A stretch of DNA of 49,818 nucleotides. Source: Oceanospirillaceae bacterium. Its GTDB lineage: Bacteria > Pseudomonadota > Gammaproteobacteria > Pseudomonadales > Balneatricaceae. Where the stretch lies: positions 1 to 49,818 of the forward strand of contig JABGSN010000060.1 in NCBI GenBank assembly GCA_018647765.1, given 5' to 3'. The notes under the pieces are model-generated. The model worked only from the letters and a program-made list of their open reading frames with translations. It was not told the DNA's origin and did not search any database. The position numbers and the translations under genes are program-made. This document shows, piece by piece, positions 1 through 49,818 of this stretch. Numbering within the stretch: the stretch's first letter is position 1; every line of letters begins with the position of its first letter.

Positions 1-2
1 AC

Positions 3-323
3 GGCCAAGTGTGCGAAATTGCCAGCCGAGAGCAACTATTTAGCCAACCCCAGCACCCCTACACCAAAGCCTTATTGGCCGCCTCGCCGCAAATATATAC
101 CCCACCAAACAAACACCACCGGCTCGTGGGCGATGTACCTAACCGCATCCCCTTACGCCATGTACAGCACGGTTGTAGCTTGCAAGATCGCTGCCCTCAA
201 GCGTTTGAAACCTGCCGCCACCAAACACCTCAACTAACCCCTTTAACGACGCAACATGCAGTGGCCTGCCATCACACCCAGCCACCCGTAAGCCAAGGAA
301 ACAGCCATGACCCTGAACATTAA
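3..323 (+). CDS. Oligopeptide/dipeptide ABC transporter ATP-binding protein, C-terminal end (partial)
   Basis: Only the last ~106 codons are present; the gene begins before the window. The frame reads QHPYTKALLAASP, then GDVPNRIPL, then CSLQDRCPQAFETC. This is the C-terminal extension of OppD/OppF/DppD/DppF ATPases (the oligo_HPY region with its cysteine pattern), which follows the nucleotide-binding domain. The ATPase itself, with Walker motifs, must lie upstream. The protein would energise peptide uptake at the inner membrane. Its last 17 bases overlap the start of the downstream carboxypeptidase, suggesting one transcript and a shared role in importing and trimming peptides. Family assignment is firm; the exact substrate cannot be read from this fragment. 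Confidence 0.88.
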   Translation, partial: GQVCEIASREQLFSQPQHPYTKALLAASPQIYTPPNKHHRLVGDVPNRIPLRHVQHGCSLQDRCPQAFETCRHQTPQLTPLTTQHAVACHHTQPPVSQGNSHDPEH

Positions 324-1440
324 TTGCCAGTTTGATAGTGGTAATATCCACGTCATAGACAGTCAGAGCAACCCAGTTAAACTCGCCATTCGTCACGATC
401 ATCAATCGGACTTCTACCAGTGGTTTCACTTCTGTGTAAGTGGTGCTCAGGCTCAAGAAAATTTCCAGTTTAGCCTCACCAACGCAGCGGGAGCAGCCTT
501 CGCCCAAGGCTGGAACCACTTCCAAGTGGTGGCCTCTTACGACCGCCAAGAGTGGTTTCGTGTAGCCACCCATTATGAACAGGGCGAACTTATATTTGAC
601 CATGCCGCCGAATACGATCAAGTTTGGTACAGCTTTTTTACACCCTATTCATGGGAACGCCATCAAGACCTCATCGCATGGGCTCAAACAAGCGCCCTAT
701 GCAGCCTAGAAACCTTAGGTAATACCTTAGATAACAGGCCATTGAGCCTATTAACCGTAGGCCAAGCAGGGCTCGGAAAACGTAATATTTGGCTCACCGC
801 ACGCCAGCATCCAGGCGAAACCATGGCCGCGTTTGCCATCGAAGGCCTATTACAAAAATTGCTAGACCCAGCCGACGCCTGTGGCCGCAAGTTGCTGGAA
901 AATGCAGTGTTTTACATCATCCCTAATATGAACCCAGACGGCAGCGTGCGTGGCCATTTACGCACCAACGCTGCGGGCGTAAACCTTAACCGCGAATGGG
1001 CCAATGCCACCATGGAACGTAGCCCAGAAGTTTATTTAACCCAACAAAAAATGCGCACCACCGGCGTTGATTTATTTATTGATTGTCACGGCGATGAAGA
1101 AATCCCTTATGTATTCTTAGTCGACAACCAAGGCATTCCGGCCTACGGCCCGCGACTAGCCAAACTTGAAGCGGACTTTAAACAACAATTACTCATCAGC
1201 AACCCCGATTACCAAACTGAACACGGCTACGAAACAGACCTGCCTGGCCAAGCCAACTTAACCCTAGCCAGTGCCGCAGTTGGCCAGGCCTATGATTGCC
1301 TGTCTTTAACCCTAGAAATGCCGTTTATTGATAACCTTAACTTACCCGATGCCACTTACGGTTGGTCGGCTCAGCGAAGTAGTGATATGGGCGCTGCGTT
1401 ATTGCCCGCCATGCTTGCTGTGATAGATGAGCTAAGATAA
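307..1440 (+). CDS. M14-family zinc carboxypeptidase (cytosolic carboxypeptidase-like)
   Basis: A 377-residue protein with an N-terminal beta-rich domain (about 1-115) followed by an M14 peptidase domain. The zinc ligands are visible as H168 and E171 in ARQHPGET and H261 in DCHGDEE. The substrate-binding region NPDGSVRGHLRTN is at about 209-221 and NLNRE at 226-230. The catalytic glutamate is probably E337 in LTLEMPF. This order is typical of the bacterial relatives of cytosolic carboxypeptidases (M14_N plus M14 catalytic domain). There is no signal peptide, so it should act in the cytoplasm, removing C-terminal residues from peptides. The start overlaps the end of the peptide-transport ATPase, so it probably processes imported peptides. 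Substrate preference is unknown. Confidence 0.9.
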   Translation: MTLNINCQFDSGNIHVIDSQSNPVKLAIRHDHQSDFYQWFHFCVSGAQAQENFQFSLTNAAGAAFAQGWNHFQVVASYDRQEWFRVATHYEQGELIFDHAAEYDQVWYSFFTPYSWERHQDLIAWAQTSALCSLETLGNTLDNRPLSLLTVGQAGLGKRNIWLTARQHPGETMAAFAIEGLLQKLLDPADACGRKLLENAVFYIIPNMNPDGSVRGHLRTNAAGVNLNREWANATMERSPEVYLTQQKMRTTGVDLFIDCHGDEEIPYVFLVDNQGIPAYGPRLAKLEADFKQQLLISNPDYQTEHGYETDLPGQANLTLASAAVGQAYDCLSLTLEMPFIDNLNLPDATYGWSAQRSSDMGAALLPAMLAVIDELR

Positions 1441-1444
1441 AACC

Positions 1445-1785
1445 ATGGAATTACGTTGATTGGATGACTTTTGCGCATTAGCACGGACACGACATTTGTC
1501 CCGTGCGGCCGACGAACGCCATGTGAGCCAGCCGACGTATCAAACTATTGGATAGGAAGCGAATACAGCCAAGCCATCAGTAGCAAAGCACTGATCCAGC
1601 AAGGATTTGGATTAGGCTGGTTACCCCGCAGCTTAGCGCAAGAAAAGTTGCAGCAAGGTAAGTTACACATTGCCGGCGGCACTCAATGGCATATTGGCCT
1701 ACAAATTCGCCTCTACCGACGCCGCAACGACGCCAATACAAAGCTACAAAACTTATGGCAGATGCTCATCAAGACTGTGTCATAG
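1445..1785 (+). pseudogene. LysR-family transcriptional regulator remnant
   Basis: Two pieces of one LysR gene lie in different frames. From 1445 the sequence reads MELR, a TGA stop, then LDDFCALARTRHLSRAADE RHVSQP, which is the LysR helix-turn-helix start (normally MELRWLDDF...). After about 1530 the frame changes and the end of a LysR effector domain follows (SSKALIQQGFGLGWLP ... LQIRLYRRRNDANTKLQNLW) to the stop at 1785. A complete LysR protein is ~300 residues, so most of the recognition helix, linker and effector domain is deleted. The TGA sits where tryptophan is normally found. The gene is dead. It probably once controlled a neighbouring gene. Confidence 0.88.
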
Positions 1786-2179
1786 GTAACGCGTAGGTGC
1801 CCATCACATGGGCCACCGGCCGATCGTCTCCACCGGAATACAGTTCCACCTCGCCAACCACTAACGAGCGACCCACCTTAATCAATTTGCACTGACCAAT
1901 AATGTCTTTATCGGCGGCGGGTTTTCTCAGAAAGTTAATGGATAAGTTTGACGTCACCGCCAGCGCCACCAAACCAACCTCTCCCAACACGGCAACGTAT
2001 AACGCCACATCGGCGACGGTCATCATTACTGGCCCAGAAACGGTGCCCCCAGGGCGTAGCTCATCAAATCCAACGGCATGCCTAATGGTCGCGGCACGAT
2101 CGCCTACGGCCTCTACCACACACTTAGACTGTGGAAACTCCTTAGCTAAAAACTTAACAATAACGTCTTTACTTACCAC
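1769..2179 (-). CDS. PaaI-like hotdog-fold thioesterase
   Basis: A 136-residue protein with the layout of PaaI/YiiD-type hotdog thioesterases: an N-terminal helix, the central segment FDELRPGGTVSGPVMMTVAD that forms the hotdog helix and active-site region, then strands with LSINFLRKPAA and GRSLVVGEVELYS. Such enzymes hydrolyse acyl-CoA thioesters in the cytoplasm. Substrates vary and cannot be assigned from sequence. Its 3' end overlaps the LysR remnant by 17 bases. The gene stands alone, with DUF2986 upstream on the same strand. Confidence 0.8.
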   Translation of the reverse strand: MVSKDVIVKFLAKEFPQSKCVVEAVGDRAATIRHAVGFDELRPGGTVSGPVMMTVADVALYVAVLGEVGLVALAVTSNLSINFLRKPAADKDIIGQCKLIKVGRSLVVGEVELYSGGDDRPVAHVMGTYALPMTQS

Positions 2180-2238
2180 AATTACTCCTTCATATTTTAG
2201 CTACCCTGCCATGACTATAAGTAAGGCCTCACTATCGA

Positions 2239-2430
2239 TCAACTACGCTCAACTGTGGTTTCCTTTTCCCCCACCGAAGCCACGTAGCGAATGGCAGACT
2301 CAGCCTCTACTTCTAACTTTGCTCGCTCGGCCTTACTAAGGTATTTAGGTTTATTTTTGCTAGCCAATTTGGCGTTGGCCCGCTTGGCTTGGGCCTTTAA
2401 AATTTGAATACCTTTTTTACGACGATTCAT
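2239..2430 (-). CDS. DUF2986 family small basic protein
   Basis: A 63-residue protein beginning MNRRKKGIQILKAQAKRANAK and continuing KNKPKYLSKAERAKLE. This strongly basic, lysine-rich start and the KYLSKAERAK motif are characteristic of DUF2986, a small family of gammaproteobacteria with no known function. The charge pattern would suit nucleic acid or ribosome binding, but that is inference. It lies 59 bases upstream of the thioesterase on the same strand and may be co-transcribed. Confidence 0.75.
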   Translation of the reverse strand: MNRRKKGIQILKAQAKRANAKLASKNKPKYLSKAERAKLEVEAESAIRYVASVGEKETTVERS

Positions 2431-2728
2431 GTGTATCTACTCATCTGAAAACAGTGACATAGTACCAGTTTAGATTCGATAACCAAACCGCATCAATCAT
2501 TGCTTCACCCTCCGCACCTCAACCTAAGTCACATATTACCTTAGCCAAGTTCTATTTATAGAAATTATGCAACAGCGGATGTTAGAAACTGAATAGCCAC
2601 TAAAAATTACAAAATAACTAATTAAAACAATAATATAAAGGCAAAACATGCCTTATTCGAAGTGCTTGATTCGCCACCTCAACCGACTCATAATAACACG
2701 ACACTACATCTTACTAGGATCACCTTTG
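2431..2728. other. Intergenic region between divergent DUF2986 and pepQ
   Basis: About 300 bases without a convincing gene. The last 100 bases are very A/T-rich and should hold the pepQ promoter, but I see no clear -35/-10 pair. An in-frame ATG at 2648 preceded by AAAGG could extend pepQ by 27 residues. The extension (rich in R, I, L, H) does not resemble PepQ, so I treat it as untranslated leader with low certainty. Confidence 0.4.
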
Positions 2729-4051
2729 ATGCCGCCCCAATTTGCCAGCCTGTACCCTCACCATCTGCAGCGTTTAACTGACACTACCGAACAAGCCTTG
2801 GCAGCCGAATCTTACGACAGTCTGTTGATTCACAGCGGCGCGCCAAAGTTGGCATTTCTGGATGATTATCACGGCCCTTACAAGGCGAGCCCTCACTTTT
2901 TGTGGTGGTTGCCTTTAACCCAAAGCCCACACTGTTATTTGTTAATTCAAACAGGCAATAAGCCGGTTTTGTTTTACCATTTAGCCGATGACTTTTGGCA
3001 TGTGCCACCGGTTGCGCCCAATGATTTTTGGTGTGAACATTTTGATATTCATTTGTGTGCCGACCTTGCGGCTGTTAAGCAAGCCCTTAAAACCTACCAA
3101 AGCAGTCAGCAGCGTCGTGCTTGGATTGGCGAAGACACCGAGTTAGGACGCAACCTAGGTATAGAAAATATAAACCCACAAGGCCTTATGCACCGTTTAC
3201 ACTTTGCTCGTGCGGTAAAGAGTGACTATGAAATAGCCTGCTTACGCCAAGCCAACGTGATTGCGCTCGATGGCCACGCCGCTGCTAAAGCAGCCTTTAT
3301 GGCGGGCAAAAGTGAGTTTGAAACTCATTTAGCGTATCTGGCCGCTGTACAACAAGACCAAACCGAAATGCCTTACCGCAACATTATTGGTTTTGGCGGA
3401 CACAGCGCTGTATTGCACTACCAGCATTATCAATATCAAGCGCAAGACATGAGCAAAGCACAGAGCTTTTTGATTGATGCTGGCGCCCAATGCCATGGGT
3501 ATGCATCGGACATTACCCGTTGCCATAGCCGTGATAGCGAACTGTATCAAAATTTAATTGACACCATGACAGCCGCCCAGTTGCTGGTGTGCGCCCAGGT
3601 CAAACCCGGTACCCAATTTACTGACTTACATATGCGTATGCATCGCTTAGTGCTCGACATGTTAGTGCAATTTAATTTAGTTAATGGCTCGTGGGATGAG
3701 CTAGAGAGCAGCCATATCAGTAGCGCTTTTTTCCCTCACGGGCTCGGTCATTTACTGGGGTTACAGGTGCATGATATTGGCGGCTGGCAGCAAGATGAGG
3801 CCGGCGCCATGTTATCGCCGCCTGCAGAGCATGGATTTTTGCGCTGCACCCGCACGTTAGAACAGGACATGGTGGTGACCATTGAACCTGGCCTGTATGT
3901 CATCGACAGTTTATTACAACAGTGGCGCGACAAGGGTAGTGGGCACTTACTTAACGAAGCGGCCATAGACCAGTTACGCCCTTTAGGTGGGGTGCGAATT
4001 GAAGACAATATTGTGGTGGCACCCGTGCCGGTTAACCTAAGCACTGCCTAA
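2729..4051 (+). CDS. pepQ: Xaa-Pro dipeptidase (prolidase)
   Basis: With the start at 2729 the protein is 440 residues, about the length of E. coli PepQ, and begins in the conserved region (FASLYPHHLQRL). AGGA lies 9 bases before this ATG. An N-terminal prolidase domain (1-~160) is followed by the pita-bread metallopeptidase fold. All five dinuclear-metal ligands are visible: D250 (FLIDAGA), D261 (YASDITR), H341 (PHGLGH), E386 (TIEPGLY) and E425 (RIEDNIV). It splits Xaa-Pro dipeptides in the cytoplasm, and related enzymes also hydrolyse some organophosphates. The 3' end overlaps the convergent HIT gene by 20 bases. An upstream ATG at 2648 is the alternative start. Confidence 0.93.
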   Translation: MPPQFASLYPHHLQRLTDTTEQALAAESYDSLLIHSGAPKLAFLDDYHGPYKASPHFLWWLPLTQSPHCYLLIQTGNKPVLFYHLADDFWHVPPVAPNDFWCEHFDIHLCADLAAVKQALKTYQSSQQRRAWIGEDTELGRNLGIENINPQGLMHRLHFARAVKSDYEIACLRQANVIALDGHAAAKAAFMAGKSEFETHLAYLAAVQQDQTEMPYRNIIGFGGHSAVLHYQHYQYQAQDMSKAQSFLIDAGAQCHGYASDITRCHSRDSELYQNLIDTMTAAQLLVCAQVKPGTQFTDLHMRMHRLVLDMLVQFNLVNGSWDELESSHISSAFFPHGLGHLLGLQVHDIGGWQQDEAGAMLSPPAEHGFLRCTRTLEQDMVVTIEPGLYVIDSLLQQWRDKGSGHLLNEAAIDQLRPLGGVRIEDNIVVAPVPVNLSTA

Positions 4052-4451
4052 TTTTATCTAACATTTTGGGTAGTTCGCTAGCGATATAGGGGTTGTTTGG
4101 CAAATTACCCCAGACTGGACTGGGCCATGCGGGGTCACTGTGAAAGCGCCCGATCACGTGAATATGCAGCTGACTCACCACATTTCCCAAGGCACCAATA
4201 TTGAGTTTTTGAGGCTGATACAGCTGTTCTAGCAGTTGGGAAATTTGGTTCACTTCTGCCAGCAATTGGTGCTGTATGGGCATGGCTAAGTGGGTCATTT
4301 CGGTTGCCTCGTCTACACGTGGCACCAAAATAAACCAAGGCACACTGGCGTTATTCACTAACAACAACCGGCTAATGGGCAAATCAACTACAAATTCGCA
4401 ATCTGCTGATAAGCGCGGGTCGAGGTGAAAATCTGTGGGCTGAGCTAGCAT
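4032..4451 (-). CDS. HIT-domain protein
   Basis: A 139-residue histidine-triad family protein. The signature appears as QLHIHVIGRFHSD (about residues 93-105), where the first histidine of HxHxH is replaced by glutamine, as is common in this proteobacterial subgroup. The segment VPWFILVPRVDEATE is the usual nucleotide-binding strand region. HIT proteins are nucleotidyl hydrolases or transferases; the substrate here is unknown. Its ATG shares a base with the stop of the upstream DUF1820 gene (TAATG), so the two are translationally coupled. Confidence 0.87.
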   Translation of the reverse strand: MLAQPTDFHLDPRLSADCEFVVDLPISRLLLVNNASVPWFILVPRVDEATEMTHLAMPIQHQLLAEVNQISQLLEQLYQPQKLNIGALGNVVSQLHIHVIGRFHSDPAWPSPVWGNLPNNPYIASELPKMLDKIRQCLG

Positions 4452-4777
4452 TAACGGTTACCTGTGGGTTTGCCACCCATGGGCAACTGGCTCACAACGC
4501 TACCACCCTTGATGACCTTGGCAACGCCTTCTTTTTCTACTTCGTCAATACGAATGACGCTGTGCATAGGGATGTAGCTGCGCTTAACTTGGGCAAACTC
4601 GGCTTTGAGTTTTTCTTCGCCAGGGTCTATCAGTAGCTGGCTGCGTTCGCCAAATACAAACTCTTCTACTTCTACAAAACCATACATTTCACTTGGATAA
4701 ACGTGGCGGGCAAATATTTCGTAGGTTTCTTCTTGGTTTACAAACATCACTTTATAAACCGTTTTGTTATCTTTCAT
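4451..4777 (-). CDS. DUF1820 family protein
   Basis: A 108-residue protein with VYKVMFVNQEETYEIFARHV, MYGFVEVEEFVFG and a YIPMHSVIRIDEVEKEG segment, the conserved core of DUF1820, a gammaproteobacterial family of unknown function. It is small and probably all-beta, with no signal peptide or membrane segment. It is the first gene of a two-gene unit with the HIT protein and is transcribed divergently from miaB. The glycine-rich tail GGKPTGNR is probably disordered. Confidence 0.85.
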   Translation of the reverse strand: MKDNKTVYKVMFVNQEETYEIFARHVYPSEMYGFVEVEEFVFGERSQLLIDPGEEKLKAEFAQVKRSYIPMHSVIRIDEVEKEGVAKVIKGGSVVSQLPMGGKPTGNR

Positions 4778-4861
4778 AGTTTTTTCTTAAAACTGTTATC
4801 ACAAAGGGCATTACATCGTCTTAGCTGCTTATATTAGGGCTAAAAGAACTAATTTCAAGCT

Positions 4862-4890
4862 AGGTTTAACAGCCGCCTTAACTGTATAAT
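4862..4890 (+). promoter_or_regulatory. Putative miaB promoter
   Basis: A perfect TATAAT -10 box lies at 4885-4890, directly preceded by TG. The hexamer 17 bases upstream (TAGGTT, 4862-4867) is only a weak -35. The leader to the miaB ATG at 4919 would be about 20-25 bases and contains CAGG as ribosome-binding site. Confidence 0.45.
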
Positions 4891-4918
4891 GCGTGCTTCA
4901 ATATTGCAGGTGTTTACC

Positions 4919-6292
4919 ATGACCAAAAAGCTATTTATTAAAACCCACGGTTGCCAGATGAACGAATACGATTCGTCGCGCATGGCCGACCTGCTGGGCG
5001 ATAGCCATGCCATGGAAATAACCGACAATGAAGCCGAAGCCGACGTGTTGTTGCTCAACACCTGTTCCATTCGTGAAAAAGCCCAAGATAAGGTTTATCA
5101 CCAATTGGGGCGCTGGCGCAAATTAAAAGAAGCCAAACCAGACCTTAAAATTGGCGTGGGCGGCTGTGTAGCGAGCCAAGAAGGCGAAGCCATTTCTAAA
5201 CGCGCGCCATTTGTAGACATGATTTTTGGGCCACAAACCTTGCACCGTTTACCGGATATGATCGATGCCACCGATGCTGGCGCTAAAGGTGTGGTGGACG
5301 TTAGCTTTCCAGAAATAGAAAAGTTCGACAACCTGCCAGCGCCTAAAGTCGATGGCGCCGAAGCCTTTGTCTCCATCATGGAAGGCTGCAGCAAATACTG
5401 TACTTTCTGCGTGGTGCCATACACCCGTGGTGAAGAAGTAAGCCGTCCGTTAAACGACGTACTGGGAGAAGTAGAGCAACTGGCCGAACAAGGCGTGCGC
5501 GAAGTCAACTTATTAGGCCAAAACGTCAACGCTTACCAAGGCGACACCGTAGATGGTGACCTAGTTGACCTAGCTGAACTGATCGCCTTAGTGGCCAATA
5601 TAGACGGCATTGATCGTATTCGTTTTACCACCAGCCACCCCGTTGAGTTTTCCGACAGCTTAATCGATGCCTTCGGCCAGATCCCTGAACTAGTAAGCCA
5701 CTTGCATTTGCCAGTTCAATCGGGCTCAGACAAAATTTTGATGGCCATGAAGCGCGGTCACACTGCATTAGAATATAAATCTAAAATGCGCCGTATCCGT
5801 AAACAGCGACCCGACATTAGCTTTTCGTCAGACTTTATTATTGGTTTTCCGGGCGAGTCTGATGCTGACTTTGAAGCCACTATGGACCTCATTGCCGACA
5901 TTGGTTTTGACTTATCCTTTAGCTTTATTTATAGCCAGCGCCCGGGAACTCCCGCCACCGACCTGCCAGACAATACCGATATCGCCACCAAAAAACAGCG
6001 TCTATCATTATTACAACGCCGCATTGATAGTCAGTCGTTTGATATCAGCAAAGCTATGATCGGTAGTTTGCAGCGTGTACTGGTAAACGGTTACTCCAAA
6101 AAAGACCCTGGTAAATTCACCGGCCGTAGCGAAAACAACCGTTCAGTTAATTTTCCGTGCAGCAATGCCGACTTAATTGGCAAGTTCGCTCAAATACGCA
6201 TCTTAGACGCCGGCCCTCACTCGTTACGAGGCGAACTTGTTGCCTCCGAGCTAGACGGACTTGCGCCCGTTGGCCAAATTGTGCTGCAATAG
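4919..6292 (+). CDS. miaB: tRNA-2-methylthio-N6-dimethylallyladenosine synthase
   Basis: A 457-residue methylthiotransferase that converts i6A37 to ms2i6A37 in tRNAs reading UNN codons. The N-terminal UPF0004 domain carries its three cluster cysteines in [16 protein letters not shown] and GGCVASQ. The radical-SAM CxxxCxxC motif is CSKYCTFC, followed by VVPYTRG. A TRAM domain closes the protein ([21 protein letters not shown]). The start at 4919 gives the standard [15 protein letters not shown] beginning. An ATG at 4889 in the same frame falls inside the -10 box and is rejected. It heads the conserved miaB-ybeZ-ybeY-corC-lnt block, with only 6 bases before ybeZ. Confidence 0.96.
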
Positions 6293-6298
6293 ACTGAC

Positions 6299-7321
6299 AT
6301 GAGACAACCAACACACGTATCCAACAGTGATTCAAGCGGTACCATTTTTAGCTTATTGCCAGACAACACCCAGCATCTAGCCTGCCTGCAAGGCCAGCTA
6401 GATGGCAACTTACGCATTATCGAACAACGTCTACAACTCAGCATCAGTAACCGCGGTAACCGGTTTCATGTAGACGGAACTCCGGCAGCCTGTTTGGCTG
6501 GAGAGAAGGTATTACAACAGCTTTATCGCGAAGCCCAACAGACCAGCGAAGTGACACCCGACATGGTACACCTCGCGTTAGTGGAAGCCCTGCACACCAT
6601 GACCGAAGCCAGTGCCAGCACCCCCATTCAAAAGGCCAACCAGCCACAAGACACTGGATTAGCCATCCGCACCAAGCGCGCCAACATCAAACCCCGTGGC
6701 GAAACCCAGCAAAGCTATATCCGTTCCATTCGACAGCACGACATTAACTTTGGTATTGGACCTGCAGGTACCGGTAAAACGTACTTAGCTGTTGCCTGTG
6801 CAGTTGAAGCCTTAGAGCGCGAAGAAGTACGCCGCATTTTATTAGTCCGCCCCGCGGTAGAAGCCGGTGAAAAGCTGGGCTTTCTGCCAGGCGACTTGGC
6901 GCAAAAAATAGACCCCTACCTGCGCCCCCTGTACGACGCTCTGTATGAAATGCTCGGCTTTGAAACTGTGGCACGCATGATAGAAAAGAATATCATTGAA
7001 ATTGCGCCGCTGGCCTATATGCGCGGTCGCACGCTCAATGGCAGTTTTGTTATTTTGGACGAAAGCCAAAATACCACACGCGAACAAATGAAGATGTTTC
7101 TGACGCGTATTGGTTTTGGTTCCACCGCTGTAATTACCGGCGACGTCACCCAAATCGATTTACCCAAAGGTACGCCCTCAGGCCTAAAGCACGCCATTGA
7201 AGTACTCGACGGTGTCAACGACATTGGTTTTACCCACTTTTTATCCAGTGACATCGTACGTCATCCCTTAGTACAGCGTATTGTTGATGCCTACGATGTA
7301 TTTGAAAAGAAAAACCCATGA
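6299..7321 (+). CDS. ybeZ: PhoH-like ATPase (YbeZ)
   Basis: A 340-residue PhoH-family P-loop NTPase. Walker A is GPAGTGKTYLA (~158-168) and Walker B is FVILDESQNTT (~251-261), with the family stretch RPAVEAGEKLGFLPGDL between them. The N-terminal ~100 residues form the RNA-binding-like region usual for YbeZ. The partner ybeY follows with an ATGA overlap (7318-7321), so translation is coupled. YbeZ is thought to assist YbeY in rRNA and RNA metabolism. No regulator site is visible. Confidence 0.94.
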   Translation: MRQPTHVSNSDSSGTIFSLLPDNTQHLACLQGQLDGNLRIIEQRLQLSISNRGNRFHVDGTPAACLAGEKVLQQLYREAQQTSEVTPDMVHLALVEALHTMTEASASTPIQKANQPQDTGLAIRTKRANIKPRGETQQSYIRSIRQHDINFGIGPAGTGKTYLAVACAVEALEREEVRRILLVRPAVEAGEKLGFLPGDLAQKIDPYLRPLYDALYEMLGFETVARMIEKNIIEIAPLAYMRGRTLNGSFVILDESQNTTREQMKMFLTRIGFGSTAVITGDVTQIDLPKGTPSGLKHAIEVLDGVNDIGFTHFLSSDIVRHPLVQRIVDAYDVFEKKNP

Positions 7322-7815
7322 ACCTCGACTTGCAAGTGGCCTGTGAAAACGCACACATACCCAGCTTAGCGCAGTTTGAGCAATGGGCCCAATTGGCTGT
7401 TAAAAGCCATGCTAATGCCACAGAGGTCACCATTCGTGTGGTTGAGCCTGCCGAAAGCCAAGCGTTAAATTTACAGTATCGCGGCAAAGACAAACCCACT
7501 AACGTGTTGTCTTTCCCGTTTGAAGAACCCGAATTTGAAGACCCCGAAATAGCGGCAGCCATGGCCCAAGAGCTAGGCCATGGTGATTATTTAGGTGACT
7601 TAGTGATTAATGCAGACTTGGTTGCAGAAGAAGCTGCACAACAAGGTAAAACCACACAACATCACTGGGCCCACTTAGTCATTCACGGCACCTTGCATTT
7701 GCAGGGTTATGACCACATTGATGATGACGAGGCCAAGCTGATGGAAAACCTTGAAATACAACTATTAGCACAGCTCAACATTGCTAATCCATACATTGCC
7801 AAAACGCACGACTAA
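7318..7815 (+). CDS. ybeY: Endoribonuclease / rRNA maturation factor YbeY
   Basis: A 165-residue metal-dependent single-strand RNase needed for 16S rRNA 3' processing and ribosome quality control. The zinc site H-x3-H-x5-H is explicit in HGTLHLQGYDH. The NVLSFPFEEP and LGDLVINADLV segments are also typical. Length and position after ybeZ match the gammaproteobacterial norm. The start overlaps the ybeZ stop by four bases. Confidence 0.95.
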   Translation: MNLDLQVACENAHIPSLAQFEQWAQLAVKSHANATEVTIRVVEPAESQALNLQYRGKDKPTNVLSFPFEEPEFEDPEIAAAMAQELGHGDYLGDLVINADLVAEEAAQQGKTTQHHWAHLVIHGTLHLQGYDHIDDDEAKLMENLEIQLLAQLNIANPYIAKTHD

Positions 7816-7860
7816 GCGTATAAATTGGCTAACTAAACTATTTAGGATTTAACCCACCTC

Positions 7861-8736
7861 ATGAACGACGACGCGTCGACCCACAGTCAGGACAAACGCT
7901 CCTGGCTGGATAGACTTTCCTTTTTCCTTAGCGACCGCCCCAGCACCAAAGAAGAGCTGTTAGAGCAGATCAGGCAAGCGGAAGAAGACCAAATACTTGA
8001 CCGCGAAGCCCTCGACACCATCGAAGGCGCGTTGCAAATGTCACACATGCAAGTGCGCGACATCATGGTGCCTAGGCCGCAAATGGCCGTCGTTAAAGCC
8101 GATCAAAGCACCACTGAGTTCATGCAGACCATTACCGAAACGTCCCACTCACGCTTCCCTGTGATCGGAGAATCTCCGGATGAAGTGTTAGGCATACTAC
8201 TAGCCAAAGACTTATTACCCCTAGCCTTTGCTAAACAGATGGATAATTTTGACCTTAATGCGATGTTGCGCAAACCCATCTTTGTGCCCGAAAGCAAGCG
8301 TTTGTCCATCTTGCTTAATGAGTTTCGTACCAACCGCTATCACATGGCCATTGTGCTCGACGAATACGGTGGCGTAGCAGGCTTAGTGACCATTGAAGAC
8401 GTATTAGAACAAATCGTAGGCGAAATAGAAGATGAAACAGACGCCGAAGAAGATGACAGCAATATTCGCCCCTTTGCAGACAACGGCTTTTTAGTTAAAG
8501 CCCTCACCAGCATCGAAGATTTTAACGAACATTTTGGCACTTACTACGACGATACCGAGTTCGACACCATTGGCGGCATCGTCACCCAACAATTTGGCCA
8601 CTTACCCGCTAAAGATGAAGACACCGAAATTGGCTCTTTGAGTTTCCGTATTCTAGCCGCAGACAATCGTCGTATTCGACTCATGCAAGTGACGCCGATT
8701 GTCGAGGAAAGCGATGACACTGACGCGCAAGACTAA
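7861..8736 (+). CDS. corC: Magnesium/cobalt efflux-associated CBS protein CorC (YbeX)
   Basis: A 291-residue cytoplasmic protein with a short acidic N-terminal stretch, a tandem CBS pair (about 65-190, with IMVPRPQMAVV and HMAIVLDEYGGVAGLVTIEDVLE) and a C-terminal CorC_HlyC transporter-associated domain (about 205-285, with FDTIGGIV). It lacks the DUF21 membrane domain, as YbeX proteins do. It is implicated in Mg2+/Co2+ handling and, in this gene context, in ribosome and envelope homeostasis. It lies 45 bases after ybeY, and its end overlaps the lnt start. Confidence 0.94.
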   Translation: MNDDASTHSQDKRSWLDRLSFFLSDRPSTKEELLEQIRQAEEDQILDREALDTIEGALQMSHMQVRDIMVPRPQMAVVKADQSTTEFMQTITETSHSRFPVIGESPDEVLGILLAKDLLPLAFAKQMDNFDLNAMLRKPIFVPESKRLSILLNEFRTNRYHMAIVLDEYGGVAGLVTIEDVLEQIVGEIEDETDAEEDDSNIRPFADNGFLVKALTSIEDFNEHFGTYYDDTEFDTIGGIVTQQFGHLPAKDEDTEIGSLSFRILAADNRRIRLMQVTPIVEESDDTDAQD

Positions 8737-10240
8737 CCTCGCCTTAAGCACCGCCGCTGGTGCATTAGCGCCCTTGGCACTGGCGCCAGTTTCTATCTGG
8801 CCGCTGGCGCCATTAAGTATTATCCTTTTTTGGCTCAGCTTACAAACCTGCACCTCCACCCGTCAGGCTAGCCTTACCGGCTTTGCTTATGGCTTAGGTT
8901 ATTTTGGTGTTGGGGTGAGCTGGGTGTTTGTGAGTATGGTGGATCACAGCAACACTCATTGGGCACTGGCAGGCCTACTTACCGTGTTATTCTGCGCCGG
9001 GTTAGGGTTATTCTACGGCCTATTTGCAGGCCTGTTTCATGGCTTCAAAAATCGACATCATTACCCTAGCCTGCTGTTTTTAGGTTTATGGGTGAGCCTA
9101 GACTTAATTCGCGGATGGTTGCTCACGGGGTTCCCTTGGTTATACCTTGGCTACGCCGGCATAGAAACTAGCCTTGCTGGATACGCGCCCTTGCTAGGTA
9201 TACACGGTGTCAGTTTATTGTTGGTGGCTAGTGGCCTATTGGTCTACGGCGTAGCCATAACCAAGCCGTACCGTTTGCTACTGTTAGTGGCCATCTGGTT
9301 GACAGGATATGGCCTAAGCCTAATCCAATGGACTCAGCCAAGTACCCAAACCTCGATAAAAGTGACCTTATTACAAGGCAACATCGCCTTACAAGATAAA
9401 TGGCTGCCCCAGCAGTTAACACCCACCCTCAACTATTACTTAGGTCAAAGCTACCAGCATTTAGATAGTGACCTTATTATATGGCCAGAAACGGCCATCG
9501 CCACCTATTGGGACTATATCCAGCCTGCAATGCAGGGCATTACCCACACGGCCACTGCACGCAACAGCCAAATCATCAGTGGTACGGTCATGCGAGAAAG
9601 CCAACATCAAGGTGACGATTATTATAATGCCTTGGTGACACTAGGCCAGAACCGGGAGACTGTTGACGACCGCTCCCAAGGTTATTACCACAAACAACGG
9701 CTGGTGCCATTTGGTGAATATATACCGCTAGAACAGTGGTTGAGAGGACTCATCGATTTTTTTGATTTACCGATGTCAGCCTTTAAAATACCAACACAAG
9801 AGCAAGGCCTGCTAAGTCGCAGCCCAGTGCCCATCGCGGGCAACATTTGTTACGAAATGGCTTATCCACAACTCGTGGCTAAGCAAGCGGCAGCTGCGCA
9901 AATGATAGTTACCGTGAGTAATGACACCTGGTTTGAACATTCCTTGGCACCATGGCAACACTTACAAATTGCCCAAATGCGCGCTATAGAAAACGCCAAA
10001 CCGGTGGCTAGGGCAACCAACAGTGGCGTGTCTGCGCTGATTGATGCAAAGGGCAACATTACCTCATTGGCCCCTATGTACCAGCAAGCTCAGCTCACGG
10101 GTTTAGTTGCGCCTAAACAAGGTACAACGCCCTATAACATAGGCCTTAACTGGCCCATTACCCTATTGAGTTTAGGCTTAGTTTTGTTCGGGTTCGGCCG
10201 CAACTTTATGGGCTTTTTCCCACATCGGTTCAAACCCTAA
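8714..10240 (+). CDS. lnt: Apolipoprotein N-acyltransferase
   Basis: A 508-residue inner-membrane enzyme that N-acylates the diacylglyceryl-cysteine of lipoproteins. About seven N-terminal hydrophobic segments (residues 1-~205) precede a nitrilase-fold periplasmic domain, and a last membrane helix lies near the end (ITLLSLGLVLFGFG). The Glu-Lys-Cys triad is visible in IIWPETAIA, KQRLVPFGEYIP and GNICYEMAYP. I chose ATG 8714. A TTG at 8699 is in frame but adds only five residues inside corC. The 23-base overlap with corC indicates coupling. It closes the ybeZ-ybeY-corC-lnt block. Confidence 0.95.
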   Translation: MTLTRKTNLALSTAAGALAPLALAPVSIWPLAPLSIILFWLSLQTCTSTRQASLTGFAYGLGYFGVGVSWVFVSMVDHSNTHWALAGLLTVLFCAGLGLFYGLFAGLFHGFKNRHHYPSLLFLGLWVSLDLIRGWLLTGFPWLYLGYAGIETSLAGYAPLLGIHGVSLLLVASGLLVYGVAITKPYRLLLLVAIWLTGYGLSLIQWTQPSTQTSIKVTLLQGNIALQDKWLPQQLTPTLNYYLGQSYQHLDSDLIIWPETAIATYWDYIQPAMQGITHTATARNSQIISGTVMRESQHQGDDYYNALVTLGQNRETVDDRSQGYYHKQRLVPFGEYIPLEQWLRGLIDFFDLPMSAFKIPTQEQGLLSRSPVPIAGNICYEMAYPQLVAKQAAAAQMIVTVSNDTWFEHSLAPWQHLQIAQMRAIENAKPVARATNSGVSALIDAKGNITSLAPMYQQAQLTGLVAPKQGTTPYNIGLNWPITLLSLGLVLFGFGRNFMGFFPHRFKP

Positions 10241-10750
10241 AATCACATGGGGCTGAGGCTGTTTGTGGTTAAAGTGAAAGTTGTGAAGTTGTGTGAATTG
10301 GGCGCGGACGTCGTCTACAGGCAGCTGTGTGACTTTGGCTGGTACTAAATAACCATCGCCACGGGCACGGAATACCATGCGGCACTCACCTTCGGCCAAT
10401 AGCCTCTGAGCATAGGGCGCTTCCACGGGGCAAAGGGCCGTCATGGTCGATTGAAAGCTCTCGGCCTTTTGATAATAATCGGAGGATAGCTGTTTTACGA
10501 TCCACTCAAAACGCTCAATCGGATCACGGGTCTTGTGAGCGTTGTGCTTATATTGCGCTACCAAATGATTTAACTCTCGCTTAAGTATCAAAATCGTTAA
10601 TTCAACACCCGTATCACCATCGGCCCCATAACACACCAATGGCTTCGCTTCGTCTAGCGGGTAACCTGCAGCCTGACGCGCGGCGAACAACCGGCTCAAA
10701 CACTGCCAGTGCATAAAGTCGTGTTCTAATGTTTTGTCGCTTGCAATCAC
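10178..10750 (-). CDS. Hypothetical protein
   Basis: I do not recognise this 190-residue protein. It is soluble, with no signal peptide or membrane segment. It contains three cysteines, a histidine/glutamine-rich tail (HNFHFNHKQPQPHVI) and mixed helical content; ELTILILKRELNHLVAQYKHNAHK may be amphipathic. The open frame runs 63 bases into the 3' end of lnt on the opposite strand, an unusually long convergent overlap. An intact 190-codon frame with a plausible ATG supports a real gene. No operon partner is evident, because the next feature on this strand is a decayed kinase. Confidence 0.6.
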   Translation of the reverse strand: MIASDKTLEHDFMHWQCLSRLFAARQAAGYPLDEAKPLVCYGADGDTGVELTILILKRELNHLVAQYKHNAHKTRDPIERFEWIVKQLSSDYYQKAESFQSTMTALCPVEAPYAQRLLAEGECRMVFRARGDGYLVPAKVTQLPVDDVRAQFTQLHNFHFNHKQPQPHVILGFEPMWEKAHKVAAEPEQN

Positions 10751-10795
10751 TTTGTATTCCTCATCTCATGCATAACCAAAATCGCTCAGGCGACA

Positions 10796-11677
10796 TTATG
10801 CCGGATGCGTGACGCCAACAACAGCCAGCAACCGCCTTAATGTGCAACTGGAGCGACAGTCTGGGTAGAGTTTCACACCATTTGCAGCGCTAAATAGCGT
10901 GTTGCGGCCCATTCTCGACGTAACGATTCGACATTTTTTAGCCAACGCAAGATCTAAGCTGTCGGGTTGGTCCAAGTGTTTGGCAGCCGCTTCAAGTTCA
11001 TTCATGGTTGTGTCTAACGACGCCAACTGCCTACGAAAAAGTTCTGTCAGTTTTTCGCTTGATAGGTGCGTAGACAGTTCATTACGTACAGACGGGGCAA
11101 CTCGCAGAGGCGGCGCCATCGCCTTAACATCAACAGGTTGCCACTGCCCACTTAAACAGTGGTGTAAATCACTCAAGCGTAGCGGTTTAGACAATACGAC
11201 ATCCATACCTGCTGCCATACAACTGGCGATACTAACAACGATGACGTCACCCGTTAGGGCAAATATCTCCACCGCAGACTTCACAGGATAGGACAACGCT
11301 CAAATTTGGCCGGTGGCCACCAAACCGTTGATATTCCTCATACGTACGTCCATTAGCACTAAGTCAAAATCCTGCCGACTCACCGCAGCCACTGCCGCCG
11401 CTCCATTATCTACCGCCGTCACCCTATGGCCTTGGTTAGTCAGCAACAGCTGGGTAACCTCCAAATTGATCTAATTATCCACCAACAACAGCATGGTCAA
11501 TGGAACTACCCCGCTGGGATCACCAAACTGCGTTTCTTGATGTAGTGCCTGCGATGGTACCTATTTATAAGGCAAGCTAAACCAAAACTTATTACCCATG
11601 CTATTGCTGGTGGCACCAATGTCACCATTGAGCTCGCTCACAACCTGTTTACATATACTTAAACCCAGACCAACGGT
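10796..11677 (-). pseudogene. Hybrid sensor histidine kinase remnant
   Basis: Reading the minus strand from about 11677, the end of a HATPase domain appears first (VGLGLSICKQVVSELNGDIG ... NKFWFSLPYK, stop). Next comes a receiver domain start (MLLLVDN, stop, INLEVTQLLLTNQGHRVTAVDNG, then DFDLVLMDVRM), interrupted by at least two stops. It continues in the frame of 11296-10796, where the receiver end (IFALTGD ... MAAGMDVVLSKPLRLSDL) is followed by an Hpt-like tail. The ATPase N box, dimerisation helix and sensor region are missing. The order HATPase-REC-tail is that of a hybrid phosphorelay kinase. Multiple stops, frameshifts and a large 5' deletion show it is dead. Confidence 0.85.
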
Positions 11678-12015
11678 CTTCAACCTCACTGCGAGAAGTC
11701 ATCATCAATATTTTTGGGGCGCCCAACTGCTGATTGAGTTGCTTCGCTAACTGCAGGCCATCGGCATCGGGGAGATTTAAATCCAGTAACAATAAGTTAG
11801 TGCTAATTATTCTTGGCATGGTTGCAGAGTAGCCACAGAAGCCACTAAATAACCTTCTTGTTTCAACAAGGTTTCGCACAAAAAACGGGTGGCGTCTTCG
11901 ACTTTAACGATTTGACGAGTTTTTTTGCAAATCCTGACCGTGCTCAAGCTTCTCGGCTTGTATTACCCGACTTTGCTGTACAGCAGCATTGATAACGGCG
12001 GCAGATCCCTGAACT
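11678..12015 (-). pseudogene. Response-regulator receiver-domain remnant
   Basis: On the minus strand a helical piece (AAVINAAVQQSRVIQAEKLEH) is followed by a receiver start (IVKVEDATRFLCETLLKQEGYLVAS). The frame then changes and the receiver core continues as NLLLLDLNLPDADGLQLAKQL ... KILMMTSRSEVED. At about 11677 this fuses directly to the G2 box of the kinase remnant. The normal receiver end (lysine and last helix) is absent. One event therefore deleted the end of a receiver and most of the adjacent kinase. Whether the two came from one gene or two neighbours is unclear. 12016-12140 contains nothing I recognise. Confidence 0.8.
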
Positions 12016-12140
12016 GCCATGTGGCAAGTGCTCTTGGTAGCGATAACACAGCCACTATAGAACACTCAATTAAATAACCATTTAACCGCCTAATAACCAA
12101 ACGTTAACCAGTGAAGTTACATCCAATTAATTGCTTAGCT

Positions 12141-13706
12141 TTAAGCCTGCACCTGATCCACCAACTTCAAACGTTGCACCTTGCCTGATGGGCCTTTGGG
12201 TAAATCATGAAAGAAATGAATCTGTTTAGGGGTTTTTACCTTGCCTAACTTGGATTGACAAAAGTTAATAATGTCGACTTCCGAGGCTTGTTTACCTTCG
12301 GCTAACACGACGCAGGCCACAACTTCTTGGCCATAATGCACATCATCAATGCCGATTGCAGCAGCTTCTATCACCGCCGGGTGTGTGTAGAGCACATCAT
12401 CAATTTCCCGTGGGGCAATGTTTTCTCCACCTTTAATAATCAACTCTTTAATGCGCCCGGTGATAAAACAAAAACCGTCTTTATCAATAATGGCCAAATC
12501 CCCTGTACGTAGCCAACCCTGATCATCAATGGTGGCTGCAGTGGCTTGTGGATTTTTGTAATAACAGCGCATCACACACTTGCCTTGCACCAATAACTCG
12601 CCTTCTACGCCATGGGCTACTTCATTACCGGCCTCATCAGCAATTTTGATATAAGTACCAAACGCCACTCCAGGGGAGCCATATTTATTGGCTTTAGGCG
12701 GCATAGGGTTAGACAAAATTTGCGCCGCTGTTTCCGTTAAACCCATGGTTTCCACGATGGGAACAGAAAATTTCTCCTCAAAACCTGCATGTAATGCCGG
12801 TGGCAAAGCAGCCGAGGCAGAACGACCAAATCGCACTTTCACTGGCGCCGATTCAATGAGTTCCTTCTGACCGTCCATAGGCTGATGCATTAGGTAAGAT
12901 ATGATGGTGGGCACCACACTAAACCAACTGCATTGAGATTCGGTTACCCAATGCCAAAAACGGGTGGCGCTAAAACCGTGGGGCAACACTAAACTACCAC
13001 CACTCACTAGGGGTGCCATTACGGTCACGCACTGGGCATTTATATGGCACAAGGGCAGCACACACAAGGCCCTGTCTGTACTGGTTAATTCGTGAGCCAC
13101 GGCGGTGTTCATACCACCGGCCAGTAGGTTCTCGTGGGTTAATACCACCCCTTTAGGGCGGCCTGTTGTACCTGAGGTGTACATCAACAAACCATCGCTA
13201 GTTGGCTCAATTGGCACTAACTTAATCGCGCTTACCGAGGCTTGGGGCCAAACTGGCCCGCAGTCCTCGTCACATTCAACCGTAGGTATAGCGATGGCAC
13301 TGGCACTTTGCGCCTGATCTACCACGGCTTTAAAATTAGGCGACACAAAGACTAACTTGGTGTCTGAGTGTTGCAGCACGTAAGTGATCTGCTCGGGGCC
13401 GGCAGCAGGGTTCAACGGCGATACAATAAGTCCTGCATACAGCGCGCTTAAAAATAACACCAAGGCCGAACGACCATTACCCATCATGTAAGACACCGTA
13501 TCACCCTGCGCCAAACCCAAGGCATAAAACTGTGCAGCGTACTGTTGGACCTCTTGCTCCAACGCCTTGTAGCTCAGTTCCGCCTGAGTTTCGGGGAACA
13601 TCGCAAATACCGCATCGGGTTGAGTTCGTGCATGTTGAGCGATCAGCGCACGCACCGTGGTTGCCGGTGGCACATACTTAGGCAAGTTCATCATTGGCGG
13701 GTTCAT
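12141..13706 (-). CDS. AMP-forming acyl-CoA synthetase (SauT-like candidate sulfoacetate-CoA ligase)
   Basis: A 521-residue member of the ANL (AMP-binding) superfamily that activates a carboxylate with ATP to an acyl-adenylate and then to a CoA thioester. Visible motifs are the P-loop MYTSGTTGRPKG, the acyl-binding segment ETMGLTETAAQ, GWLRTGDLAIIDKDGF with the hinge following, and the catalytic lysine region GPSGKVQR near the C terminus. Its ATG overlaps the stop of the upstream acylating aldehyde dehydrogenase (ATGA). The pairing of an AMP-forming ligase with an acylating aldehyde dehydrogenase matches sauS/sauT of sulfoacetate utilisation. Another small carboxylate is possible, because substrate cannot be read from the motifs. 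Confidence 0.85.
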   Translation of the reverse strand: MNPPMMNLPKYVPPATTVRALIAQHARTQPDAVFAMFPETQAELSYKALEQEVQQYAAQFYALGLAQGDTVSYMMGNGRSALVLFLSALYAGLIVSPLNPAAGPEQITYVLQHSDTKLVFVSPNFKAVVDQAQSASAIAIPTVECDEDCGPVWPQASVSAIKLVPIEPTSDGLLMYTSGTTGRPKGVVLTHENLLAGGMNTAVAHELTSTDRALCVLPLCHINAQCVTVMAPLVSGGSLVLPHGFSATRFWHWVTESQCSWFSVVPTIISYLMHQPMDGQKELIESAPVKVRFGRSASAALPPALHAGFEEKFSVPIVETMGLTETAAQILSNPMPPKANKYGSPGVAFGTYIKIADEAGNEVAHGVEGELLVQGKCVMRCYYKNPQATAATIDDQGWLRTGDLAIIDKDGFCFITGRIKELIIKGGENIAPREIDDVLYTHPAVIEAAAIGIDDVHYGQEVVACVVLAEGKQASEVDIINFCQSKLGKVKTPKQIHFFHDLPKGPSGKVQRLKLVDQVQA

Positions 13707-15109
13707 GACAGGTGCCTGCGTTGATAATCACCAAATATGTCGTCTACGGTCACTTCTCGTGCAGCAATGGTTTGCACCACCTTGGTGACATTCATAAAGT
13801 GTCGGTAATGCACATTTTGGTCCGTCACATTGCCGCCCCAAGTACCACAACCCATGGATAAGGAAAACGGCAAGCCATTATCAAAGCTGCCACCTGTGGC
13901 AAAACAGTGGGCTTGGTTAACAATCACTCGGCATACGGGCATTTCTAAGCCCAGTAACTCAGCACGGTCGCTCGACTGACTATGCAGGCTTAATGAGTGA
14001 CCCTTACCTTGGTAGTCCAAAATGGTCCGTGCCACTTGTTTGGCATGGTCAAAATCTGCGGCTCGATAGAGCGTTAGTACCAAGGCCATTTTTTCGCCAG
14101 AAAAAGGAAATTCAGCTCCGGCGCCGGTTTCTTCGACCATTAAAAAGTCGGCCTCGCAGGCGGCTTTGCGGGTAATGCCCGCCACCTCACACATGACTGC
14201 CACGGGCTTCGCCAACATGGCAGCATTAAGGTGACCCTTGTGCCATAAGGCCGTCTGCAACACGGCGGTTTCTTGGGGCGTTAATAGACACCCATTAACG
14301 TTGGTTAAGGCTCCAAGCATGTCGTTGTAGATAGCCTCTACCATCACCAAACTGTTTTCAGATGAGCAACTGGTAGCGTTATCAAAGGTTTTGGAGGCTT
14401 TTATTTTGCTGGCCGCCGCGGATAAGTCTGCCGTTTCATCGATCAAACTAGTAACGTTACCTGCGCCTACACCAAACGCCGGGGTACCACAGGTATAGGC
14501 GGCTCTAACATTGTTTTGTGAGCCAGTAACAACCACAAGATCGACTTGCTTGAGCATTTCCATACTCAGGTCTTTACTGACGGGGGTGGGTAAGGCTTGC
14601 ACTAAATCACGTGGTGCGCCTATACGATCCAACTCTAAATAGATCAATTCAATCAGCCTCGTACAACTGGGCTGACCTTTTGGTGAAGGCGACAAGATAA
14701 TTGCATTACGACACTTGAGCGCATTCAAAATCATGTTCATAGGGGTCGCCACAGGGTTGGTGGAGGGCACAATGGCACCTACAATCCCAACTGGGCGAGC
14801 AATTTCTACAATACCCAATTGTGGGTCTCGGTTAATGACACCGACAGTCTTGGCATCGCGTAGATCGCGCAATAAACCGAGTGTTTTGCGGTGGTTTTTG
14901 ATGACTTTGTCAGCCACTTTACCCAAGCCTGTTTCTGCTACGGCAAGCTCCGACAATTTTTGATTATTGTCTGGATTAACTAAAGCCCAAGCTGTGGCGA
15001 TGACCAATTCATCCACTGCCGCTTGGTCATAGGTTTCCAGCTGTGCTTGAGCTTCACTCGCCCGTTGAATGAGCTGGGCGACTTGGCTATGAGGGTCCAT
15101 TGGGGCCAT
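13703..15109 (-). CDS. Acylating aldehyde dehydrogenase (SauS-like candidate sulfoacetaldehyde dehydrogenase)
   Basis: A 468-residue CoA-acylating aldehyde dehydrogenase. The Rossmann region contains GIVGAIVPSTNPVATPM and VVVTGSQNN. GTPAFGVGAGNV is the hallmark of the acylating branch. The catalytic cysteine is C248 in FDNATSCSSEN. Length fits SauS, which reduces sulfoacetyl-CoA with NADPH to sulfoacetaldehyde, rather than the bifunctional AdhE. The ligase downstream would supply the acyl-CoA, and the TTT transporter upstream the acid. No sulfoacetaldehyde acetyltransferase (Xsc) is in the window, so the sulfonate assignment rests on gene pairing. A terminator-like hairpin separates it from tctC. 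Confidence 0.87.
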   Translation of the reverse strand: MAPMDPHSQVAQLIQRASEAQAQLETYDQAAVDELVIATAWALVNPDNNQKLSELAVAETGLGKVADKVIKNHRKTLGLLRDLRDAKTVGVINRDPQLGIVEIARPVGIVGAIVPSTNPVATPMNMILNALKCRNAIILSPSPKGQPSCTRLIELIYLELDRIGAPRDLVQALPTPVSKDLSMEMLKQVDLVVVTGSQNNVRAAYTCGTPAFGVGAGNVTSLIDETADLSAAASKIKASKTFDNATSCSSENSLVMVEAIYNDMLGALTNVNGCLLTPQETAVLQTALWHKGHLNAAMLAKPVAVMCEVAGITRKAACEADFLMVEETGAGAEFPFSGEKMALVLTLYRAADFDHAKQVARTILDYQGKGHSLSLHSQSSDRAELLGLEMPVCRVIVNQAHCFATGGSFDNGLPFSLSMGCGTWGGNVTDQNVHYRHFMNVTKVVQTIAAREVTVDDIFGDYQRRHLS

Positions 15110-15159
15110 TTAAATCTCCGCATCAAACCACATAAGCAGTTTGATTTCTAGTTGGGGCA

Positions 15160-15198
15160 AAAAAAGGGCCAACCGCTAGACGGTGTCTAGCGGTTGGC
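15160..15198 (-). terminator. Rho-independent terminator between tctC and the dehydrogenase
   Basis: A perfect 14-base inverted repeat (GCCAACCGCTAGAC, 15168-15181, with its complement at 15185-15198) surrounds a 3-base loop. On the minus strand the stem is followed by CC and seven T residues. This is a textbook intrinsic terminator in the transcription direction of tctC, 42 bases after its stop. It should end or attenuate the transporter transcript, leaving the enzyme pair on readthrough or on its own promoter. Confidence 0.88.
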
Positions 15199-15239
15199 AC
15201 CAAGTCTTACAGGGGTGCTACTAGGTTACTGCAAAAAAA

Positions 15240-16214
15240 TTACAGGTCCGACAAGAGCTCAGTAAGATAGGCTTGACGCTCTACCCACATTTGCTTCACT
15301 TCAGCCCGCGTCATAATACGCATTGGCGAACCACCGGCCTTCATTTTGCCGGCGACTTTAGCGTCTTGGAACATTAAATGTACACGTTCTGCCAAGAACT
15401 CGATGACTTCAGGTGGCGTGCCTTTTCGGGCCATGATGCCGCGAAAGTTAACACTGGAGTCATCTATCTCAATACCTTGCTCTTTAAAGGTCGGCACGTC
15501 TGGCAAGAAGCCTTCTTCACGTTGGTTGTCTGCTACGGCAAGAATCTTAATACGATCACCTTGACGGAAAGCATCACTTAAGTTGTTGAAGCCAGCCATT
15601 ACCTGGCTACCCAACACCATTTTCATTGCGGCTACACCACCACCAGCTGGGATGTACTTAGTGCTAATGTCTGCAGCTTTATCCAGCTGCAAGCTAGCAA
15701 TATGATGGCCCACATATAAGCCAGCGCCACTCACGGTCAACTTACCTGGGTTAGCTTTTGACCAAGCCACAAGATCCGTTGCCGAATTAAATGGGCTGTC
15801 TGCAGGTACAATCAGTACCGCTGGATCAGCACCCCAGTTGGCAATAGGTTCTAAGTTTCCTGTGTTATATGAAGTGTCAAACTTCAGCGATTGCGCAATA
15901 AAGTGCGGTACGTTGTAGGCCGCCAATTGGTGGCCGTCTTTGCTGGCGTCGCTGGCGTACCAGTTCCAGCCTTTTTGACCCCCTGCACCGGGCTTGTTAA
16001 AAATCACCATCGGCATATTAAGGTATTTTTCTTTACCCGCCATCATGGTCACAATACGTGCTTGGAAGTCCGTTGCGCCACCCGGACCATAGGCTACTGC
16101 CACTTGGATAGGTGCACTGGGGTAATCATCAGCCAACACGGTGGCACTGGGCACTAACAACAGCGAGGTCACTGCGGCTGTTACTAAGGACGATTTTATT
16201 TTTTTTAGTATCAT
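15240..16214 (-). CDS. TTT-family substrate-binding protein (TctC/Bug type)
   Basis: A 324-residue periplasmic solute receptor of the tripartite tricarboxylate transporter family. The signal peptide is clear (MILKKIKSSLVTAAVTSLLL ... VLA, then DDYPSAPIQV). VAYGPGGATDFQAR forms the carboxylate-binding loop typical of Bug proteins, followed by VIFNKPGAGGQKGW. I chose ATG 16214 because AAGG lies upstream with good spacing and it starts the signal peptide neatly; an ATG at 16229 would add MKVRP. It follows the TctAB gene on the same transcript and delivers the ligand, a small carboxylate, possibly sulfoacetate by context. Confidence 0.92.
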   Translation of the reverse strand: MILKKIKSSLVTAAVTSLLLVPSATVLADDYPSAPIQVAVAYGPGGATDFQARIVTMMAGKEKYLNMPMVIFNKPGAGGQKGWNWYASDASKDGHQLAAYNVPHFIAQSLKFDTSYNTGNLEPIANWGADPAVLIVPADSPFNSATDLVAWSKANPGKLTVSGAGLYVGHHIASLQLDKAADISTKYIPAGGGVAAMKMVLGSQVMAGFNNLSDAFRQGDRIKILAVADNQREEGFLPDVPTFKEQGIEIDDSSVNFRGIMARKGTPPEVIEFLAERVHLMFQDAKVAGKMKAGGSPMRIMTRAEVKQMWVERQAYLTELLSDL

Positions 16215-16305
16215 AGGTCTTACCTTCATTAATTAGTGGCCAACTCAGCTTAGCTGAGCGGCGATTTATGAGCGCTAAGTGGAGCATCCACATAGCGCCA
16301 ATTTG

Positions 16306-18252
16306 TTATAACAAGCCCGGTGTCACTACCCTCAAAGACAAGTTGAAAAGTGCGTAGATGGCGACCATAAAGCCTATGGAAACCCACAATATGCGTGTTA
16401 GTTGCTGACGATTTTTAGTGCTGCTGTAAACCACCACAATGGTGGTAAATGCTAACCAAGAGGCTAAGTAAAAACCTGCACTTTGCAACAACAATAGATA
16501 CGCCACAATCACTGCAATACCTGCTCCAAGGTCAGTCCATTCAACTAGACCCTGGCCCGATTTTTCACGTGTCCACATACGCAACACATCAATCAATAAC
16601 ATTACCGCGAACGCTAACATCAGTACCGCAAGCAAGAATGGGAAGTCGTAAGCCTGACTGCCGTCGGCAGACATGACCATGGTCATCACTACGGCAGCCG
16701 CGACCACAGCGCCGATCGCTGCCACGCGAGTACCTGGAGCCGAACGTTTTTGATCGTGAGCAACTAGTCGACGTTGCTTCACCTCAACCCACACGCTATA
16801 ACCGATAGACACCACACACACAAAGATCAACACAAGGTTAATCGAGCCCGTCATAAAGTAAGGCAATGCACCGTCGCCAACATCTGCAATCATCTTACCC
16901 ATGGAGAAGTTGTCTTCGGCAATGGGCCCTAAAATAATACCTAGTACAATAGGCGCTGCACTAAAGCCGTATTTATTCAGCAGGTACATCAAGCTGCCTA
17001 ATACCAGCATAAGTACCACATCAGAATAGCTATTTTGGATACTGTAAGTGCCGAACACGGCCAATATAGTTACCGCCGCCGCCATGTATTGCGATGGCAC
17101 TCGCATCACCCAATAACTACTACTGCGGCTGAGGGCTAAACCAATAATGATCATAAATACCTGAGCTAACAACAAGGATCCTATAAAGGTCCAAGTAACC
17201 TCTGCGTGCACAGTAAATAGATCTGGTCCAGGGAATAAACCATTGATTAACAGTCCACCCAACAATACGGCTGCCGTTGGGCTGCCGGGAATACCTAAAG
17301 TGAGCAGGGGCACTAATGAGGGACCGACCATGGCATTATTAGCCGACTCTGCGGCAATCACTCCATCGGGTTCACCGTTACCAAACTTACTCGCATCGGG
17401 ACTAAATTTTCGTACTTGATCGTAAGCCACAAGACCGGCAATTTGGCCACCAGCGCCTGGAATAATACCAACCACCACACCAGATATGGTGCCTATAGCT
17501 AGGGCTTTCACACGACTTAAGTTATATTTAATGGAGGTCCATAAAGGGCTGCTTTCCATGGCGAATAAGCCACCACTAGAAGTTTGTCGACTGGTCACTA
17601 ACAATTGATATATTTGCGGTACGGCAAATAATCCAATCAAGGCCACAACAATGTGCACGCCCCCAGTAAGATGGTCACTAAATACAAAGCGTGATTCGCC
17701 GAATATAGGGCTGATGCCAATAGTGGAAATCCATAACCCTAAAGCGCCAGAAAACAAGCCTTTAATCACCGATTTAGAACCTAAGGTGCCGATCACTGTG
17801 ACACCGACAATTGCCATCCAAAACATTTCAGACGGGCCAAATTTGAGTGCTAATTGAGCCAAGGGTGGGGTAAAGAAGATCAACACCAGCACCCCAATGA
17901 TGCCGCCCACAAACGAACTGATAAAACAAAAGTGAAGCGCTTGAGTCGCCTTACCTTGTTTAGCCATGGGGTGGCCATCCAATACGGTTGCAATGTTAGC
18001 GGGCGCACCTGGAATATTGACTAAAATACCACTTATAGCGCCACCAGCCACGGTGGCGGTATACACTGCACCCAGCAACACCAAGCCCGTTGCGGCGTCC
18101 ATCTGAAAGGTAAACGGAATCAACAAAGCCACCGCCATGGTGGGGCTCAAACCAGGTAAAGCACCCAAAATCAGACCTGCCGCCGTAGCGAAAAAGAGCA
18201 CCGTAAGGTTGCTAAGGCTGAAAATGGCACCCATGTAATCTAATATTTCCAC
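16306..18252 (-). CDS. TTT-family transporter, fused TctA-TctB membrane protein
   Basis: A 648-residue membrane protein. Residues 1-~495 are TctA, the large permease with about 12 segments. LILGALPGLSPTMAVALLIP and a second repeat GVVVGIIPGAGGQIAGLVAYD are its two signature loops. Residues ~500-648 contain four further hydrophobic segments with the layout of TctB, usually a separate ~150-residue protein. I chose GTG 18252: GGAGAGG lies 9 bases upstream and the protein then begins MEILDY as TctA proteins do; a TTG at 18270 is the alternative. Together with TctC it forms a complete secondary transporter, divergent from the GntR regulator. Confidence 0.92.
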   Translation of the reverse strand: MEILDYMGAIFSLSNLTVLFFATAAGLILGALPGLSPTMAVALLIPFTFQMDAATGLVLLGAVYTATVAGGAISGILVNIPGAPANIATVLDGHPMAKQGKATQALHFCFISSFVGGIIGVLVLIFFTPPLAQLALKFGPSEMFWMAIVGVTVIGTLGSKSVIKGLFSGALGLWISTIGISPIFGESRFVFSDHLTGGVHIVVALIGLFAVPQIYQLLVTSRQTSSGGLFAMESSPLWTSIKYNLSRVKALAIGTISGVVVGIIPGAGGQIAGLVAYDQVRKFSPDASKFGNGEPDGVIAAESANNAMVGPSLVPLLTLGIPGSPTAAVLLGGLLINGLFPGPDLFTVHAEVTWTFIGSLLLAQVFMIIIGLALSRSSSYWVMRVPSQYMAAAVTILAVFGTYSIQNSYSDVVLMLVLGSLMYLLNKYGFSAAPIVLGIILGPIAEDNFSMGKMIADVGDGALPYFMTGSINLVLIFVCVVSIGYSVWVEVKQRRLVAHDQKRSAPGTRVAAIGAVVAAAVVMTMVMSADGSQAYDFPFLLAVLMLAFAVMLLIDVLRMWTREKSGQGLVEWTDLGAGIAVIVAYLLLLQSAGFYLASWLAFTTIVVVYSSTKNRQQLTRILWVSIGFMVAIYALFNLSLRVVTPGLL

Positions 18253-18356
18253 GAACTTTGGCCTCTCCAAAACGTGCTTACCACACGCCTAAAATTGTTC
18301 TAATTTTTATTAATACACCGAACCACAAGTCAGCGCCCAGATACATAGATAATATA

Positions 18357-18372
18357 ACTCATATACATGAGT
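18357..18372. promoter_or_regulatory. Palindrome, candidate operator of the GntR/UTRA regulator
   Basis: ACTCATATACATGAGT is a 16-base near-perfect palindrome (7 of 8 positions match between half-sites) in the 228-base gap between the divergent tctAB and GntR genes, about 105 bases upstream of either start. GntR proteins usually bind such short symmetric sites next to their own gene. The surrounding DNA is A/T-rich. Confidence 0.5.
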
Positions 18373-18480
18373 CAAGCATTTATGTTATTATTTTTTTATC
18401 AAAAGGCTAGAATCTGTTACTATTTAGCCTGTTTAGGCAAACACTAACTTTTAAATAAAACATAGGTTTTCAAACAGTTA

Positions 18481-19215
18481 ATGACTCAATGGTCCACAAA
18501 AAACACTCCCGGAACGCCGTTATACAAGGCCGTAGAAAATTTCTTGCAAGATCAAATTGCAGCTGGCCAATTGGCACCTGGTGATTTAATTCCATCCGAA
18601 CCTCAGCTCGCAGAAAGCCTTTCCGTGAGCACAGGGACTGTCAAAAAAGCCATTGAAAACCTAGTTCATCAAAACCTTTTATACCGCCACCAAGGCAAAG
18701 GCACTTATGTGTCGCGCATCGATTTTAACAACAGCTTATTTCGCTTTTTCTCATACGGTACTCATTCGGGAAATCCGGTACGTATTAAAAAACAAACTCC
18801 CGTTCGGGAATTGCGTAAAGGCAGTGACAAAATTTGCCAGCGTCTGAAAGTAGACGCTAATACCGATATGGTCTATATCGAACGCGTGGGTTATCGTGAC
18901 GACAAAGCTGTGCTGGTGGAAAAGTGTTGGTGGGTTGCCGATTTAGTACGCGGGCTAGAGCATGAAGAAGTACACATTCCCGACTTACTTTATGCGGTGG
19001 TGGTTGATCAATTCAACTTGCCAATTATTCGTTCCGAAGAGTCTCTTACGGCAGAAATAGCCGACCAAGCCACAGCGTCTCGCCTAGGGATCAAGGTCGG
19101 TGACCCTTTGGTGGTATTGCACCGCCTCACTTACAGCAAAAACAACCAACCGGTTGAATTTCGTATTACCAGAGGCCGAGCCGATAGCTTTAGCTACCGC
19201 ACCGAAATCCGTTAA
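18481..19215 (+). CDS. GntR-family transcriptional regulator with UTRA ligand domain (HutC subfamily)
   Basis: A 244-residue regulator. An N-terminal winged helix (about 12-75; PLYKAVENFLQDQIAAGQL, LIPSEPQLAESLSVSTGTVK, HQGKGTYVS) is followed by a UTRA effector domain (about 90-240; IERVGYRDDKAVLVEKCWW, GDPLVVLHRLTY). UTRA regulators sense small metabolites, and many repress catabolic genes. It is transcribed away from the tctAB-tctC-dehydrogenase-ligase genes and is the obvious candidate controller, as SauR is beside sauSTU. SauR need not be homologous. Confidence 0.9.
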   Translation: MTQWSTKNTPGTPLYKAVENFLQDQIAAGQLAPGDLIPSEPQLAESLSVSTGTVKKAIENLVHQNLLYRHQGKGTYVSRIDFNNSLFRFFSYGTHSGNPVRIKKQTPVRELRKGSDKICQRLKVDANTDMVYIERVGYRDDKAVLVEKCWWVADLVRGLEHEEVHIPDLLYAVVVDQFNLPIIRSEESLTAEIADQATASRLGIKVGDPLVVLHRLTYSKNNQPVEFRITRGRADSFSYRTEIR

Positions 19216-19224
19216 GTCACACGA

Positions 19225-19689
19225 TTAGCCATCTATAGGCACCGCTGTGGTTTGTTTTATGGCCCTTAAACTAAAGTTCGACTTCACCTGTGACACACTG
19301 GGCAGGGTGAATATTTTTCCCGTTAGAAATCGATCATACGATGCCATATTGGGCATCAATACACGCAACATATAGTCGGCGTCGCCAGTGACCGCATAAA
19401 ACTGCAACACTTGTGGGTAAGAACCCACAGCATCTTCAAACGCCTGCGTAGCCTGACCACTGTGCCGAGTTAAGCTCACCATCAAAAATACACATAATTG
19501 GTAACCCACCGCTTCCGGCTGTACTTGGCTGTAGGTGCCTTGCAATACGCCGTTTTCGGTTAACGCTTTAACTCTCCGCCAACAGGCCGCAGCCGACAAA
19601 CCGACCGCTTCGGCCAACGCCTGATTGGCCATCCGCCCGTCGTTTTGGAGCAGCACTAATAGTTGCCGATCAAACTTATCTAATTCCAT
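19225..19689 (-). CDS. Lrp/AsnC-family transcriptional regulator
   Basis: A 154-residue feast/famine regulator. The DNA-binding half reads LDKFDRQLLVLLQNDGRMANQALAEAVGLSAAACWRRVKALTENGV, and the RAM ligand domain contains FYAVTGDADYMLRVL, where Lrp proteins bind amino acids. It is divergent from the indolepyruvate ferredoxin oxidoreductase with a 152-base gap, so it probably controls that gene in response to an amino acid. Its stop lies 9 bases from the end of the convergent GntR gene. Confidence 0.93.
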   Translation of the reverse strand: MELDKFDRQLLVLLQNDGRMANQALAEAVGLSAAACWRRVKALTENGVLQGTYSQVQPEAVGYQLCVFLMVSLTRHSGQATQAFEDAVGSYPQVLQFYAVTGDADYMLRVLMPNMASYDRFLTGKIFTLPSVSQVKSNFSLRAIKQTTAVPIDG

Positions 19690-19698
19690 AAAATCTCC

Positions 19699-19712
19699 AA
19701 ATATCGATATTT
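19699..19712. promoter_or_regulatory. Perfect 14-bp palindrome upstream of the Lrp gene
   Basis: AAATATCGATATTT is perfectly symmetric and lies 9 bases upstream of the Lrp-family start codon. Lrp/AsnC proteins bind A/T-rich palindromes and usually autoregulate, so this is a candidate operator for the divergent lrp/ior pair. It could also simply be A/T-rich promoter sequence. Confidence 0.4.
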
Positions 19713-19841
19713 TTTTTCATAATATACCAACTTAATGAAACAACCTTCCGTATTATCTAATATTCAAGGCATTAACGAAAGCACCTTTCGCGACTTAGTG
19801 GTTACAATAAAAGTTATTAACACATCATCATTGACCACCTT

Positions 19842-22800
19842 ATGACACCGACTAACATTGCTTACAGCCTCACCGATCGCTACCTAAAACCAACCGGGCG
19901 GGTGTTTTTGACCGGCACTCAAACACTGGTTAAGTTGCCGTTGATGCAACGCCAAATGGACCAGCGAGATGGTATTAACAGTGCCGGTTTCATCAGTGGT
20001 TATCGCGGCTCGCCGTTAGGTGGTTATGACCAAGCCCTTTGGCAGGCTAAAGACGTGCTTCAATCTGCACAGATCGACTTTCAGGCCGCCATTAATGAGG
20101 ATTTGGCCGCCACCATGATCCTCGGCACGCAACAAGTTGAAGTGGATGACGACAAAAGCGTCGACGGTGTGTTTGGCCTTTGGTATGGCAAAGGCCCAGG
20201 CGTAGACCGCGCAGGTGATGCCATTAAACATGGCGCTACCTACGGCAGTTCACCCAAAGGCGGTGTATTAGTTATTGCCGGTGACGACCATGGCTGTGTG
20301 TCTTCTAGCATGCCCCATCAATCGGACGTGACCTTTATGGCATGGTTCATGCCCACCATCAACCCAGCGACTCTGCAGGAATATTTAGAGTTTGGTTTGT
20401 GGGGCATTGCCTTGTCTCGGTACGCCGGTGTATGGACAGGTTTCAAAGCCATTTCTGAAACCGTAGAAAGCGCAGCTTCAGTGGAATTACCTGAGCTACC
20501 CGTGTTTAACCAACCCACAGATTACACCCCGCCCGCCGGCGGCTTACATTACCGCTGGCCCGACTTGCCGGGGCCACAGTTAGAAACCCGCATTGAGCAT
20601 AAGTTAGCAGCAGTGGCTGCTTTTGCTAGAGCCAACCCCATCGACAAACGTATTTATAACCTCAAAGACGCTCGTTTTGGTATTGTCACCACCGGCAAAG
20701 CCTATTTAGATTTGTTAGAGGCGCTGCGTTTGCTCAACATTAATGAAGCCAAAGCCAAACAATTGGGCATTGATATCTACAAGGTGGGTATGGTCTGGCC
20801 ATTAGAACGCCAAGGTACCATGGCCTTTGTGCACAACAAACAAGAAGTGTTGGTGGTAGAAGAAAAACGCGGCATTATTGAAAGCCAGATCAAAGAACAC
20901 ATGGCCGAGCCAGACTACCCTGGCCGAGTGCTCATCACCGGCAAGCAAGATGAAAGTGGCGCCCCTCTCATCCCCTATGTGGGTGAACTGACACCTTTAA
21001 TGCTGGCACAATTTATTGCCCAGCGACTCAACCGTTTATGGGGCAACTCGGCTGCTGACGGCCTAGATTTTGCACCTCTATTACAGCAGTTAAGTGGTCA
21101 ATGCAGCTTTGCTAAAGACCCAGGTGGCGTACGCCGTATGCCTTACTTTTGTTCTGGCTGCCCACATAACTCATCCACCAAGGTACCCGAAGGCAGCCGC
21201 GCACAAGCCGGTATAGGCTGTCATTTCATGGCCTCTTGGATGGGTCGAAATACCGAATCACTAATGCAAATGGGTGGTGAAGGGGTCAACTGGATCGCTA
21301 AGTCTCGTTATGTTGACCGTGCTCACGTATTTCAAAACCTCGGCGAAGGCACCTATTTTCACTCTGGGTCGTTGGCGATACGCCAAGCTATCTCTGCCGG
21401 CACTAACATCACCTATAAAATTCTCTATAACGATGCCGTCGCCATGACCGGTGGGCAGCCCGTAGACGGCGTAATAAGTGTCAGTGCTATTGCCCAACAG
21501 ATGCGTGCAGAAGGTGTGCAGCGCATTGCATTAGTCACCGACAACACCGACGCCTACAAAGACCTTTCGGCCTTTCCAAAAGGCATAAGCCTACACCACC
21601 GCGACGAAATGGACCCGCTACAACGAGAATTGCGTGAAGTGGATGGTGTTAGCGTGCTGATTTATGAACAGACCTGTGCCGCCGAAAAACGCCGCCGACG
21701 TAAGCGTGGCCTCATGGTCGAGCCAACACGGCGCGTCATTATCAACCCTCAGGTGTGCGAAGGCTGTGGCGACTGTTCCACACAATCCAACTGCTTATCG
21801 ATCACTCCTAAAGCAACCAGCCTTGGTAGTAAACGCCAAATAGAGCAATCTAGCTGTAATAAAGATTACTCCTGTGTGGGCGGCTTCTGTCCCAGCTTCG
21901 TCAGCGTTGTCGGTGGCCAGTTGCGTCGTGGCCAAGGGGTGGTTACCAATGACCAGTGGCGTGCGCAAGTCGCGGCCTTACCCACTGCAAAATTAGCCAG
22001 TTTGGAGCAAGTCTATAACCTGCTGATTGTGGGTGTAGGGGGTACTGGTGTAGTGACTATTGGCGCCATTGTCACCATGGCGGCCCACATCGAAAACAAA
22101 GGCGCTAGCGTTTTGGACTTTATGGGTTTTGCGCAAAAAGGTGGCAGTGTATTGAGCTACTTACGTTTAGCCAAAAAACCCAGTCACATTCATCAAGTTA
22201 GAATTGACGCAGGCCAGACCGACGCCCTGATTGCCGGTGATTTGATTGTTGCTAGTGCCGAAAAAACACTGACCACACTGAGACCTAATCACACCCGTGC
22301 AGTGCTGAACACAGCCCCCATGGTAACGGCCGACGAAGTGCTATACCGTGACGCAGACCCTAAATCCCAACAACGCCAACAGCTACTAGCCGACACGCTA
22401 GGAGCCGGCAACCTCGATAGCTTAGACGCCAACCAATTGGCCCTTAACCTATTAGGTGATACTGTATTTTCCAACATGCTCATGTTAGGTATGGCGTGGC
22501 AAAAAGGTTTAGTGCCAGTCTCGCTAGAGGCTTTATTACAGGCGATCAATCTTAATGGTGTGGCCATAGAGAAAAACCTCGAAGCGTTTAATTGGGGCCG
22601 GTTGGCGGGCCACGATATGGCACAGGTGACTGCCTACTTTGAACCCAAAACCAGCCCCAAAATCAGCTTAGAAGATTGCATAGAAGACTACTCAAAACAG
22701 CTTACAGACTATCAAAACCAAGCCTATGCCGACGCCTACTTAGAGCAAGTCAAACGCATTCAACAAGCCGAACTCAACGTGTCCGTGGCCCAACTACCTC

Positions 22801-23291
22801 TCACCCAAGCCGTGGCCACTCAGCTGTTCCGCCTCATGGCCTATAAAGACGAATACGAAGTTGCGCGGTTATATTCTAACGGTGACTTTGCACAACAAGT
22901 GAACGATACCTTTACCGGTGACTATAAGCTTCAATTCCACTTAGCACCGCCCGTGTTGGCGTTCAGAAAAGACATCCAAGGCCGACCCAAAAAAATCACC
23001 TTTGGCTCCTGGATGCTGCCCGTATTTAAGCAATTAGCCAAGTTCAAGTTTTTGCGTGCCTCACCATGGGACCTATTTGGATATCATCCAGATCGCAAGC
23101 TAGAACGACGTTTGCTGCAGGGTTATCAACAAACGTTGCCAGCCATCGCAGCCGAGTTAACCAGCGCAAATTACCCTGCTGCTATCAAATGGGCCAAAGC
23201 GCCAGATCAAATCCGAGGCTACGGCCCCGTGAAAGCCTCGGCAGCGCAGGGCGCTACCAAAAAGGGGCGGTCACTATTTCTCTCAAACTGA
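19842..23291 (+). CDS. Indolepyruvate ferredoxin oxidoreductase, fused alpha-beta form
   Basis: A 1149-residue fused IorA/IorB-type enzyme. It oxidatively decarboxylates aryl (and related) 2-oxo acids, made by transamination of aromatic or branched amino acids, to acyl-CoA with ferredoxin as acceptor. The N-terminal part contains ISGYRGSPLGGYD. The TPP-binding region lies around FCSGCPHNSSTKVPEG and GIGCHFMASWMGR (about 435-465) and VAMTGGQPVDG. A ferredoxin-like cluster motif follows (CEGCGDCSTQSNCLSI, about 640-655). The C-terminal gamma/beta part begins NLLIVGVGGTGVVTIG. It stands alone, controlled probably by the divergent Lrp gene. The protein needs no outside subunit. Confidence 0.93.
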   Translation: MTPTNIAYSLTDRYLKPTGRVFLTGTQTLVKLPLMQRQMDQRDGINSAGFISGYRGSPLGGYDQALWQAKDVLQSAQIDFQAAINEDLAATMILGTQQVEVDDDKSVDGVFGLWYGKGPGVDRAGDAIKHGATYGSSPKGGVLVIAGDDHGCVSSSMPHQSDVTFMAWFMPTINPATLQEYLEFGLWGIALSRYAGVWTGFKAISETVESAASVELPELPVFNQPTDYTPPAGGLHYRWPDLPGPQLETRIEHKLAAVAAFARANPIDKRIYNLKDARFGIVTTGKAYLDLLEALRLLNINEAKAKQLGIDIYKVGMVWPLERQGTMAFVHNKQEVLVVEEKRGIIESQIKEHMAEPDYPGRVLITGKQDESGAPLIPYVGELTPLMLAQFIAQRLNRLWGNSAADGLDFAPLLQQLSGQCSFAKDPGGVRRMPYFCSGCPHNSSTKVPEGSRAQAGIGCHFMASWMGRNTESLMQMGGEGVNWIAKSRYVDRAHVFQNLGEGTYFHSGSLAIRQAISAGTNITYKILYNDAVAMTGGQPVDGVISVSAIAQQMRAEGVQRIALVTDNTDAYKDLSAFPKGISLHHRDEMDPLQRELREVDGVSVLIYEQTCAAEKRRRRKRGLMVEPTRRVIINPQVCEGCGDCSTQSNCLSITPKATSLGSKRQIEQSSCNKDYSCVGGFCPSFVSVVGGQLRRGQGVVTNDQWRAQVAALPTAKLASLEQVYNLLIVGVGGTGVVTIGAIVTMAAHIENKGASVLDFMGFAQKGGSVLSYLRLAKKPSHIHQVRIDAGQTDALIAGDLIVASAEKTLTTLRPNHTRAVLNTAPMVTADEVLYRDADPKSQQRQQLLADTLGAGNLDSLDANQLALNLLGDTVFSNMLMLGMAWQKGLVPVSLEALLQAINLNGVAIEKNLEAFNWGRLAGHDMAQVTAYFEPKTSPKISLEDCIEDYSKQLTDYQNQAYADAYLEQVKRIQQAELNVSVAQLPLTQAVATQLFRLMAYKDEYEVARLYSNGDFAQQVNDTFTGDYKLQFHLAPPVLAFRKDIQGRPKKITFGSWMLPVFKQLAKFKFLRASPWDLFGYHPDRKLERRLLQGYQQTLPAIAAELTSANYPAAIKWAKAPDQIRGYGPVKASAAQGATKKGRSLFLSN

Positions 23292-23297
23292 AAATAA

Positions 23298-23316
23298 GGT
23301 AGTCTCGATGACTACC
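23298..23316 (+). other. Small hairpin after the oxidoreductase gene
   Basis: GGTAGTC and GACTACC form a perfect 7-base stem around TCGAT, 7 bases after the stop codon. There is no T-tract, so it is at best a weak terminator or an mRNA end stabiliser before the cupin gene. Confidence 0.4.
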
Positions 23317-23347
23317 TAGGTTACTCAGTTCGATAGGGGTTTTGACT

Positions 23348-23941
23348 ATGCCACACAGTTTTAAAATCAACCGTCACTGGCAGCAGTTTATTGAATTGGC
23401 CTGCACTCGATTCTCTGCCAGCGGCACTAACATTGGTATGGACGTTGCTCCGCTGTTACGTCCCCTTGCCCACAGTAAAGTTAGCTGGAATCAAACACCC
23501 AATACACTGCCATTGAGCAACAGCCTTAATACCATGACCGACGCGAACCTAAGTAGGTCGATGGCAGCTATTGTGCCATGGTTAACGTGGGTGGAACGTG
23601 GGGTGTTCAACAACAGTCAAGACATTAACCGTGCGTATATAGAGTTGGTGGGACCGCAAGGTGTATTGACACATGACCGATTTCGCTTTGGTATTTATTG
23701 GCAGCAAGCCCACACATTTTACCCAAAACACCGCCACAACGCCCTTGAGCTTTACCATATTGTGAGTGGTACGGCACTTTGGCAAGCTGGCAACCAGCCC
23801 TTTGAAGCGCGACCACCGGGGGCGAGTTTTGAACACTTAGACCGCATCGACCACGCCACTCAAACCAAAGACGAAGGCCTATTAGCGCTGTGGGCTTGGC
23901 GTGGCGATTTGAGTTTTGACAACTATTCTATGGATGCTTAA
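23348..23941 (+). CDS. DMSP lyase family cupin (DddL/DddQ-like)
   Basis: A 197-residue protein with an N-terminal helical part (1-~95) and a C-terminal cupin. The motif FYPKHRHNALELYHIVSGTA holds the metal ligands H128, H130 and E134 plus tyrosines Y125 and Y136; H169 in RIDHATQT is the fourth ligand. LWAWRGDL closes the domain. This Y-x-x-H-x-H-x-x-x-E-x-Y pattern with the late histidine is that of the DMSP lyases DddL/DddQ, which cleave dimethylsulfoniopropionate to dimethyl sulfide and acrylate. Some family members act on other substrates, so activity is inferred. ATG 23348 follows AGGGG; TTG 23342 is rejected for spacing. No acrylate-use genes adjoin it. It overlaps the convergent gtsD-like stop. 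Confidence 0.77.
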   Translation: MPHSFKINRHWQQFIELACTRFSASGTNIGMDVAPLLRPLAHSKVSWNQTPNTLPLSNSLNTMTDANLSRSMAAIVPWLTWVERGVFNNSQDINRAYIELVGPQGVLTHDRFRFGIYWQQAHTFYPKHRHNALELYHIVSGTALWQAGNQPFEARPPGASFEHLDRIDHATQTKDEGLLALWAWRGDLSFDNYSMDA

Positions 23942-25041
23942 GCGTCCAAGCGTACCCCACTAAAGGTATCAAACAACACGGCTTTGCTGGTGTCTACTTG
24001 CAGGCAGATACTGCCCTTTGTTTGTGCCTCTACACCTGCTTCCGGGCTGAGCCGGGCTTGTACTTCCACGCCATTCCACTGGCCAAAAGCAATGGTGTCT
24101 GGCCCCATAGGCTCAATCACATCAATCTGCATAGGTATGCTATGCACCAAGGCCCCCATTACGTGAGGTTTAGGCTCGGTCATCATCTCGGGTCGAATAC
24201 CAAGAATAACCGTCTCTAAACCGGCTTGCCTGACGATCTCGCCATGGGCAACCTGAAGTTCAAATTTCTCACCTTGACTTTCAATCACGAGTTTGTCATC
24301 CAGCACGACACACTCAATGAAATTCATCGGTGGCGATCCCATAAAATCAGCCACAAAACGATTGGCTGGATTATTGTAAATTTCATAAGGAGTACCAAAT
24401 TGTTGCACTTGCCCGTCCTTCATCACGGCAATACGGTCTGCCAAGGTCATAGCCTCTACTTGATCGTGGGTCACATAAACAATAGTGGTACCCAAGCGTT
24501 TATGCAGCTTCTTAATTTCTGTACGCATTTCCACCCGTAACTTAGCATCTAAGTTAGACAGGGGTTCGTCAAACAAAAACACCCTTGGGTTGCGCGCTAA
24601 AGCCCTGCCCATAGCAACACGTTGGCGCTGCCCGCCTGAAAGCGCACTCGGTTTGCGGTCTAACAAATGTTCAATTTGTAATAGCTGTGACACATCGGCT
24701 ACGGTTTTCTCTATTTCAGCTTTGGGAACCTTGCGCATTTCGAGGCCAAAGCTGATGTTGCGCGACACGCTCATGGTGGGATAGAGCGCATAGGACTGGA
24801 ACACCATCGCGATGTCACGTTCCTTGGGGCTTAAGTCTGTGACATTGACACCATCAATAAGAATGTCACCACTGCTCACATCCTCTAACCCAGCAATGCT
24901 GTTCATGAGGGTAGATTTACCACAACCAGAGGGCCCCACTAAGATGAGAAACTCACCATCTTTTATGTCTAGATCAATGCCTTTTAGTACTTGAGTATCA
25001 CCAAAAAATTTAGTGAGTTGTTGTATTTGTATAGAACCCAT
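23938..25041 (-). CDS. Sugar ABC transporter ATP-binding protein (GtsD/UgpC-MalK type)
   Basis: A 367-residue ATPase of the CUT1 sugar-transporter class. Walker A is GPSGCGKST, the Q-loop region is MVFQSYALYPTMSV, the signature is LSGGQRQRVAMGRALARNP, Walker B is VFLFDEPLSNLDAKLR, and the H-loop follows in VTHDQVEAMTL. Residues ~240-367 form the TOBE/OB regulatory extension of MalK-like proteins. It is the last gene of the gtsABCD-like operon, 33 bases after the second permease. It would power glucose/mannose-type uptake. Confidence 0.92.
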   Translation of the reverse strand: MGSIQIQQLTKFFGDTQVLKGIDLDIKDGEFLILVGPSGCGKSTLMNSIAGLEDVSSGDILIDGVNVTDLSPKERDIAMVFQSYALYPTMSVSRNISFGLEMRKVPKAEIEKTVADVSQLLQIEHLLDRKPSALSGGQRQRVAMGRALARNPRVFLFDEPLSNLDAKLRVEMRTEIKKLHKRLGTTIVYVTHDQVEAMTLADRIAVMKDGQVQQFGTPYEIYNNPANRFVADFMGSPPMNFIECVVLDDKLVIESQGEKFELQVAHGEIVRQAGLETVILGIRPEMMTEPKPHVMGALVHSIPMQIDVIEPMGPDTIAFGQWNGVEVQARLSPEAGVEAQTKGSICLQVDTSKAVLFDTFSGVRLDA

Positions 25042-25074
25042 AGCGGTTTCTTTTCCTTTGTCTTAATCTTTTTA

Positions 25075-25941
25075 TTAGCCTTTTACGGCACCCGCGGTTA
25101 AGCCGCGTACAAAATATTTACCGGCAACTAGATACACCACTAGGGTGGGCAAGGCGGCGATCACAGCAGCAGCCATGTCAACGTTATATTCTTTGCCACC
25201 CATGGTGGTATTGACTAGGTTATTAAGTGCCACAGTAATGGGCTGCGTGCCCGGCCCCGAATAAACCACCCCAAACAAAAAGTCGTTCCAAATTTGAGTG
25301 AATTGCCAAATCACACTCACCACAATGATGGGGGTGGAAAGAGGCAAAAAAACGTGCCTGAAAATTGCAAAAAAACCAGCGCCATCTAATCGAGCTGCGC
25401 GCACTAACTCGGTAGGTATGCCCACATAGTAGTTACGGAAGAACAAGGTGGTGAATGCCACACCGTAAATCACATGCACTAGTACCAAACCAGGCACGGT
25501 ATTCGCCAAACCCAACCAGGCCAATAACATAGCCATGGGTAATAAAATCACCTGAAAGGGAATGAAACAGCCAAACAGTAACGCCCCAAACAGGAAGTTG
25601 CTGCCCTTAAAGCGCCATTGAGATAACACATAACCATTAAGTGCTCCAATCACCGTAGAGATAAACACCGCAGGTAAGACAATGCGTATGCTATTCCAAA
25701 AATACGGTGCGAGGCCATAGCAGTCACCACCGGTGCAGGCACTGCTCCAGGCTTTAGTCCATGCACTGACATTCAGCGTTTCGGGTAAGGCCAAGATGTT
25801 GCCACTGCGAATTTCTTCAATGCCTTTAAACGACGTAGTGAGCATGACATACAAGGGAGCTAAGTAGACCAGTGCAAACAGCACTAAAATAGTAATAAAT
25901 AGGACTTTGTAGTGCCGTTGTGAAGTGGATAACGATTTCAT
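25075..25941 (-). CDS. Sugar ABC transporter permease (GtsC/MalG type)
   Basis: A 288-residue inner-membrane permease with about six hydrophobic segments. The EAA loop that docks to the ATPase reads ELVRAARLDGAGFFAIFRHVFLPLS. MalG-type features include YLAPLYVMLTTSFKG at the N terminus and the C-terminal segment ending YFVRGLTAGAVKG. Its start overlaps the stop of the upstream permease by four bases (ATGA), so the two membrane subunits are made together. Confidence 0.92.
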   Translation of the reverse strand: MKSLSTSQRHYKVLFITILVLFALVYLAPLYVMLTTSFKGIEEIRSGNILALPETLNVSAWTKAWSSACTGGDCYGLAPYFWNSIRIVLPAVFISTVIGALNGYVLSQWRFKGSNFLFGALLFGCFIPFQVILLPMAMLLAWLGLANTVPGLVLVHVIYGVAFTTLFFRNYYVGIPTELVRAARLDGAGFFAIFRHVFLPLSTPIIVVSVIWQFTQIWNDFLFGVVYSGPGTQPITVALNNLVNTTMGGKEYNVDMAAAVIAALPTLVVYLVAGKYFVRGLTAGAVKG

Positions 25942-26810
25942 GATTTTTTACCTCGCAATTCAGAGTAGAGATAAGGCACAATAATAGCCATCACACCCGC
26001 CAGCATCACCATCGCACTGGCGGCACCTAGGCCCATTTGCGCGCGGCTAAAGGCATGGGTATACATAAAGGTGGCAGGGAGATCGGAAGAATAACCAGGG
26101 CCTCCACCTGTGAGCGACTGCACTAGGTCAAAGCTCTTAATGGCAATATGGCTAAGGATCACGACCGCACCAAAGAACACAGGTCGCATAACCGGTAAAA
26201 TAACATGCCAATAGGTACGGAAGGTTGAGGCACCATCTATTTGCGCAGCTTTGATCAAACTATCGTCAACACCGCGCAAACCGGCCAAGAACATGGCCAT
26301 AACAAAACCACTGGACTGCCAGACTGCAGCAATAACAATAGTGTAGATAGCCATATCGGGATCTACTAACCAACGAAATTCAAAATCAGTAAAGCCTAGG
26401 TCTCGCACCATTTTTTCGATGCCTAAGCCAGGGTTTAAAATCCATTTCCATGCTGTGCCTGTAACGATAAAAGACACCGCCATAGGATAAAGATAGATCG
26501 TGCGTAAGGCACCATCATTACGAATATTGCGATCTAATAAAATCGCTAACATGAGGCCCAATAACAAGGCAATAATAATAAACAACAGGGTAAATACAAG
26601 TAGGTTATCTAATGCAACGTGCCAGCGTGGGTTAGCAAATAACCGCTCGTACTGTTGCCAACCAACAAAGTCCCACTGGGGTAACATGCGGCTTTTGGTA
26701 AAGGACAAGACCGCAGTCCAGCCGATAAACCCATACATACACACCAACATAGCAATGGCGGTGGGAGCCATGATCAGTTTGGGTAATTGTTTTTCGAGAT
26801 AATCGAACAT
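25938..26810 (-). CDS. Sugar ABC transporter permease (GtsB/MalF type)
   Basis: A 290-residue permease with six predicted membrane segments, beginning MFDYLEKQLPKLIMAPTAIA. The EAA motif is LIKAAQIDGASTFRTYWHVILP. The loop following QSLTGGGPGYSSDLPATFMY is typical of CUT1 permeases of the GtsB/MalF group. It lies downstream of the binding-protein gene across a 118-base gap with a stem-loop, and overlaps the second permease by four bases. Confidence 0.92.
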   Translation of the reverse strand: MFDYLEKQLPKLIMAPTAIAMLVCMYGFIGWTAVLSFTKSRMLPQWDFVGWQQYERLFANPRWHVALDNLLVFTLLFIIIALLLGLMLAILLDRNIRNDGALRTIYLYPMAVSFIVTGTAWKWILNPGLGIEKMVRDLGFTDFEFRWLVDPDMAIYTIVIAAVWQSSGFVMAMFLAGLRGVDDSLIKAAQIDGASTFRTYWHVILPVMRPVFFGAVVILSHIAIKSFDLVQSLTGGGPGYSSDLPATFMYTHAFSRAQMGLGAASAMVMLAGVMAIIVPYLYSELRGKKS

Positions 26811-26858
26811 GAGTTAACTCAATAAAAATTTAGAAATAAGTCATCACAAATGTTAACA

Positions 26859-26901
26859 GCCTGCAGTAATCCATAACCCGTGGTGTAGGATGACTGCAGG
26901 C
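26859..26901 (-). other. Intercistronic stem-loop between binding-protein and permease genes
   Basis: GCCTGCAGT (26859-26867) pairs with ACTGCAGGC (26893-26901). One mismatch and four further pairs (ATCC/GGAT) extend it inward. No T-run follows on the minus strand, so it is not a strong terminator. It sits where many ABC operons hold an RNA structure that protects the 5' binding-protein message and lowers permease expression. Confidence 0.6.
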
Positions 26902-26928
26902 CGTTGGCAATGACAACGAAAGTTGTTT

Positions 26929-28176
26929 TTACTTAGCAGCAGCAACCGCGGCTACAAGCTGAGCTACACCTTGTTCGGCACTGTCATCGGAGTTAAAGAA
27001 CTGCGTTGCAGAGTCATAAATGGCACCAGAAATGGCTTCTGAAACGGCCATACCATGGGCGAAACTAGGTACTAGGCTGCCAGAAGCAGAGCTAGAAACA
27101 AAGGCGTCCATAGAGTCATGAGCACAAGTGTCAAACTCTGTACGCGCCATGCCTAAACGTGCTGGTATTGAACCTTTGTTAAGGTTAAATACACGTTGGA
27201 AATCAGTACTTAAGATTTCTTTCGCCATCACTTTTTGAGCTTTAGTACTTTCAGCATCGCTTTGATTAAAGAAAGCAAATGAGTCTACGTTAAAGGTATA
27301 CGCGCCAGAAGTGCCTGGTGCTGCTACACAAACATAGTCTGTTCCTGGGTTCATACCAGCAACCTTGAATTCGCCTTTAGCCCAGTCGCCCATAATCTGC
27401 ATACCGGCTTCACCCTTAATGACCATAGAGGTCGCTAAGTTCCAGTCACGGCCTGGAGAGTTGATGTCAACAAATTGGCGTAATTGACCAAAGGTTTCAA
27501 ATACTTTTTTGGTGGTTGCGCTGTTAAGGGCATCCATATCTGCTTGCACAAAAGCCTTATTGTAGTAGTCAGCCCCGCCAACACCTAGAACGACAGCTTC
27601 AAATACAGTGGCATCCTGCCATGCTTGACCACCATGGGCTAACGCAATATAACCCGCGTCCTTTACCTTCTGAGCTTGCACCATAAAGTCATCCCATGTA
27701 GTCGGGATAGTGGCTCCAGCTTTGCGGAATACTTCTGGGTTGGCCCACAACCAGTTAACACGATGCACGTTTACTGGTGCAGCTACGTATTCACCTTGGT
27801 ACTTCATTACGTCGGAAACAACGCCTGGTAAAATCTCATCCCAGTTATTAGCTTGTGCAACGTCATCGATGCTAGACAAGAAACCTAGCTCACCCCATTC
27901 TTGAATGGATGGGCCTTTGATTTGGGCTGCTGTAGGTGAATTACCAGAAATAGCACGAGATTTTAATACCGTCATGGCACTTTCACCACCACCACCAGCA
28001 ACGGCAAAATCAACCCAATCAACACCAGATTCAGCCAATTGCTTCTTTAAAAAGGCTACACTAGTGGCTTCACCACCACTGGTCCACCAATGTAAGACTT
28101 CTACTTCGCCTGCCTGCGCACTTGGCGCCATAGCCATCATCGTGGCTAGAGCTAAGCCTGTTAATTTAGTTTTCAT
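26929..28176 (-). CDS. Sugar ABC transporter substrate-binding protein (GtsA-like, glucose/mannose type)
   Basis: A 415-residue periplasmic binding protein. The signal peptide MKTKLTGLALATMMAMAPSA ends at AQA, then GEVEVLHWWTSGGEATSV. HWWTSGGE, KGPSIQEWGELGFL and MGDWAKGEFK are typical of the GtsA/glucose-mannose branch of family 1 binding proteins. It is the first gene of a complete gtsABCD-like set and is preceded by direct repeats and by the two-component genes. Pseudomonas GtsA binds glucose and mannose; the sugar here is inferred from similarity and the neighbouring GltR/GtrS-like pair. Confidence 0.88.
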   Translation of the reverse strand: MKTKLTGLALATMMAMAPSAQAGEVEVLHWWTSGGEATSVAFLKKQLAESGVDWVDFAVAGGGGESAMTVLKSRAISGNSPTAAQIKGPSIQEWGELGFLSSIDDVAQANNWDEILPGVVSDVMKYQGEYVAAPVNVHRVNWLWANPEVFRKAGATIPTTWDDFMVQAQKVKDAGYIALAHGGQAWQDATVFEAVVLGVGGADYYNKAFVQADMDALNSATTKKVFETFGQLRQFVDINSPGRDWNLATSMVIKGEAGMQIMGDWAKGEFKVAGMNPGTDYVCVAAPGTSGAYTFNVDSFAFFNQSDAESTKAQKVMAKEILSTDFQRVFNLNKGSIPARLGMARTEFDTCAHDSMDAFVSSSASGSLVPSFAHGMAVSEAISGAIYDSATQFFNSDDSAEQGVAQLVAAVAAAK

Positions 28177-28226
28177 GTGAGTTCCTCGTTAGTTTTATTA
28201 TCCGGCAGTCACACTCCGGTGTATGG

Positions 28227-28266
28227 AAGTGTAAGCGCGATAAAGTGTCATAACGTGGAGAAGTGT
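28227..28266. promoter_or_regulatory. AAGTGT direct repeats upstream of the sugar transporter operon
   Basis: AAGTGT occurs three times in 40 bases, at 28227, 28243 and 28261 (read on the plus strand), with a looser copy AATGTT at 28272. They lie 50-90 bases upstream of the gtsA-like start, in the gap after the sensor kinase. OmpR-type regulators bind tandem direct repeats, so this is a candidate binding region for the neighbouring response regulator. The 16-18 base spacing is not the classical 10-11. Confidence 0.45.
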
Positions 28267-28275
28267 GACGAAATG

Positions 28276-29724
28276 TTACGAAGGGAAATAAACTTCAACC
28301 ATGAGGCCTCCACCGGCTCGATCTTTCAGCTCTAGCTCGCCACCATGTAGGTTAGCAATACTACGCGCAATACCCAACCCCAAGCCCACGTGGTCACCAC
28401 TGGGTTTTTGAGTAAGGCGATAGTAAGGTTCAAACACGCGGGCTTTATCGGCGTCGTTTAACCCCGGACCTGGATCCATAATACGAATCACCATGCCCTG
28501 AGGGTTGCCTTTGGCAACCACGGTTACTGCACGACCATAGGTAAGTGCATTATCCATGAGGTTACTAAACATCCGCTGTAAAGCCATGTTGCGGCCATCA
28601 ACGGCCAAACCGGGTTGGATATCCAATTCAATCGGTAAACCATAAATTTGGTTTTTAGACGCTAAATCCAACAATAGCTGGCTCAAATCAATACGCTGAG
28701 TATTTTCATGAATGGCATCGTCCTTCATCATCTGCAAGCTGCCCTTGACCATGGTTTCTAGGTTTTCTAAATCACCAATTAGGGCCTCTTTTTGATCGGT
28801 ATCGGAGATCATTTCTGCACGTAAACGCGCCCGAGTGAGGGGTGTTTTTAAGTCATGGGAAATAGCCGCAAACAGGCGTTCTCGATCACCCATAAATTTT
28901 TGAATACGCCCTACCATGGCATTGAATGCGCGTATGGTGGCGATCATTTCGCTAGAGCCTTGCTCACGCATATGGCGTGGATTACGGCCTTTGCCAATGG
29001 CTTCAGCTTGTCTAGCCAGCAAGCGTAACGGCCGCACCACCCAACGCACCAGCAGCAAGGTTAACAACAACACCGTTAAAGACACCAAACCAATACTCAA
29101 CAAACGTTCAGTATTGAGCCAAGTGACTCCGTTGAGCATATGGCCTTCTGGAATCACTGCCGCCAAATAGATCCACTCATTCGCCACCGGCAATTGCACC
29201 ACCGCAACCGGGCTGGAGTCACTCGGTTCCATTAAGGCAAAACGTTTCCATTTAGGTGGCAAGTCCACCATTAAGTTAGACCCAGACAAAATCTTTAAAT
29301 CATCAAAGTCTACAAATTGAATATCTAAGCCGCGGGCTTGGCCCATTTGAGCCACAATGCTGCTACTCATTTGCTCACGGACCAGTTGAGAAAATTCTGT
29401 TTGAGGGATCGTCTGCAGGGCAATGTGTTGCTCGTTAACCGAAACAAAAAACCGCGTGCCACCCATGTCGCGTAATTGATCCAGTACGATGTGGCGGTAT
29501 TGGTCGGGTAGTTTTTTAAAAAACTGGACGGTTTGCCCAATGCGCGAACCCATGGTTTGCGACACTTCAATTAAACGGTTATGTTCGCTGGCTTTAAGTT
29601 GCGAAATCCACAACCAAGTTCCAAACACCTGAGCGATAAGAATGCCTACAAATAGCACGAGAGTGACTCGTGCCATAATGGAATGGGGGATCAGCTTATA
29701 TATAAGGCGCTTGGTTAAGCTCAC
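28276..29724 (-). CDS. Sensor histidine kinase (GtrS-like)
   Basis: A 482-residue membrane kinase. TM1 spans about 17-40. A periplasmic sensor region of ~165 residues is followed by TM2 (about 208-228), a HAMP linker (RWVVRPLRLLARQAEAIG) and a dimerisation domain with the phospho-accepting H290 in AISHDLKTPLTR. The ATPase domain has N box LMDNALTYG, G1 DPGPGL and G2 GLGLGIARS. Its ATG overlaps the response-regulator stop by four bases. In Pseudomonas the GtrS/GltR pair beside gtsABCD senses 2-ketogluconate/6-phosphogluconate-type intermediates. Orthology is inferred from location and architecture. Confidence 0.9.
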   Translation of the reverse strand: MSLTKRLIYKLIPHSIMARVTLVLFVGILIAQVFGTWLWISQLKASEHNRLIEVSQTMGSRIGQTVQFFKKLPDQYRHIVLDQLRDMGGTRFFVSVNEQHIALQTIPQTEFSQLVREQMSSSIVAQMGQARGLDIQFVDFDDLKILSGSNLMVDLPPKWKRFALMEPSDSSPVAVVQLPVANEWIYLAAVIPEGHMLNGVTWLNTERLLSIGLVSLTVLLLTLLLVRWVVRPLRLLARQAEAIGKGRNPRHMREQGSSEMIATIRAFNAMVGRIQKFMGDRERLFAAISHDLKTPLTRARLRAEMISDTDQKEALIGDLENLETMVKGSLQMMKDDAIHENTQRIDLSQLLLDLASKNQIYGLPIELDIQPGLAVDGRNMALQRMFSNLMDNALTYGRAVTVVAKGNPQGMVIRIMDPGPGLNDADKARVFEPYYRLTQKPSGDHVGLGLGIARSIANLHGGELELKDRAGGGLMVEVYFPS

Positions 29725-30389
29725 GCCAGCACCAGCACATAACCTTTGCCACGCACACTTTGAATGCTGTCTTGCGCCACTATATTAAGCTTATTACGCA
29801 AACGACTAATGCTGGTATCGATTGAACGGTCAAACGGTTGTGCATTACGCCCGTGAAGCACCTGACAAATGGCATCTCGGCTGAGCACCTCGCCATGGTG
29901 TTGATACAGCAAATTTAGTAAATCGAACTCTGCTCCCGTCAACGCTAAGGGCGTGCCCGCAAAACTCACGCTACGGGTAAGGGTATCAATCTGTAGTTTT
30001 GGGGCATCCTCGCTAGCTGGAGCCACCATGACCTGCACCCTCCGCAACAGCGCTTTAATGCGGGCTAAAAGCTCACGGGGATTAAAAGGTTTGCCCACAT
30101 AGTCATCGGCTCCGAGTTCCAAACCCAAAATACGGTCCAAATCGTCACTGGCGGCGGTAAGCATAATAACCGGCAAACTGGATGTTTGGCGCAAATTCCG
30201 GCACACGTCTAAACCGTCCATGCCGGGTAAACCAAGGTCGAGCACCGCAAGCTCAAAGCTGCTCATATCGGCCTGTAAGAAACTCTCACCGTCGGCAAAG
30301 GTTTGCACCTCAAAACCTTGCTGGTTTAGGTATTGGCTGAGCAATTGGCGTATTTCAACATCGTCGTCAATGAGGGCTAGGGTTTGCAT
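29721..30389 (-). CDS. OmpR-family response regulator (GltR-like)
   Basis: A 222-residue regulator with a receiver domain and an OmpR/PhoB winged helix. The acidic pocket is IDDD (8-10), the phosphorylation site is D51 in LAVLDLGLPGMDG, and the conserved lysine is in GADDYVGKPFN. The DNA-binding domain (about 127-220) contains TGAEFDLLNLLYQHHGEVLSRD and the recognition helix FDRSIDTSISRLRNKL. It is coupled to the kinase gene and heads the sugar-transport locus. It lies 99 bases after the MttB-family gene on the same strand, so some readthrough is possible. Confidence 0.92.
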   Translation of the reverse strand: MQTLALIDDDVEIRQLLSQYLNQQGFEVQTFADGESFLQADMSSFELAVLDLGLPGMDGLDVCRNLRQTSSLPVIMLTAASDDLDRILGLELGADDYVGKPFNPRELLARIKALLRRVQVMVAPASEDAPKLQIDTLTRSVSFAGTPLALTGAEFDLLNLLYQHHGEVLSRDAICQVLHGRNAQPFDRSIDTSISRLRNKLNIVAQDSIQSVRGKGYVLVLA

Positions 30390-30488
30390 AATGAGATATA
30401 ATCTAACTAAGACCTTGGTTTAATAAAAGTAGCCACATTAATATCACGGAAGCAAGATAATAGGCAAATTTTGAGGCTCTGAGGTGTG

Positions 30489-32051
30489 TTAGTAATCGCC
30501 CTCAATGGGTTCCAACTGTGGCTCTGAACGACCCAAACTTTGTTTACGATTAGCCACATAGGCCTCGAGTTCTTCTTGTCGTTCTGGCGCGATCGGAGGC
30601 GGTTCGAACTCTGCCAAAATTTTCTGCCAAATTTCCGTGGCTCGCATAGTGGCGTCTTTGGATCCGGCCTCAACCCAGCTTTCATGGTTTTTCCAGTCGC
30701 TTAAAAAGGGTTGGTAAAAGGCGCTTTGGTATCGCTCCATGGTATGGCTACAACCAAAAAAGTGCCCCCCTGGGCCCACTTCTTCCATGGCTTCAAGGCC
30801 AATTTCAATTCGGTCAATTTTAAGCGGCTGTAGCATGGCCGTCATGTGTTGCAGCATTTCACAATCCATAATGATTTTTTCGAATGAAGCCACCAAGCCC
30901 CCTTCTAACCAACCGGCGGCATGATAAATTAAGTTGCCATGGCCCATAACGGAGCCCCACAGAGCCATTTGGGTTTCGTACACTGCCTGGCCATCCACGG
31001 CATTGGAGGCGTTACACGCACTAGTGCGATATGGCAAATTGTAGCGCCGCGCCATTTGTCCACTGGCCATGTTGGCCAAACAATTTTCTGGGGTGCCAAA
31101 GGCTGGGGCCCCAGAGCGCATGTCAACGTTGGAGGTAAACCCGCCGTAAACCACCGGCGCGCCGGCTTTGGTTAACTGCACTAATGCTATACCTAATAAA
31201 GCTTCAGCATTTTGTTGGGCTAAGGCTGCAGCCATGGTGGTCGGCGTCATAGCTCCCATTAAGGTAAACGGAGTCACGGTAACGGCCTGACCCATCTTGG
31301 CCATTTGCATGGCCCCATAAGCCATACTGTCGTCTAGTTTACGGGGTGAATTAATGTTGATGTTGGTCATGGTTGCAGGCTGTTGCGCCAACTGATGCAA
31401 GCTCATGCCGTTGGCAATGGCGTTCATTTCTACCGCATCTTTAACTCGACCTGCACCGATGCCTTGGGCAAAAAATACCTTATCGGCTAAGGTTAGGTTG
31501 ACGAAGGTGGTGTCTAAGTGTCGTGAATTGGGTGGTAGGTCTGTGGGGGCAACCGCCTGATTGCCAAAAAAATCAATGACGTTGAAATACTGACCAAAAC
31601 GGATCATGTGCTTATAGTCAGCAAAGTTACCAATGCGGCGACCGTTAACGCAGTCGTGCACGTTGGGTGGGCCCGAGGTTAAACCAAACTGAATAATATT
31701 GGACCCCACTTGCAACGCATTGGCTGAGTTGCGTGGTGTTAAGGTAAATTGCGCAGGCGCTGTGCTAATAATCTCCAGCACCAAAGCGCGATCCATACGT
31801 ACAATGCCACCTTCATCAACCTCCGCGCCAGCCTGCTTAAATAGGTCTAATGCTTGTTGGCCCATCACCTCAACACCCAGTTGCTCAAGGATGTCCATAG
31901 AGGCATTATGAATCAATTCAACCTGCTCTGGCTCCAAAGCAGCAATGGGTGCAAACCGATTAGTTTTGACCTGCCTTTCAAGCTGGGGTATAGCGCAAGG
32001 GGCGAGTGTTTGCGGTGTAACTCTACGACGGCGGCCAGCGGAACGACTCAT
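30489..32051 (-). CDS. MttB superfamily (trimethylamine methyltransferase family) protein, non-pyrrolysine type
   Basis: A 520-residue protein with an MttB-family TIM barrel. LIHNASMDILEQLGVEVMGQQA is the N-terminal family signature; FGLTSGPPNVHDCVNGRRIG, GGFTSNVDMRSGAPAFGTPE and EEVGPGGHFFGCSHTMER are further conserved stretches. The frame is continuous with no in-frame TAG, so it lacks pyrrolysine. Non-Pyl members demethylate quaternary amines such as glycine betaine, proline betaine or carnitine, passing the methyl group to a corrinoid protein. No corrinoid protein or partner methyltransferase is in the window. AGGT precedes the ATG. It diverges from a GlxA/AraC-type regulator, supporting an N-methylated substrate. 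Confidence 0.88.
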   Translation of the reverse strand: MSRSAGRRRRVTPQTLAPCAIPQLERQVKTNRFAPIAALEPEQVELIHNASMDILEQLGVEVMGQQALDLFKQAGAEVDEGGIVRMDRALVLEIISTAPAQFTLTPRNSANALQVGSNIIQFGLTSGPPNVHDCVNGRRIGNFADYKHMIRFGQYFNVIDFFGNQAVAPTDLPPNSRHLDTTFVNLTLADKVFFAQGIGAGRVKDAVEMNAIANGMSLHQLAQQPATMTNININSPRKLDDSMAYGAMQMAKMGQAVTVTPFTLMGAMTPTTMAAALAQQNAEALLGIALVQLTKAGAPVVYGGFTSNVDMRSGAPAFGTPENCLANMASGQMARRYNLPYRTSACNASNAVDGQAVYETQMALWGSVMGHGNLIYHAAGWLEGGLVASFEKIIMDCEMLQHMTAMLQPLKIDRIEIGLEAMEEVGPGGHFFGCSHTMERYQSAFYQPFLSDWKNHESWVEAGSKDATMRATEIWQKILAEFEPPPIAPERQEELEAYVANRKQSLGRSEPQLEPIEGDY

Positions 32052-32185
32052 TAATTTTACCTGTGGCCTCGCACTTAGACCGTGATTTTAGGGTTGGTGA
32101 ACGGCAGGTTAGCATCACACGCAGACCAACAAGGATACTAACTCGACAAAAAGCGGACTATACTAACCAAGACAAAGGATTAACT

Positions 32186-33145
32186 ATGCCGCCAAAACAC
32201 CCAAACCAGCCAACACGAATTGGTTTTTTCTTAATCGCTCAGTTTTCTATGCTGTCCATGTCGGCAGCCGTTGAACCGTTAAGAATTGCAAACCGCTTAA
32301 GTAAACAACCCCTGTACGAGTGGTTTTTTTACAGCAAAGAGTCACAGCCTGTGCCTGCCAGCAACGGGGTAGAAGTTGCTACTACCCGCGACATGACGAA
32401 TACCGCCGATCTAGATGCCCTCATCGTGGTGGCCGGCATCGACGTACAAAATCACGACGACCCAGGCCTCAACCAATGGCTTAGGCAGTTGTCACGCAAA
32501 TCCATCACCCTTGGGTCTACCTCTACAGGCAGCTTGTTGTTGGCTCGGGCTAAATTACTGCAACACAGCCCCTGCACCATTCACTGGGAAAACATCGATA
32601 GTTTTCGGGAAGAATTTCCCCTACTGGATGTTAGCGGTGAGTTGTTTGAAATGGATGACCGGTTTATGACCTGTTCTGGGGGTTTGTCGGGTCTGGACAT
32701 GATGCTCCAACTCATCACGCAACAACACGGCCTACAATTAGCCAAGGACGTGGCCGAACAATGTATCCACCCGAGTATTAGAGACGCTCATGCGCACCAG
32801 CGCATGGCCACTCAAAGTCGGCTTAGTATTCATCACCCAAGCTTAATTAGCGCTGTTGAGTTGATGCAAAGCCACACGGAAGAACCACTGCCATTAGCTC
32901 AATTAGCCACACAGGCTGGGCTGTCATTGCGTCAAATGGAGCGCTTATTTAAACACCACTTTGGCCAAAGACCAGCGCTATATTACCTCGATATACGGCT
33001 TAACAAAGCCCAAAGCCTGCTGCGGCAAACTAGCCTTTCCACGTTTGAAATTGCCACCGCCTGTGGCTTCAACTCCACCTCATATTTGGCTAAACGGTAC
33101 CGTTTAAAGTTTGCCATTACGCCCCGTCAAGAACGCCTAGCCTGA
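32186..33145 (+). CDS. GlxA/AraC-type transcriptional regulator (DJ-1/PfpI-like domain plus AraC helix-turn-helix)
   Basis: A 319-residue activator. Residues ~10-180 form a DJ-1/PfpI-like amidotransferase fold (IGFFLIAQFSMLSMSAAVEP, LDALIVVAGID, HWENIDSFREEFP, MTCSGGLSGLDMMLQLI). Residues ~220-315 form the AraC HTH pair (LAQLATQAGLSLRQMERLFK, ATACGFNSTSYLAKRYR). This is the GbdR/CdhR/ArgR-type class that controls betaine, carnitine, choline and amino-acid catabolism. ATG 32186 has AAAGGAT upstream; a longer frame from 32063 adds 41 unrelated residues. It is divergent from the MttB gene and upstream of the ABC operon, both likely targets. Confidence 0.9.
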   Translation: MPPKHPNQPTRIGFFLIAQFSMLSMSAAVEPLRIANRLSKQPLYEWFFYSKESQPVPASNGVEVATTRDMTNTADLDALIVVAGIDVQNHDDPGLNQWLRQLSRKSITLGSTSTGSLLLARAKLLQHSPCTIHWENIDSFREEFPLLDVSGELFEMDDRFMTCSGGLSGLDMMLQLITQQHGLQLAKDVAEQCIHPSIRDAHAHQRMATQSRLSIHHPSLISAVELMQSHTEEPLPLAQLATQAGLSLRQMERLFKHHFGQRPALYYLDIRLNKAQSLLRQTSLSTFEIATACGFNSTSYLAKRYRLKFAITPRQERLA

Positions 33146-33264
33146 TTTCAATAATCATTGACAGTCTTCCAAACGATCTGTTACAACTTAAAAGGACTTG
33201 GAGTAAGCAATTAACTCTGAGCAGTTTTTAGCGTGTATTGATCGGTCCGCAACGGCCCGCTTTT

Positions 33265-33282
33265 GCCTATCTAAATATAGGC
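33265..33282. promoter_or_regulatory. Inverted repeat upstream of the peptide-type ABC operon
   Basis: GCCTAT and ATAGGC flank CTAAAT, about 92 bases upstream of the binding-protein start. A TTGACA-like hexamer lies further upstream near 33159. Nine of ten bases of GCCTATCTAA recur just upstream of the convergent hydroxylase operon (43691-43700), so it may be a shared control site. The evidence is thin. Confidence 0.3.
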
Positions 33283-33373
33283 TAATCCGTTGTATTTCGG
33301 TGTGAAAAGAGACCTAGTGTTAGGCCTGCTATTGTACCTTGCCGTTCAGAAAAATCATCACCGGAGAATAATA

Positions 33374-35026
33374 ATGATTAAGTCCACTATTGCAGGTAAA
33401 ACGACTCATCCCGTCGTTGACATGTATAAAAATGAGTTTTTGCAGGGCCAACTTTCACGTCGTGAATTTTTAGTGCGTGCCTCTGCTTTAGGTGCCAGCA
33501 CCGCTGCGGCCTACGGCATGATTGGTTTAGTTGCGCCCATGGCCATGGCTGCCACCCCATCTATGGGTGGCACCTTGCGTATTCAACAGGAAGTACGGGC
33601 CATGAAAGACCCGCGCACCTATGACTGGAGCCAAATTGCTAACTTTAGCCGTGGCTGGCTAGAATACCTAGTGCGGATAAACCGTGACGGTACATTTGAA
33701 GGCCAGTTACTTGAAAGCTGGGCCGCCAATGATGATGCCACAGTCTACACACTAAAAGTGCGCCAAGGCGTGACTTGGAACAACGGTGATGCGTTCACTG
33801 CCGAGGACGTAGCACGTAACATTACTGGTTGGTGTGACAAGAGTATGGAAGGTAATTCCATGGCCGGTCGTATGAACTCATTAATCGATGCCGATACCGG
33901 CCAAGCTCGTGCCGGCGCTATTGAAGTCGTAGATAGCCATACGGTTAATTTAAACCTGCTTACACCCGACATTTCAATCATCCCAGGTATGACGGATTAC
34001 CCCGCAGCCATTGTGCATGCAAGCCATGACAGCGACAAGATGATTAGCAATCCTGTTGGCACTGGACCCTATTTACCAGAAAGCTTAGAAGTCGGTGTTA
34101 AAGCCGTACTCGTACGTAACGAAGCTCACGCTTGGTGGGGCCAAGGCGCGTACGTTGATCGTATTGAATACCTAGACTATGGCACTGACTATGGCTCTAT
34201 TGTGGCGGGTGCAGAAGCCGACGAATTTGATATGACCTATGATGTGTCTGGTGAGTTTATCGAAATTTTTGACAGTTTAGATTGGACTCAATCAGCAGCA
34301 GTGACGGCGGCGACCATCGTTATTCGCCCTAACCAAGAAGCCGAAGTAGATGGCATCAAACCTTATGCTGACAAACGAGTGCGTCAGGCCTTGGCGATGG
34401 CTGTAGACAACAGCATATGTCTAGAGTTGGGTTACTCAAGCCGTGGTACAACTGCAGAAAACCACCATGTTTGCCCTATTCACCCTGAATATGCCGCTTT
34501 ACCGGCCCAGAAAGTGGACGGTGCTGCCGCTAAGGCCTTAATGGAAGAAGCCGGCATGGGTGACTATGAACATGAGCTAATTTCTATTGACGATGATTGG
34601 CGCCGTAACACCACCGATGCCGTTGCCGCGCAATTGCGTGAAGCAGGCATTAAGGTTAAACGCACCATCTTACCGGGTTCTACTTTTTGGAATGACTGGG
34701 CTAAATACCCATTCTCTTCCACTAACTGGAATCAACGTCCTTTGGGAGTGCAGGTGCTAGCATTAGCCTACCGCAGTGGCGAGGCGTGGAACGAAGCAGG
34801 TTTCTCTAACGAAGAGTTTGATCGCTTGTTATCCCAAGCCATGGCTATTCCTGATGCCGATAAACGTCGTAAAATTATGGCCAAACTAGAGGCCATCATG
34901 CAGGACGAAGGCGTTATTATTCAGCCTTATTGGCGCTCTTTGTATCGCCACAACAAGCCTGGTTTAGTGAATGCCGAAATGCATCCTGGTTTTGAAATCC
35001 ATGTGGATCAAATAGGCTGGTCTTAA
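33374..35026 (+). CDS. ABC transporter substrate-binding protein, family 5 (peptide/opine type), Tat-exported
   Basis: A 550-residue SBP_bac_5 family receptor. It has a twin-arginine signal with [10 protein letters not shown] at about 30-39 followed by a hydrophobic stretch ending APMAMAA, so it is exported folded. The mature protein has the typical [35 protein letters not shown], split across residues ~100-140, and a [11 protein letters not shown] segment. Family members bind peptides, opines, nickel or other cationic compounds. ATG 33374 follows CGGAGA; the upstream start at 33290 adds 28 residues before the Tat signal. It heads a five-gene operon. The ligand is unknown. Confidence 0.9.
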
Positions 35027-35034
35027 CCTTTATA

Positions 35035-35053
35035 AGGGCCACACTGTGGCCCT
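35035..35053 (+). other. Stem-loop after the binding-protein gene
   Basis: AGGGCCAC and GTGGCCCT form a perfect 8-base stem around ACT, 8 bases after the stop codon. There is no clear T-tract, so it is more likely to stabilise the receptor mRNA or attenuate than to fully terminate. The permease genes follow in the same direction. Confidence 0.6.
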
Positions 35054-35127
35054 CTATATTCTCTACAGAGTAGGTGTAACCTGCTCTGTGTTTATACTTC
35101 TCATCCTTAGTCATGGCAGGACTGCAC

Positions 35128-36168
35128 ATGTGGATATTTATTGTTAAGCGAACCGGCGTAATGGCGTTAACCGCGTTATGCCTCACCTTTTTGGTATTTT
35201 TCTTAACCAACTTGCAGCCCAATTTAGAAAAGCTAGCCAAGACTCAGGGCACCATGCGCATGTCCGACGAAGCGGTTGATCGTTGGCTGGAACAGCGGGG
35301 TTACAAACAGCCACTGTTAGTACGTTATGGTGAATGGCTGGGGGTGAGCCCTGGCTTCTTATTAGTCAAAGACAACGGTAAAACCTTAGGCCGATGTGTT
35401 AAGCCAGGCGCCGACCATATCCCAAATTATTGTGGCGTATTACAAGGCGATATGGGTTGGTCGACGGTATTTAAAGACCATGTCTCTAGCATTGTTAGTA
35501 AGCGGCTGGGGTTAACCGGCTGGCTCATGTTATTTGTAATGCTAGTGATGGTGCCCATGGCGCTAATCATTGGTGTATTGGCGGGTATGCGCGAAGGCTC
35601 CCGCACCGACCGCAGCTTATCCACCTTTGCCATTATCACTACCGCCACACCTGAGTACGTTTCGGGCGTGGTGTTTGTGGTGGTGTTCGCTAGCTCCGCA
35701 GTGGGGCTACGCTGGTTTAAAGGCTCTTCGGCTTCGGCTATGGATGACATCACCATTGCCAATTTTACCCTGCCGGTGATCACGATGGCCTTCTATGGCA
35801 TGGGCTACATTGCCCGTATGACTCGGGCCTCAATGGCCGAGGTAATGACCGCACAATACATTCGAACTGCCCGTTTGAAAGGAGTCAGCTTTACCAACAT
35901 CGTGCTAAAGCACGCATTGCGTAATGCCCTCATCGCGCCGTTTACGGTGATTATGTTGCAAATTCCGTGGCTGCTTACGGGTGTAGTGATTGTAGAAACC
36001 TTATTTAACTATAAGGGTTTTGGTTGGTTACTGGTGCAAGCCGCGTCCAACAACGACATCGACCTGCTCTTAGCATGCTCTATGGTTGCTGTATTCGTAG
36101 TGCTAGTGACACAGCTGATATCTGATATCGGTTATGTTTTCCTTAACCCACGTATTCGCATTAGTTAA
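35128..36168 (+). CDS. ABC transporter permease (DppB/OppB type)
   Basis: A 346-residue permease. The N-terminal membrane segment (WIFIVKRTGVMALTALCLTF) is followed by a ~90-residue periplasmic stretch containing two cysteines, then five segments with the docking loop RTARLKGVSFTNIVLKHALRNAL. The C-terminal VFLNPRIRI is typical of the DppB family. ATG 35128 has AGGA six bases upstream; ATG 35113 lacks a clear ribosome site. The long periplasmic insert resembles that of the YejB-like branch rather than classical DppB. Confidence 0.9.
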   Translation: MWIFIVKRTGVMALTALCLTFLVFFLTNLQPNLEKLAKTQGTMRMSDEAVDRWLEQRGYKQPLLVRYGEWLGVSPGFLLVKDNGKTLGRCVKPGADHIPNYCGVLQGDMGWSTVFKDHVSSIVSKRLGLTGWLMLFVMLVMVPMALIIGVLAGMREGSRTDRSLSTFAIITTATPEYVSGVVFVVVFASSAVGLRWFKGSSASAMDDITIANFTLPVITMAFYGMGYIARMTRASMAEVMTAQYIRTARLKGVSFTNIVLKHALRNALIAPFTVIMLQIPWLLTGVVIVETLFNYKGFGWLLVQAASNNDIDLLLACSMVAVFVVLVTQLISDIGYVFLNPRIRIS

Positions 36169-36178
36169 GGGGCCAACC

Positions 36179-37333
36179 ATGGAATCGTTATCTTCACTTC
36201 AAATAGCCATCAGCCTCCTGACTCAATTCCTACCGGTATGGGTAGGCTTAGGCATTATCATAAGTCTGTCTATGTATTACCGCCCTCACCTTGGCTTATA
36301 TGGCCACCTGTTTGATAGCCGGGTGGGCACTATAGGCTTGATACTGGTGCTTTTTTGGGTGTTAACCGCCCTGTTTGCCGACCTTATTATCACCCACGAC
36401 CCATTGGCCCAAATTTCGGGCATGAAAAACAAACGTCCAGGTTTTCCGGTGCGCGGGATGGAAGGCACCTTTTACCTATTAGGCGGCGACAACCTAGCCC
36501 GCGACATATTTTCACGGGTGATTATGGGCAGCCGTACCGTATTGTCCATTGCTCCTGCAGCCACCGTATTTGCCTTTATGGTAGGTATCACCTTGGGTTT
36601 ACCCGCCGGTTACCGCTCTGGAAGGCTCGATACCACCTTGTCTTTCTTGTCTAATTTAGTGCTGGCCTTCCCGGTCATTTTGTTGTTTTTCTTATTGGTG
36701 ACGCCAGAGATTCGTTCTACGGGTGTACCGATTTACTTGGCTGCGGTGTTGTTTTTATTCCCCATTATTTTGTTTGTGGTGTTGTTTCAATCGCGCTTTT
36801 ACACCCAGCCCACAAAGCGCAACATTTATGTATCCTTGGTATTAGTTATTGGTTTTTGGGCATATTCTGGACTGGCGTTTAACATGGACCCGTTGGGCGT
36901 GTTTTATATGGAACCGAACTTGCTAAACATCTTTGTGTCGGTGGTGTTTGTCAATGCCCCTACCGTATTCCGTATTGTTAGGGGCCTGACGTTAGACATT
37001 AAAACCCGTGATTATGTGGCCGCTGCCGAAACCCGAGGCGAAGGTCCTTGGTACATTATGTTATGGGAAATTCTACCCAACGCACGGGGGCCTTTGATTG
37101 TTGATTTTTGTTTGCGTATTGGTTACATCACGATATTACTAGGCACCTTAGGCTTCTTTGGCCTAGGCGTGAGCCCAGAAAGCCCGGATTGGGGCATGAC
37201 TATAAACGAGGGCCGCAAGCTCTTGTCGATCTACCCCCATCTCGCCATTCCTCCTGCTCTTGCGTTAATGTCGCTAGTGCTGGGCCTCAACCTGCTGGCC
37301 GACGGCCTGCGTGAACAGTCACTTAAAGACTAA
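36179..37333 (+). CDS. ABC transporter permease (DppC/OppC type)
   Basis: A 384-residue permease, longer than the usual ~300 of DppC. Two N-terminal hydrophobic segments precede LLGGDNLARDIFSRVIMGSRTVL, the conserved start of the transport domain. An extra hydrophobic pair (about 185-245) lies before the docking loop YVAAAETRGEGPWYIMLWEILPN. The end SLVLGLNLLADGLREQSL is typical. AAGGGG precedes ATG 36179, which I prefer to an in-frame start at 36134 inside the previous gene. Confidence 0.9.
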   Translation: MESLSSLQIAISLLTQFLPVWVGLGIIISLSMYYRPHLGLYGHLFDSRVGTIGLILVLFWVLTALFADLIITHDPLAQISGMKNKRPGFPVRGMEGTFYLLGGDNLARDIFSRVIMGSRTVLSIAPAATVFAFMVGITLGLPAGYRSGRLDTTLSFLSNLVLAFPVILLFFLLVTPEIRSTGVPIYLAAVLFLFPIILFVVLFQSRFYTQPTKRNIYVSLVLVIGFWAYSGLAFNMDPLGVFYMEPNLLNIFVSVVFVNAPTVFRIVRGLTLDIKTRDYVAAAETRGEGPWYIMLWEILPNARGPLIVDFCLRIGYITILLGTLGFFGLGVSPESPDWGMTINEGRKLLSIYPHLAIPPALALMSLVLGLNLLADGLREQSLKD

Positions 37334-37345
37334 GGGAGCAGGATT

Positions 37346-39427
37346 ATGCAACAGTGGGATTACGATGGCCCGATTTTAGAAATAGACAACCTGTCCATTA
37401 GCTTTTTTACCCGCCTCGGCGAGATACCCGCAGTGATGGACTTTTCGTGCGTGGTGGAACAAGGCAAAGCCGTAGGTTTAGTGGGCGAGTCTGGGTGTGG
37501 TAAGTCCACCGTAGCCCTTGGAGTCATGCAAGACCTTGGGGTCAACGGTAAGATTGTGGGTGGCAGTATTAAGTTTAAAGGCCGAGAGTTGAACACCATG
37601 AGTGATGAAGAACTGCGGCATTTGCGCGGCTCTGAAATCGCCATGATTTACCAAGAACCCATGGCGTCTCTTAATCCGGCGATGAAAATTGGCAAGCAGC
37701 TGATGGAAGTGCCCATAATCCATCAACAAAGCTCTGCAGAACAAGCCTTTGTTCTAGCTAAACAAGTGGTTGAGGATGTGCGTTTGCCCGATGCCGAGCG
37801 TATCTTAGACAGCTACCCACATCAGCTATCCGGCGGCCAGCAGCAGCGTATTGTTATTGCCATGGCGCTGATGTCTAAACCAGCATTACTAATTCTTGAC
37901 GAACCCACCACTGCATTAGACGTCACCGTTGAAGCGGGCATCGTTGATCTAGTCAAAGGTTTAGGTGAAAAATACGGCACCTCTATGCTGTTTATTTCCC
38001 ATAATTTGGGTTTGATATTAGAAACTTGCAACGATATTTGTGTCATGTACTCAGGCGAGGCGGTAGAGGTTGGACCCATTGAAAACGTGTTTGACCGCAT
38101 GCGCCACCCCTATACTCAAGCTTTGTTCCGCTCCATTCCATTACCCGGTGCCGACAAACAAAGCCGTCCCTTAGTTTCCATCCCTGGCAATTTTCCTTTA
38201 CCCCATGAACGGCCTAGCGGCTGTAACTTTGGCCCTCGCTGTAATTATTATGAACAGGGTCGCTGCAACAATGGCGACATTGCAATGCCGGCTTTGGCAG
38301 ATGATCCAAGCCATGCCTCACGTTGCTTAAAAGTAAGCGAAATCGATTGGGACCATCCCCCAGCTGCAGCGGCACAAACCCAGTCTAATAGCATTGGCAA
38401 ACTGGTGCTTAAGGTAGACAACCTACGCAAGTATTACGAAGTCGCAGCAAGCGCGCTGTTTGGTGGCCGAGATACCCGTGTGGTCAAAGCCAATGAAAAT
38501 GTTAGCTTTACCGCCCACGAGTCTGAAACTTTAGCCATTGTGGGTGAGTCTGGTTGTGGTAAATCCACCCTCGCCAAAGTACTACTAGGCCTAGAAGCGG
38601 CCTCCGACGGCAGTGTTAATTTGTTAGGCAAAGATATTCAAAAAACCCTCATTCATGATCGCGATGTGGATACTGTATCGTCGATTCAAATGGTATTCCA
38701 GAATCCGTTTGATACCCTCAACCCATCGATGACCGTAGGCCGCCAAATTGTACGGGCGTTAGAAGTATTTGGCATTTGTGCCAGTGAAAACGAACGTAAT
38801 AACAGAATGTTAGAGCTGCTTGACCTAGTTAAATTGCCGCGCGAATTTGCCGCCCGTAAACCTCGTCAATTGTCTGGCGGCCAAAAACAACGGGTGGGCA
38901 TTGCTAGAGCCTTTGCCGGCAACGCACAAGTAATGGTGGCCGATGAGCCAGTGTCTGCGTTGGATGTTTCGGTACAAGCCGCCGTTACCGATTTGTTAAT
39001 GGAATTGCAGCGCGACAACAAAACCACCATGCTGTTTATCAGCCATGACTTATCCATTGTGCGTTATATTTCTGACCGCGTGATGGTGATGTATTTGGGT
39101 CATGTGGTGGAAATGGGCACCACCGATCAGGTGTTTAGCCCACCGTACCACCCTTACACCGAAGCCCTGTTATCAGCAGTGCCGATTGCCGACACCAGCG
39201 TAGAACGTAAACACATTGTATTGGATGGCGACATTCCATCGGCCATGGATCCGCCTCCTGGTTGCCCTTTCCAAAGCCGTTGTCAGCACAAGCAGCAAGT
39301 GCCAGATAATTTATGTGAACGGGAGCTTCCGCCCATGAAACACATGGCCGAACATCATAATCTTAGGTGCCACCTCAGCGATGACTTCTTGGCCAGCATG
39401 ATTCCGGTAATTCAGCTATCAAGTTAA
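37346..39427 (+). CDS. ABC transporter ATPase, DppD-DppF fusion
   Basis: A 693-residue protein carrying both ATPase domains of a peptide-type importer. The first domain (about 1-330) has GESGCGKST, LSGGQQQRIVIAMALM and LLILDEPTTALDVT, then an oligo_HPY tail with CNFGPRCNYYEQGRC. The second (about 350-690) has GESGCGKSTLAKVLLGLE, LSGGQKQRVGIARAFAG and VMVADEPVSALDVSVQ, then CPFQSRCQHKQQVPDNLC. Both active sites look intact. It follows the permeases by 12 bases with good ribosome-binding sequence and completes the transporter without further subunits. Confidence 0.93.
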   Translation: MQQWDYDGPILEIDNLSISFFTRLGEIPAVMDFSCVVEQGKAVGLVGESGCGKSTVALGVMQDLGVNGKIVGGSIKFKGRELNTMSDEELRHLRGSEIAMIYQEPMASLNPAMKIGKQLMEVPIIHQQSSAEQAFVLAKQVVEDVRLPDAERILDSYPHQLSGGQQQRIVIAMALMSKPALLILDEPTTALDVTVEAGIVDLVKGLGEKYGTSMLFISHNLGLILETCNDICVMYSGEAVEVGPIENVFDRMRHPYTQALFRSIPLPGADKQSRPLVSIPGNFPLPHERPSGCNFGPRCNYYEQGRCNNGDIAMPALADDPSHASRCLKVSEIDWDHPPAAAAQTQSNSIGKLVLKVDNLRKYYEVAASALFGGRDTRVVKANENVSFTAHESETLAIVGESGCGKSTLAKVLLGLEAASDGSVNLLGKDIQKTLIHDRDVDTVSSIQMVFQNPFDTLNPSMTVGRQIVRALEVFGICASENERNNRMLELLDLVKLPREFAARKPRQLSGGQKQRVGIARAFAGNAQVMVADEPVSALDVSVQAAVTDLLMELQRDNKTTMLFISHDLSIVRYISDRVMVMYLGHVVEMGTTDQVFSPPYHPYTEALLSAVPIADTSVERKHIVLDGDIPSAMDPPPGCPFQSRCQHKQQVPDNLCERELPPMKHMAEHHNLRCHLSDDFLASMIPVIQLSS

Positions 39428-39445
39428 CAAAATGGATGTAGAAAT

Positions 39446-40444
39446 ATGTCGACTTTTAACGTTAACCTTTGCCACTGCAGTGCCGTTAGCCCTTATAATG
39501 ACATGATTGTGGATGATCCTGTATTCGATCCGTCTGTCCATCTTGCACTGGAAATGCCAGCCTACACTATTAGCATGACCGACTTAGGTTATGATGAAGA
39601 AGTACGAGCAAATACGCCCACCGATATAGCTGCAACAAGTTGCTTTCGCATATTAAGCGATGAAGGTGTCGCGGCCATGTACCATGTTTGCCAGCAGCTC
39701 GAAGCATTCACCACCTCCAATCCGCGCGTTGCCCGCAACACCCGAGGCGGCATTTACCGGTCTAATTTTTTACGCGACTTTAGTTGCAGTCCTGAGGTAG
39801 CAGCTCACCACAGCCAGATCATGAAAACCGAACTTACACCTTTAGCACTGGGACACAATTTGGCTCACGTGAACTACCCACCTCTTGAGTTAGGCAAAAA
39901 CATTGATAAATGGCATGTGGATACACTTCAAGTGGATACGGTGATGTTCGTCACTGACCCAAACCAAGTTGAGGGCGGAGAATTTCAGTATTTCAAAGGC
40001 ACCAAAGAGGATATCGCTAATTTACGTGACCTAGAGCAACCGATACCAACACATAAAATTATTACACCTCCAATAAAAGGTGCAGGCTATGCCGTCCTAC
40101 AGCAAGGTAACTACGTGGTGCACCAAGCTTCTGCCTTACGCACAGCAGGAGAGCGAATTACTTTAGTCAATGGCTATAGCTACGCCGACATGGCCTACCC
40201 AGATTACACCGCGGTAGGCCAGCTAATTCATGCTGACCCAGAAGAAGTGGTCGGGGCCGAATATTGCCACCACATGGCCTTGCGTATAGGTCGCCAATTA
40301 CAAGCTTTTACCAATCAGCCTAATTTTCAATTGAGCTTGCAGGCACAAGCAGAGAGCCTGCGAAAAGTGCAAACAGAGCTGCAACTAGCCATCGAACAGC
40401 TAGACAATGCTAGGGGTCAGGCAATGCACCATTTTGGTGATTGA
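39446..40444 (+). CDS. 2-oxoglutarate/Fe(II)-dependent oxygenase-like protein
   Basis: A 332-residue soluble protein with a jelly-roll 2OG/Fe(II) oxygenase signature. HxD is H157-V-D159 in DKWHVDTLQ, the distal histidine is H226 in GNYVVHQAS, and the 2-oxoglutarate arginine is R237 in GERITLVNGY. The GYAVLQQG turn is also typical. A charged helical, possibly coiled-coil, tail spans about 297-325. I cannot place it in a named substrate class. It is the last gene of the ABC operon, 18 bases after the ATPase, which suggests it acts on the imported compound. Confidence 0.78.
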   Translation: MSTFNVNLCHCSAVSPYNDMIVDDPVFDPSVHLALEMPAYTISMTDLGYDEEVRANTPTDIAATSCFRILSDEGVAAMYHVCQQLEAFTTSNPRVARNTRGGIYRSNFLRDFSCSPEVAAHHSQIMKTELTPLALGHNLAHVNYPPLELGKNIDKWHVDTLQVDTVMFVTDPNQVEGGEFQYFKGTKEDIANLRDLEQPIPTHKIITPPIKGAGYAVLQQGNYVVHQASALRTAGERITLVNGYSYADMAYPDYTAVGQLIHADPEEVVGAEYCHHMALRIGRQLQAFTNQPNFQLSLQAQAESLRKVQTELQLAIEQLDNARGQAMHHFGD

Positions 40445-40502
40445 AAAGTAAGCACCCTTAAATCAGCACCTCCTTTTACACAAGTATTGTATGGCGAATT
40501 TC

Positions 40503-40545
40503 CGCCCAACGCCGTTATGGGCGCAGCGAGTGCTTTGGGTACTCG
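40503..40545. terminator. Tandem hairpins between convergent operons
   Basis: CGCCCA/TGGGCG (40503-40523) and CGAGT/ACTCG (40527-40545) form two small stem-loops in the 133-base gap between the converging oxygenase and MmgE/PrpD genes. Neither has a long T-tract. They probably act as weak bidirectional ends. Confidence 0.4.
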
Positions 40546-40577
40546 TTGATCCTCACTAAAAGACAGCTGTGTGGTTG

Positions 40578-41909
40578 CTAAGCTCGGATGAGTGCTAACA
40601 AAGCAGCCAGATTACCCTCTTCCAACTGGTCTATATAATCCAACACCTGTTGGGCTTTGTTTGCACCCCAAACAGGCTCACACAGGTTCATGTATTTATC
40701 GTGAAACTGGGTTGAGCTCATGGGTTTATGGGGGTCGCCTAAGGCTTCGTGGGGCTCTGAACTTATTTGTGTGCCGTTGGCCATACGTATGTTCACGTGG
40801 GCCCAGCGCTCAGCCGGAAATACAGCGTTATAACCTGTGTCTTCCACTAACCTGACTTTAGAAAGCATGGCTTGTACCTGAGCATCCTCAAAGCCGTTAT
40901 ACACATCATCGGCACTAATAACGCCATTAAGCACAGCCATCGCTACAGGAAAACTAATGGCATACTGAGCTTGCTCGGTATTGCGTGGCACATCACTAAA
41001 CAACCTCACCCCTTGATGAAAAGTCGACACAGTAATTTGTTCTACCTGCGACGGGTCGAATTGATATTGCTCACGTAAACTCAAACACGCAGCCACCGCA
41101 GGCTGAGCCCAACGGCACACAGGATAAGGTTTGAAATACTGATTAAGAATCTGCCAGTGCTGACCCAAGTCTTGCCAATAACCCATGGCGTCATCACCTG
41201 TAATAGTGATCGCAGGTGCGCCAGTAAACCCTTCAGCCGCCAAATAGGCCGCCGAGGTGCCAGCTATAGCACCCCAACCCGAACCATCTTTAAGCATGGT
41301 GGGGTGATCGATGTTGCGCATCATCTGGCTACGTGGGCCATGATACTCAGCGATACCAACGGCATGGTCAAACTGTGCGTCGGTCAGCCCCAATACATGG
41401 GCCGTTATAGCGGCGCAATTGACTGCGCCCCAAGCGCCAGAAGTGTGATAATCAGGTACCGTTCCATGTAACGCCATGCCCACACGAGTGCCTATTTCAT
41501 AACCAGCAACAAGCAAACTAATAAGCGTTTTACCGGTCACCGGCTGAGCTTGGGATTCAAGTACGGCGATCAGGCTAGGCAATAAACTGCAGCCAACGTG
41601 GCCTTTGGTATCTCGCTGACCATCGTGACAATCTAAGGCGTCAATCATGGTCGCGCCAACCAGCGCAGCTCCCACGGGGCTCATGGCTGGGCCTCCCAAC
41701 AAGGGTTGCACGGCAGTGATGTTAACTCCAGCTGCAAAGTGGTCTTGCGCATGCCGAGTGATGATTGATGCTGTGGCCGAACGGGCGCCGCCTACCGCTG
41801 TGCCTAATAAGTCATAACAACACACTTTTGCTTGGGCTATGACGGCGGGTGGTAATTGTTCAAATTCAAGGGTTTGTAAAAACTGGCGCAGTGGGTGCCT
41901 GTTAACCAT
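40578..41909 (-). CDS. MmgE/PrpD family protein
   Basis: A 443-residue member of the 2-methylcitrate dehydratase / cis-aconitate decarboxylase / iminodisuccinate epimerase superfamily. Conserved stretches include DLLGTAVGGARSATA, ALVGATMIDALDCHDGQRDTKGHVGCSLLPSL and the histidine-rich ISTF-like region ITVSTFHQGVRLF. These enzymes dehydrate, decarboxylate or epimerise small carboxylic acids without metal. It is the third gene of a tight operon (4-base gap), acting downstream of hydroxylase and aldolase or on a side product. The true substrate is unknown. Confidence 0.9.
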   Translation of the reverse strand: MVNRHPLRQFLQTLEFEQLPPAVIAQAKVCCYDLLGTAVGGARSATASIITRHAQDHFAAGVNITAVQPLLGGPAMSPVGAALVGATMIDALDCHDGQRDTKGHVGCSLLPSLIAVLESQAQPVTGKTLISLLVAGYEIGTRVGMALHGTVPDYHTSGAWGAVNCAAITAHVLGLTDAQFDHAVGIAEYHGPRSQMMRNIDHPTMLKDGSGWGAIAGTSAAYLAAEGFTGAPAITITGDDAMGYWQDLGQHWQILNQYFKPYPVCRWAQPAVAACLSLREQYQFDPSQVEQITVSTFHQGVRLFSDVPRNTEQAQYAISFPVAMAVLNGVISADDVYNGFEDAQVQAMLSKVRLVEDTGYNAVFPAERWAHVNIRMANGTQISSEPHEALGDPHKPMSSTQFHDKYMNLCEPVWGANKAQQVLDYIDQLEEGNLAALLALIRA

Positions 41910-41913
41910 AGTA

Positions 41914-42978
41914 TTACCTATTAGCGAAAAAAGTCCTTATCGACTCTACCACTTGTTGTAGAGCCTCATCATCAACCTGCATATGTATGACAATTCGAGC
42001 ATTTTGGCCAATGGCCGTTATCGCAATGCCACATTGCGCTAGGTAGTCGGCTAAGGCGGGCATTTGTGCCGATTGTAAGAACAACATATTGGTTTGTACA
42101 CGAGCCATGTCAAAATTCAAACCGTCTACGCCTTCCAGCGCCACCGCAAGCTCTTTGGTACGGCGATGATCCTGCGCTAAACGCTCTATGTTGTTGTCCA
42201 ATGCATAACAGCCTGCCGCGGCAATAATGCCGGCTTGGCGCATGCCACCGCCTAACATTTTACGCAACCTGCGAGCCCTGTCTATCACCTCAGCAGGCCC
42301 CACTAATACCGAGCCTAGTGGCACACCTAAACCTTTAGATAAACATAAAGATACCGTGTCGATGGATTGTACTAAACGGGCTGGGGGTAGATTTTGGGCC
42401 ACCGCAGCATTGAGTAACCGTGCGCCGTCCATATGTGTCGCCAAGCCGTGTTGTTGGGCGCACTCAGCCAAGGTATCAATGTGGCTTTGGTCTTGAATAC
42501 AGCCCGATACGGTATTTTCTAAGCACAACAGTCGCGTCATAGGGCAATGGTAGTCGTTGGGTTTTATGGCTGCCGTCATTTGCTCAACTTCAAAACGTCC
42601 AAACACGTCGGTGCTTAACGCATGTATCGCCACACTGCCCAGCACTGCAACACCTGCCGCTTCATCGCAGCTAATATGGTATTGCTCACCCACCAATACT
42701 TCTTCTCCACGTTGGCAATGGGCCAATACGCTTGCTAAGTTACTCATGGTACCGCTAGGCAAAAATAAACCCATTTGTTTGCCTAACAAATGCGCCGTTT
42801 GCTGCTCTAGGGCATTAACATTGGGATCATCACCATAAACATCGTCGCCTACTTGCGCTTCTGCCATCACTTGACGCATGGCTGCACTAGGTTGCGTCAC
42901 TGTATCGCTACGTAAATCTATCGTTACCGGAACCGTCGCTTGGCCTCTGTCTTCTGCTAAGGGATAGTGTGTAGCCAT
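41914..42978 (-). CDS. Threonine aldolase family PLP enzyme (low-specificity L-threonine aldolase type)
   Basis: A 354-residue fold-type I PLP enzyme. DLRSDTVTQPSAAMR opens the domain, VGDDVYGDDPNVNALE follows, and THMDGARLLNAAVAQN holds the PLP aspartate. The Schiff-base lysine is K215 in LCLSKGLGVPLGS. Threonine aldolases split beta-hydroxy-alpha-amino acids into glycine and an aldehyde, and the family includes the aldolase acting on 3-hydroxytrimethyllysine. Here it directly follows a 2OG/Fe(II) hydroxylase (3-base gap), so its substrate is probably the beta-hydroxy amino acid made by that enzyme rather than threonine. Confidence 0.92.
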   Translation of the reverse strand: MATHYPLAEDRGQATVPVTIDLRSDTVTQPSAAMRQVMAEAQVGDDVYGDDPNVNALEQQTAHLLGKQMGLFLPSGTMSNLASVLAHCQRGEEVLVGEQYHISCDEAAGVAVLGSVAIHALSTDVFGRFEVEQMTAAIKPNDYHCPMTRLLCLENTVSGCIQDQSHIDTLAECAQQHGLATHMDGARLLNAAVAQNLPPARLVQSIDTVSLCLSKGLGVPLGSVLVGPAEVIDRARRLRKMLGGGMRQAGIIAAAGCYALDNNIERLAQDHRRTKELAVALEGVDGLNFDMARVQTNMLFLQSAQMPALADYLAQCGIAITAIGQNARIVIHMQVDDEALQQVVESIRTFFANR

Positions 42979-42981
42979 AGT

Positions 42982-43674
42982 TTAGTCCTTGTTACCTAAT
43001 GCTTGAGCGTCACTGACCTGCTGACCAGCGTACGGAAGTGCAGCCACAATGTGTACACGAGAATCTTCACCACCGTTAAGGGCTGTGTGATAACCCCGAG
43101 TATCGGTGAAATACACCGACCCGTCCGCGGGTAGATGGGTGCAATGATGATTCACGATAAACAAAGAACCGGGATTAGTAAAAATAGGAATGTGTAGGCG
43201 CGGCTCGGGATCTCGGTGCCAAGAATTGCAGTTGTAGGGGTCCTTACCCAACACCCGCATACGGCCGATAGGAAAGCGAGCAATGAGCTGCGTATAAACC
43301 TCGGCTAAATAGGTGCCTGCAAACAGTGGATTAAATTCACTGTAAGCCGATTCGTCCACCATCACATCGCGTGGAAATTCGGTATAGCTATCATCTACCC
43401 GAGTCCAAAAACGGCCGCAGTTATCCTCTGGTGTGGCCTTCTCCACGCCCGGGCGACGAGTAAGCGCCATCACATGAAAACCCGAACCTAGGTCTTCTAG
43501 CTGGTGCTGCATATCACGGTAACACTGTTGTAACTTATCGATATCAAACTTTAGCTGCAGCTTTTGAATACCGGGACCGGCTTTAAAACTTGCTACCGAC
43601 TCGGTGTCGTAGGGACTTTCAAGCCAAGCTTGCATTTGCTCGCTATCAATTTTAGTGGAGCCAATGGGCGACAT
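42982..43674 (-). CDS. 2OG/Fe(II) hydroxylase of the aspartyl/asparaginyl beta-hydroxylase type
   Basis: A 230-residue cytosolic oxygenase. Iron ligands are H153 and D155 in SWHRDPEPR and H196 in TRGYHTALNGG. R206 in SRVHIVAAL should bind the 2-oxoglutarate carboxylate. The HRDxxxRLHIPI pattern belongs to the Asp/Asn beta-hydroxylase-like superfamily, whose bacterial members hydroxylate free amino acids or peptides. A strong AGGAGG ribosome site lies before the ATG at 43674. It is the first gene of the hydroxylase-aldolase-PrpD operon and would insert the beta-hydroxyl needed for aldolase cleavage. The amino-acid substrate cannot be deduced. Confidence 0.85.
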   Translation of the reverse strand: MSPIGSTKIDSEQMQAWLESPYDTESVASFKAGPGIQKLQLKFDIDKLQQCYRDMQHQLEDLGSGFHVMALTRRPGVEKATPEDNCGRFWTRVDDSYTEFPRDVMVDESAYSEFNPLFAGTYLAEVYTQLIARFPIGRMRVLGKDPYNCNSWHRDPEPRLHIPIFTNPGSLFIVNHHCTHLPADGSVYFTDTRGYHTALNGGEDSRVHIVAALPYAGQQVSDAQALGNKD

Positions 43675-43740
43675 AAAACCTCCTAAAACTGTCTATCTAA
43701 GACGAAAAGTAAACTACCTCGCGCGATAATGATCCACTAA

Positions 43741-44015
43741 TTAGAAAATTGCAATTAGCCACCCAGTGGTCGGTGGTGCCAAATAAGTAAGAGCAGCTAC
43801 CTTTGTAGCTTCGGTTCTGCGCAACAAAACAAACATAAGTCCATAAGCAGCAAGTGAAACAATCAATGCCAGCCATAGAACGGCAAGCACAATGAGCGAT
43901 CACCGCCAAAAATGGTAGTGGTTAGGGATCCTCCTAATGCGATTCTGTCACCAACGACAACCAATACAGCGAAAAGACCTAGCCCCAATCCACTGGCGAT
44001 TAATAACGCGTTTAC
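43741..44015 (-). pseudogene. EamA/DMT-family transporter remnant
   Basis: On the minus strand, from about 44015, one frame reads NALLIASGLGLGLFAVLVVV and GDRIALGGSLTTT. After a frame change near 43905 another continues WLALIVSLAAYGLMFVLLRR then TEATKVAALTYLAPPTTGW, ending at the stop at 43741. The second part is the characteristic C-terminal stretch of EamA (drug/metabolite) exporters. A full gene would be ~290 codons, so the N-terminal half is lost and a frameshift remains. It lies immediately upstream of the hydroxylase operon. Confidence 0.7.
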
Positions 44016-44174
44016 GGCTTATCAGGTCGTCAAGCTCCATATAAACCTGCTGAAAATGGCGGGCTCTTGAGTATCATCAAATGCCTTACGCCTCAGCTCT
44101 TACACTGCAGTGTTAGCGTGATCGTTATAGACCTGACTATCCATAATTAAGTGCAAACTTTTTCCTGTGTAAGG

Positions 44175-44862
44175 TGAATTGGCTTTGACCATCGTATGCT
44201 AGTGGTCAACAACAAACTTGTGGCCGAAGCTGACGTCGATGAAAATACCGTACTACCGGATGACGAGGTATACTATTTGCGTGACATGGCGGTACGAGCC
44301 ATTATGTGCGTGGATTTAGATGTGGGTGGAGTGGATTTTCTCACCGACGATATTAGCCGTCCCTACAAAGAAATTGGCGGCGCCATTGTTGAAGTCAACG
44401 CCGCACCGGGTTTCCGTATGCACGTAGCGCCGAGCGAGGGCACACTTAGAGACGTGTCGGGCAAAATCATCGAGATGTTATTCCCACCTTCAGCGTTAAC
44501 ACAAATTCCTATTGCTGCCATTACCGGCATCAACGGTAAAACCACCACCTCGCGCATGTTAGATCACATCATGAAAGCCAGCGGCCATACGGTGGGCATG
44601 ACCTCTACCGGCGGTGTTTATGTGGATGGCAAACTCAGTGTTAAAGGCGATATGACGGGGCCAGCTTCTGCACAAATCGTATTACAGGATCCTACCGTGG
44701 ACTTTGCGGTGATGGAGACCGCCCGTGGCGGCCTATTGCGTAGCGGTTTAGGTTACCAAAGCTCCGACGTAGCGGTCTGCCTTAACGTCACCTCCGACCA
44801 CCTCGGTTTAGGCGGTATTGATACTGTGGAGCAGCTGGCTATGGTAAAACGTGTGGTGGTCA
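44175..44862 (+). pseudogene. cphA: Cyanophycin synthetase (cphA) remnant
   Basis: The open frame from ATG 44196 is a shortened internal piece of CphA, which polymerises aspartate and arginine into cyanophycin. FDHRMLVVNNKLVAEA is the ATP-grasp strand, GGAIVEVNAAPGFRMHVAPS is its end, and ITGINGKTTTSRMLDHIMK is the P-loop of the Mur-ligase-like domain, followed by ETARGGLLRSGLGY and NVTSDHLGLGGIDT. A complete CphA is about 870 residues. Here the N-terminal domain, the part between the first strand and VLPDDEVYYLRD, and the whole C-terminal third are missing. At about 44862 the frame runs into an unrelated membrane segment. It is clearly non-functional as a synthetase. Confidence 0.88.
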
Positions 44863-45030
44863 CCATAGTGGTGGTGCTTTTAGGTTATTGGATGGGCAGC
44901 TATTTTATCGGCGCGCGTATTTGGTTGGCCGCCCGTGGAGAGTTACCCAGCTCCTTAGTAGCGGTATTGTTAGCCGTAATCTTAGGGGTGATGTGTGCAG
45001 CGTTAATGACCAGCGTGCCCATGCGGCAAA
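44863..45030 (+). pseudogene. Membrane-protein C-terminal fragment fused to the cphA remnant
   Basis: The frame continues without a stop from the cphA remnant into two hydrophobic segments (TIVVVLLGYWMGSYFIGARI and SLVAVLLAVILGVMCAALMT) joined by WLAARGELPSS. This looks like the end of a polytopic membrane protein but I cannot name its family. Past ~45030 the frame runs antisense into the sulfatase gene, so the original end is lost. A deletion between two genes best explains the fusion. Confidence 0.6.
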
Positions 45031-46692
45031 TTAGGTTGCCGACACTTCTGGTTCCAACTGAAGCGCCACTGGCACGTCATCTTGCTGCCAATAACCAATC
45101 AATATGCCAACCTTGCCTGCAGCACCACTGGCGCGGTGATTAAACGTCTCCTGACTCACGGTCACCCGGTTCTTCAGGCCAGCGCCCCAGTCCAACATTT
45201 GTTCAGTTAGTTGCGACCTAACCACGCCGTAACCTGCATCCCTGCCTAGATCTATGTGTTCATTAGGGTCTTCTTGCAGATCAAATAACATGGGGGCAAA
45301 ACCCAAACAGTGAACGTATTTATAACGTCCATCGAACATCATGGTCATACGTGCATTGTGGCTATTGCGGCCTAAGTCTTTAGCAAATCTCATGACCCCA
45401 TAATCACACTCAGACACTACACAATCGCGCTCAAAATCGATCTTTTCTCCGTCTACTGAAGCGTGTAATACAGGCACTAACGAGCGACCTTCTAGCCATT
45501 GCCACTGTGGCTCACCACCGGCCCACTCTACAAAGGTAGGGATCAAATCTATGGCACACACCAACTCATCACACTGTGTGCCACGGCTGGCATTAGCGGC
45601 TGCACTTGGGTCCATAATCAACAAGGGTACCCGTGTGACTACGTCATGAAATAGATCTTTTTCGGCTAACCAATGATCACCAAAAAAGTCACCGTGGTCG
45701 GTGGTCAAAACAATCATGGTGTTCTGGCTTTGCCCTTGTTGTTCAAGACTAGCAAACAAGCGACCAAGGTTGTCGTCGATTTCTTTTACTAGGCCATAAT
45801 ACGTGGGTAACGCGTGCTCGCGGTATTGATCGTTGCTATAGGTTTGGCTTTGAGGCAAGTCCATAAACGCCTGGTATATAGGGTGTGCATTTTGTTTTTG
45901 GGCAACGCATTTATTAGCCTGCGGTAACTCCACGCTTCGGTACATTTGGTGATAAGGCGCAGGCGCCGCCAAGGGCCAGTGCGGCTTAATATAAGACAAA
46001 CTTAAACACCAATTTTGCGACCCCATTTGAGTAATCACCTCAATCGCACGGTCTGTGGTGTAAGCGGTTTCTGAGTGGGCTTTATCAACACGGGCTGGTA
46101 AATGACCGTGTTTTAGATACATGCCATTACGCAATATACCGTTTTCATCTTCGACGGCGTTAGCCCACGTAGCCCAAGGGTTGTTGGCGTTATAACCATT
46201 TTTTCGCAAGTAATCGAAATAAGCTGGATCGGCACCACCGCCCTTTCCCCCATATCCACCAGCCACACCCACGGTATGTAATCCGTCGTCGTGCTCGCCG
46301 TGGCTAAAGCCGGCATTACTTACAAAGCGGCCTAATTCAGACTGCGGCGCCACGCCCAAACGCGCCATACCGGCCACATCGGGTTTCATGTGGGTTTTAC
46401 CCATCAGGTAGGTATTCATACCACAGGGTTTTAAATGATCGGCCAGGGTTAGTTCATCCACTCGGTTAGGCCAACCGTTCCAACTGGCGCCATGAGAGCG
46501 AACATGACGGCCCGTGTAGTAAGATGCGCGCGAGTTACCGCAGCTAGTGCCCTGAATATAACACTTATTAAACTGCACACCATGGTGCGCTAAGCGATCG
46601 ATATTAGGCGTGTCGACCACCGTATTGCCATAACAGGACAAGGCATCAGCTCGAAGCTGATCCAGCATAATAAAGAGTATATTTTTTTGCAT
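45031..46692 (-). CDS. Sulfatase-family hydrolase
   Basis: A 553-residue alkaline-phosphatase-superfamily sulfatase. The N-terminal metal motif is NILFIMLDQLRADALSCYGN, the nucleophile region is SCGNSRASYYTGRHV with C51, and the second metal site is TTDHGDFFGDHWLAEKDLFHD. The C-terminal part resembles choline-sulfatase/phosphonate monoester hydrolase-type enzymes. The usual C-x-P/A-x-R motif for formylglycine formation is here C51-G-N-S-R55. There is no signal peptide, so it should be cytoplasmic. ATG 46692 has AAGGA about 10 bases upstream; TTG 46701 is too close to it. Substrate unknown. Confidence 0.88.
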   Translation of the reverse strand: MQKNILFIMLDQLRADALSCYGNTVVDTPNIDRLAHHGVQFNKCYIQGTSCGNSRASYYTGRHVRSHGASWNGWPNRVDELTLADHLKPCGMNTYLMGKTHMKPDVAGMARLGVAPQSELGRFVSNAGFSHGEHDDGLHTVGVAGGYGGKGGGADPAYFDYLRKNGYNANNPWATWANAVEDENGILRNGMYLKHGHLPARVDKAHSETAYTTDRAIEVITQMGSQNWCLSLSYIKPHWPLAAPAPYHQMYRSVELPQANKCVAQKQNAHPIYQAFMDLPQSQTYSNDQYREHALPTYYGLVKEIDDNLGRLFASLEQQGQSQNTMIVLTTDHGDFFGDHWLAEKDLFHDVVTRVPLLIMDPSAAANASRGTQCDELVCAIDLIPTFVEWAGGEPQWQWLEGRSLVPVLHASVDGEKIDFERDCVVSECDYGVMRFAKDLGRNSHNARMTMMFDGRYKYVHCLGFAPMLFDLQEDPNEHIDLGRDAGYGVVRSQLTEQMLDWGAGLKNRVTVSQETFNHRASGAAGKVGILIGYWQQDDVPVALQLEPEVSAT

Positions 46693-46759
46693 CACAAGCA
46701 AGTCCTTAACACGTTAATTGTATTTAGATTAGCTTGCTTACTGCTCTATATCAAGCCTG

Positions 46760-47161
46760 TTAGGCGATCTTCGGCAACGCCTTAGGACGGCCTTCACTAT
46801 CAACGGCAACGAACGTAAAGTTACCTTCGGTAACCTTAACGATCGTGTCACTATGGTTACGCCTCACCCAGGCTTCCACATGCACGGTAATAGAAGTATT
46901 ACCGCGCCGTTCTTCACTGCAAAAACAACTCACGTCATCCCCCACGTACACAGGCTTGTGGAAGGTCATCGCGTCCACCGCCACGGTCACCACCCGCCCT
47001 TTGGCGATGTGAGCCGCATACACGCCACTAGAAATATCCAACTGGGACATGATCCAGCCACCAAAAATATCACCCGCGGGGTTGGTGTCAGCAGGCATAG
47101 CAATGGTACGCAACGATGGCGTACCTTCTGGCATGGGGGAGGATTGAGTCGACTGGGTCAT
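46760..47161 (-). CDS. Acyl-CoA thioesterase (YciA-like hotdog)
   Basis: A 133-residue hotdog thioesterase. LRTIAMPADTNPAGDIFGGWIMSQLD is the YciA/BACH signature, split over residues ~17-42, with the hotdog helix after it; VAVDAMTFHKPVYVGD and ITVHVEAWVRR form the following strands. YciA hydrolyses a broad range of acyl-CoAs in the cytoplasm. It lies 6 bases after metY on the same strand and is probably co-transcribed, though no pathway link is obvious. Confidence 0.9.
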   Translation of the reverse strand: MTQSTQSSPMPEGTPSLRTIAMPADTNPAGDIFGGWIMSQLDISSGVYAAHIAKGRVVTVAVDAMTFHKPVYVGDDVSCFCSEERRGNTSITVHVEAWVRRNHSDTIVKVTEGNFTFVAVDSEGRPKALPKIA

Positions 47162-47167
47162 AAATAG

Positions 47168-48439
47168 TTACACACTGGCTAAGGCTTGTTCAATATCGGC
47201 AATAATATCACTCACATGCTCAATACCCACAGAAATTCGCACTAAATCTTCAGATACGCCTGCGGTGGCCAATTCCTTTTCATTCAATTGACGATGAGTA
47301 GTCGTCGCTGGATGACAGGCTAAAGACTTAGCGTCACCAATATTCACCAAACGTAAAATCATTTGTAAGGCATCGATAAAACGACCTCCCGCTTCACGGC
47401 CACCGGCAACGCCAAAGCTCAATATGCCCGAGGCTTTACCACCGCACACTTTCTCACAAGTCGCCTTGTAAGGGCTGTCTGTCAAACCAGCATAGTTAAC
47501 CCAGCTAACCTTAGGATGCTGCTGTAAGTACTCGGCCACGGCCATTGCGTTGTCACAATGGCGCTCCATGCGCAAACACAAGGTTTCTAAGCCTTGCATT
47601 AGCATAAACGAACTGTGGGGTGAAATAGCTGCACCGGTGTTGCGTAGCGGGATAACACGGCAACGGCCAATATAGGCGGCTGCACCTAAGGCTTCTGTAT
47701 ACACCACACCATGGTAAGAAGGATCTGGCGTGTTGAGTACAGCAAAACGCTCTTTGTTTTTCACCCAGTCAAACTTGCCAGAATCCACAATCATTCCACC
47801 AATGGTGGTACCGTGACCTCCAATGTACTTAGTTAAGGAATGAATCACAATGTGAGCGCCATGCTCAAATGGCCTACACAACACAGGGGTGGCTACGGTG
47901 TTATCTACCATAAGTGGCACGCCATGACGTTCAGCGATTTCTGCCAACTTAGCAATATCAACAATATTGCCCGCCGGGTTGCCAATAGATTCACAAAAAA
48001 TAGCCCTAGTACGGTCATCAATGTGAGTTTCCAACGCCGCATAGTCATCATGCGATGCAAACCGCGTTTCAATGCCTTGGCGCGGCAACGTATGCGCAAA
48101 TAAGTTATAAGTACCACCATACAATTGGCTGGTACTAACGATATTATCCCCCACTTCACAGATACACTGCACCGCATAGGTAATGGCTGCCATACCAGAA
48201 GCTACCGCCAAACCGGCGATACCGCCCTCCATTGCAGCTACGCGTTCTTCAAGAACCGCTGTAGTGGGGTTGGTGATGCGAGTATAGATATTACCCGCTA
48301 CCTTAAGGTCAAATAGGTCAGCACCGTGCTGAGTATCATCAAAAGTATAGGAAGTGGTTTGGTAAATAGGTACAGCCGCTGCCTTAGTGGTGGCTTCCGA
48401 TTCATAACCGTGATGTAGGGCCAAAGATTCTAACTTCAT
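47168..48439 (-). CDS. metY: O-acetylhomoserine sulfhydrylase (aminocarboxypropyltransferase)
   Basis: A 423-residue Cys/Met-metabolism PLP enzyme of the MetY type. Conserved segments are VPIYQTTSYTFDDTQHGADLF, RITNPTTAVLEERVAAMEGG and ASGMAAITYAV. The PLP lysine is in IHSLTKYIGGHGTTIGGMIV, the insertion typical of MetY rather than MetB/MetC. SLACHPATTTHRQL closes the active site. It forms homocysteine from O-acetylhomoserine and sulfide (or methionine from methanethiol). Methanethiol assimilation would fit a DMSP-exposed organism, but that is inference. It heads a two-gene unit with the thioesterase. Confidence 0.93.
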   Translation of the reverse strand: MKLESLALHHGYESEATTKAAAVPIYQTTSYTFDDTQHGADLFDLKVAGNIYTRITNPTTAVLEERVAAMEGGIAGLAVASGMAAITYAVQCICEVGDNIVSTSQLYGGTYNLFAHTLPRQGIETRFASHDDYAALETHIDDRTRAIFCESIGNPAGNIVDIAKLAEIAERHGVPLMVDNTVATPVLCRPFEHGAHIVIHSLTKYIGGHGTTIGGMIVDSGKFDWVKNKERFAVLNTPDPSYHGVVYTEALGAAAYIGRCRVIPLRNTGAAISPHSSFMLMQGLETLCLRMERHCDNAMAVAEYLQQHPKVSWVNYAGLTDSPYKATCEKVCGGKASGILSFGVAGGREAGGRFIDALQMILRLVNIGDAKSLACHPATTTHRQLNEKELATAGVSEDLVRISVGIEHVSDIIADIEQALASV

Positions 48440-48564
48440 GAAACACTCCTGTTGTTTTAAAAAAGCATATACCTCAGCATAGCAAAAAAATTATCCCAAA
48501 ATAAGCGCCGTTTGCTGGTTATTACTTATATTGGTTATCATTGAGTCTATGGTAAGCTGACTGT

Positions 48565-49116
48565 ATGCATCGACCGATCATTACACCTCTGTGGCTACTA
48601 CTGGCCTGCATTATAGCTCTGCCACCTGTGGCTAGCGCATCGTGTGCGCCCTGGCTTGACCATGACCTCAAACAGTTACACAGTGGTAAACACTTAGATC
48701 TTTGTGAAGCCACCCAAGGCAAACCTTTATTACTGGTTAATACCGCGAGCCACTGTGGTTTTACAGGGCAGTTTGAGGGATTACAGGCGCTTCACGAGGA
48801 ATATGCCGACCAAGGCTTGGTGATTATTGGATTCCCGTCAAACGCCTTTGAGCAAGCAGCCGCCAACGAAGAGGAAGCCGCCAAAGTTTGCTTTTTCAAT
48901 TTTGGTGTGACCTTTTTGATGAGTGAAACTATCGAAGTGACTGGCGCCAGCGCCCACCCTGTGTTCCAGCACTTAGCCCAACAACAAGGCGAACCCAGCT
49001 GGAATTTTAACAAGTATTTGGTCGACAGGCATGGTCAAGTCGTCGACCGATACCGTCAATGGACCTCACCTACCTCTTGGTTTTTACGCCGTGCAATCGA
49101 TAAATTGTTACTGTAA
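48565..49116 (+). CDS. Glutathione peroxidase-family protein, exported
   Basis: A 183-residue protein with an N-terminal signal peptide (PLWLLLACIIALPPVASA, cleavage before SCAPW) and a thioredoxin-fold GPx domain. The peroxidatic cysteine is in VNTASHCGFTGQF (not selenocysteine). The usual FPCNQF motif is FPSNAF here, so the conserved glutamine of the catalytic tetrad and the second cysteine are changed. The W/N pair is kept in WNFNKYLV. It probably reduces peroxides in the periplasm with an unknown thiol donor. It is divergent from metY and overlaps the YchJ-like gene. Confidence 0.85.
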   Translation: MHRPIITPLWLLLACIIALPPVASASCAPWLDHDLKQLHSGKHLDLCEATQGKPLLLVNTASHCGFTGQFEGLQALHEEYADQGLVIIGFPSNAFEQAAANEEEAAKVCFFNFGVTFLMSETIEVTGASAHPVFQHLAQQQGEPSWNFNKYLVDRHGQVVDRYRQWTSPTSWFLRRAIDKLLL

Positions 49117-49474
49117 ATCTGGCTTGTTGTTTAGCAACTGTTGCCAACCCTTCATTGAGGGACTAAAGGTTGCATCTACCGCAGAACAACTAATGCGTTC
49201 GCGTTACAGCGCCTTTTGTTTACACAACGAGCCCTACCTCAAACTCACATGGCACCCCACTACACGCCCAGAGGCCATCGATTTTGACGAGCAACAACGC
49301 TGGTTAGGGCTCAAAATAATTTCCAGTCACGATGGGGGCGTTGGTGATTCAGTGGGCCAAGTTGAGTTTGTTGCACGTTATAAAATTCACGACCGAGCAT
49401 ACCGGTTACATGAAAATAGCGATTTCGTGATGCAAAATGGGAGCTGGCAGTATACACAAGGTACGCTGCTGTAG
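49091..49474 (+). CDS. YchJ-like (UPF0225) protein with SEC-C-type motif
   Basis: A 127-residue YchJ-family protein. The zinc-binding SEC-C-like start CYCKSGLLFSNCCQPFIEG is followed by the YchJ middle domain (LMRSRYSAFCLHNEPYLKLTWHP split across ~32-55, LGLKIISS, VEFVARYKI). No ATG precedes the conserved start, so GTG 49091 is the best start. The frame continues upstream to an ATG at 49031, but that reads through the peroxidase coding sequence with no family similarity. It overlaps the peroxidase gene by 26 bases. Function is unknown in the family. Confidence 0.83.
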   Translation: MQSINCYCKSGLLFSNCCQPFIEGLKVASTAEQLMRSRYSAFCLHNEPYLKLTWHPTTRPEAIDFDEQQRWLGLKIISSHDGGVGDSVGQVEFVARYKIHDRAYRLHENSDFVMQNGSWQYTQGTLL

Positions 49475-49488
49475 ACTCAATCATGGAG

Positions 49489-49509
49489 ATGCTGAAACGA
49501 GTTCAGCAT
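49489..49509. repeat. Short palindromic element ATGCTGAA / TTCAGCAT
   Basis: An 8-base perfect stem around ACGAG, 15 bases after the YchJ-like stop. The sequence GATGCTGAAACGAGTTCAGC resembles short dispersed intergenic palindromes known in several proteobacterial genomes. It may act as a transcription end. Confidence 0.5.
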
Positions 49510-49568
49510 GACGTGTTTCTTAGGGTGACGGGGAAAATCTGTGATTTTAGACCGGTTGTTCCATAAAA

Positions 49569-49591
49569 CGCTATTTTCGAAGAAAATGGCG
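49569..49591. other. 10-bp stem-loop before the integrase gene
   Basis: CGCTATTTTC and GAAAATGGCG pair around GAA with one G-T wobble. It lies between the last chromosomal gene and the integrase. It could be a terminator or part of the attachment region; the sequence alone does not decide. Confidence 0.4.
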
Positions 49592-49714
49592 CGCCCGAGA
49601 AACGCAATTTTTATGTATTATGCGCACCATACCGTCCACTACCCATCCATACACCGTTGTTTTATAACAATTTAATGTATTTAGAGTATTTTTTGTATTA
49701 TACTACCCACTACT

Positions 49715-49738
49715 TTTTACGGTATATTTTACGGTATA
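49715..49738. repeat. Tandem 12-bp repeat upstream of the integrase
   Basis: TTTTACGGTATA occurs twice head to tail (49715-49726 and 49727-49738). The core ACGGTAT also occurs inverted (ATACCGT) at 49629-49635. Repeats of this kind next to an integrase gene are typical of arm-type integrase or excisionase binding sites, and may overlap the integrase promoter. Confidence 0.6.
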
Positions 49739-49762
49739 CGATTATCAGAGAGGTAGTACCTT

Positions 49763-49818
49763 ATGGGCATGTCCAACACCCAAATCAAGAACGCCAAGCC
49801 TAAAGACAAACCATACAA
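49763..49818 (+). CDS. Tyrosine-type integrase, N-terminal start (partial)
   Basis: The last 56 bases encode MGMSNTQIKNAKPKDKPY, continuing past the window. TQIKNAKPKDKPY is the start of the DUF4102 arm-binding domain of P4-type/prophage tyrosine integrases (T-x-I-x-N-A-K-P). GAGAGG lies about 10 bases before the ATG. The gene points away from the housekeeping side, so a genomic island or prophage probably extends to the right. Only 18 residues are visible, so subtype is uncertain. Confidence 0.78.
   Translation, partial: MGMSNTQIKNAKPKDKPY

What the first reader, a model, noticed from the sequence alone, without database searches (positions are those of the whole stretch)
30489..43674. Candidate undescribed catabolic system: MttB protein, GlxA-type regulator, peptide-type ABC importer, two 2OG oxygenases, threonine aldolase and MmgE/PrpD
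Seen: ten intact genes between two unrelated regions, arranged as mttB <- / -> regulator, a five-gene ABC-plus-oxygenase operon, and a facing three-gene hydroxylase-aldolase-PrpD operon. Known: GlxA/AraC regulators of this class control betaine, carnitine and amino-acid catabolism; non-Pyl MttB proteins demethylate quaternary amines; 2OG hydroxylation then threonine-aldolase-type cleavage is how trimethyllysine becomes glycine plus trimethylaminobutyraldehyde. Inferred: the locus imports an N-methylated amino acid or small peptide, beta-hydroxylates it, splits off glycine and processes the remainder. The corrinoid protein for MttB and an aldehyde dehydrogenase are not in the window.
Basis: partly seen in the sequence, partly recalled or inferred. 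Interest (0 to 1): 0.85.

Follow-up and report, generated by a model that had tools for sequence, protein, structure and literature searches.

The report
Marine methylated amino acid degradation locus
A marine bacterium carries a ten-gene locus that probably imports a nitrogen-methylated amino acid such as trimethyllysine, clips off glycine and strips a methyl group with a vitamin B12-linked enzyme; its core enzyme pair recurs in other ocean bacteria, but the substrate is unproven.

Summary
The ten genes are real, intact and correctly placed, and not a chance neighbourhood. The hydroxylase-aldolase pair is adjacent in 25 of 28 related loci from Oceanospirillaceae, the SUP05 group and Alphaproteobacteria. 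A close relative of the family-5 importer is present in 4 loci, an unrelated polar-amino-acid importer in 13, a close mttB in 5; 13 of 28 hold some candidate N-demethylating enzyme, but none was found in the 14 SUP05-group loci. MttB occurs in 17 of 17 hydroxylase genomes tested, against 22 of 369 in a class sample. The corrinoid protein missing from the window lies elsewhere in the genome with a folate methyltransferase and reactivase; the genome has seven MttB proteins. Best reading: import of a cationic amino acid methylated on its side chain, most likely trimethyllysine; beta-hydroxylation; cleavage to glycine and a quaternary aldehyde; oxidation; B12-dependent demethylation. All chemistry is inferred. 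The second oxygenase looks accessory; PrpD is unexplained. A different bacterial trimethyllysine route (DavB/DavA) is in print; I found none of this kind. New variant of a known kind.

The parts
30489..32051 (-). mttB: non-pyrrolysine MttB-family methyltransferase, 520 aa, 'clade D' of my tree
   Evidence: PF06253 639 bits; trimethylamine methyltransferase model below cut-off, 297 of 525; PDB glycine betaine methyltransferase 9yce 5.6e-83; tree; no in-frame stop
32052..32185 (.). divergent region between mttB and the likely regulator start; an island around TTGTCGA is conserved in L006-L009
   Evidence: alignment read by eye; no binding shown
32063..33145 (+). GlxA/AraC-type regulator, GbdR-like (true start probably near 32186)
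   Evidence: kin in 7 of 28 loci
33290..35026 (+). family-5 solute-binding protein (true start probably near 33374)
   Evidence: SBP_bac_5 186 bits; 72-87% kin in L006, L008, L009, L028, a 26% one in L011
35113..36168 (+). ABC permease 1
36134..37333 (+). ABC permease 2
37346..39427 (+). fused double ATP-binding protein, Dpp/Opp type
39446..40444 (+). putative Fe(II)/2-oxoglutarate oxygenase (ogo7); probably accessory, role unknown
   Evidence: HxD...H pattern; no family match; in 6 of 369 class genomes and 4 of 19 hydroxylase genomes; model failed
40578..41909 (-). MmgE/PrpD-family protein, role unknown
   Evidence: whole or partial kin in 8 of 28 loci; prpD-mttB pair in L102
41914..42978 (-). 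PLP aldolase of the GntG / low-specificity threonine aldolase families
   Evidence: alignment A2, K215 and H101 invariant in 13 sequences; only match in this genome at E 1e-20
42982..43674 (-). AspH/Cpz10-type non-haem iron hydroxylase, probable amino-acid beta-hydroxylase

Best explanation
The locus imports and breaks down a free alpha-amino acid whose side-chain nitrogen is methylated, most likely N6,N6,N6-trimethyllysine. Proposed order: (1) the family-5 ABC system imports it; (2) the AspH/Cpz10-type hydroxylase puts an OH on the beta carbon; (3) the PLP aldolase splits this into glycine and a quaternary aldehyde (4-trimethylaminobutyraldehyde if the substrate is trimethyllysine); (4) an aldehyde dehydrogenase encoded elsewhere here, but next to the pair in some relatives, makes the betaine acid (gamma-butyrobetaine); (5) MttB moves one methyl group to the genome's single MtgC-type corrinoid protein and on to tetrahydrofolate, with a RamA/RACo-type reactivase; (6) flavin demethylases and an aldehyde dehydrogenase finish the job. 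The GbdR-like regulator would sense the compound. Shown by sequence: gene families, conserved hydroxylase-aldolase pairing, the conserved iron triad, different importers and demethylases beside the pair, presence of the corrinoid machinery. Inferred: every reaction, the order and the substrate.
For: Hydroxylase-aldolase adjacency in 25 of 28 loci; of 22 genomes searched 21 hold an aldolase relative, adjacent in 18. A threonine-type PLP aldolase needs a beta-hydroxy amino acid with a free alpha-amine, so methyls should be on the side chain (established enzymology). Nearest fold is Cpz10, a beta-hydroxylase of an amino-acid moiety (PMC9814697 abstract and passages), and its iron triad is conserved. 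Importers differ: close kin of the family-5 system in 4 loci, a polar-amino-acid system in 13 (51-63% identical between Oceanospirillaceae and SUP05 where whole), no locus with both within the fetched stretches; the SUP05 receptor matches Gln, opine and Lys/Arg/Orn receptors in PDB. Candidate N-demethylating enzymes in 13 of 28 loci: MttB in 9, Rieske in L018, L021 and L027, a DMGDH-like fragment in L031; also sarcosine oxidase in L012 and L018, DAO in L012, L018, L027. ALDH directly beside the aldolase in L010 and L027 and, in fragments, L033 (best models BADH and HpaE, below cut-off). MttB in 17 of 17 hydroxylase genomes given, against 22 of 369. In L104, a genome stretch without the hydroxylase, a 59% mttB sits by an OpuAC-type quaternary-amine importer and MtgC/MtgD/RamA relatives. 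Threonine aldolases have hydroxytrimethyllysine aldolase side activity and a Pseudomonas has the aldehyde dehydrogenase (PMC8085414 passages); an MttB protein demethylates gamma-butyrobetaine (PMC8604678 abstract).
Against: No assay exists. The pair is rare: own genome only among 293 of the order, 3 of 369 of the class, one of them weak. None of my reference demethylases lies in the 14 SUP05-group loci or in L014 (not every neighbour there was annotated). In G480 the hydroxylase (64%; flags one TGA in the match) has no aldolase within the 40 kb fetched; the genome's only relative is 38% identical on another contig. L011 and L018 also lack it in place. Of nine other class genomes with a 55% or better match to this mttB only G480 has a hydroxylase hit, so this mttB has uses without the pair. 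L011 puts an arginase-family gene before the hydroxylase. L025 and L026 hold Opp/Dpp-type ATPases about 8 kb from the pair besides the amino-acid importer, and L011 a distant family-5 receptor and permease. ogo7, which I set aside, also tracks MttB: 4 of its 6 class genomes are MttB-positive. No ALDH is in the ten genes; PrpD has no place in the scheme; no shared operator was seen.
Confidence: 0.4

Rival explanations
1. Same architecture, other substrate: a guanidino or other cationic amino acid (arginine, methylarginine) is beta-hydroxylated and cleaved to glycine plus a guanidino aldehyde; MttB serves a neighbouring betaine.
For: Arginase-family gene directly upstream of the hydroxylase in L011; receptor of the alternative importer resembles Lys/Arg/Orn and opine receptors among others; the aldolase scores highest with the GntG family, which by recall works with a hydroxylase on a guanidino amino acid in guanitoxin biosynthesis.
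Against: Only 1 of 28 loci has an arginase relative; candidate N-demethylating enzymes occur in 13; bacteria have simpler arginine routes (recall).
Confidence: 0.15
2. The methyls are on the alpha-nitrogen (a betaine of an ordinary amino acid): MttB and the oxidases demethylate it first, and the hydroxylase and aldolase then cleave the freed amino acid.
For: MttB, Rieske and DMGDH/sarcosine-oxidase-type enzymes often act on alpha-N-methyl compounds (recall); DAO and sarcosine oxidase lie in L012 and L018.
Against: No secondary-amine oxidase is among the ten genes; the importer of 13 loci is of the amino-acid, not the quaternary-amine, type; the freed amino acid would usually have cheaper routes.
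Confidence: 0.15
3. Two independent catabolic units share a neighbourhood: hydroxylase-aldolase for one compound, and MttB, importer, regulator and PrpD for another.
For: This mttB type occurs without the hydroxylase, and regulator, prpD and mttB form a unit alone in L102; SUP05-group loci hold the pair without mttB.
Against: mttB, hyd and ald run in one direction with 32-33 bp between mttB and hyd in L006-L009 (for L006 and L007, for the rest); the pair meets a 70% mttB in the unrelated NORP44 locus L012 and the family-5 importer in Thioglobus L028; between close relatives the pair changed place inside this locus yet stayed in it.
Confidence: 0.2

Closest known systems
Eukaryotic trimethyllysine-to-gamma-butyrobetaine route (TMLH, HTML aldolase, TMABA-DH), first part of carnitine biosynthesis
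   Same: Same predicted logic: 2OG hydroxylation at the beta carbon, PLP aldolase giving glycine and an aldehyde, dehydrogenase to the betaine (PMC7764450 and PMC8085414, passages)
   Different: Hydroxylase is AspH/Cpz10-type, not the BBOX type (that TMLH is BBOX-like is recall); bacterial, presumably catabolic, clustered with importer and B12-linked demethylase; substrate unproven
Gut-bacterial DavB/DavA conversion of trimethyllysine to delta-valerobetaine (PMC11773067, passages)
   Same: Bacterial use of trimethyllysine as an enzyme substrate
   Different: Lysine 2-monooxygenase and an amidase; no glycine release, other product; neither enzyme was sought or seen here
MtgBCD(E) glycine betaine demethylation of marine bacteria (PMC12478193)
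   Same: Relatives of MtgC, MtgD, RamA and DUF1638 in this genome; the paper notes up to seven pfam06253 ORFs per genome, and this genome has seven
   Different: This mttB falls outside the clade of the C54 MttB, which stands beside an MtgE-like gene (MtgE-like is by eye), and sits with a hydroxylase, aldolase and importer
MtyB gamma-butyrobetaine:corrinoid methyltransferase (PMC8604678, abstract)
   Same: MttB superfamily; predicted substrate
   Different: From an anaerobic acetogen; sequence not compared here
Cpz10 of caprazamycin biosynthesis
   Same: Closest solved sequence and fold, iron triad conserved
   Different: Acts on a nucleoside amino-acid intermediate; about 30% identical
Guanitoxin GntG aldolase family
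   Same: Aldolase passes the NF041359 cut-off; hydroxylase-aldolase logic (recall)
   Different: Biosynthetic (recall); this aldolase also passes the threonine aldolase model and matches L-allo-threonine aldolase 3wgb at 1.8e-100

Membership tests
MttB superfamily, non-pyrrolysine quaternary-amine type | Full-length MTTB domain without in-frame amber codon | tested here: met
MttB superfamily, non-pyrrolysine quaternary-amine type | Corrinoid protein, THF-type methyltransferase and reactivase in the genome | tested here: met
   B12-binding, Pterin_bind, RACo and DUF1638 genes on contig C38; that they serve this MttB is inference
MttB superfamily, non-pyrrolysine quaternary-amine type | Demethylates a quaternary amine | not testable with these tools
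   needs an assay
AspH/Cpz10-type hydroxylase | Sequence and fold match to Cpz10/AspH, iron triad present | tested here: met
   Cpz10 5.6e-21; Foldseek 7v4m 2.7e-13, AspH 6yyy 3.1e-4; H153, D155, H196 align with His115, Asp117, His160
AspH/Cpz10-type hydroxylase | Passes Pfam PF05118 cut-off | tested here: not met
   window protein 15.1 bits against 22.6; 20 of 21 members match at E up to 1
Trimethyllysine hydroxylase of the BBOX/TauD type | BBOX/TauD-type sequence | tested here: not met
   no Pfam match at 0.001; no BBOX among PDB hits of either oxygenase at E up to 10
GntG / low-specificity threonine aldolase | Passes curated model, PLP lysine present | tested here: met
   (that K215 is the PLP lysine is by motif)
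GbdR regulator | Passes NF052371 cut-off | tested here: not met
   317 bits against 480; GbdR-like only
Trimethyllysine degradation pathway | Growth on, or turnover of, trimethyllysine | not testable with these tools
   needs culture or enzymes
2-methylcitrate dehydratase PrpD | Passes prpD equivalog model | tested here: not met
   TIGR02330 22.7 bits against 458

The most novel reading that the evidence does not exclude
An unrecognised marine bacterial route that degrades free trimethyllysine (from algae and protein turnover) to glycine and gamma-butyrobetaine with a hydroxylase unrelated to the eukaryotic enzyme, then demethylates it through the shared B12 protein that also serves methionine synthesis, giving one of the many orphan MttB proteins of ocean bacteria a substrate.
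Probability: 0.33. Interest if true: 0.75.

Novelty: new variant of a known kind. Interest (0 to 1): 0.6.

Why it matters
Marine bacteria often carry several MttB-family genes, up to seven in the report I read (PMC12478193, Discussion), mostly without an assigned substrate. A locus that joins one of them to an importer and a glycine-releasing hydroxylase-aldolase pair gives a concrete, testable guess. If right, methylated lysine joins glycine betaine as a B12-dependent food source for SUP05 and other ocean bacteria, and the first half of the carnitine pathway has a bacterial, non-homologous counterpart.

Tried and rejected
Peptide substrate: set back, not excluded, because a polar-amino-acid ABC system accompanies the pair in 13 of 28 loci and the close family-5 system in 4. 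Second oxygenase (ogo7) as a core enzyme: set aside on distribution, although it tracks MttB in the class sample (4 of 6); no mttB, hydroxylase, aldolase or prpD relative lies near it in the stretches fetched around seven of its other copies (L106-L109, L184-L186) or beside L187. Copies in viral contigs: 74 pattern matches, none confirmed. Plasmid copies of hydroxylase or ogo7: one weak Streptomyces hit each. Common operator: none seen by eye. Fold of ogo7: model useless. A bacterial hydroxylase-aldolase route for trimethyllysine: none seen in the papers listed by searches, of which 42, 69, 71, 98 and 99 listed only 20 of 43, 20 of 26, 20 of 23, 10 of 17 and 10 of 25; one listed paper describes another bacterial trimethyllysine route (PMC11773067). 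Trimethyllysine was not among the passages found in PMC8269262 and PMC10579395.
Full report
Observation. Spacing supports a transporter-oxygenase unit on the plus strand and a hydroxylase-aldolase-PrpD unit on the minus strand. The flanks look unrelated.

Conservation. The hydroxylase is rare: only the own genome among 293 of the order and 3 of 369 of the class (own, G480, and a weak 39% match over 63 residues in G434). A scan of genome contigs gave 28 loci, named as Oceanospirillaceae, Aliamphritea, SUP05/Thioglobus and kin, Kordiimonadaceae and other Alpha- and Gammaproteobacteria. The aldolase follows the hydroxylase in 25 of 28 (cut by the contig end in L021, split into two frames in L023); in L016 the contig ends about 160 bases after the hydroxylase; L011 and L018 lack it in place. 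Of 22 genomes searched, 21 hold an aldolase relative, adjacent in 18; in those of L011, L018 and G480 it lies elsewhere, in G480 at only 38% identity; G434 has none. Many loci are near relatives, so these are not 28 independent events; I count at least three settings (Oceanospirillaceae, SUP05 group, Alphaproteobacteria).

Neighbours (within the fetched stretches of the 28 loci, many cut by contig ends). Close mttB in 5 (L006-L009 88-89%, L012 70%), another MttB in 4 (L010, L011, L032, fragments in L033); Rieske proteins in L018, L021, L027; a DMGDH-like fragment in L031: in all 13 loci with a candidate N-demethylating enzyme. The other 15 are the 14 SUP05-group loci and the short L014; not every neighbour there was annotated. 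PrpD whole or partial in 8; regulator in 7; close family-5 importer in 4 and a distant one in L011; the polar-amino-acid importer in 13 (receptor in fragments in L033), never with the close family-5 one. L025 and L026 also hold Opp/Dpp-type ATPases about 8 kb away. In L007, a close relative, regulator and PrpD gene are direct neighbours, the family-5 operon that sisters have between them is missing, and the amino-acid importer lies beyond PrpD. L028 (Thioglobus) holds hydroxylase, aldolase, PrpD, regulator (34%) and a family-5 importer 70-78% identical to the window's, in another order. In L006-L009 mttB, hydroxylase and aldolase run in one direction; in the window the pair lies at the other end of the same locus. 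L027 has a Rieske pair (GbcA-like 512 bits of 670, GbcB-like 212 of 500), DAO, ALDH and PrpD; L012 and L018 have DAO and sarcosine oxidase. L018 is labelled PS1 clade but its hydroxylase is SUP05-like, so that bin may be mixed.

Corrinoid system. The genome's only B12-binding-domain match lies on contig C38 with DUF1638, a pterin-binding methyltransferase, a RACo-type reactivase, FolD and SHMT and a regulator 47% identical to the window's. The set resembles that reported for MtgBCD in Ruegeria pomeroyi (PMC12478193; passages and Discussion read). The genome has seven MttB proteins. MttB occurs in 17 of 17 hydroxylase genomes given and in 22 of 369 of the class sample, own genome included; all three genomes with a hydroxylase hit in that sample are among the 22 (hypergeometric p 1.9e-4; without the own genome p 0.003). 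Kinship and shared habitat could explain part of this. ogo7 also tracks MttB (4 of 6, p 1.3e-4; without the own genome 3 of 5, p 0.0015).

MttB tree. A quick maximum-likelihood tree (97 rows) puts the window protein with L006, L007, L009, L012 and class genomes, apart from the clade of the C54 protein beside an MtgE-like gene (by eye). A neighbouring clade holds the own C56 protein and members from 9 of 10 SUP05-group genomes given. Of nine other class genomes with a match of 55% or more to this mttB, one (G480) has a hydroxylase hit, so this MttB probably serves a compound that can also be obtained otherwise. In L104 a 59% mttB stands by an OpuAC quaternary-amine importer; in L102 a 64% one follows prpD and a regulator.

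Hydroxylase. Closest in sequence and fold to Cpz10 (model pLDDT 75.5), then L-proline cis-4-hydroxylase and AspH; below the Pfam cut-off for PF05118. H153, D155 and H196, nearly invariant in 21 sequences, align with the Cpz10 iron triad His115, Asp117, His160, and R206 with Arg170.

Mechanism and limits. The chain import, beta-hydroxylation, aldol cleavage, oxidation, corrinoid demethylation follows from families and neighbours; none of it was assayed. Trimethyllysine is the best guess because it is cationic, has a free alpha-amine, yields glycine and a betaine by exactly this chemistry in eukaryotes (PMC7764450 and PMC8085414, passages), and its betaine product is a known MttB-family substrate (PMC8604678, abstract). 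The own genome has 22 Aldedh matches, one 65% identical to the SUP05 SSADH-like protein, but nothing ties it to this locus. PrpD and the second oxygenase remain unexplained.

Novelty. Each enzyme kind is known. Bacterial conversion of trimethyllysine is known by another route, DavB/DavA to delta-valerobetaine (PMC11773067, passages). The combination seen here and the non-BBOX hydroxylase in this role look new; my searches (partly listed, open-access library only) showed no report of it.

Noticed in passing
L066 (G000:C16) 7792-9512: TmpB and TmpA relatives (E 1e-75 and 2e-139) a few kb from another MttB and a dimethylglycine-dehydrogenase-like gene: likely trimethylaminoethylphosphonate use.
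   Followed up: partly
L067 (G000:C49) 5979-15510: MttB with a PhyH-type oxygenase, DHDPS-family, ALDH, DAO and a large FMN oxidoreductase: looks like a hydroxyproline-betaine type locus (reading by recall).
   Followed up: partly
window 44196-45143: Protein with a partial Mur-ligase middle domain and an unrelated-looking tail, perhaps a remnant of a cyanophycin-synthetase-like gene (name recalled).
   Followed up: no
G000:C56, L068 3096-9413: Sister-clade MttB with DAO, DMGDH-like and arginase-family genes; this MttB type recurs in 9 of 10 SUP05-group genomes given.
   Followed up: partly
L018 and L190: In this MAG a 141-aa gene like the one before the SUP05 hydroxylase stands directly beside the aldolase, while the hydroxylase lies on another contig beside a Rieske protein and sarcosine oxidase; relocation or mixed bin.
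   Followed up: partly
L033 (Aliamphritea spongicola): Many short adjacent ORFs where relatives have whole genes, suggesting frameshift errors or decay.
   Followed up: no
L011 8940-13938: Arginase-family gene directly upstream of the hydroxylase, with an aminotransferase class IV and an MttB beside a DMGDH-like gene downstream.
   Followed up: partly
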